A DNA stretch of 35,833 bases from contig CAIQJJ010000418.1 in the NCBI GenBank assembly GCA_903872065.1, positions 1 to 35,833 on the forward strand. Direction: 5' to 3'. A program made the position numbers and the translations under genes. Shown here piece by piece: positions 1-35,833 of this stretch. Below the pieces are notes generated by a model, which saw only the letters and a program-made list of their open reading frames with translations, did not search any database and had not been told where the DNA came from. This stretch comes from an uncultured Anaerolineales bacterium. Lineage in GTDB: Bacteria > Chloroflexota > Anaerolineae > Anaerolineales > UBA4823. The stretch's first letter is position 1. The number at the start of each line of letters is the position of its first letter.

Positions 1-40
1 CGCATCGCTGGCATGATCCCACTGTGCGAGCTCGACAATC

Positions 41-262
41 CTATCCTGCGACTAAAGCGCGTTCTACCTCTACAGGCAATTCGATGAACACAAAATGGTT
101 GGAGCGGTATAAATAATCCTCCCCGCTTTCGTCAATGATCCGAAGCAGGTTATCTTCTTCCGCTTGCCTGTCAGGAATAACCTCGTACATTTTTCTTACA
201 ATCAAGGATGCCTCATAGCCGGTGTTATCCACGCAAAGAACAAAATGCGTTGTTGTAGTCAT
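41..262 (-). CDS. Small conserved protein, second gene of a two-gene module
   Basis: A 73-residue acidic protein with no signal peptide, membrane segment or catalytic motif. The core reads roughly CVDNTGYEASL, then VIPD, then IDESGEDYLY, then FIELPVEVE. From memory this matches a small uncharacterised family common in cyanobacteria and Chloroflexota, whose members usually follow a partner gene of the type found at 267-404; no database check was possible. The ATG at 262 is chosen because it lies 4 bases after the stop of that partner and because the family pattern starts with a Met-Thr/Ser-rich tip. The frame stays open up to 307, but that extension only overlaps the partner in another frame. 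The gene appears intact although its partner does not. Function is unknown; a toxin-antitoxin-like pairing is possible but unproven. Confidence 0.72.
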   Translation of the reverse strand: MTTTTHFVLCVDNTGYEASLIVRKMYEVIPDRQAEEDNLLRIIDESGEDYLYRSNHFVFIELPVEVERALVAG

Positions 263-266
263 AAGC

Positions 267-404
267 TTAATCCAGATATCGTTTAATCTTGATGTCTTTT
301 CTGCCAATACTGTAGATTTTTTGTAAGCGGCTTAAATCGCGGATGTGTGAATCAACCGCAATTGTCTCAACCTGTTGAATATCGCCAATAATCTCAAAGT
401 CCAT
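267..404 (-). pseudogene. Internally deleted partner gene of the small two-gene module (45 codons)
   Basis: ATG at 404 opens a 45-residue frame ending with TAA at 267-269, four bases before the next gene. The N-terminal part (MDFEIIGDIQQVETIAVDS, then IRDLSRLQKIY) and the C-terminal part (GIGRK-like SIGRKDIKIKRYLD) look like the two ends of a family I recall as about 75-80 residues long. In that family a central Arg/Trp-rich segment and a His-Trp-Tyr-Glu-Ala stretch separate the two ends. Here they are joined directly, in frame, around codons 31-32. The gene sits under an excellent promoter, so it is probably still transcribed. I read it as a gene with an in-frame internal deletion. A naturally short variant is the alternative. 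Confidence 0.6.
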
Positions 405-422
405 AGTGTTGGAGTTTAAAAT

Positions 423-451
423 TTTATAGCATATACCATCTGATTTGTCAA
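423..451 (-). promoter_or_regulatory. Near-consensus sigma-70 promoter for the small two-gene module
   Basis: On the minus strand a perfect -35 box TTGACA (446-451) is followed after exactly 17 bases by TATAAA (423-428), with TGC just upstream as an extended -10. Transcription would start near 416, about 12 bases before the ATG at 404, giving a very short leader. The -35 box abuts the antitoxin fragment read on the other strand. Confidence 0.7.
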
Positions 452-459
452 AGATCTAT

Positions 460-519
460 TTTTCCAGGCTGATTGAACGCGTTTCAAATGGCGAGGAAAT
501 TGTGATTGCCAAAGCAGGC
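460..519 (+). pseudogene. Fragment of a Phd/YefM-type antitoxin gene
   Basis: About 20 codons encode FSRLIERVSNGEEIVIAKAG, the central signature of Phd/YefM-family antitoxins (the Ser-Arg-Leu-hydrophobic-Glu-Arg-Val, Gly-Glu-Glu and Ile-Ala-Lys-Ala-Gly elements). The usual start is missing, because the preceding codons (SKIY) do not resemble the family. After the Gly at 517-519 the similarity stops, so the C-terminal toxin-binding part is lost. No toxin gene is adjacent. The frame happens to stay open into the CapA-like gene, producing an artificial 71-codon extension of that gene. Regarded as a relic of a lost toxin-antitoxin module. Confidence 0.68.
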
Positions 520-592
520 AACTTCTCGAAAAAGTGGCGATTATTTCTTCGTCTTTCTCAAAATCTTGCCAGAGCGAAAAAATTCTTCTTTG

Positions 593-601
593 TGCTATAC
601 T
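593..601 (+). promoter_or_regulatory. Extended -10 promoter candidate for the CapA-like gene
   Basis: TGcTATACT at 593-601 is an extended -10 element; no good -35 box lies 17 bases upstream, which extended -10 promoters tolerate. The start point would be near 608, about 50 bases before the ATG at 658. This supports 658 as the start and excludes the antitoxin fragment from the transcript. Confidence 0.42.
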
Positions 602-657
602 TGGCGGACATCCCATATCCCGCTTACAGACCCCACGCGCAACATTTCCCCGCGCCT

Positions 658-1839
658 ATGCTCAAACACCCTCTCCGCCTCACCCTCTTCTCACTCCTGT
701 TAACCGCCTTGACGGCCTGCTCCGCCGCGCCGGCGGCCTTGCCGCCGAGGCCCATTCCCTCCGCCGTCGCCGCCTCCCCCACCCCCTTCGTACCCGCCTC
801 AGACACCCCCCAGCCGCCCACGCCTCTGCTGCCCAGTCCAAGCCCCACCCTGCCGCCCTCCAGCACGCCGACCCCTGAGCCGCCCACCCTCACCCCCACC
901 GCCTCGCCCCTGCCGCGCGCCTCGCTCCTCTTCACCGGCGTCATCGTCCCGGCGCGCTGCGTGCAGTCCGCCATTGATGCGCGCGGCAGCGCCGACTACA
1001 TTTTCGATGGAGTGCGCGACCTGATCCAGCAGGCAGACCTGGCGATCGGCGTCTTCAACGCCACCATGAGCGACTACCCGCCGCGCACCGGCTGCGTGCG
1101 CACGTATGTCCTGGTCGGCGGTTCCAGCAACGCCGACGCCCTGGCCGCGGCCGGCTTCGATGTCATGAACGTGGCGACCAACCACATTAAAAACTGCGGC
1201 CTGGGCGATTGCGGCGACCGCGCCTTCCTGGATACGCTCGACAACCTGAACCGCGTCGGCATTTTGAGCGTGGGCGCGGCGGACAACCTGGTGAACGCCC
1301 TGCTGCCCGTGGTCGTGCCGATCAACGGCGTCCGCTTCGGCTTCGTCGCCCTGGGGATGGTGGAGCCGATGGCCTTCGCCGGGCCGGACACCCCCGGCAT
1401 CGCTGTGCTGAACGAGGACAACCTGCGCGCCGCCATCGCCGCCACCCGCCAGGTTTCGGATGTGGTGATTGCCATGCCGCATTGGGGGCCAGAAGATACC
1501 CCCAATCCCAATTCCTACCAACTTGATTACGCCCGCATCGCCGTCGAGGCCGGCGCGGATGTCGTCGTGGGCAACCACACCCACGTCGTCCAGGCGATCC
1601 AGGAAATTGACGGCGTCACCGTCTTTTACGGCTTAGGGAACTTTGTTTTTGACCAAAACTGGGACCTCGCCCACCAGCAGGGCGTGATCTTGCGCTTGAA
1701 CTTTGAAGGCAGCCGCTACCTGGGCTATGAACTGATCCCTACCCATGTCGAGGGCAACGGGACAGTGACGATTGCCGCTGAAAGCGAAGCCGCCGAAATC
1801 CTGGCGCGCATCCAGACCGCCAGCGATAAACTCAAATAA
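658..1839 (+). CDS. CapA-family (poly-gamma-glutamate synthesis-like) lipoprotein
   Basis: A 393-residue secreted lipoprotein. Residues 1-20 form a hydrophobic signal peptide ending in a lipobox (LTAC, Cys21). A Pro/Thr/Ser-rich spacer of about 75 residues follows, typical of cell-surface proteins in this group. The rest is a CapA-type domain related to metallophosphoesterases. Landmarks are GVRDLIQQADLAIG with the following FNAT, then FDVMNVATNHI, then VVIAMPHWGPE, VVVGNHTHVVQ and FYGLGNFVFDQ; the Asn-His and His-Thr-His residues are the likely metal ligands. CapA proteins are associated with capsule or poly-glutamate export, but lone lipoprotein versions like this one have no established substrate. 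ATG 658 is chosen because the signal peptide starts there; upstream codons are antitoxin debris. The gene is convergent with the permease gene, with one base between their stop codons and no terminator visible. Confidence 0.88.
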   Translation: MLKHPLRLTLFSLLLTALTACSAAPAALPPRPIPSAVAASPTPFVPASDTPQPPTPLLPSPSPTLPPSSTPTPEPPTLTPTASPLPRASLLFTGVIVPARCVQSAIDARGSADYIFDGVRDLIQQADLAIGVFNATMSDYPPRTGCVRTYVLVGGSSNADALAAAGFDVMNVATNHIKNCGLGDCGDRAFLDTLDNLNRVGILSVGAADNLVNALLPVVVPINGVRFGFVALGMVEPMAFAGPDTPGIAVLNEDNLRAAIAATRQVSDVVIAMPHWGPEDTPNPNSYQLDYARIAVEAGADVVVGNHTHVVQAIQEIDGVTVFYGLGNFVFDQNWDLAHQQGVILRLNFEGSRYLGYELIPTHVEGNGTVTIAAESEAAEILARIQTASDKLK

Positions 1840-1840
1840 C

Positions 1841-2680
1841 TCAGCGCCGGAACAACTTCCACACCTCGCCGCGCTGCGGTGCGAAGAGAAAGACAGATAA
1901 AAAGATCAGCGAGGCCGTCAAGACAATTGCCGCCCCCGAAGCAATATTGGCGTAATAACTCACATATAACCCGCCCAGGCTCGAAACCGCCCCGACCACC
2001 GCCGCGGCAGCCATCATCGCCGGCAGGCGTCGCGTCAGCAGATACGCCGTCGCCCCTGGCGTCACCAACATCGCCGCCACCAGGCCCACCCCCACCGTTT
2101 GCAGCGAGACCACCACCGTCAGGGCCAGCAGCACCAGCATCAGGTTGCGCAGCAGTTCGGTCGGCAGGCGCAGCGTCGCCGCCAGCACCGGATCGAATGA
2201 CATGACCAGAAACTGCTGGTAGAGCAGGGCGATCGTCGCCAGCACAATCACCCCCAGGATGCCCGTCAGCCACAAATCGGAGGCGCTCACCCCAAGCAAA
2301 TTGCCGAACAAAATGTGGGTCAAATCTACGGCGTAGGTCTTGATCGAGCTGATCAGCGCCACCCCCAGCGCCAGCGCCGCGGCAAAGAGAATCCCGATCG
2401 CCGTATCTTCCTTGAGCGCGCCGCGCCGTGAAAAAAAGCCGATCGCCAGCGCCACAATCACCGCCGCCGCCAGGGCCCCGATCAACAAATTGCCATTCAA
2501 GAGATAGGCAATCGCCACACCAGGCAGGATGGCGTGCGCCAGGGCGTCGCCCATAAATGCCATCGAGCGCAGCACCACGTAGCAGCCCACCACGGCGCAC
2601 AAAACCCCCACCATCAGCGAGGCCAACAGCCCGCGCTGCATGAACGCATAAGCCAGAGGCGCTAAAAACCAGTCTATCAT
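1841..2680 (-). CDS. Metal ABC transporter permease (ABC-3 family, Mn/Zn/Fe type)
   Basis: A 279-residue integral membrane protein with about eight hydrophobic segments, the usual size for the MntC/TroC/ZnuB-like ABC-3 permeases. The family signature GDALAHAILPGVAIAY lies near the N-terminus, after a VVLRSMAFM segment. It should form the channel of an importer for manganese, zinc or iron, working with the ATPase encoded just upstream. The start ATG at 2680 overlaps the ATPase stop as ATGA, so the two are translationally coupled; the longer reading from 2698 only overlaps the ATPase. The window contains no metal-binding (ZnuA/TroA-type) lipoprotein gene, so the importer must use one from elsewhere. 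Confidence 0.9.
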   Translation of the reverse strand: MIDWFLAPLAYAFMQRGLLASLMVGVLCAVVGCYVVLRSMAFMGDALAHAILPGVAIAYLLNGNLLIGALAAAVIVALAIGFFSRRGALKEDTAIGILFAAALALGVALISSIKTYAVDLTHILFGNLLGVSASDLWLTGILGVIVLATIALLYQQFLVMSFDPVLAATLRLPTELLRNLMLVLLALTVVVSLQTVGVGLVAAMLVTPGATAYLLTRRLPAMMAAAAVVGAVSSLGGLYVSYYANIASGAAIVLTASLIFLSVFLFAPQRGEVWKLFRR

Positions 2681-3534
2681 TCGCTCTCGTGACAGCAATC
2701 GTCTATGACGATCTGATTATTGGGCAGCACCAAAAGCCGCCCGCCAAAGGCCTCGCTCAGGTTTTCCGGCGTCAGCGCCTGGCCTGGCGGCCCATAAGCA
2801 ATCAAACGGTGATTGAGCAGCGCCACCTGGTCGAAACGCTCCTTCGCCAGGTGCAGATCATGGGTCGAGATCATCACCGTCACCTGCTGATGGCGCAAAT
2901 CATCCAGCAAACCCAGCGTCGCATCTTGCGTCGAAATATCCACCCCGGTGAACGGCTCATCCATAATCAAGATATGCGGCTCCTGCGCCAAAGCCCGCGC
3001 CAAAAAGACGCGCTGCTGCTGCCCGCCCGATAGATCGCCAATGGAACGTTTGGCCAGCTTGCCGATGCCCATCTGTTCCAGGCAGCGCCGCACCACCGCG
3101 CGGTCTTCCACCGAAGGGCGCTTGAGCCAGCCCAAATGGCCAAAGCGCCCCATCATCACCACATCTTCCACCGTCACCGGAAAACGCCAATCCACATCCT
3201 CGCGCTGCGGCACATAAGCCACGCAATCCAAATGACTGCCCAGGGGCAGCCCGTGGATCAGGATGCGCCCGCGGCGCAGCGGCAGCAGTCCCACCAACGT
3301 CTTAAACAGGGTGGATTTGCCCGCCCCATTCGGCCCGATCACCGCCACGCGCGCCCCATGCGGAATCTGAAAACTGATCTCCGTCAGCGCCGGCGCGCCG
3401 TCATACGTGACCGTGACCGCGTCAAATTCAAGTCGCGCCTCTGCGAGAGGCGCGACGGATTCGATTCTGGCGCTGGTCGTCAAAGTTTTGGCGGGAGGCA
3501 GCACGGAAGGCGTCCGGTTGGCGGCGTGTTTCAC
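2677..3534 (-). CDS. Metal ABC transporter ATP-binding protein (Mn/Zn/Fe type)
   Basis: A 285-residue ABC ATPase that powers the adjacent permease. It has Walker A GPNGAGKST (67-75), a Q-loop at Gln110, signature LSGGQ (168-172), Walker B ending in Asp192-Glu193, and the switch His225. The stretch VDWRFPVTVEDVVMMGR, followed by FGHLGW, is characteristic of the manganese/zinc branch. The C-terminus ends in an Asp-Asp-Cys-Cys-His tail, also seen in that branch, possibly a metal contact. The GTG at 3534 lies 6 bases after the LysM gene stop. The first 33 residues are a Pro/Ala/Ser-rich tail not needed for the fold, so a slightly later start cannot be excluded. Manganese versus zinc cannot be decided from sequence alone. 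Confidence 0.92.
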   Translation of the reverse strand: MKHAANRTPSVLPPAKTLTTSARIESVAPLAEARLEFDAVTVTYDGAPALTEISFQIPHGARVAVIGPNGAGKSTLFKTLVGLLPLRRGRILIHGLPLGSHLDCVAYVPQREDVDWRFPVTVEDVVMMGRFGHLGWLKRPSVEDRAVVRRCLEQMGIGKLAKRSIGDLSGGQQQRVFLARALAQEPHILIMDEPFTGVDISTQDATLGLLDDLRHQQVTVMISTHDLHLAKERFDQVALLNHRLIAYGPPGQALTPENLSEAFGGRLLVLPNNQIVIDDCCHESE

Positions 3535-3540
3535 GTCCGC

Positions 3541-4314
3541 TCAGGGCGTCGGCGTGAAAGAAGGCGTGATCGTGGTAATCGAGCCGGGCGTGTTGCGCAC
3601 CGAGACCACCGTCGCCGTGGCGATCGGCGTCACCAGGTTGGCCGGGATTTTCAACACCTGGCAGGCCTGCAGCACCGCGTCTTCATTCATCCCATTCTCT
3701 TGCAAAATGGCTTCCACCGTCGAGTTAAATTTCTGGGCGATCTGGTAAATCCCCTCGTTCGGGCGCACCATGTACTCCAAAACGCCGCGATAGCTGCGCG
3801 AGATCGGCGTCTCGGTGGGGTATTCCAGGCCGGGCGGTGGGATGAGCAGGTCCTGGCCGATAAAGATAATCGGATTCTTGGCGTCAATCCGGTTTTCCGG
3901 CGCGTTCAGGATGATCAAGAGACAGGCGTCCTTGACCTGGAACCGTTCAGCAATCCCCACCAACGTATCACCCTCCGCCACGGTGTACACAAAGACACTG
4001 GCCGGCGTTTCGGTCGGCGTCGAAGTCGCGGTCTCGGTTGGGAGCGGCGTTACCGTATTGGTGGAAGTCGCCGTCGAGGTCGAAGTGGAGGTCGAAGTCG
4101 CCGTCGAGGTCGAAGTCGCCGTCGAGGTTTCCGTCGGCTTAAACATGTCCACCGAGGGGGGCTTTCCACCTACCAACGAAAAGATCACAATCGCCGCGCC
4201 GACAATGATCACAATCGCAGCCAGCACCATCACCAGCATGGGCATCCGCTGCGAGGCCTTCTGGCGTCTGCGATAAGACTCAATCACATTCTGGGCAGAT
4301 TCTTTATCACTCAT
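3541..4314 (-). CDS. Single-pass membrane protein with two LysM domains
   Basis: A 257-residue protein. The N-terminal 23 residues are charged and probably cytoplasmic. A transmembrane helix spans about 24-50. A low-complexity Thr/Ser/Ala/Glu linker runs about 59-104. LysM 1 is at about 109-159 (VYTVAEGDTLVGIAERF) and LysM 2 at about 180-225 (YMVRPNEGIYQIAQKF). A second Thr/Pro-rich tail ends the protein. LysM domains bind peptidoglycan or related glycans, so the protein probably tethers the membrane to the envelope. A good ribosome site (AGAGG, 4322-4326) lies 7 bases upstream of the ATG at 4314. It is the first gene of a tight set with the metal transporter ATPase (6-base gap) and permease. 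That association is unusual, and a functional link is only suggested by the operon. Confidence 0.86.
   Translation of the reverse strand: MSDKESAQNVIESYRRRQKASQRMPMLVMVLAAIVIIVGAAIVIFSLVGGKPPSVDMFKPTETSTATSTSTATSTSTSTSTATSTNTVTPLPTETATSTPTETPASVFVYTVAEGDTLVGIAERFQVKDACLLIILNAPENRIDAKNPIIFIGQDLLIPPPGLEYPTETPISRSYRGVLEYMVRPNEGIYQIAQKFNSTVEAILQENGMNEDAVLQACQVLKIPANLVTPIATATVVSVRNTPGSITTITPSFTPTP
4062..4134 (-). repeat. Low-complexity tandem repeat in the LysM protein linker
   Basis: Imperfect 6- and 12-base repeats (gtcgaa / gtcgcc / gtcgag units on the plus strand) encode the alternating Thr-Ser-Ala-Thr linker. Such tracts slip easily during replication, so the linker length probably varies between strains. 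The reverse strand reads as Val-Glu repeats and is not a gene. Confidence 0.75.
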
Positions 4315-4350
4315 GAAATATCCTCTTTGCTATCTGGAACGAAACTCCAA

Positions 4351-4374
4351 CCAGGCTGTCACAGGCCTGTCTGG
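4351..4374. other. Dyad symmetry upstream of the LysM-metal transporter genes
   Basis: The 10-base perfect palindrome ACAGGCCTGT (4361-4370) lies inside a weaker CCAG...CTGG frame (4351-4374), 38-60 bases upstream of the LysM start. Its position between the PLD gene and the metal-transporter operon would suit an operator, for example for a metal-responsive repressor. It does not resemble a known Fur, Zur or MntR box, so this is only a candidate. I see nothing else in the 155-base gap apart from the ribosome site. Confidence 0.25.
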
Positions 4375-4469
4375 AGCGCTGTTTCCGCTTATATCATCCG
4401 AAATTTTCACGATTGTACCACAATGGACAAAACGCTTGCCTTGCTCTGTAAGTTCCCAAATCTCTCCAT

Positions 4470-5531
4470 TTATTTCTTTGCCTGGGCCAACAATTTCTCA
4501 CATTCGGCCTGGTATAAAGCGGCGATCGCGGCATTGTGAATGATCAGCGCATTCTCATCGTTGAGCGTTTCGGCGCGTTGGGTGAAGTTGTATGAGCCAG
4601 TAATCACCGTCTCCCGGTCAATCACAATCACCTTATCGTGCATATTGCGCGGGGTAGCATCCAACCACACATCCAGGCCGGCCATGCGCAAGCGGTCATA
4701 CTCATCGCCCGTGTTGGCTTTGACCTGGAGTTTTTCAAAGACTCCGGCCACGCTGACGCCCACCTCGGCGCGCTCCAGCATGGCGTCGCCGATGGCGTCC
4801 GAAGTATAAGAATAGGCCAAAAAGCATACGCTCTCCTGCGCCTGCCCGATCTGCTCCAGGATGTGCGCCGCGACCCCGTCATCCGGCGAGAAATACACCT
4901 CCACCGGCGTCCCATGGATCGTTAACGAGGGGTAAGGATTGGCGGCGTGGTCGCGGGCGCCAAACAAATCCTCCACAAACATTTCTTCAAACTCGGTCGT
5001 ATAGTCCTGCGCCAGTTCGACGGAACGGATACGCATCAGGTTGTTGTTATTGCGATAGACATCGTTGGCGGTGTAGTTCATCGAACCCGTCCAGACCTCA
5101 TAGCGGTCAATCACGGTGAACTTATTGTGCATATAGCCCTCGCGCCGGTCGCCCAGGACAGGAATGCCGGCGTCTTTGAGCGCCTGCACCGCTTCTTCAT
5201 CCATATTATCGCTCTCAGTCGCCAGGCGCACCTTCACCCCGCGTTGGTGGGCGCGGATCAAAGCTTCGCCAATCGTCGCCAGGTCCAGCTCATACACCGC
5301 CACATCCACACTGGCGCGCGCCGCATCCATCGCCGCCGCCAACGCTTCGTCCGCCCCGCCCTCTAGAAATTCAGCGCCGGGGTCGGTGAAATAGATCGCG
5401 TACCAGGCTTCCTCGGTCGCTTCCGGCGCGCCTCCAGGCTGCGCATCCTGCGGCGCGGCCCTCTCGCTGCAAGCCCAAAGCGCCAGGACAAGCAGCATCC
5501 CCGCTAAAAAACGAGCATCGCCCGGCTTCAT
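4470..5531 (-). CDS. Phospholipase D-superfamily lipoprotein with two HKD motifs
   Basis: A 353-residue exported lipoprotein: signal peptide with a lipobox ending at Cys21 (LALWAC), a short Pro/Gly/Glu-rich linker, then two PLD-like half-domains. Both catalytic motifs are complete: His135-x-Lys137-x4-Asp142 followed by GSMNYT, and His298-x-Lys300-x4-Asp305 followed by GSYNFT. It should therefore be an active phosphodiesterase or transferase acting outside the membrane on phospholipid, nucleic acid or another phosphodiester. The substrate cannot be read from sequence; Nuc-like and cardiolipin-synthase-like members share this fold. The ATG at 5531 lies 9 bases after the stop of the preceding zinc-ribbon gene, so it is probably the last gene of the operon that starts with the acetyltransferase. 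Confidence 0.9.
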   Translation of the reverse strand: MKPGDARFLAGMLLVLALWACSERAAPQDAQPGGAPEATEEAWYAIYFTDPGAEFLEGGADEALAAAMDAARASVDVAVYELDLATIGEALIRAHQRGVKVRLATESDNMDEEAVQALKDAGIPVLGDRREGYMHNKFTVIDRYEVWTGSMNYTANDVYRNNNNLMRIRSVELAQDYTTEFEEMFVEDLFGARDHAANPYPSLTIHGTPVEVYFSPDDGVAAHILEQIGQAQESVCFLAYSYTSDAIGDAMLERAEVGVSVAGVFEKLQVKANTGDEYDRLRMAGLDVWLDATPRNMHDKVIVIDRETVITGSYNFTQRAETLNDENALIIHNAAIAALYQAECEKLLAQAKK

Positions 5532-5540
5532 TCAGCAGTT

Positions 5541-6077
5541 CTACGGCAAAATCCACAAAACCGGATCCCCAAGCTGCAAGTTCACCTGGAGTTCCTTCAG
5601 CTTATCCGGGCGGTCTGCCTCAATCGCCATGGCAATGAACTGGGCAATCGCGGTCACATCTTCCAACGAAAGCGTCACCGCTTCAAAAGGCGCCGGCGGC
5701 CCGGCTTCCAGCGTGGGCGGATGAGAGACAAAGGCGCTGCCCACCTTGAGCAAGGTTTCAAGCGGCAGGGTATAGGCCGGGATGAAAAAGCGCCGTGAGT
5801 CTCCCCAGAATTTTTCCGCTTCAGCGCTCTGCGAGCCGGAATAGGTTTTGCGTTGAAAACGGGCCTGTCCATCCACTACCCAATAAGGCTTGCCAGGCTG
5901 GTTCAGCGGAATTCCAGAGGAATAATGCACTTCCAACCGCGCCAGACCCTCCCGTTCATCCAACCTTTGCCCCTCGCCGCACTGCGGACAAACCCAGGCC
6001 GCCTCATCCGGGTTGGCTGGCAGGCGCGTCGCGCAATTCAAGCACAGCAGAGGGATTAACTCAATCGGTCGAGCCAT
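5541..6077 (-). CDS. Soluble zinc-ribbon protein (third ribbon gene of the operon)
   Basis: A 178-residue protein with an N-terminal zinc ribbon, Cys12-x2-Cys15-x14-Cys30-x2-Cys33, the same spacing as its two upstream neighbours. The remainder has no membrane segment and no motif I recognise: an aromatic-rich middle (PYWVVDGQARFQRKTY, RRFFIPAY) and a C-terminal part that looks alpha/beta. The ATG at 6077 is chosen because it places the ribbon at the very N-terminus as in the neighbours; it overlaps the previous gene by 22 bases. The open frame extends to 6107, but those codons lie wholly inside the upstream gene. Function is unknown. The aromatic-rich middle resembles regions that follow the ribbon in the neighbours, so it may be a cytosolic partner of those membrane proteins. 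Confidence 0.82.
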   Translation of the reverse strand: MARPIELIPLLCLNCATRLPANPDEAAWVCPQCGEGQRLDEREGLARLEVHYSSGIPLNQPGKPYWVVDGQARFQRKTYSGSQSAEAEKFWGDSRRFFIPAYTLPLETLLKVGSAFVSHPPTLEAGPPAPFEAVTLSLEDVTAIAQFIAMAIEADRPDKLKELQVNLQLGDPVLWILP

Positions 6078-7108
6078 TTTTCCACCTCCGTCACCTGGGT
6101 GATCCAATCGAACGAGTTCTCTTGGGATTTCTTCGACTTAAACTGGCGGTACTCATACTGCTCGCCATAACGGAATTTTCGGTAAGCAAAGCCCATCAGG
6201 GCAAAACCGGCCACCAGCACGCCCAGCGCCAGGAGGAACAACCCACCCGAGTCGTCGCTATCCGAGGCGTGCAGCGCAATATAAAAGGCCAGCGACGAGC
6301 CGTCAATCGCGGTAAACGCTCCCGCCGCCATGCCCAGCACCAGGATCGCGGCGCGGTAGAGCGTGCTGCCAGGCGCTTTGCCATACAGCGTTTGCCCGGT
6401 CACGCCGTCCACCACCACCTGAAACGAGCGCCCCTTGTACAGGTAGCGCAGCACCCACAAAGGATAGTAAACCAGCCCCAGGCGCTGCCGGATGAAGCGA
6501 ACAAAGACCTGCGAAATGCGATCCAGCTTAGCCGCCCGGTGCACCACATCAATAAATTCCTTCTCCGCGTTCGAGCGAGCTTCACTGGCCGAGCCGACCG
6601 GCTCAAAGACCATCCCCTGCTCATGCAGCGCCTCGGCGTCAAACGGCTCCAAAGTCTGGTCTGAGATCGGTACCCGCTCCACCCCAAACTCGCCCACATC
6701 GCACGCCGCGCCGTTCCAGCTTAAATCTTGCACCACCTTCACCTCGCGCGGTTCATAGCGCTTGTTGTCGCCGCTGCCCACCTGCTTTTCGCCAAAGACC
6801 CAGCTCAACACGCGCGCCCAGCCGGTCCAAAACGGCAGATAGGCCACAAAGGCCTCGGCCAGGGTAGATTTGCTGACCGTCCCCCCGTCAATCTCATTGT
6901 GACTCTTGAGAAAAGTCTTCAGCGCCTGCACCGCCTGCTCACGCTGGACGCGCTGCGGCGCTTGATAGCGCCGGATGCCGCGCTCGCCGCGCACCATCGA
7001 ACGCAGGTCGCAAAACGGGCAGCGCACGATCACCTGCCCCTCAGGAATTGGCGTCATCCCCCCGCAGTTCGGGCAGGATAAGCCATGAGTCGCTTCAGGT
7101 TCAGCCAT
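6056..7108 (-). CDS. Membrane-anchored zinc-ribbon protein B
   Basis: A 350-residue protein. The N-terminal zinc ribbon is Cys12-x2-Cys15-x14-Cys30-x2-Cys33. A large soluble middle contains AYLPFW, then PLWVLRYLYKG, then VVVDGVTGQTLYGKAP. Two hydrophobic helices follow (about 258-278 and 294-316), then a basic C-terminal tail rich in Lys/Arg/Tyr. The PLW...Y.Y.G...V..G.TG block is shared with protein A (7137-7934), so the two are paralogues. I recall similar blocks in bacterial zinc-ribbon membrane proteins loosely annotated as PriA-like; no true helicase motif is present. The start at 7108 puts the ribbon at the N-terminus; the frame is open further upstream to 7189 but there overlaps protein A. 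Function is unknown. Confidence 0.82.
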   Translation of the reverse strand: MAEPEATHGLSCPNCGGMTPIPEGQVIVRCPFCDLRSMVRGERGIRRYQAPQRVQREQAVQALKTFLKSHNEIDGGTVSKSTLAEAFVAYLPFWTGWARVLSWVFGEKQVGSGDNKRYEPREVKVVQDLSWNGAACDVGEFGVERVPISDQTLEPFDAEALHEQGMVFEPVGSASEARSNAEKEFIDVVHRAAKLDRISQVFVRFIRQRLGLVYYPLWVLRYLYKGRSFQVVVDGVTGQTLYGKAPGSTLYRAAILVLGMAAGAFTAIDGSSLAFYIALHASDSDDSGGLFLLALGVLVAGFALMGFAYRKFRYGEQYEYRQFKSKKSQENSFDWITQVTEVEKWLDRLS

Positions 7109-7136
7109 AGGTATTCTCCACGCTGCTTGATCGCCG

Positions 7137-7934
7137 CTAGACTTTCGCGGCAACCCAGGCAGCCACGGCAAACAGCGTTGGCGCGGCAATCACCCCCAAC
7201 CCACTGCAGGCCAGCAATCCCAACATCATTCCACTCCCGCCGGCGATGGCGCCGATCACGGGGAAAGTCGCCAGGCACAGAAAGACCACCGCCGCGGCAA
7301 TCCCGGCGACCAGGTAAGGCGCTTCGGACTTGGCCGGGAAGAGGTTAGCCAGCACCGCCCCCGTACCGGCCTCGACCAGCGCCGTATAGGTCTTATCTTG
7401 AAACGTGTATTTGCAGGTAAATAGAGGGATATGCACCAACGAACGTTCAACAATTTCGTTGAGCGGGGTTCCGCGCCCGCTCAGCCAGCCCAGGGCGGCT
7501 TGCAAAGGTACCGTCGGGGCCTGCGCTTCCGCCTCCAGGTCATCCTGGTAGCGGCGCAGATCGCCGGCCAGCAGTTTGAGCGATTTGATCTCACTGACCG
7601 AGGTAGCGGCGGCCGGCTCCAGGAATAATTCTTCTTTGCCGGCCGGCGTGCGCCGCTTAAACAGCCAGACCGGGAAGTAAGCAAAGGCGATGCTGGTCAG
7701 GCGCGATTTCTTATCCAGGTCTTTCACCGTCTGATTGCCTGCCATCCAACGCGCCAGCGCGCCGCGCGCCTTGGCCTCGTCCAACGTGGGCGCCAGGTAC
7801 CAATGAAATACCACCTGCGCCTTATCCACATACACCGTGGAGGAGCAGTAGGGACAGGTAACGAACGACTGCCCCTCATCGAGATGCAGTTCGCCGCCAC
7901 ACTGGGTACAGTTAAGGGTAGATGCAATCTCCAT
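7137..7934 (-). CDS. Membrane-anchored zinc-ribbon protein A
   Basis: A 265-residue protein: zinc ribbon Cys9-x2-Cys12-x14-Cys27-x2-Cys30, a soluble region with AYFPVW and a coiled-coil-like Leu/Glu/Arg segment, then IPLFTCKYTFQDK and VEAGTGAVLANLFPAK, and a C-terminal pair of hydrophobic helices (about 209-265). The order ribbon, (A)Y-x-P-x-W, P-L-x4-Y, TG motif and helical hairpin is the same as in protein B. It lacks protein B's basic tail. It follows the acetyltransferase by 11 bases and precedes protein B by 28 bases. The orientation expected from these features is ribbon and middle in the cytoplasm with a membrane hairpin at the end. No function can be assigned. Confidence 0.84.
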   Translation of the reverse strand: MEIASTLNCTQCGGELHLDEGQSFVTCPYCSSTVYVDKAQVVFHWYLAPTLDEAKARGALARWMAGNQTVKDLDKKSRLTSIAFAYFPVWLFKRRTPAGKEELFLEPAAATSVSEIKSLKLLAGDLRRYQDDLEAEAQAPTVPLQAALGWLSGRGTPLNEIVERSLVHIPLFTCKYTFQDKTYTALVEAGTGAVLANLFPAKSEAPYLVAGIAAAVVFLCLATFPVIGAIAGGSGMMLGLLACSGLGVIAAPTLFAVAAWVAAKV

Positions 7935-7945
7935 GCGGCCCTCTT

Positions 7946-8518
7946 TCAGCCCAATTCATAATCCTCTCGCAGCAGCCCGTACAGGTAGGTACCGCTGAAA
8001 CTCCCATCGGGATAACGATGGTTCTCGCGCAAATGCCCCTCACGCAGAAATCCGCAGCGCTCAGCCACGCGCTTGCTGCGCAGGTTGGTATCATCGCACT
8101 GCAAACGGACGCGGTGCGCATCCAGGCATTCAAAGATCAGCTTCACCACTGCCCGCACCGCCTCGGTCACATAGCCCTGCCCTTCGTGATCCTGATCAAC
8201 GATATACCCCACCTCAAATTCAGGCGTCTCCCAATTCACCACCCCCACGTACACCTGGCCGACAAATTCACCGCCCGCTTTTGCAAACGTCCCCAGGAAG
8301 AAAGCCCGCCGCTGATCCCACTCATCGGACAAATCCAACACCACCGCTTCGGCCTCGGCTTCATTCTTCGGCGAAAGGATCACATTGCCGGCCTCGTAGC
8401 GCTGCAAATGGGCGCGGTTCTTTTGCCCGGCCGCGTAATACAGCGGCCCATCGCCGGCCTGGTAGCGGCGGAGAATCAAACGTTCAGTCTCAAAACGATC
8501 GGGAAGCGTAAAACTCAT
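7946..8518 (-). CDS. GNAT acetyltransferase, RimJ/RimL-like
   Basis: A 190-residue single-domain N-acetyltransferase. It starts with the RimJ/RimL-type LPDRFETERLILRRY strand. The acetyl-CoA-binding motif A reads VDQDHEGQGYVTEAV (Gln/Arg-x-x-Gly-x-Gly/Ala type), and motif B contains the usual N-x-R-S-x-R-V-A-E-R-C-G-F pattern (NLRSKRVAERCGF). Such enzymes acetylate protein N-termini or small amines; the substrate is not predictable. A clear ribosome site (AAGGTGA) and a -10 box lie just upstream, making it the first gene of a five-gene operon with the zinc-ribbon proteins and the PLD lipoprotein. Whether it modifies one of them is open. Confidence 0.9.
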   Translation of the reverse strand: MSFTLPDRFETERLILRRYQAGDGPLYYAAGQKNRAHLQRYEAGNVILSPKNEAEAEAVVLDLSDEWDQRRAFFLGTFAKAGGEFVGQVYVGVVNWETPEFEVGYIVDQDHEGQGYVTEAVRAVVKLIFECLDAHRVRLQCDDTNLRSKRVAERCGFLREGHLRENHRYPDGSFSGTYLYGLLREDYELG

Positions 8519-8538
8519 TGGGGATCACCTTTTTAACA

Positions 8539-8544
8539 ATTATA
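8539..8544 (-). promoter_or_regulatory. -10 box of the GNAT/zinc-ribbon/PLD operon
   Basis: On the minus strand a perfect TATAAT (8539-8544) lies 20 bases upstream of the GNAT start at 8518. The -35 region is poor: ATTTAA at 16-base spacing is the best match. Downstream comes an AAGGTGA ribosome site. The rest of the 132-base gap to the HD-GYP gene (8519-8650) shows no gene and only a weak imperfect hairpin around 8625-8645. Confidence 0.5.
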
Positions 8545-8650
8545 CCTGATCACCGAGACCTTAAATGATTTGCTAAAAGAGACTGTAGTGCCAGCAGGCG
8601 CAAACTCCAACGTTTGTAACCCACTGGTGGTTGACCACAGGCCAGGGCCA

Positions 8651-11600
8651 CTAGATACGCTTCTTGCTTGCCATCCGACAAATTTCCAAGAACGCCTGCA
8701 CTACCGCCGGGTCGAATTGTTTTCCGCTCTGTTTGCGGATGTATTCCATTGCCCTTTCTGTTGACCAGGCAGGGCGATATGTGCGATCTGAGATCAGCGC
8801 GTCCCATACATCCACAATGGCAAAGATGCGCGCCTCGAATGGGATTTCCTGGCCTTTCAAACCACGTGGATAGCCCGTGCCATCCCATTTTTCGTGGTGA
8901 CAATAGGGAATCACTATGGCCGAGCGCAGGTATTTGATCTGATTGAGCAGGTTGAATGCGTATTGAGGGTGCCGTCGCATGATTTCCCATTCCTTCTCAT
9001 CCAATTTTCCTTTTTTGAGCAGGATGGCGTCGGGGATGCCCATTTTGCCAATATCGTGCAGCAGCGCGCCGCGGCGGATATTTTCCAAATCCGCCTCGTT
9101 TACCCCCATCAACCGCGCTAGCTCGACCGTCCTCTCCACCACGCGCAGTGAATGGCCCTTGGTTTCGTAGTCGCGCAGTTCGAGCGCGTTGGCCCAGCCT
9201 GCGAGCGTGGTGTTGTAGGCCAATTCCAGTTCGGCAGCGTCTTTCACGGTTTGCTCATACAGCGTGGCGCGATGAATGGCGTTGGCGATAAAATTGGCGA
9301 TGGCCGCCAGAAAACGGACGTCGGCTTCTAATATGTCCGTTTTGCGCCCAACCCAGATAAAACCAATCAATTTTTCCTGAGCGCTGAGCGGTACGCCCGC
9401 CGCGCCACGGACGCCATCCCGCGCCCATTCGGGGTAGGTCAGGTTGGGGTCATTCTGCAAATCGTGGGTATGATACGGCTGGCGCGTCTGGCTGATGATG
9501 GCGTTGATGCCAGTGCCTGGCTTTTGTCGCGCACCGCTTAAACTTTTCCAGACTCCCTCCGCAACTTCGACAATCACGTCGCCGGTCAGCGGTTCGATAA
9601 TCTCGATGGTGACTGCATCAGCACTGATCAGGTTGACAATCTGCCCGGCAATGACGGGCAGCATTTCGACCCGGTTCGACGCGGCGCGAAGCGCCTCGCT
9701 GAGCACCGCAATGGATTCCATCTCCCGCTCGCGTTGTTTGCGGTCGGTCACATCATGGACGATGTTCATCACCGCCGGGCTGCCTTCATACTCAATCATT
9801 TGTGACGTAAACTCAGTGTAGAGGCGCCGCCCGTCTTTATGGGCCAGGATAGCCTCGAATGTGGTGAAACCTTTGGTCATGAGTTCGGCTTGCCGCGCCC
9901 GCAATTGCTCATGAGTTGCTTCCGGCTCAAGGGTTTTCGGAGTTAGGCGGAGCATTTCCGCTTTGGTGTAGCCCAGAATGGCATGAGCCGCATCGTTCAA
10001 CTCGACGAAGCGCTGCGGCCCTTGTTCTGCGGAGACAGAAAAAATGGAAATCCCATCTTTGTTGACACGGAACAGCTCGCGGTATTTCTTTTCGCTCTGC
10101 GCTATTTTTGCCTCCGTTGCTTTGCGCTCGGTGATGTCAACAAACGTAATGACCGCGCCAGTGATTTGTTCCTGCTCGTAAATGGGTGTGGTGGCATATT
10201 CAACCGGGAAACTGGTGCCGTCTTTGCGCCAAAAATTTTCATCCGATATGCGCGAGGGAGTTCCATTTTGCAGCGCAATATTGGACGGGCAAGCTTCAGG
10301 TGGGTAGGGTGTGCCATCTGCGTGGGTGTGATGCCAGATGGCGTGACTGTTTAGGCCGATGAGTTCGGCGGGGTCGTAGCCCAACATGGCTGCGGCCGCC
10401 AGGTTGACAAATACGTGGTTGCCATCCGGGTCAATGCCAATAATCCCCTCGCCCGCCGCGTTTAAGATGAGGCTTTTTTGCTGCGCGAGGCGTTTCACCT
10501 CTTCTTCCGCCAGTTTACGTTCGGTAATATCGCGGCTGGCAACCACAATCTCCTGCACATCCGGATGATTCAGCAAGTTTTGTGCGGTGGTTTCCAGCCA
10601 CCTCCAGGTTCCATCTTTGTGCCGGATCCGATATTTCGCTTTGATCGACAGACCGGGATGTTGAACCACTTGCTGCCAATACTCGCGTATCCTGGCCGTA
10701 TCATCCGGGTGGATGGTTTCAAACCCGCTATGCCCCACCCGCTCCTCATCGGAATAGCCGTTGATGCGGCTGTAGGATGGGCTGCGATACGAAATCACGG
10801 CGTTGGCGTCCCCAAACAGGATGCCGTCGTTGCTGTTCTCCACTACGGCACGAAACTTGGCTTCGCTGCGGCGCAGCGCATTTTCGGCTGCTTTGTGTTC
10901 AATATCCTGCGCAATGGACTTTAGCCCAAAAGCGATATCGCCCGCCAGTTCGGACAGCAGGCTGACTTCCTCCTCGTTGAAAATATTCGTTTGGTCGGCG
11001 TACACAATCAAAATGCCGTACACTTCTTGTTCGTACAGCATGGGAATGGCAATCGTGCTTCTAAAATGCGTTTTTTCGATTGCCTCCACCCAGGGCGCGT
11101 ACCGTTCATCGTTGAGCATATCCTGGCAAATCACAGTTTGCCGGGTGCGGAGCGCCTCCACGCCCGGCAGTTTGACGCCCTGCTCCGGCGTCACAGTGGC
11201 CCGGATATGGTCTATGAGCGACTGGCCTTCACCGGCGAACGTTCGGGGTGCCAACACATGCCCCCCGAATTGACCAATCCAGACAAAGCGGTAGCCGCGC
11301 GTGCGCAGCAGGATTTGACAGGCCTCGTCCAACAAACGCTGCGCATCCTTCTCTCGCGTAATCAATTGATTCACATTCCGCACCGCGCGCAAGACTTGGT
11401 TGAGATGTTGAAGCCGTTGTTCGGCGGCGTGTTTATAGAGCGCCATCTCCAGGCTGGCGCGCAGCTCGCGCTCGCGCACCGGCTTGGCGAGGTAGGCATA
11501 CGCCTCGGTGACTTTGGCCTTTTGCAGGGTGATTTCGTCGGTGTGGGCGGTCAGGTAAATGACCGGCGTATTCTGCTGTTCACGGATTTTTGCCGCCGCT

Positions 11601-11800
11601 TCGATGCCGTTCATTTCGCCGCGCAGGCGAATATCCATCAGGATGGCATCCGGTTTTTGCGTAAAAGCCAGGTTGACGGCGTCACTGCCGGTGGCCGCCA
11701 GGCCGACCACCTGGTATCCCATGCGGGTTAATAGGTTTTCCAAGTCCATGACCAGGACGGCATCGTTTTCGACAATCAGAATGCGAGAAGATGCGTTCAT
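8651..11800 (-). CDS. Receiver-GAF-PAS3-GAF-HD-GYP protein, predicted cyclic-di-GMP phosphodiesterase
   Basis: A 1049-residue soluble signalling protein. Residues 1-125 are a receiver with Asp56 as phosphorylation site and Lys106 conserved. Next come a GAF domain (about 140-300), PAS domains at about 310-430, 440-560 and 568-690, and a second GAF (about 700-850). An HD-GYP domain (about 865-1040) ends the protein. The HD-GYP has HDIGK (His915-Asp916), His944, the His968-His969 pair and DGTGYP (973-978), so the metal-binding residues look complete. HD-GYP enzymes hydrolyse cyclic di-GMP to pGpG or GMP. The gene follows a HisKA_2 kinase by only 5 bases, the likely phosphodonor. It is the last gene of the large sensory cluster and its only recognisable output domain, which suggests the whole cluster may feed into cyclic di-GMP turnover. 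Confidence 0.93.
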   Translation of the reverse strand: MNASSRILIVENDAVLVMDLENLLTRMGYQVVGLAATGSDAVNLAFTQKPDAILMDIRLRGEMNGIEAAAKIREQQNTPVIYLTAHTDEITLQKAKVTEAYAYLAKPVRERELRASLEMALYKHAAEQRLQHLNQVLRAVRNVNQLITREKDAQRLLDEACQILLRTRGYRFVWIGQFGGHVLAPRTFAGEGQSLIDHIRATVTPEQGVKLPGVEALRTRQTVICQDMLNDERYAPWVEAIEKTHFRSTIAIPMLYEQEVYGILIVYADQTNIFNEEEVSLLSELAGDIAFGLKSIAQDIEHKAAENALRRSEAKFRAVVENSNDGILFGDANAVISYRSPSYSRINGYSDEERVGHSGFETIHPDDTARIREYWQQVVQHPGLSIKAKYRIRHKDGTWRWLETTAQNLLNHPDVQEIVVASRDITERKLAEEEVKRLAQQKSLILNAAGEGIIGIDPDGNHVFVNLAAAAMLGYDPAELIGLNSHAIWHHTHADGTPYPPEACPSNIALQNGTPSRISDENFWRKDGTSFPVEYATTPIYEQEQITGAVITFVDITERKATEAKIAQSEKKYRELFRVNKDGISIFSVSAEQGPQRFVELNDAAHAILGYTKAEMLRLTPKTLEPEATHEQLRARQAELMTKGFTTFEAILAHKDGRRLYTEFTSQMIEYEGSPAVMNIVHDVTDRKQREREMESIAVLSEALRAASNRVEMLPVIAGQIVNLISADAVTIEIIEPLTGDVIVEVAEGVWKSLSGARQKPGTGINAIISQTRQPYHTHDLQNDPNLTYPEWARDGVRGAAGVPLSAQEKLIGFIWVGRKTDILEADVRFLAAIANFIANAIHRATLYEQTVKDAAELELAYNTTLAGWANALELRDYETKGHSLRVVERTVELARLMGVNEADLENIRRGALLHDIGKMGIPDAILLKKGKLDEKEWEIMRRHPQYAFNLLNQIKYLRSAIVIPYCHHEKWDGTGYPRGLKGQEIPFEARIFAIVDVWDALISDRTYRPAWSTERAMEYIRKQSGKQFDPAVVQAFLEICRMASKKRI

Positions 11801-11805
11801 ACGGT

Positions 11806-13413
11806 TTACCCTTTCACATCAAATACGATTATAACCATTGTCCCCGCGTCCGAGTTTGTGCGGATGGTTCCGCCCAGCTGGTGAGTGGCCCATAACCTGA
11901 CCAATCGTAACCCCAGCGATTTACCCGCATCCCGCTTCGGTTCAGGCGGCAGCCCCATCCCGTTATCGCTGACGGTCAGGTGGCAGGCGTCGCCCTCCAG
12001 GCGCATGGTAATGGTCACGGTGGGTGCTCCCGGATAGCCGGGCGGGAAGGCGTGTTTGAGGATATTGGTGAATAATTCGTTCACAATCAAGCCGCAAGGG
12101 GTGGCATGGGTGACATCGAGGAAAATGGGAGCGTCGAGTTTTATCTGTATGCCACCTCTTCCAAACGCATCCAACACGCTGGAGGTCAGCAATTGCAGGT
12201 AAGGCTGCATATTTACCCTGGACAGGTTTTCCGACTGGTATAACTGTTCGTACACCAGCGACATGGTGCGCGCCCGACCCTCAAGGTCCATGAGGAACTG
12301 CCGCGTGATTGCATCACCCACCGTGTCGGATTGCATCTTAATCAAGGCAATAATCGCTTGCAGGTTGTTCTTGACGCGGTGATGGACTTCGCGCAGCAGC
12401 GCTTCTCTTTCTTCAAGCCTCGCGCGCAACTGCTCCTCCATGTGCTTGCGTTCGGTGATGTCGCGGTGAATAAAGAGGGCGCTTCTTACCTGCCCCTGTT
12501 CGTCGAATTCAGGCACGCCGCGCGAATTCAAATAAACCGTTCCGCTGGGAGCGGGCATGGAGGTTTCAAATTCCACGGGCTGCCGCGTTTCGAATACGCC
12601 GCGGACGATGCGCTCGGAAAATTCGAGCTGCTCTGCTGCCATCGTGCCAATTTCACGATGGGACTTGCCCAGCAGCGCTTCGGCCGAACCGTGCACCATG
12701 CTTTCATAGGCTTGGTTGATGAACACATGCCGCAGGTCCCGGTCAAAACGGGCGATAATATCGGGCGTATTTTCCACCAGCGTTTTGAATTGTTGCTCAC
12801 TGGCGCGCAGGGCTTCCTCGGCGCGCTGGCGTTCCACCAATTCCTGCCGTAATTGAAAGTTATTCTGGAACAAGTTCTCCGATAAAAACCGTGACATGAA
12901 CGCCGTCAGGATAATCAACATGGCGGTAGAGACGAAATCGCCCGGCACGCTGCGCACCAAAACCTGCGGCGTGAACGCGCCCGCCAATTCCCCAAAACAC
13001 AGCCAGGCGGCGCAAGCCACCGCATAAAGGGTCAGGAAAATCATCGTGCGTTTGCGCGTCACCATGCTTGCCACAATGAGCAGGGCAGGAAAGCCCAGAT
13101 TGCTGATATTGTGGATGCCCAGACTCAAGGTTGCCACGACGGTGAGGATGGAAAACATGAACAGGGACAGGAAAACGACCGCCAGTTCGAATTTTTCGCG
13201 GCGCACCAGCATAAACGTGAAAATTGTGACGGGGATGCCCAGGATAATAATGAGCGCAAACGTCACATCATGGTTGGAGAGCGCCGCCAGTATGCCAATG
13301 ACCTGGCCGATAAAAATCGCAAACGTGAATTGAGAGAGAATCCTGGAAACGCGCAGGGTATCTCCATAGGTGTCCAATGGATGGAATTTCTTAAGGAGTT
13401 TTGAGTTCAACAT
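11806..13413 (-). CDS. Membrane histidine kinase, 5-6 TM + PAS + HisKA_2
   Basis: A 535-residue sensor kinase. The N-terminal 175 residues hold five to six hydrophobic helices of an uncharacterised membrane sensor. A short coiled coil (about 185-205), one PAS domain (about 205-325) and a HisKA_2/HATPase module follow. The phosphoacceptor is in LLREVHHRVKNNLQ (His344 or 345). ATP-binding boxes are VNELFTN (N-box), SDNGMGL and GLRLVRLWATHQLGG. HisKA_2 kinases form a group separate from the classical HisKA type. The membrane region, catalytic region and their order closely resemble the preceding 1271-residue kinase, so the two are tandem duplicates. The five-base gap to the receiver/HD-GYP gene makes that protein the likely partner. 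Confidence 0.92.
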   Translation of the reverse strand: MLNSKLLKKFHPLDTYGDTLRVSRILSQFTFAIFIGQVIGILAALSNHDVTFALIIILGIPVTIFTFMLVRREKFELAVVFLSLFMFSILTVVATLSLGIHNISNLGFPALLIVASMVTRKRTMIFLTLYAVACAAWLCFGELAGAFTPQVLVRSVPGDFVSTAMLIILTAFMSRFLSENLFQNNFQLRQELVERQRAEEALRASEQQFKTLVENTPDIIARFDRDLRHVFINQAYESMVHGSAEALLGKSHREIGTMAAEQLEFSERIVRGVFETRQPVEFETSMPAPSGTVYLNSRGVPEFDEQGQVRSALFIHRDITERKHMEEQLRARLEEREALLREVHHRVKNNLQAIIALIKMQSDTVGDAITRQFLMDLEGRARTMSLVYEQLYQSENLSRVNMQPYLQLLTSSVLDAFGRGGIQIKLDAPIFLDVTHATPCGLIVNELFTNILKHAFPPGYPGAPTVTITMRLEGDACHLTVSDNGMGLPPEPKRDAGKSLGLRLVRLWATHQLGGTIRTNSDAGTMVIIVFDVKG

Positions 13414-13431
13414 GTTTGACTTCCGTTCGCG

Positions 13432-16400
13432 TTATCCATTCAAATCAAAAACAATGACAAAATTTGTGCCCGTTTCCGTTGAAATGTCCAACCTGCCGCC
13501 CAGTTGGTGGGTGGCCCACAACCTGACCAGCCGCATCCCCAGCGATTTACTTGAATCCCAAGCCTGGTTACGTGGCAAGCCCACGCCGTTATCGCCGACG
13601 CTCAAGCGGCAGATATCGCCCTCCTGCCGCATGGCAATCTCCACCCGGGGCGCATTTTGATACCCGACTGGAAAGGCGTGCTTGAGAATATTGTTCAGCA
13701 ATTCGTTGACAATCAGACCGCACGGCATGGCCTTTTCCATATCCAGCGTCACCGGCGCTTCAACGTTCAGTTGGAGCGCGCTGCGCCTGCCAAACGCTTC
13801 CAGCACATGGGAAGCCAGCTGCTGCAAGTATGATTCCATGCTGACTTTCGACAGGTTTTTGGCCTGGTACAACTGTTCATACACCAGCGACATGGTGCGC
13901 GCCTGTCCTTCCAGTTCCTTGAGGAATTGCCGCGTTTCATCGTCGTGGATGGCTTCGCGGCGCATTCTAATCAACGCCATAATGGCCTGCAAGTTGTTCT
14001 TGACGCGATGATGCACTTCGCGCAGCAGCGTCTCCTTCTCTTCGAGCGCTGCGCGCAATTTTTCCTCCGCCTGTTTGCGTTCCGTGATGTCTTGCAGGAT
14101 GCCTATCACCCCAATCCGCTGGTTATGCCCGTTGTGAACCTGGACCGCCGAATCGGCCACCCAGCGCGTTTGGCCGTCGCGCGTTAAAATGCGATAGTCG
14201 CAGGCCCAGTGGGAAATATTACCAGATTCGCTCAACCTGCCAGCGCTTTCCGTTGTAAGATGAGCCAGGTCTCCGCGCATGACGGCTTCCTGTTCCAAGC
14301 CGTCAAAGATGGCGGGGGTGATTTCCGCGGCGGAGTACCCGGTCAATTGACGTATCCCATCGCCCATAAACGTGTAAGCTTCCAAACCTTTTTCGTAGTC
14401 GCGATAATATGGCACCGCTCCGGCTGCCGTAATGGCTTGCCGGTAGCGCGCCTCGCTCAGTTGCACGGCTTCTTCCGCCTTTTTTCTTTCGGTGACATCG
14501 CGGTAATTGACCACGATTGCGCCCACCGCCGGGTCGTCCAGGCAGTTGTTAACAATGGCTTCCGTCCAGCGCCATGAGCCATCCAAGTGACGCAGGCGAA
14601 ATAACCCGCTGCGGCGGCTGCCGGGCTTTTGGGCGACTTCCGCAAAATCCCGGCTGACCCATTCCAGGTCGTCCGGGTGCATGATTTCAAACAGGTTTTT
14701 GCCAAGAAACTCGTTGAAGCCATAGCCAAGCATATTGGTCAAGGACGGGCTTTCCCACAACAACTTGCCGTTGACATCCAGCAGTGAAATATAATCCAGG
14801 CCGTTTTCAATTAATGCCTCCAGGCGACGTTCGCTGCGCTGTACTTCGCCGTACAAGCGCGCATTTTCCAACGCGATGGAAGCCTGCCCCGCGACGGTCA
14901 TCAGCAATTCGATATGGTGCTGGTCGTAAGCGTATTCCCGCTCGTAATCCTGGTGCGCGATGACCCCGATGACTCGCTCTTCGATGCGCATGGGGACGCC
15001 CACGAAGGAGCGCGACGGCGTGCCAATCAGGTCAATCCCAAGTCGACGGAACTCATCGTCATTCCCCTGCCTGAACAGCACGGGCGTATTATGGCGAATG
15101 ATGTAATCCGTGATGCCGTTGCTGAGTTTGCGCCCAACCGGGTCACGCCGTTGCCCATCCATCATGTAGATTGGGAAAGAAATATACTGGTTGTCCGGGT
15201 CATAAAGCGCGATGTAGAGGTTGCGATTATCCAGCGCCTGCCCAATCCCAGTATAGATGCGCTCCAGGATTTCCGCTGGCTCGGCCAGTTGGTTGAGTTC
15301 CTGCCCGAGCTGGTTCAGGGTGGTCAGTTCGGCGTTGCGTTGCACGAGCGCCTCCTCGGCGCGCTTGCGTTCGGTGATATCCAGTTCAAGCCCGTCCCAC
15401 AGCACGTTCCCCTTGGCCGCTCGGCGCGGCGCGGAAATGAGCAGGCTCCAGCGGCTGGTTCCCGAAGGCAAGCGGATTTTGACTTCCGTGCTGAAGGGCA
15501 CCATGTGCGCAAGCGCCTGGGCCTCCTGCTCCACCACCCTGGACTGGTCTAATGTGTCAAGATGCTGGTAGATCAGGCTGGCGTCCTGATAAACCGCTTC
15601 GGCAGTCAGCTCGTGCAATGTTTCGATCCCGGCGCTGACGTATTTGAACTGGCGCGCCTGGCCGTCTTTGCCCATATCCAGTTGGTAAACCATGCCGGCT
15701 GGCAGGTGGTCGCTCAGGTTGCGCAAGCGCAATTCACTCTCCTGCAGCTCCTCTTCGGCGCGTTTACGGGCAATGGCAAAAGCCGAAAGGTTGACAATTT
15801 GCTCGATGGCGCTCTGGTACGGCGCCATCTCCACGCGGGACAGGATGACGATGGCTCCCAAATGTTCCCCCTGGTGAACGAAACCGATGGCATACACAGC
15901 TTTGACGCGCAGCAGTTTTTCCACCGCCACGCACAACGGGCGCGGCGCAAACGAAACCAGGATGGCATGCAGCCCAGCATCCAGCCGTTCCAGCTTGCTG
16001 CTGCGATAGACGCGCAACTCGTTGTGCGTCATGCTGGCAACGGGATACGGTGTATCGAGCAGATTCCTGCCAAAGATAGCCGAGATTTTTTCCATCGGCA
16101 CGTCGAGGCCGTGATACCCCATCGCGCGGATGACCTGGTCGGATTCGTCCAGCAGGCTGACGCCGGTGACGCAATCGCCGATCAATTCCTGCACTTTTTT
16201 GGATGCCAGGGTGTAAATTTCTTCCAGCGTGGAGGGCCGCAGGAGCGCCAGTTGAACATCCGAGATGATTTGCGCGGCGCGTTCTGCCTCTTTCCTGACC
16301 GTGACATCGCGCATGATGCCAGCCCTGCCGGTGACATTGCCAGCGGCGTCATGTTGAAGCCGGCTCGTTATTTCCAACCACTTCCTTTGCCCGGTTGAGC

Positions 16401-17247
16401 TGACAATCCGAAATGCGGCCAGGGGAATGTCATCGGTCATCTGGTGCGAGAGCAGGCTGGAAAGCATTGGACGGTCAGCAGGATCAGTCATGGCTGACAT
16501 GAATTCCGAGATATGCTTTGAGACGAATTGTTGAGGCTCATATCCAAACATAGAAACCCGTGAACTGAGGAATGTAATCCGGCCGTCAACATCCAGCGCA
16601 AAGACAATATCATCAATATTTTCGACCAAATCCCGGTACTTTTCCTCGCTGGAACGCAGGTTGGTTTCGGCTTTTTCGCGCGCCTCGTTGCGCTGTTGCG
16701 CCAGGCGCAGGCTTTTGCGCATATTCTCGGCCAGCAAATCCGTTGCCAGGATGATGACCCCCATGATGACAGCGATGCCGATAAAGTCAGTCACCCACGT
16801 ATCCGCCGGGGTGGGTGTGTACCAATGATACACTTCACCGAAGACCAGCCATCCCAGGGAGGCCAGCGAAAGCAAGGATAGAACGATGAAGTCACGGCGC
16901 TGCATGAGCAAACTGGCGATGACAACTATTCCGGGATAGGTCAGGATGACAATATCCCGGATGCCCTGGCCGATGGTCGCCAGGATGTTTGTTATCACTA
17001 AAACTGTCAGCACCACGAGCAAGCGGCTGTAGCGCAGGTATCCGCGGGCCAGCAATCCCAAAGCGGCAAGCATCAACAAGCAACCAGCCAGGGGAATGAC
17101 GAATAAATTTGCGTCTTTCCAATATAACGACATGGCCATAATCACCGCGTATGCCGCCAGCAGTGAAAAAATAATGGTCAGAATCACCTGTGCGGCGCGC
17201 TGGTCTTCATCGCTTTTGAAGACGTTTTGTAAAAATGGCATTTTCAT
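13432..17247 (-). CDS. Large membrane histidine kinase, TM + PAS/GAF/PAS/GAF/PAS/PAS + HisKA_2
   Basis: A 1271-residue hybrid sensor. Five to six membrane helices (about 20-175) are followed by a coiled coil, PAS (about 200-320), GAF (335-495), PAS (505-630), GAF (645-800), PAS (810-925), PAS (930-1060), and a HisKA_2/HATPase module with LLREVHHRVKNN (His1079 region), VNELLNN, VGDNGVGL and GMRLVRLWATHQLGG. There is no receiver domain. It must integrate a membrane-derived signal with several cytoplasmic ligands, whose identity the sequence does not reveal. The start at 17247 is preferred because it lies 4 bases after the stop of the 60-codon stub (17252-17434), indicating coupling; the open frame extends to 17304, inside that stub. 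The shorter neighbour at 11806 is its paralogue without the extra PAS and GAF domains. Confidence 0.92.
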   Translation of the reverse strand: MKMPFLQNVFKSDEDQRAAQVILTIIFSLLAAYAVIMAMSLYWKDANLFVIPLAGCLLMLAALGLLARGYLRYSRLLVVLTVLVITNILATIGQGIRDIVILTYPGIVVIASLLMQRRDFIVLSLLSLASLGWLVFGEVYHWYTPTPADTWVTDFIGIAVIMGVIILATDLLAENMRKSLRLAQQRNEAREKAETNLRSSEEKYRDLVENIDDIVFALDVDGRITFLSSRVSMFGYEPQQFVSKHISEFMSAMTDPADRPMLSSLLSHQMTDDIPLAAFRIVSSTGQRKWLEITSRLQHDAAGNVTGRAGIMRDVTVRKEAERAAQIISDVQLALLRPSTLEEIYTLASKKVQELIGDCVTGVSLLDESDQVIRAMGYHGLDVPMEKISAIFGRNLLDTPYPVASMTHNELRVYRSSKLERLDAGLHAILVSFAPRPLCVAVEKLLRVKAVYAIGFVHQGEHLGAIVILSRVEMAPYQSAIEQIVNLSAFAIARKRAEEELQESELRLRNLSDHLPAGMVYQLDMGKDGQARQFKYVSAGIETLHELTAEAVYQDASLIYQHLDTLDQSRVVEQEAQALAHMVPFSTEVKIRLPSGTSRWSLLISAPRRAAKGNVLWDGLELDITERKRAEEALVQRNAELTTLNQLGQELNQLAEPAEILERIYTGIGQALDNRNLYIALYDPDNQYISFPIYMMDGQRRDPVGRKLSNGITDYIIRHNTPVLFRQGNDDEFRRLGIDLIGTPSRSFVGVPMRIEERVIGVIAHQDYEREYAYDQHHIELLMTVAGQASIALENARLYGEVQRSERRLEALIENGLDYISLLDVNGKLLWESPSLTNMLGYGFNEFLGKNLFEIMHPDDLEWVSRDFAEVAQKPGSRRSGLFRLRHLDGSWRWTEAIVNNCLDDPAVGAIVVNYRDVTERKKAEEAVQLSEARYRQAITAAGAVPYYRDYEKGLEAYTFMGDGIRQLTGYSAAEITPAIFDGLEQEAVMRGDLAHLTTESAGRLSESGNISHWACDYRILTRDGQTRWVADSAVQVHNGHNQRIGVIGILQDITERKQAEEKLRAALEEKETLLREVHHRVKNNLQAIMALIRMRREAIHDDETRQFLKELEGQARTMSLVYEQLYQAKNLSKVSMESYLQQLASHVLEAFGRRSALQLNVEAPVTLDMEKAMPCGLIVNELLNNILKHAFPVGYQNAPRVEIAMRQEGDICRLSVGDNGVGLPRNQAWDSSKSLGMRLVRLWATHQLGGRLDISTETGTNFVIVFDLNG

Positions 17248-17251
17248 AGCC

Positions 17252-17434
17252 TTATTCCATTCTTTTATATTTTGCAAAAAGGGGGATATAAAAGCCCGTC
17301 GCAATGATCAATGCGAATACAAAATATAACCCCACGGTGTTAAATGTCTGCGCCTGGTTGGTCTTTTCCTCGTCTCCCGGAAAAACGGGCGGAGCGAGCC
17401 AATGTTTTAGTTGGTTTGGCAGTTGGAATTTCAC
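17252..17434 (-). CDS. 60-residue single-helix membrane stub, relic of a sensor N-terminus
   Basis: A short protein: HWLAPPVFPGDEEKTNQAQ, then one hydrophobic helix (LYFVFALIIATGFYIPLF) and a basic end (KYKRME). The WLAPPVFPGDEEKT segment is, from memory, the juxtamembrane N-terminus of multi-helix Chloroflexota histidine kinases, where several more helices follow. Here a stop codon comes after the first helix. The next gene begins 4 bases later with a comparable N-terminus of its own (FKSDEDQRAAQ), so this is not simply that gene's missing start. It starts one base after the stop of the receiver gene. It is probably the remaining head of a deleted kinase, though the tight spacing and intact frame leave room for a real small membrane peptide. 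Confidence 0.6.
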   Translation of the reverse strand: MKFQLPNQLKHWLAPPVFPGDEEKTNQAQTFNTVGLYFVFALIIATGFYIPLFAKYKRME

Positions 17435-17435
17435 T

Positions 17436-17822
17436 TTATGCGCTCATATTTCGGTGGAACCGTTTGAAAGGCACATAATCCAGCAGCATGTCTTTGGGGA
17501 TGATGGCTTTAATGCCAGACTCTTTCACCAGTTGCGGCGAAGCAGGCTTGACATCGCTGGTCACGCCAATAATCCATAAAGTCGGGTCCCATTCAATGAG
17601 TTCCTGCGCGGTTTGAACGCCATCCATGTCGGACAGGTTGATATTCAAAACGACCAGGTCGGGACGCGCCTGCTGGCAAAACGCGAGCGCGTAACGCCCG
17701 TTGGGAACCATACCCACCACTTCCACGTCCACGTCCGTCAACGCGGCAAAAAATAGACTCAGAGTCTTGCGCCACTCTAAATTATTGTCAACAATCACAA
17801 CGCGAAATTTTCTGTTTTTCAT
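17436..17822 (-). CDS. Pseudo-receiver protein (phosphoacceptor Asp replaced by Asn)
   Basis: A 128-residue single receiver domain. Conserved receiver features remain: Asp12 of the acidic pocket (VIVDNN, with its neighbour changed to Asn), the Thr of IGVTSD after strand 4, and the Lys of IIPKD. At the position of the phosphorylated aspartate the sequence reads PDLVVLNINLSDMDG, so residue 60 is Asn. Phosphorylation at that site should be impossible, so the domain would be locked or regulated otherwise. Start: GTG (17825) and ATG (17822) are adjacent; ATG 17822 is preferred because it overlaps the preceding stop as TGATG. There is no output domain. It sits between a truncated receiver and a membrane stub, so decay is as plausible as adaptive loss of phosphorylation. 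Confidence 0.85.
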   Translation of the reverse strand: MKNRKFRVVIVDNNLEWRKTLSLFFAALTDVDVEVVGMVPNGRYALAFCQQARPDLVVLNINLSDMDGVQTAQELIEWDPTLWIIGVTSDVKPASPQLVKESGIKAIIPKDMLLDYVPFKRFHRNMSA

Positions 17823-17944
17823 CACAAACCCAAATCTCCGTTGGCATCCCAGACGGTATCAAACCCCACACTCTCAAGTCGCTTTTTGAAAATCGCACCG
17901 AGATTGGGGTCATCTTCGATGATGAGGGCGAGAGGGTGTGTCAT
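17822..17944 (-). pseudogene. Truncated receiver domain (40 codons)
   Basis: ATG at 17944 overlaps the preceding kinase stop as ATGA and opens a frame encoding MTHPLALIIEDDPNLGAIF, then KKRLESVGFDTVWDANGDLGL, then a stop. This is the first strand, helix and second strand of a receiver, including the acidic pair Asp11-Asp12; the part that carries the phosphorylated Asp, the Thr and the Lys is missing. It closely matches the start of the intact receiver at 20535-20894 (LAFIIEDEPDLALIF). A complete receiver needs about 120 residues, so about two thirds are gone. It is probably the relic of the cognate regulator of the kinase at 17941-20493. Confidence 0.8.
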
Positions 17945-20493
17945 ACAATCTTCTCCTGCGGCTGGATGATAGGCAGGCGGATTACAAACGCACTACCCTG
18001 GTTTGGCTCACTTTGCACTTCGATAAAACCACCCATCAGGTCCACGAGCTGCTTGACGATGAATAATCCCAACCCGGCGCCACGATTGTCGCGGGTGATT
18101 TTTTGGTTAAGTTGCTGGAAGGGCAAAAAGATATGCTGTTGCGCTTCGGGGGGAATGCCGATGCCCGTGTCCGTCACTTCCAGGCTCCATTGATCGGACA
18201 TGGGCTGATGGAAGCGGATATTCACGCTGCCGGTTGGGGTAAATTTAATGGCGTTGCTGGCCAGGTTTTCCAGGATTTGCCGGAGGCGTTTTTCGTCGCC
18301 GTATAATTTGGCGGGGAAGGGAGGAACAATCTCTGTTTTCAATTGCAAACCCTTCTGTTGGGCGAGCGGCGTCAAATGGTCGTTGACCGATTGCAGCAAC
18401 CCCTCCGGGGCAAAGACCGCAGGCTTCAAATCCAGGTTGGCGGCTTCAATCTCCGCCGCATCGAGCAGGTCGTTTACAATCCCGGTAAGATAATTGGTGC
18501 TTTCAACGATTTTCTGCATTGCGTCGCGTTGTTCGGCATTGATTTCGCCAAAGACTTCGGCCTCCACCAATTCGGCGTAGCCCAGCACACCGCCCAGGGG
18601 GGTGCGCAATTCGTGGCTGACGCGCGCCAACAGGCGAGTCTTGAAGCGGCTGGCTTCCAGGGCCTGGTCGCGCGCGGCGGCCAGGTCGCGGGTGCGCTCC
18701 GCCACGTGTTGTTCGAGCAGGTCGCGTTCCTGCTGGAGCAAGTTGAGGGCTTGCGTTTCCGCCTGCCAGGCGCGATTCACGTTGCGCAGCAAGACGGTGA
18801 TGGCGGCAATCAAGCCGGAGGCCGCCGCCGTATACGTTACCAGGGTGATGAACGCGCTGCGCAAATCGGGCGGGGCAATTTGGGCGGATGCAGCGCTCAC
18901 TGGCAGGTAAATTCTCTGCGCGATGAGAAACCCAAACACGGCCAGGATAACTAGCGAAATGAGCAGCGTAATGATTCCGCCGCGTAATTCTTCAAACAGC
19001 ACGCCGATAATTACAATTGCCACACAATAGATAAACGCCTCCACCGAATAACCGAAGTTGAGCAGCTCTACGATGGTCAGCCCGTACAGGGCGATGATGA
19101 AGATGGCCGTGCGAATGCTGAGGTGCAGAGTGCGCCATAACGCCAGTGCCCAAAAAATTGCCACAATCAACAGCGTCGAAAGGAAGTATTCGAACTGCCC
19201 ATACACGTTTGGCAAAGCCAGTACTGCCGCGAACAAACCCAGCGCGGCGGCAAAACGCAGGAAAGTAGTGAAGATTCTTTCGAGCGTGCGCGACCAGGCA
19301 GGGCTGTACCTGGGGTCGAGCGGAATATCCATTTTTATGCGTGGAGCAAAAAAAACCGAGAAGGATATTTTTCCCATCGCAGGCGGCTTTCCGTCTCGAA
19401 TAGTTGGATTCGCGTCGCCTGCTACTGAGGCTTGCGCGGTCATTCGCGGCTGCGAGAATTCCGCACCGCTCATGGACCTCAGCATAACGATGCGCCCCGT
19501 TGACTGACCATATTCATCTTTCAAGGGCGAGACACGCACTTCGTAAAGGCGTTTTGCTTCGCCCTCACCCACTGAAATTTCGGTTTCAATCTTCGGGCTG
19601 GCATGGAGCTGCTCAACCAGGGACTGCCAGGGGTGGAAGATTTCCTCCACACTTTTCCCGATGGCCGAGCGTACCGGCACACCGACCATTTGCGCGGCGG
19701 CGGGGTTGATGTCCACCACGTTGTCGCGCAGGTTGAGGATAATCACGCCGTCGCCCATCAAATCCATGATGCGGTCGCGGGCCAGCGGCTTGATGTCCAT
19801 CAAGCGAAATCCGAAGATGGCCCAGGTCAGTGCCGCAACAGTGACAGTAAACGCAAAGGGGGTCAGATCAAGGTATGGGATGGGACTTTTGCCCGTAATG
19901 TACAGCGCATTGCCGACCCAGGGGGCAAAAACCGCCACCAGCATAGCGATCATCTGGCCGCGATAGGCGCCCGGCTTGCGCCACAAAGCCCGCATGACCA
20001 GGAACGTGCCAGCGAGAAGAATTGCATAAGAATATCCGAAATGCACCCAGAACCATGCGCCGTAGGAAGTTCCCAGCGCGGAAAAATCGCCCTGCCGTTG
20101 AACGTGGTATGCGCTCCAGATTAAGCCATGCCACTGGTTTGTGAGGGCGAAGAGCAGCGTCAGACAGGGGATGAGGCCCAGCGCCGTCAGGAGGCGGCGC
20201 GATAACCATTGATTCAGGTTGGCGTAGGAAATGGCAAACACCAGCCAACCGTAGGGCACAAAAGCAATGCCAAAATATTGAATGGCGCCCCAGAAATATT
20301 TGGTCTCCAGGGTTGCGCCCATGATTTCCAGCGCATACGCAAAAGTCCACTCAAAGATGCTGACCGCCATCAACAGCAGCGCGTAAGCGCCATTGGCAGC
20401 GCGATACTTCCAGGCGTAAGCCAGCACGACGATGGAAACCAGGGCGGCAGCGATCAGCGGCAGGGCATAGGGCGAATATTCAAAGTTCATCAT
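17941..20493 (-). CDS. Histidine kinase with two membrane sensor modules (7TM + PAS + 6TM)
   Basis: An 850-residue kinase. Module one, about 5-235, is a seven-helix region of the histidine-kinase 7TM type, ending in WAIFGFRLMDIKP. A PAS domain follows (about 240-345). After a Pro/Gly/Ala-rich linker a second membrane module with about six helices (about 405-570) begins, unlike the first. A coiled coil (about 575-620) leads to a classical HisKA domain, LLARVSHELRTPLGG (His627), and an HATPase with NLASNAIKFTP, TDTGIGIP and GLGLFIVKQL. Having two separate polytopic sensors in one kinase suggests fusion of two genes. The start is ATG 20493; a TTG three codons upstream is less likely. The downstream receiver is only a stub, so this kinase may have lost its partner or may act on the complete receivers nearby. 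Confidence 0.9.
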   Translation of the reverse strand: MMNFEYSPYALPLIAAALVSIVVLAYAWKYRAANGAYALLLMAVSIFEWTFAYALEIMGATLETKYFWGAIQYFGIAFVPYGWLVFAISYANLNQWLSRRLLTALGLIPCLTLLFALTNQWHGLIWSAYHVQRQGDFSALGTSYGAWFWVHFGYSYAILLAGTFLVMRALWRKPGAYRGQMIAMLVAVFAPWVGNALYITGKSPIPYLDLTPFAFTVTVAALTWAIFGFRLMDIKPLARDRIMDLMGDGVIILNLRDNVVDINPAAAQMVGVPVRSAIGKSVEEIFHPWQSLVEQLHASPKIETEISVGEGEAKRLYEVRVSPLKDEYGQSTGRIVMLRSMSGAEFSQPRMTAQASVAGDANPTIRDGKPPAMGKISFSVFFAPRIKMDIPLDPRYSPAWSRTLERIFTTFLRFAAALGLFAAVLALPNVYGQFEYFLSTLLIVAIFWALALWRTLHLSIRTAIFIIALYGLTIVELLNFGYSVEAFIYCVAIVIIGVLFEELRGGIITLLISLVILAVFGFLIAQRIYLPVSAASAQIAPPDLRSAFITLVTYTAAASGLIAAITVLLRNVNRAWQAETQALNLLQQERDLLEQHVAERTRDLAAARDQALEASRFKTRLLARVSHELRTPLGGVLGYAELVEAEVFGEINAEQRDAMQKIVESTNYLTGIVNDLLDAAEIEAANLDLKPAVFAPEGLLQSVNDHLTPLAQQKGLQLKTEIVPPFPAKLYGDEKRLRQILENLASNAIKFTPTGSVNIRFHQPMSDQWSLEVTDTGIGIPPEAQQHIFLPFQQLNQKITRDNRGAGLGLFIVKQLVDLMGGFIEVQSEPNQGSAFVIRLPIIQPQEKIV

Positions 20494-20534
20494 AATGGTC
20501 AACGCTCAGGATGTGAGTTAGAGTCCCATGCCGA

Positions 20535-20894
20535 TTAACGACGAGCCAGCAAGCGCATGCTGAAGTCGCGCAGCTGGTGGTAACTGACCGGCTTGAGCAG
20601 CACGAGGTCGGCATACTCTTCGACCATGTACCTCATGTTGGCATCCGCCGTAGCGACGATGACCTTCGTGGCAGCCAACCGCGCGTCGTGGCGGATGTGC
20701 TGGAGAATATCCGCGCCACTCAGGCCGGGCAGGTGCATGTCCAACACAATCACATCGGGCGTGGTTTCCTTCAACCGGCTGACCGCCTCCAGACCGTCCG
20801 AGATGATTTCGATTTTCAGCCCCTCCGATTTCAGGGCTTTGGAAAAAATCAGGGCGAGATCGGGTTCGTCTTCGATAATGAATGCCAGTGTCAT
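20535..20894 (-). CDS. Single-domain response regulator (receiver only)
   Basis: A 119-residue stand-alone receiver. The acidic pair is Glu8-Asp9, the phosphorylation site is Asp52 (VIVLDMHLPG), the Thr of IVATAD follows strand 4, and the Lys of LLKPVS follows strand 5. There is no output domain, so it must act by protein contact or as a phosphate shuttle. Its ATG overlaps the stop of the Cache-type kinase upstream (ATGA), which is therefore its likely donor. A 41-base gap separates it from the double-module kinase downstream. It is the only complete single receiver of the cluster with a phosphorylatable Asp. Confidence 0.93.
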   Translation of the reverse strand: MTLAFIIEDEPDLALIFSKALKSEGLKIEIISDGLEAVSRLKETTPDVIVLDMHLPGLSGADILQHIRHDARLAATKVIVATADANMRYMVEEYADLVLLKPVSYHQLRDFSMRLLARR

Positions 20895-22702
20895 GGTTCA
20901 TCTCCTTGGATCAGAGGCAGGACGACAGTGAACATGCTGCCCCTGCCAATTTTGCTTTCGAGGGAAATTTTTCCGCCCATCAGTTCGGCCAATTGTTTGA
21001 CGATGGACAAGCCCAGGCCCGCGCCGCCGTGTTTGGTGTCGGTGCCATCCACCTGACGGAACGGCTCAAAAATATATTCCTGCGCCTCTGCGGGAATTCC
21101 CACCCCGGTGTCTGCCACCGAAAACGCCCAATGTTGCTCATCGGGGCAGGACAGCGTGACGACGATACCGCCCCTCTTCGTATATTTGATGGCGTTATCC
21201 ACCAGGTTGGTCAAGACTTCCTGCAAGCGCAGCATATCGCCCCACAAGGCTTCGGGAATTTCGGGCTTGATTTCGACTTCGAACTGGAGTTGCTTGCTGC
21301 GCGCCATAATGTGATAAGCCGTATGGAGCGGCTCGACGAATTTATGCGGCGTGAAGGCCTGGTTTTGCAGGGTCAGCGTGCCGCGTTCCAACTGCGCCTG
21401 GTCGAGCAGTGTCTCAACCATATTGCGCAGGCGATTCCCGTTGGCGAGGATGCGTTCCACCGTATCTTTTTGTTCGGCGTTGAGTGGCCCGTCCACTTCA
21501 TCGGCGAGGATTTCCGCAAACCCGGCAATGCCGCTGAGGGGCGTACGCAAATCATGGCTGACATGCGCCAGCATTTGCGACTTATGGCGATTGGCTTCCA
21601 CGGCTTGCTTGACGGCGTCGCCCAGCGCGGACTCCCGCAACTGGAGTTTGTGCGCCATGTCGTTGAAGGCGTCTGCGACCGTGGAGATTTCATCCTGGCG
21701 CTCGAACCTAATGCGATGCTCCAAATCGCCCTCGCCGATTTGGATGGTGCCATTGCGCAGGATATCCATTGGTTTGAAGATGTAGCGCACCAATGCGGAG
21801 TTTCCAACATAGAAGGCCAACGCAAAAATGATTGCGCCGACCAGGGCGATTAATAACGAAGCCGTTCGGGTGGTTGCAAATGCTTCTGCCTGGGTCACTT
21901 CCACGAAGATGAACCATTTGTTGTTGAAGACCGAACCGGTTTCCCCGAGCACACTTTCCCCATTGAAGTTTGTATACGTGCCCTGCCAGCCCTCGGCCCC
22001 ATGGTTAAGCGCCGATTGCACTTCAGGACGATCCAGAAAAGATTCCTGTTGATAAGCCAATTGGGCATTGGAATTGGCAATCATGGCCCCGTTTTGGTCA
22101 ATGATGTACACGCTGCCAGTCTGCCCCAGGCGCACGCGCTGTACCACCTCACGCAACACATTCATTTGTAGACGCGCGACTGCAACGCCATGTGAAGATG
22201 GAACAGAAATGATCAGGTATGGTTCATTCTTCGAAGAGAAGTAAACATGGCTGATGTATTTCTCCCCTTGCAGCGCGTTGGTAAACCAGACCGATTGGGA
22301 AATGGTAAAAGTGTTCGACAGCACAGGTTCATCACGATAAGCGCTGCCATAAATTTGTCCGTGCTGATCCAGGAAAAGCACCTCTTGCAAAGCCGGCTCG
22401 CTGGAAAGAAACTCAGAGACAAACTCCGGGTGGGTTTGCTGGATATATTCTTTGTCCACCGCAGCGCCCAGGGTAAGGGAAGTTTCGATTTGGTCAAGGA
22501 AAGAGTTAATCACATTTTCAGACACCAACAGCGCATCCTGCTGACGGTTATGCCAGATCTGCTGTTCGGTCACGTAAAACGAGTAGGCAACGATCAGTAG
22601 TATGGAAAGAAAGATGGCCAGCAGAATCTGAAACAGCGCAACCAGCAAATCCCGTCGCAGGCTGCGATATGGTTTAACTTTTGGGGTTGTGGCTTGACTC
22701 AC
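20891..22702 (-). CDS. Membrane histidine kinase with extracellular Cache domain and HAMP
   Basis: A 603-residue sensor kinase in the classic layout: helix 1 (about 20-42), a large extracytoplasmic double-Cache-like domain (about 45-275; GSVYIIDQNGAMIAN is a typical Cache strand set), helix 2 (about 281-303), HAMP (about 304-357), HisKA with MLAHVSHDLRTPLSG (His383), and HATPase with NLVDNAIKYTK, VADTGVGIP and GLGLSIVKQL. Cache domains bind small molecules such as amino acids, polyamines or carboxylates. The GTG start at 22702 follows the stop of the PotD-like lipoprotein by 16 bases, with AAGGGA as ribosome site. The stop overlaps the start of the receiver. Binding protein, kinase and receiver therefore look like one signalling set. 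Confidence 0.93.
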   Translation of the reverse strand: MSQATTPKVKPYRSLRRDLLVALFQILLAIFLSILLIVAYSFYVTEQQIWHNRQQDALLVSENVINSFLDQIETSLTLGAAVDKEYIQQTHPEFVSEFLSSEPALQEVLFLDQHGQIYGSAYRDEPVLSNTFTISQSVWFTNALQGEKYISHVYFSSKNEPYLIISVPSSHGVAVARLQMNVLREVVQRVRLGQTGSVYIIDQNGAMIANSNAQLAYQQESFLDRPEVQSALNHGAEGWQGTYTNFNGESVLGETGSVFNNKWFIFVEVTQAEAFATTRTASLLIALVGAIIFALAFYVGNSALVRYIFKPMDILRNGTIQIGEGDLEHRIRFERQDEISTVADAFNDMAHKLQLRESALGDAVKQAVEANRHKSQMLAHVSHDLRTPLSGIAGFAEILADEVDGPLNAEQKDTVERILANGNRLRNMVETLLDQAQLERGTLTLQNQAFTPHKFVEPLHTAYHIMARSKQLQFEVEIKPEIPEALWGDMLRLQEVLTNLVDNAIKYTKRGGIVVTLSCPDEQHWAFSVADTGVGIPAEAQEYIFEPFRQVDGTDTKHGGAGLGLSIVKQLAELMGGKISLESKIGRGSMFTVVLPLIQGDEP

Positions 22703-22718
22703 AATGTTCCCTTAAGGG

Positions 22719-23789
22719 TTAAGGTTGGGCGTCCAGGAAACGCTGCCAGACATCCTGGTAAAGTTTTTCACCCTGGTCATCGAGAGGCAGCAGGATCTCG
22801 GCGTTTTGGATGTCTTTTTGGTCCGGGAAAATAACTTTGTTATTGCGCAGGCTGGTATCCAGGAGCGGCATGGCGGCATCGTTGGGCAGCCAATACCCAT
22901 CTTCGGTGATAATGCGCGCGGCAATATCGGCGCGTAGCAGGAAGTTGATGAATTTTTCGGCGGCTTCCTTTTTGGTCGAGGCGGAAGGAATGACGTAGTT
23001 ATCGCCCCATAAGAGCGCACCTTCGGCAGGCAATATGTAGGTCATCTTTACATTTTGACTTTTGGCGGCGCTCACGTCGTCTGATTCCGCTATGCCTGCC
23101 ACTACTGCCGGGTCTTTCATGATATTGGCGGCAGTGACTCCAGCCTCCCAATCCACCATCACCAAATGGGGCTTGAGTTCGATTAACTTGGCAAAGGCGT
23201 GCTCCAACTCCTGCGGATTGGTCGAGTTGATCGAATACCCCAAGGATTTCAGCGTCATGCCGAGCATATAGCGCGGGAGATTCCACCCGACAATTTTTTC
23301 GCCGGGTTTGAGATTCCACAGGTCAGCCCAACGAGTGATTGGCTGAGAGATTTTATCGCCCGCGTAAATCAAGCCGGTTGTCCCCCAGCTATATGGCACG
23401 GAATGGCGGTTGCCGGGATCGTAGGTTAAATCCCTGAAGTTGGCGGCGATATTATTGAAGTTCGGGATATTTTTATAGTTGGGTTCCGCCAGCGTGCCGT
23501 TCGCCACCAAAGGGGGAATCAATTGATTTTCCAATACAATCAAGTCGCATATCTTCCCGGATTTAATGTCAGCAACAGCTTCTTCCGGACTCGGGTAGGG
23601 TTGAAAGTTGACCTTAATGCCGGTCTCTTTGGTGAAATCATCCAGCACGGATTGGGGCATGACGCCTTCCCAATCGCGGTAGATGATTTCCGTGGCTTGC
23701 AAGCCCGACACTGATGTGGAAGCACATCCCCCCAATAATGCCATAAGTATGACCCAGATTGCCAGCCGATAGAATCTTGTCTTAATCAT
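22719..23789 (-). CDS. PotD-like extracellular solute-binding lipoprotein
   Basis: A 356-residue lipoprotein: signal peptide with lipobox LLGGC (Cys22), then a two-lobed binding-protein fold of the spermidine/putrescine (PotD/PotF) type. Typical features are EIIYRDWEGVMPQSVLDDFTKE near the start, DLIVLENQLIPPL, VPYSWGTTGLIYAG, WADLWNLKPGEKI and LPAEGALLWGDNYVIP, the last resembling the PotD ligand pocket region. It should bind a polyamine or a similar cation outside the membrane. No permease or ATPase gene for such a transporter is in the window; the next genes are a Cache kinase and a receiver. It may therefore serve as a ligand presenter for the kinase instead of in uptake. A consensus-like promoter and a GGAGG ribosome site (23795-23799) precede the ATG at 23789. 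Confidence 0.9.
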   Translation of the reverse strand: MIKTRFYRLAIWVILMALLGGCASTSVSGLQATEIIYRDWEGVMPQSVLDDFTKETGIKVNFQPYPSPEEAVADIKSGKICDLIVLENQLIPPLVANGTLAEPNYKNIPNFNNIAANFRDLTYDPGNRHSVPYSWGTTGLIYAGDKISQPITRWADLWNLKPGEKIVGWNLPRYMLGMTLKSLGYSINSTNPQELEHAFAKLIELKPHLVMVDWEAGVTAANIMKDPAVVAGIAESDDVSAAKSQNVKMTYILPAEGALLWGDNYVIPSASTKKEAAEKFINFLLRADIAARIITEDGYWLPNDAAMPLLDTSLRNNKVIFPDQKDIQNAEILLPLDDQGEKLYQDVWQRFLDAQP

Positions 23790-23823
23790 TCGAGCCTCCG
23801 GATGTTAGAAATTCCACCCTAAT

Positions 23824-23851
23824 ATTATAGGGATAGCCCGAAGTTGAACAA
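23824..23851 (-). promoter_or_regulatory. Sigma-70 promoter at the head of the sensory cluster
   Basis: On the minus strand TTGTTC (23846-23851) and TATAAT (23824-23829, perfect) are separated by 16 bases. The start point falls near 23817, with GGAGG at 23795-23799 and the ATG at 23789. This is the only good promoter I found for the ten downstream reading frames, whose gaps are mostly under 45 bases. Confidence 0.62.
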
Positions 23852-23876
23852 TATGTCGTTTGACCACCCCAAGATA

Positions 23877-23900
23877 GCCAGGCAGCTATAGCCACCTGGC
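23877..23900. other. 24-base near-perfect palindrome between the LuxR gene and the sensory cluster
   Basis: Arms GCCAGG/CCTGGC flank an eight-base palindromic centre GCTATAGC, with two symmetrical dinucleotide mismatches. It lies 8 bases after the LuxR-type gene stop and about 26 bases upstream of the cluster -35 box. No T-tract follows on the minus strand, which argues against a simple intrinsic terminator. Its symmetry would suit binding of a dimeric regulator, such as the LuxR-type protein encoded next to it. Confidence 0.4.
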
Positions 23901-23907
23901 CAGTAGA

Positions 23908-24552
23908 TTATGGTTTCAGCAAGCCCAGCCGCAGCGCTGCCGCCACCGCCTCCGCGCGGCTTTTGACTTGCAGTTTCGCCAGGATGTTGCTGGTATAGAG
24001 TTTCACGGTTGAAAGTTGCAGCCCCAGTTGCGCGGCGATTTGCTTGTTGGTCAGACCCTGCGCCAACAATTGCAGCACATCCCGTTCGCGTTCACTCAGG
24101 GAAACGGTATCAGGCGGAGGCGCGTCTTGCACGTTGACCAGTTTCAAGATGGCATCTGAAGCCTTTGGGTCCAGAATCATGCGCCCTTTGTGCGTTTGCC
24201 GAATCGCGTCGGCCAGGTCATCTACGCTCACATCTTTATACAAAAATCCGCGCGCGCCCGCCTGCAATGCTTCTTTGATTAATTTTTCCTCGCCGAAGGA
24301 AGTGAGCGCGATGCAAACCGCGTCCGGGTGCGCTTGCCGGATGCGGCGGATGGCCTCCGCGCCCGAAACTTCGGGCATGACCATGTCCATCAACGTCACG
24401 TCGGGCTGCGCGCTCTCGAACACTTCCAGCGCGCCCGCCGCATTGGAGGCTTCACCGGCCAACTGCATGTCTTTGAAGCCGGAAATCAGCATGGACAGCC
24501 CTTTGCGGACCATCACGTGGTCATCCACAATCAAAACTTTGATGCGCTTCAT
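23908..24552 (-). CDS. NarL/LuxR-family response regulator
   Basis: A 214-residue two-domain regulator. The N-terminal receiver has the acidic pair in VLIVDDH, phosphorylation site Asp56 (VTLMDMVMPE), the Thr/Ser of IALTSF and the Lys of LYKDVS. The C-terminal LuxR helix-turn-helix (about 150-212) carries LSERERDVLQLLAQGLTNK and LSTVKLYTSNILAKL. It should bind DNA when phosphorylated. The preceding NarX-like kinase ends 2 bases before the ATG at 24552, so the two form a cognate pair; a GTG at 24558 overlapping the kinase stop is an alternative start. It is the only DNA-binding regulator in the window, so it may also control the sensory cluster that begins just downstream. Confidence 0.95.
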   Translation of the reverse strand: MKRIKVLIVDDHVMVRKGLSMLISGFKDMQLAGEASNAAGALEVFESAQPDVTLMDMVMPEVSGAEAIRRIRQAHPDAVCIALTSFGEEKLIKEALQAGARGFLYKDVSVDDLADAIRQTHKGRMILDPKASDAILKLVNVQDAPPPDTVSLSERERDVLQLLAQGLTNKQIAAQLGLQLSTVKLYTSNILAKLQVKSRAEAVAAALRLGLLKP

Positions 24553-24554
24553 AG

Positions 24555-27500
24555 TCACTCGATTCCAATTTTATCCCATCCACACGCGAGCCGCGTCCCG
24601 TGATTGGGTTGGCTGTCAATCTCCAGGCGCGCGCCAATTTCGCCGGCGCGTTCACGCATGATTTTTAAACCCATTTGCGCACCGTTGGATTCACTCGCCT
24701 CCAGGCCGATGCCGTTATCTTGCACAACCAGCTCCACGGACTGAGCCTTGAATGCCAGTTGGACATTGATTTGTGAGCAATTGGCGTGTTTGATGACGTT
24801 GTTCAATGCTTCTTGTGCGATGCGATAAAAAGCAATCTTTACATCAACCGGTAATTCGCCTGAACCTTGCGATTCGAACACAATCTGGGCGTCTACGCGC
24901 GAAGTGGAGGCGTCCACGAGGTGCGAAAGCAGTGTGCGCAGGTCGGTGTTGGCTAAACTTTCGGGGCGCAACTCCAGCAACAGGACGCGCATTTCGCCCA
25001 GCGCGCTTTTCACCAACATCGCCAGGTGATTGATGTTTTCCCAGAGCGCGCGCGTTTTGATGGTTTGGCGTTGACGCAACAACATCTCGGATGTGACGCG
25101 GGCGGAGAACAAGGTCTGGCTGACGGCATCATGCAGATCGCGGGCGATGCGCTGCCGCTCTTCCAGGGCGCTGCGCTGGATGTCCGTGTCGCGCTGGCGG
25201 ATGGCTTCTTCGGCGCGTTTCTTTTCGGTGATATCTTTCCCAAAAACAGAAACCCCGAAAATTTCTCCATCGCGTTTTAGCGGATTAAAACTTAATTCCA
25301 GCACCGTGCCGCCGGCGTAAACGTCGTATTCGGTCGTATATGGCCCTTCCGCCAGCGCCCGTTTATACATCGTATGCCAGAGTTGAATATAGTCCTGCGA
25401 GGGGAAGAGCTCGCCCGGGCGCATACCCGGCTGGATTTCGATATCGCGCCGGACGCTGAAATAATCCCGCAGCCCTTTATTGAACGTGAGCAGCCCGAAG
25501 GCTTCAGGGTCAACCGCCCAGATAAAGTCAGCGGTGCTGTCAATGATCGTGGCTAAAGTGGCTTGTGATTTGCGCAACTCTACTTCCGCACGTTTGCGTT
25601 CAGTGATATCTTGAAAGAAACCGAAGACCCGGCGGTGTTCCAAGTCAACTCTGCCGATGGCATGGACCAAACGGAGATTCCCTTTGGCGGTGTTGATAGC
25701 CAACTCCACGTCAAACGGCTCGCCCAGTTCAATCGCGCGCTGTACTGCCTGTTCAATGACCGTTCTGGACGCGGGTGTATAGAAGTCAATTCCCTTTTCC
25801 ACCGTTGGCTTATAGGAAGGTTCCACTTCATGAATCCGGTGGACTTCTTCCGTCCAGGTTTGCTCCAGAGTATCCATATCAAACTCCCAGCCGCCGACCT
25901 TGCCCAGTTTTTCGGTTTCCGCCAGCAAACTTCGGCTCTTTTTCAATGCTTCTTCCGAGCGTTTGCGTTCGGTGATATCACGGCTGCTGAGAACAAACGC
26001 TTGCGCCTGCGGGTCATCGAGCAGGTTGGTGGCGGTAGTTTCGATCCAAATCCAATCGCTGTGCTTGTGGCGCAGCCGATATTGAACGGTTCGACTTGCG
26101 CCGGGAGTTTTAAGAAGTTCTTCAAAGGCAGTTGCCGTCATAGGGCGATCTTCCGGGTAAACGTAGTCTATGCCGCTGGCGCCAACGACTTCTTCAGGGG
26201 TGTAACCGGTGAGATGTTGATAGGATAGGCTGACATGTTTAACACGGCGTTCCCTGTCCAACATCACGATACCATCGTGACTGTTTTCTACCACCGCGCG
26301 ATAGAGCGCTTCGCTTTTTCGCAAGGCTTCTGTGGCTTTGACTCTTTCGGTCACGTCCTGCACGGTGGAGACAAATATGTTCTGACTCGGAATGGGTATA
26401 CCGACTGTCGTAACGTAGCGAATTTCACCTGACTCCAAATGGATAGGCATGTTTTCCCAGACCATGCGTTTTGGGTCGCCGCTGGCATTTGCCTCTATCA
26501 CGCGGGCGCGCATGGCTTCCCGTTCAACCGGATCGTGATAAATGAGTTCAAAAAAATTATCGAACGAAACCAGCGCCCCGTGCGATATGCCGTATATTTC
26601 TTCAAAGCGACTGCTGGCAAAACGAACTATTCCATCATTGATAGTACGGACGGCAAAGCCAATTGGCGCGTTTTCCATGATGGTTTCGATATAACGGTTG
26701 CGTGCTTGCAGTTCTTCTTCCGCTTGTTTGCTTTCGGTAATATCCTGCAGCGTGCCATCGAAGAATGCAATCTGCCTGTTTTGGTCGTAGGTCACGCGCA
26801 CGTTATTCCGCACCCAGATACTGGAGCCATCGGGTCTGCGGAATTGCGTATCAAAGTCGCGCAAGCTTCCCGTTGCCTTGAGTTGGTCTACAAGTTTGGC
26901 GCGCGCTTCGCGGTCAAGCCATAGGTCATTGGGGTTGGCTTCCAGTGCGGAGGCATGGTCGGCATAGCCCAGCATTTTAAATGCGTATTCATTGGCGTCA
27001 ATCAATTTGCCCGCTGGCGTGGAACGATAAATGCCAACCGGCACATTCTCAAACAGGGAGCGGTAACGTTCTTCGCTGGCTTGCAGGGCTTCCTGCGCCT
27101 GTTTGCGCTCGGTGATGTCCAACAGGTGACCGATAATTGCCGGGCGGCCATCCAGATCAATCCGCGTTCCCATCGCCTCCGCGTGGATGATCTCGCCGTT
27201 TTTGCGTTTTCCGCGAAATTCATACTGCACGCTCTTAACATCACCATCCAATCGGCGGCGGATATTTTCAGACATCAGGGCATGATCGTCGGGGTGAGCA
27301 ATCACCAACGGGCTGCAGCCCAGCAACTCGCCCGGATCGTAACCGAATATTTTTTCCAACGTTGGGTTCACGTACGTCGCCACGCCATCCTGAATGATGT
27401 AGACGCCGACCAGCGAATCTTCGCTAAGCGCGCGGAAACGGGCTTCGCTCTCGCGCCGCCGGTCTTCTGCTTCCCGGCGTTCAGTAATATCGTGGCTGTT

Positions 27501-28409
27501 CAGCACAATGGCTTCGATATCCAGGTTTGCCAATAAATTTCTCCCGAGGGTTTCAATCCATTTCCAGGAACCATCCTTGTGCTGGACGCGGTATTCCAAA
27601 GTGACGACCGTTACGGGGTGGCGCAGCATCTCCGCCCATAGATTCTGCACCGCATCCAAGTCGCCTGGATGCACCGTATCAAAGCCGCTCTTCCCAATGC
27701 GCTCTTGATCGGTGAACCCGTTGATCTTTTGGTAGGATGGACTGCGATACAAAACCCTGCCGGTCGCATCCATCAATACAATACCATCATTGCTGTTTTC
27801 CACCACTGCGCGGAATTTGGCTTCGCTGCGGCGCAGGTCATCCTCTGTCTGCTTGCGCGCGGTGATGTCACGGCTGGCAAGGATCACTGCCTGAATGTCG
27901 GGGTTGCCCAAAAAATTCTGTCCCAGGGATTCAACCCAACGCCACGCGCCATCTTTATGTTTGAGGCGATACTCGACGCGATGGCTGGTATCTGGGTGCT
28001 GCAAACCGTATTCCCAAAGTTGGCGCACCCGCTCAACGTCTTCAGGGTGGATGTCCGCGAATCCATTGTGACCGAGTTGCTCTTCGGCGGCATACCCGTC
28101 AAGGTTGCTGTAAGACGAGCTGCGATACAGAAAAACGCCCTCGGCTGTGGTGAACGCGATCCCGTCATGGCCATTCTCCACCACCGCGCGGAACTTGGCT
28201 TCGCTGCGGCGCAGGTCATTCTCCGCCTGTTTGCGCGCGGCAACGTCGCGGCTGTTTTCGACCAGCGCCCAGAATTTCGCTTCGCTACGGCGTAAATCTT
28301 CTTTGGTCTGCCGCCACTCAACCTCGGCAGCCTCCAAATCGCTCACGCGGCGGCGGAGTTGCTCAATTTCGGTCAGCAATTCCTTTTTTGTCTTGCGTTG
28401 ATTATTCAT
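24555..28409 (-). CDS. Soluble multi-PAS histidine kinase, NarX-like (HisKA_3)
   Basis: A 1284-residue kinase without membrane helices. A coiled coil (about 8-45) is followed by a remnant PAS linker (about 55-80). Eight PAS domains of about 125 residues each then run to about 1070, most beginning SEA(K/R)F-like and ending in the RDITERK-type linker. The catalytic part is of the HisKA_3 type: ERQRIARDLHDAVSQTL (His1093), then ALNNVIKHA, VQDNGIGL and GLKIMRERA. This kinase class pairs with LuxR-type regulators, and the next gene is one. No haem, flavin or ligand residue can be assigned with confidence. The start ATG 28409 is chosen because the coiled coil follows directly; in-frame starts at 28421 and 28448 exist. 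Near the N-terminus one PAS domain appears to have been deleted in frame. Confidence 0.93.
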   Translation of the reverse strand: MNNQRKTKKELLTEIEQLRRRVSDLEAAEVEWRQTKEDLRRSEAKFWALVENSRDVAARKQAENDLRRSEAKFRAVVENGHDGIAFTTAEGVFLYRSSSYSNLDGYAAEEQLGHNGFADIHPEDVERVRQLWEYGLQHPDTSHRVEYRLKHKDGAWRWVESLGQNFLGNPDIQAVILASRDITARKQTEDDLRRSEAKFRAVVENSNDGIVLMDATGRVLYRSPSYQKINGFTDQERIGKSGFDTVHPGDLDAVQNLWAEMLRHPVTVVTLEYRVQHKDGSWKWIETLGRNLLANLDIEAIVLNSHDITERREAEDRRRESEARFRALSEDSLVGVYIIQDGVATYVNPTLEKIFGYDPGELLGCSPLVIAHPDDHALMSENIRRRLDGDVKSVQYEFRGKRKNGEIIHAEAMGTRIDLDGRPAIIGHLLDITERKQAQEALQASEERYRSLFENVPVGIYRSTPAGKLIDANEYAFKMLGYADHASALEANPNDLWLDREARAKLVDQLKATGSLRDFDTQFRRPDGSSIWVRNNVRVTYDQNRQIAFFDGTLQDITESKQAEEELQARNRYIETIMENAPIGFAVRTINDGIVRFASSRFEEIYGISHGALVSFDNFFELIYHDPVEREAMRARVIEANASGDPKRMVWENMPIHLESGEIRYVTTVGIPIPSQNIFVSTVQDVTERVKATEALRKSEALYRAVVENSHDGIVMLDRERRVKHVSLSYQHLTGYTPEEVVGASGIDYVYPEDRPMTATAFEELLKTPGASRTVQYRLRHKHSDWIWIETTATNLLDDPQAQAFVLSSRDITERKRSEEALKKSRSLLAETEKLGKVGGWEFDMDTLEQTWTEEVHRIHEVEPSYKPTVEKGIDFYTPASRTVIEQAVQRAIELGEPFDVELAINTAKGNLRLVHAIGRVDLEHRRVFGFFQDITERKRAEVELRKSQATLATIIDSTADFIWAVDPEAFGLLTFNKGLRDYFSVRRDIEIQPGMRPGELFPSQDYIQLWHTMYKRALAEGPYTTEYDVYAGGTVLELSFNPLKRDGEIFGVSVFGKDITEKKRAEEAIRQRDTDIQRSALEERQRIARDLHDAVSQTLFSARVTSEMLLRQRQTIKTRALWENINHLAMLVKSALGEMRVLLLELRPESLANTDLRTLLSHLVDASTSRVDAQIVFESQGSGELPVDVKIAFYRIAQEALNNVIKHANCSQINVQLAFKAQSVELVVQDNGIGLEASESNGAQMGLKIMRERAGEIGARLEIDSQPNHGTRLACGWDKIGIE

Positions 28410-28464
28410 AACGCTTCTCATTACGCAACTGACAGATCGCAGGAGCACTTCTAGATCAGTAGAT

Positions 28465-28529
28465 AAAAATTGTGTTTCATGACATACTATCTATAGAACT
28501 AACCAGGTTCAAGGAGTATGTCATGAAAC
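28465..28529 (-). terminator. Probable intrinsic terminator of the giant surface-protein gene
   Basis: A perfect 15-base inverted repeat (28474-28488 and 28515-28529) with a 26-base loop lies about 100 bases after the giant gene's stop. On the minus strand the hairpin is followed, 4 bases later, by five consecutive T (28465-28469). The arms are AT-rich (GTTTCATGACATACT) and the loop is long, so termination may be modest. The same region holds candidate promoters for both directions. Confidence 0.5.
28470..28497 (+). promoter_or_regulatory. Candidate promoter for the 31-codon plus-strand frame
   Basis: TTGTGT (28470-28475) and TATAGA (28492-28497), spaced 16 bases, overlap the left arm of the inverted repeat. 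Transcription would start near 28504. On the opposite strand, TTGAAC (28507-28512) and TAGTAT (28484-28489), spaced 17 bases, could serve the multi-PAS kinase gene. Both matches are moderate, and AT-rich DNA gives such matches by chance. Confidence 0.3.
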
Positions 28530-28618
28530 GTAGCACATTATCATCCAATTCAGCTTGCTTGAAAAGTGATATCTCTGGGATCATGCTGAACAACAATTCA
28601 CTTGGGCGCATGATGTAG
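28523..28618 (+). CDS. Small open reading frame (31 codons) with strong ribosome site
   Basis: ATG at 28523 is preceded by AAGGAG (28511-28516) at a 6-base spacing, the best ribosome site on the plus strand of this region. The product begins MKRSTLSSNSACLKSDIS and ends NSLGRMM; it is polar, with no helix of membrane length, signal peptide or known motif. It lies between two divergent-to-tail minus-strand genes and overlaps the right arm of the inverted repeat. It may be a real small protein, the surviving start of a lost mobile-element gene, or chance. No similarity was recognised. Confidence 0.3.
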   Translation: MKRSTLSSNSACLKSDISGIMLNNNSLGRMM

Positions 28619-28628
28619 TGACCAGCTA

Positions 28629-31600
28629 CTAGCGCGATCCACTCACGATCGCCGGCAGGTAGAGTTGGTAGCCTGGCGAGAGCGCCGCTTGCCAGACGCG
28701 GTCATTGTTCCAGGTGGCGCGCGTGGCCATCCAATGCCCATCTACCTGGAAGCGCACTTCGCTGCCGATCACGCCGCAGGCGGGGTTCTCGGCGCTGGCC
28801 GCCCAGACGTGCAGGGTGTACACGACCCCACCCAGGCGTACCCCACCCAGGCGTACCCCACCCCACCCTACCCTCCCCAACGGAAGATCACCGTTGGGGA
28901 GGGAGACATCACCCAGACGCGCCTCAACAGAAGACCACTGTTGGAGAGGGAGCAGCCTGGCGCTGCCCTCCCCGCACAAAGCAAAATCCTGCCCGTTGAC
29001 CACCCAGGCCGTCACTGTGGCCCCTTCGGTGGGCGTGAAGTCCTCTCCCGGCAGCAGCGCGCCGTAGAAAGTGGCCGGCGGAGGCGGCAAGATCAGTGCG
29101 GCAGATTCGCCGCCGGAGAGGTCAGCACCATAGGTGAAGTTGGCGGCGTTCGCAGCGCCTGTCCCCAGGTACAGCGTCACCGGCTGCGTGACCGTGATCC
29201 AGTAGCCGCGCCCAAATTCCAACGTTTGTAAGTTGTTGGCCCAGGTTGGTACGCCCGGCGCGTACATCTTCCAGGGCTGCGCCGGTGAATTTTCGGGCTG
29301 GTAGCTGTAAACAATCTGGTAAAGTCCATCAAGCGAACGCAGCGCCTCCATCACCGGCTGGCTTTGCTTCAGCGAATAGGCAAACAGATTCCACCCGCTG
29401 GAGCGCAGGGCGACCTCCATGCTGCTCATCAGCGCATACCAGCCCTGCCCCAGGCACGCCGCCGAGGCCATATTGTTGTAAACGTCCAGCGTCGTCGGCT
29501 GAACCTGCCAGTCGCCGCCCGCCAGAGAACGGTAATAGATGTGCAGTTGGTCTTCGGCCCCCGAGGGGACATCCGCCGGGTTATAGCTGAAACTGATCGC
29601 CGCCTGCGAAAGGTCTGGCGCATTGAGCGAGGCGGTCAGGCGGTAGGCGCGCCCGACCGGCGTCGCCCAGGCCAGCGGGTTGGGGACAGACGAGGCTGCC
29701 TGCAGCACGTAAAACTGATCGGCGCTCAAAGCAGTGTCGTCGGTAAACAGGATCACCTGCCCATCGGCGGACATGATCGGGGCCGACGAGCCGCGGATGC
29801 GGCTGCTGCTGCCGCGGATGCGCGACGAGGAACCGCGAATGCGCGACGGATTGCCGCCGACCGCAAAATCCACCATCATCTGCTGATTGGGGCTGCTGGT
29901 ATCCTGCAGGCGCAGGTAGCCTTCCATCACCGGCCCCAACAAGTAAAATGTCCCCACCCCGCTCGCGAGCGAGATCGTGCTGGTCAGCGGTTGGTTAAAG
30001 GGATACAGGCTGGCCTGCAGATGATCCAACGCCACGCCGCTGACCTCCACCTGGAGTGTGGTTGAGTTGACCGGCGTAATCAGCACTTCGGGCGTCCAAC
30101 CACCCAGTGGGTGCAGGGTAAGCTGTTCATCGTCCAGGATGACGCTCTCGCAGCCGGCCCACTGCCCAACCAGGTCATAGACGCAAAGCTCGTCGGCGGG
30201 CCGCGCCCCGCGCGCCAACACATGATCCTGCGTGACGCTGCCCAGGTCTATCGCCCAGCCCTGCTGAAAGAGAAACGCCCGCGCCGACGAATCGGGGACG
30301 AGGCGCTGTTGCGACTCATCGAGGAGATAAAACGTGGGATCGGCGATCGGCGAGACGTCCTCCGGCGGCGCGAGCCACTCGATCTGCGTCAGCGCCAGCG
30401 GAAACTGCGCCGGGCCAGGATTGCCGCCGCCCGGCCGTAGGGCGTCGTAGAAAAGCTGGATCGTCTCCCAGTCGGAGCGCCCGGTCACCTGGTTGGAGAG
30501 CGTCGTGGCGCACTCATTCAACCAGGCGGCGGCAAAATGAAATTCGCTGTACGCCGGGTCGCCGCGATAGGGGTCGGTCATTGCGCCAGGGCAGCTATCC
30601 ACCGGGATCAGTTCGCCGCCCGTGGTTAAGCCCAGGTAATTGTCGTTGAGATAAAAGGCGTAATGCCCCAGTTCGTGCGCCAACGCCCGCGGCCAGTCCT
30701 CGCCCAGGTTGGCCCCGGCGCTGCCGTAGCGATTCCACACCGCGCCGATATGCACCTGCCCCGGCGCATACGCAATCTTCGCCCACTGCGTATCGCTGAT
30801 CACACTGGAGACAATCCCGCCCTGCAAGGCCATCGGGCGCAGTTCATTGTTGGCATAGACGCGGATATGGGCCTCGTCCCAGCCTTCACGGTTTTGGAAG
30901 ATGCGCAGGCTGCCCAACGCCGCCTGCCCATTGCTCCAGTCATAAAGCAGTTCAGCGGCGCGCTGCAGGTCGGATTGAAGCTGCTGCAGATAGAGCGAAT
31001 CGTAGCGCGCGTCCCACTGCAGCGAGACATCCAGGTTGAACAGCAGCAGCGGGTTGGCGCTGGAGACGGTCAAGGTCTGCACACCACCCGAGGCGATGGT
31101 AAACATCGCCAGGCCGCTTTCGGTGGGCGCAGCGGAGGTCGAGTACAGGGTAAAAGCGCCCCGGTCGGGATCGGCGGCCGTCTCCGGCCACAGGGCGACC
31201 AGTTGATCGCCCAGGGCCAGTTCGCCGCGTCCGAGCAAATAGCCCAGGGAATCGGTGCGGAAAGGCGCCACCCCTGAGGCGCTGTCTCCCGCGGGCGCAA
31301 TTGCCTTCGCCTGACCAGTCTGCCCGGCCGCCAGGCGGTAGACCATCGCGTTCGAGACCGGCGCGCCGACCTTCATGACCCGCACCTGCGTCCCGCGCCC
31401 GCGAAAGGGGAAGGTCGCCGCCGAAGCATAGGGCTGCTGGAAGACCGGCGCGCCGTTCGGCGCGCTGGAGGGATCAGGATAAGCCTGCAAGCGCAAGACA
31501 ATATCATCCGACTGCCCGAAAAAGCCGCTGGCGAAGGTATCCCAATAGTAAACATAGGGCAGCGAGGCGCTGACCCAGGCGGGGCCGGCGCTTAACGTAC

Positions 31601-34600
31601 CGTGGTGGCGTCCAGGCGTCAGATCGTAAAGTGTCGCGCCGCGGCCCTCGTTGAAACGCCAGTAAGCAGCCAGGCCCGGCGTGGCATTCGGCAGAATCTT
31701 TCGCCGCGTGGCGCGAATTTGCGCCGCGCTGCGGGCGTAATCCCACAAGCGCACTTCATCAATCTGCCCGGCGAACAGGCGGTCGGGAAAGAGCGGCGAG
31801 CGCCCGATGTTCAGGTCTAACGTTGAAGCCTGCGGGGAGGCGGCGCAGGAGGTCACGCCGACCAACAGGCCGTTGATGAAAATCTGGGCGCGGCTGCCAT
31901 CGAACTCCCCCGCCACGTGATACCACTGGCCGCTCGCCATCAGCGGAAGCGAGGCGACGCCGCCCCAAGTCCCGCCGCAGTCTAAGGTCAGCGAGAGCCG
32001 TCCATTGTCGCCGGCGCTCAGCGCATAGCCCTGGCTGTAACCGGGCCAGTTGTCCTTGCCGACAATGACACCCTCCCAGGCATTGGTCGCCCAGTGATCG
32101 GCATTGATCCAGGCCTCGACAGTGAAGTTGGCCGGGTTCAGGGCCGGCGCATCCGGCACAGCCACATAGTCATCCTGGCCGTCGAACTGCAAAGCGCTGC
32201 CCAACGTAAAGCGCGGGGCAGGGGAGGAACACAGTCCGCCGGATGGCCCGCTCGCCGGCGCGGGGGCGCTGCCCGCCCATTGAGGTTGGCGGTCGCCGCC
32301 GGCCAGCAGCCCCTGCCCACCGGTAACGCTGCGGTCGTTGAGTTGGTTTCCCCAGTTCTCATCAAAGTTCCAGTCGCCCACCACGTCGTTGTGGCGCGGG
32401 GGGAGGCTCTGCGCCCGGTTGGCGCGGATCTCGTCCGCCGAAAGCGCCCGCGACCACAAGCGCACCTGGTCAATCTGCCCGGCGGCGAAGAAATCCATCC
32501 AGGAGGCCGCGCCGACCATCAGCGGTTCATCGTTCGCACTGAGCAGGTCTGGGCCGGTCGCCAGCGAGTACACCACCTCCCCGTTCACGTAGCCCACGAT
32601 TTGATCGCCGGTCGTCCAGGTGACGGCCAGGTGCGTCCATTCCCCGGCCAGGATCTTGCCAGCCTGGAAGGTGTAGGAATTGCCGGCGGCGTCGAAAAAT
32701 TCAGGATAGATCTGCCCATCCGCGACGCCCAGGATAAAGCCGGTTCCGCCCACAGACTTGCTGAGAATCTTTTGATCGCGCATTGGGTCCACCAGTTTGA
32801 CCCAGGCCTCGACCGTCAGTTCCTTGCTCGCCCCCAGCGCATCCCCCGGCAGCAAGGCGTAATCATTGACGCCATCGAACAACAGGGAACTGCTCTGGGA
32901 GGAGGCGCTCTGGCAGGCGCACAGCCGGTTTTGCGCCAGGGCGGCCACTTCTACGGCGGAGAGGGCGCGATTGTAAATGCGCACCTCGTCCATCAAGCCC
33001 TGGTAGCCCTCGCCGGCAGCATCGCCCAGGGAGACGCCATTGCCCGTCGCCATCAAAGCCGGGGAGGGCGCAGTGACCAGTTGGGAAGCGATCTCCACCC
33101 CGTTGTAATACAGGCGCATGGTGCGGCTGGCGCTGTCATAGCTGCCGGCGAGATGCTGGTAGACGCCAACTTGCAAATAGCCAGGCATGCGGATTTGCCA
33201 GAAAGCCCCGTCAATCTTGAGGTAGAAATGATAATCGCTGTTTTCAACGCGCAAAACGGCCTTTTCATTGCCCAGGGTGACAAAGCGCTCAATGCCGTAA
33301 GGCGACGGTAAAACATCCGGGCGGATCCATAAGGCGATGGTCAGGTCTTGCAGGGCGTCAAGCTGGCTGACGCTCACATTCCTGGGCATATTGTTGTTCA
33401 GGTTGAGCGCGTAGAGGCTTTGCGTCACCGGGGTGGTGGGTATATACCCAGAACCATCCAAATCGAGATTGTAACCATTGCCCGAGGCATCCAACGCGAC
33501 TGCGCCGCCGCCTTCTTCAAAGCCCCACGCCGCGACCAATCCGTCAGCGCTGGCGCAGGCAGTGTCCTGCCCCGCCTCTGCGTCGGCGGCCGCCTCCCAG
33601 CTTCCGCCGCCGTCGAGCGAATACCAGGCGCGCACTGCGCCAACCGCGTCGCCTTCGGGGTCGGCCAGCGTATAGGAGATAGGCAGTATAGCCTGGCTGA
33701 GAATCTTGGGGGTGGAGTAGAAATCAGCGTCGGGAGCGCCGCCGGGGCGCGTCACAGAGACGGAGGGCAGGTTATTGGGCAGCCCCGCCTGGCTGAAGCG
33801 CGTGTTGAGATAGACAAAACTCGGCTGCCTGTTATTTCCCTGCACAATGTCCAGCATGCCGTCGCGATTCATGTCCCCTACTGCCACACTGTAGGTGCGA
33901 TAGTCCCCGCCAAGTGATACACCGGCGTCAAAATTGCCCTGCCCATCATTCAGGTATACCTTGCTCTGGCGGCCAGCATTGCCCTGCACAACATCCAGCG
34001 CCCCATCGCCGTTGACATCCCCCAGCGCCATGCTGAGGCTGCTGAACTCGCCAAACGGCGTCCCCGCCGCGAAACCGCCCCGCCCATCGTTCCAATACAC
34101 GATACTTTGCTGATAATAGTTGCCCTGCACAATATCCAGCGCCCCGTCGCCGTTCAGATCCCCCAGGGCAAGGCTGTAGGTGCTGGCGGCTTCGCCAAAG
34201 GGCGCGCCGGCGCTCCATCCACCCTGGCCGTCGTTAAGATAGACCAGACTCTGCTGCTGATAGTTGCCCTGGACGATATCCAGCGTCCCATTGCCATCCA
34301 CATCTCCTAAGACAATACTGTTCGTGGCGCGCACCGTATCAGTCAAGACTGCTCCGGCGCTGAAGCCGCCCTGCTTATCGTTTAAATACAGCATGCTTTG
34401 CCCATCGTTGCCCTGCACAATATCCAGCGCCCCGTCGCCATTCACATCTCCGGCAACGATGCTCCAAGTCACCCACGCCTCGCCAAACAGGGTGCTGCTG
34501 GCAAACCCACCCTGGCCGTCATTCCAATACACCACACTCTGCTGAGATTCATTCCCCTGCAGGATATCCAGATCCCCATCGCCATCCAGGTCTGCGACAG

Positions 34601-35833
34601 CAATACTCCTGACCTGGGCTGCAGAGCCAAAGTAGGTCGCCTGCGCCAGAGCGCCCCGCCCATCGTTCCAATACAGAACGCCCGGCCTCCCCAAGTTGCC
34701 CTGGATAACTTCCAGAAGGCCATCCCCATTGACATCCCCTACGGCGAGGGTGGTGGTGGGGTTTGCCCAGCCCACCGGCGCGCCGGCGTCAAAACCGCCG
34801 ACTCCATCGTTCCAATACACCATGCTGGCTTGATTCTCGTTGCCCTGGATAATATCAGGCATGCTGTCATCGTTGACATCCCCCAGGACAATGCTTTGGG
34901 TAGGGTACACCGCGCCGACCGCCGTCCCCTGGTCGAAATCGCCAATGCCGTTGTTCAAGTACACCAGCGCTGCCGGCCAGCGGTTGCCCTGCACAATGTC
35001 CAACGCTCCGTCGCCGTTGACATCCGCCAATGCGACGCTCTGCGTCATGTAGACCCCGCCGAAAGATACCCCTTCTCCAACCCCGCCCACGCCGTTATTC
35101 AAGTACAACTTACTGTCCTGTCCATCGTTGCCCTGGATAATATCCGGCCGGCCGTCGCTGTTGACATCCCCTGCGGCGAGGCTGGTGGTATCGTAGCTGC
35201 CGCCGAAAGGCGTCTCCACCAAAAAGTTCCCCGCCCCGTCATTGAAGTACAGGACGCTTTGCTGGATATAGTTCCCTTGAATGATGTCCAGCGCCCCGTC
35301 GCCGTTCATATCCTTCAGAACGATACTGCGCGTATCTTTATCCCCTCCAAACGGCGTCCCGGCAGCCACTCCGCCATAACCGTCGCCAAGATACACCACG
35401 CCTGGCTGAAAATTGCCGGGTGCGCCATTGCCCTGCACAATATCCAAAGCCCCATCACCGTTGACATCCCCCACGGCAATGCTGTTGGTCAGAAGCGCCT
35501 CGCCAAATGGTACGCCGGCGTCAAAGACTCCCGCGCCGTTATTCAAATAGAGCCGGCTCTGCTGGACGTTGTTGCCCTGCACAATATCCAACGCGCCGTC
35601 GCCATTCATATCTCCCAGGGCGATACTGCTGGTGTTATACGCGTCGCCAAACGGCGCGCCCGCCCCAAAATGGCCGTGCGGTCATTGGCGTACACTATGC
35701 TGGGCTGGCCCCAGTTGCCCTGCACGATATCGGGTTGCAGATCAAAATTGACATCCCCCAGGGCAACGCTCTGCGTACGATAGGACTCGCCAAGCAGCGT
35801 ACCGGTTTCAAAACCGCCGCCATCGTTGTTCAA
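28629..35833 (-). CDS. Giant secreted protein: FG-GAP repeats, three LamG domains, HExxH zincin (5' end outside window, one frameshift)
   Basis: About 2400 codons are visible and the start lies beyond the right edge. In protein order: about 14 FG-GAP/VCBS-type repeats of about 48 residues (35833-33795), each with the Ca2+-loop pattern D-x-N-G-D-G-x-x-D and a QGN signature. A short bridging region is followed by three LamG/concanavalin-like domains (about 33530-32940, 32920-32290 and 32215-31570). A zincin-like domain contains AHELGHYAFYLND (HELGH at 30663-30677) and resembles the CLCA-type metallohydrolase signature. A beta-rich C-terminal part ends in YLPAIVSGSR, a Tyr-Leu-Pro hydrophobic tail common in Chloroflexota exoproteins. 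It is probably a calcium-stabilised surface adhesin or glycan-binding protease. Near 35672-35677 one base appears missing: the repeat pattern switches frame there. This is either a sequencing error or a true frameshift. Confidence 0.9.
28825..28869 (-). repeat. 15-base tandem repeat near the 3' end of the giant gene
   Basis: Two perfect copies of ACCCCACCCAGGCGT (28825-28839, 28840-28854) and a partial third (to 28869), encoding VRLGG units on the minus strand. Just beyond, about 28878-28960, a decayed duplication of roughly 26 bases (arms beginning acggaagatcacc and acagaagaccact) encodes LGDVSLPNGDLP-like segments. Both are slippage-type expansions inside the C-terminal domain. Confidence 0.8.
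29785..29847 (-). repeat. Three tandem 21-base units encoding SRIRGSS
   Basis: Three consecutive 21-base units fill 63 bases exactly and encode SRIRGSS three times, a basic Ser/Arg/Gly tract in an otherwise acidic, beta-rich secreted protein. The units differ at several third positions, so the array is not brand new. It could be a flexible linker or a protease-sensitive site between the post-zincin and C-terminal domains. Confidence 0.85.
33795..35833 (-). repeat. Array of about 14 FG-GAP/VCBS-like repeats (about 144-bp period)
   Basis: Each unit contains, in order, an S(I/V)-(A/V)-L-G-D-(V/M) strand, the N-G-D-G-A-L-D-I calcium loop, the V-Q-G-N motif, a (V/L)Y-x-N-D-G turn and an x-G-x-P-F-G turn. 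At least nine of the units carry NGDGALDI or a one-residue variant. The high mutual similarity suggests recent expansion or gene conversion. Seven or so such blades normally close a beta-propeller; 14 would allow two. The array continues beyond the window. Confidence 0.88.

Follow-up and report, generated by a model that had tools for sequence, protein, structure and literature searches.

Three neighboring genes in a 35,833-nucleotide contig from an uncultured Anaerolineales bacterium (the whole stretch that we analyzed, hereafter the window) encode proteins, here called A, B, and C, that begin with the same zinc-ribbon pattern and lie between genes for an acetyltransferase and an exported enzyme of the PLD superfamily. 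The locus raises the question of what these proteins are related to and which of their neighbors belong with them. A preliminary description had read the ribbons and the flanking genes together as a coherent membrane-associated system with no known function.

The five genes follow one another in close series on the minus strand in the order GNAT, A, B, C, and PLD lipoprotein (Table 1), with 11 bases between GNAT and A, 28 between A and B, and 9 between C and PLD; the 3′-terminal 22 bases of B are also part of C. The most probable start positions, 7108 for B and 6077 for C, fall inside the longest open reading frames. Each protein of the trio carries one N-terminal CX2CX14CX2C ribbon (A, CTQCGGELHLDEGQSFVTCPYC; B, CPNCGGMTPIPEGQVIVRCPFC; C, CLNCATRLPANPDEAAWVCPQC). 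Stop-free matches to this pattern in the window's six frames numbered exactly three, namely these ribbons, and none turned up in 200 composition-shuffled sets of the window's proteins. The four ribbon cysteines are invariant across the aligned orthologues (18 of A, 20 of B, and 18 of C), which bears out the identical spacing described earlier for three adjacent proteins. The X14 spacing also occurs in both ribbons of the Bacillus protein YdjG and of relatives of about 470 residues, and thus is not particular to the trio. Compared with Pfam and NCBIfam, A, B, and C matched zero families above cut-off.

Table 1. Genes of the ribbon trio and its immediate neighbors in the window.
Feature	Length (aa)	Coordinates	Strand	Content	Basis
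GNAT acetyltransferase		7946..8518	-	Acetyltransf_3 4.2e-25	
Protein A	265	7137..7934	-	zinc ribbon 7845-7910, YdjG-like domain, C-terminal membrane segments	ORF
Protein B	350	6056..7108	-	zinc ribbon 7010-7075, YdjG/YpeB-like domain, two-helix membrane hairpin	ORF
Protein C	178	5541..6077	-	zinc ribbon 5979-6044, soluble alpha/beta domain	ORF
PLD-superfamily lipoprotein, exported	353	4470..5531	-	two intact HxKx4D...GSxN motifs; PLDc_2 4.5e-47	

Profile comparison with hhalign aligned A and B at an E-value of 4e-22, and at 4e-14 (98% probability) once the ribbon had been removed. In a maximum-likelihood tree, which is to be read as unrooted and in which YdjG sits on a long branch, A and B each form one clade and are sister clades with support 100/98, together occupying one side of the 100/98 branch, with YdjG and the two-ribbon relatives described below on the opposite side. 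By hydropathy, both proteins have C-terminal hydrophobic segments and C has none, so the earlier assignment of A and B as membrane paralogues and of C as a soluble protein holds. The AlphaFold2 model of B (pLDDT 80) places hairpin helices at about residues 249–280 and 287–314, after the beta domain. Foldseek returned no match to this model in the PDB at E 0.001, and VIA-align gave mainly helix-hairpin rows, together with the C-terminal domain of YpeB (5boi; Z 6.5, 72 residues, 2.5 Å), a weak match to the beta domain of B whose score is below the reliable range, in the range of chance arrangements, and accompanied by unrelated rows; YpeB itself, unlike B, is ribbon-free.

The search with B also recovered proteins of about 430–530 residues with two CX2CX14CX2C ribbons, a domain in common with A and B, and a membrane anchor, which we collected in an alignment, A4. 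By hhalign, A4 matched B at 6e-26 and A at 1e-17, and the homology holds with the ribbons removed (99% probability for B and 97.5% for A). Using a published ydjG primer (PMC8581546), we found YdjG in Bacillus spizizenii, where its gene lies just downstream of pspA, and in B. tequilensis, where it also adjoins PspA. In BLASTP, the B. spizizenii protein matched a two-ribbon sequence in A4 (2e-34, 342 columns), and by hhalign it matched B at 9e-13 and A at 5e-9. YdjG carries YIPFW, PVWMVSYDY, and NGQTG, and the YxPxW, P-L-x4-Y, and TG motifs noticed earlier in A and B proved to be hallmarks of the YdjG/two-ribbon family, the first being kept in A and B and the second taking the form P-[LVI]-x3/4-Y there. 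Two ribbons are present in YdjG and in 15 of 16 two-ribbon relatives, and in 0 orthologues of A or B. Judged by sequence, A and B arose by duplication and are YdjG relatives with one ribbon; from their hhalign homology to A4 and YdjG and their place in the tree, we conclude that this duplication is old and took place within a single-ribbon branch of YdjG-like proteins.

YdjG has been described as having two ribbons, a YpeB-related domain, and a transmembrane segment (PMC11237479); we took the transmembrane segment from published work (PMC8581546), YdjG having fallen under the simple hydropathy threshold used here. Membrane recruitment of YdjI and PspA needs both YdjG and YdjH, and loss of YdjG/YdjH leads to deformed cells under alkaline stress (PMC8581546). 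Calling the trio a system of no known function was thus too strong, given that A and B are homologous to a studied envelope-stress protein (PMC8581546, PMC11237479). YdjG resembles A and B in the spacing of its ribbons, in its homologous domain with the three motifs, and in its C-terminal membrane anchor, but it has two ribbons and is a single gene that lies beside pspA, TPM, and SPFH genes in a pspA-ydjGHI operon. A and B, in contrast, have one ribbon, that corresponding to the first of YdjG being missing, occur as a pair with a soluble C alongside, and are found mostly in genomes without PspA and TPM.

The two-ribbon proteins of about 470 residues, which come from the same lineage (loci L044–L060), share with A and B the homologous domain, an equally spaced second ribbon, and the membrane anchor, whereas they differ in having two ribbons, other gene neighbors, and a position across the 100/98 branch. 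They occur alone, in a form with an N-terminal TPR-like region, or as tandem D1-D2 pairs that parallel A-B, and a search of the two-ribbon family against PDB sequences gave TPR and ribbon matches only. In the tandem D1-D2 YdjG-like genes (L050, L051, L052, L053, and L056), the second gene has a single ribbon, and this ribbon is more variable. A fused glycyl-tRNA synthetase alpha-beta gene, of about 1010–1030 residues, adjoins single two-ribbon genes in six genomes (L044, L045, L046, L047, L057, and L059), where the two-ribbon genes have the N-terminal TPR-like region.

The AlphaFold2 model of C (pLDDT 90) shows the ribbon followed by an alpha/beta domain. Foldseek found no PDB match to it at E 0.001, and VIA-align gave weak rows only, the best being ribbon matches to LysW (Z 3.8, 41 residues, 2.5 Å). 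It is possible, though we regard it as tentative, that C is a third YdjG-type protein that has shed its membrane anchor, making the trio a triplication instead of a pair with a partner. A profile of C that includes divergent members scored 94% against B by hhalign over the full length, and divergent C proteins have LPFW and YIPAW motifs. Without the ribbon, however, the C-B and C-A4 comparisons are insignificant (E 0.016 and 0.007), although better than the shuffles run, the best of which gave about 0.04. We therefore do not accept clear homology of C to A and B outside the ribbon; as far as sequence can show, the ribbon is its sole demonstrable kinship with them, and its descent from the A/B family is possible but unproven. 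Such a triplication would be compatible with the explanation that we favor below.

The search for B covered the window's family and order, 61 genomes in total, and the matches were taken with their surroundings. Orthologues occur in 19 of the 37 family genomes and in 4 of the 24 remaining genomes of the order, and in at least 4 of 400 genomes sampled evenly across the phylum, the window's genome counted; few candidates were scored per genome in that sample, which makes the figure a lower bound. A tblastn survey of gene order covered 27 contig stretches bearing the trio. A lies directly upstream of B in 24/24 testable loci and C directly downstream of B in 24/25, always on one strand and with frequent overlaps, in carriers from 19 genera, and the trio recurs in a distant family (L082 and L083) whose A and B proteins are 38–41% identical to those of the window. 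By linkage, A-B-C is an obligate three-gene unit. The exception, L022, has A and B without C, and the PLD and ATPase genes of that genome lie on another contig (G009:C234). In genome G035, the A gene is split near the membrane segments (L038:7428-8233; two tblastn pieces in different frames), owing to a sequencing error or because the copy is broken.

The two flanking genes fared differently in the survey. A GNAT gene adjoins A in 1 of 24 loci, that of the window's genome only, whereas a PLD gene lies within 2 kb after the trio in 13 of 24. Relatives with scattered ribbon genes that never neighbor PLD or GNAT genes had been named in advance as evidence against a joint system; this pattern was found for GNAT and not for PLD. 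The coherent membrane-associated system thus survives for A-B-C, with its strict adjacency extending to distant families, but not for the acetyltransferase, and the exported PLD enzyme is a frequent yet optional neighbor that has a pair of its own with an ATPase at loci lacking the trio. A system of five genes in which GNAT and PLD are permanent members, which the tight spacing in the window had seemed to suggest, is largely refuted by these counts and is scarcely credible.

Downstream of the trio, 14 loci encode a HerA/FtsK-type ATPase, and in five loci a gene for a beta-propeller (GSDH) lipoprotein stands between PLD or C and the ATPase. The ATPase (P0006) matched PF01935 (DUF87/HerA) at 1.9e-7, above its cut-off, and HerA chains were among its PDB sequence matches. 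Two HxKx4D motifs per protein are present in 16/16 PLD relatives checked, and most PLD orthologues have a lipobox (LWAC in the window's protein). The intact HKD motifs and the lipobox indicate that the PLD protein should therefore act outside the cytoplasm. Its best NCBIfam score is to NucT, at 66.7 of 297 bits and far under the curated cut-off; like NucT-type PLD nucleases it has HKD motifs and is exported, but unlike NucT it has two PLD domains per chain. Its substrate may be DNA or lipid. A 1251-residue "fusion" of beta-propeller lipoprotein and ATPase at L028 was rejected as an assembly gap, with ambiguous bases giving runs of X in the translation.

PLD and ATPase genes are also neighbors where the trio is absent or elsewhere (among other places G002, G003, G010, G017, G047, and G048; L084 and L089), and in G046 and G059 they are adjacent with the trio on another contig. 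This adjacency suggests that A-B-C, on the one hand, and PLD/ATPase, on the other, are separate units that came together in the window's lineage, the PLD/ATPase pair being older than its tie to A-B-C. The distant loci L082 and L083 have neither gene. No ATPase match was found in the window's genome (assembly 97% complete), so the PLD gene beside C is either a remnant of the joint arrangement or accompanied by an ATPase missing from the assembly. The pair, seen for example at L084 (6757-10544) and L089 (4839-8863), is independent of the trio and conserved across the order, an unusual pairing of an exported phosphodiesterase with a cytosolic, DNA-motor-like ATPase. A literature search for a ribbon/HerA/PLD unit gave nothing matching.

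To our knowledge, YdjG has so far been known solely for its accessory part in the PspA response to envelope stress. PspA matches were present in 3 of 37 genomes searched, among them 2 of the 13 carriers of the trio, leaving 11 of 13 carriers with no match; TPM (YdjH) was above cut-off in 0 of 37, and control genomes were positive in both searches. SPFH proteins occur in 36 of 37 genomes, none of them at a trio locus among the places listed, and pspA, TPM (YdjH), and SPFH (YdjI) genes were not recognized at the trio's loci. Strictly speaking, A-B-C does not qualify as a Psp system. It is also very unlikely that the trio is an ordinary envelope-stress module of the PspA/YdjG type, drawing on a PspA gene located elsewhere. 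In favor of this reading are the homology of A and B to YdjG and the PspA-family matches on other contigs of the window's genome; against it, most carriers have no PspA match, none has TPM above cut-off, and the partner genes were not recognized with the trio.

In the explanation that we favor, at a probability of about one half, A and B would build a platform at the membrane that faces the cytoplasm and has C as soluble partner, doing YdjG-like work outside any Psp system. Beta domains and membrane segments would hold A and B together, and their putative structural zinc ribbons would dock C and client proteins. The platform would serve envelope maintenance, as YdjG does in helping to anchor PspA and YdjI in Bacillus. 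C would stand in for the PspA, TPM, and SPFH partners, with the exported PLD lipoprotein and the co-encoded HerA/FtsK-type ATPase as possible further replacements in the window's lineage. Given the few PspA and TPM genes in carriers, the function could be unrelated to that of YdjG, and the HerA-type ATPase and nuclease-like PLD neighbors hint at work on nucleic acid rather than on the envelope.

That hint leads to an alternative that we consider unlikely, in which A-B-C supplies the membrane component of a machine that handles DNA for uptake or scavenging; the ATPase would move DNA at the A-B-C platform and the NucT-like PLD lipoprotein would cut DNA outside. The ATPase genes downstream of the trio, the motifs, lipobox, and NucT score of the PLD protein, and the persistence of their adjacency where the trio is elsewhere or absent speak for such a machine, but the window's genome has PLD beside the trio with no ATPase match, the distant loci have the trio without either gene, and the ATPase has a much wider distribution than B (53 versus 4 of 400 phylum genomes). 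Quite unlikely, in our estimate, is a two-sided membrane machine of an undescribed kind made up of A-B-C, the PLD lipoprotein, and the HerA/FtsK-type ATPase, which, if real, would combine a cytosolic DNA motor, a ribbon-bearing platform built on a YdjG-type heteropair, and a surface phosphodiesterase.

The trio, as paired single-ribbon YdjG relatives with a soluble partner of their own, appears to be a separate offshoot of a known family, and the occurrence of so strict a three-gene offshoot in bacteria mostly lacking PspA and TPM implies that membrane proteins of the YdjG kind work in other settings. A, B, and C offer a small, testable system for what the ribbon and beta domain do alone, and they tie to the membrane a widespread but unstudied pair, PLD and the HerA-type ATPase.

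Elsewhere in the window, translations of positions 8651-28448 show a series of genes, nearly all on the minus strand, for large PAS/GAF sensor proteins and for kinases, along with a response regulator with an HD domain, a LuxR-type regulator, and a lipoprotein of the solute-binding kind. Positions 28629-35609 encode a 2326-residue protein whose translation has many FG-GAP/VCBS-like repeats and LamG-like domains.
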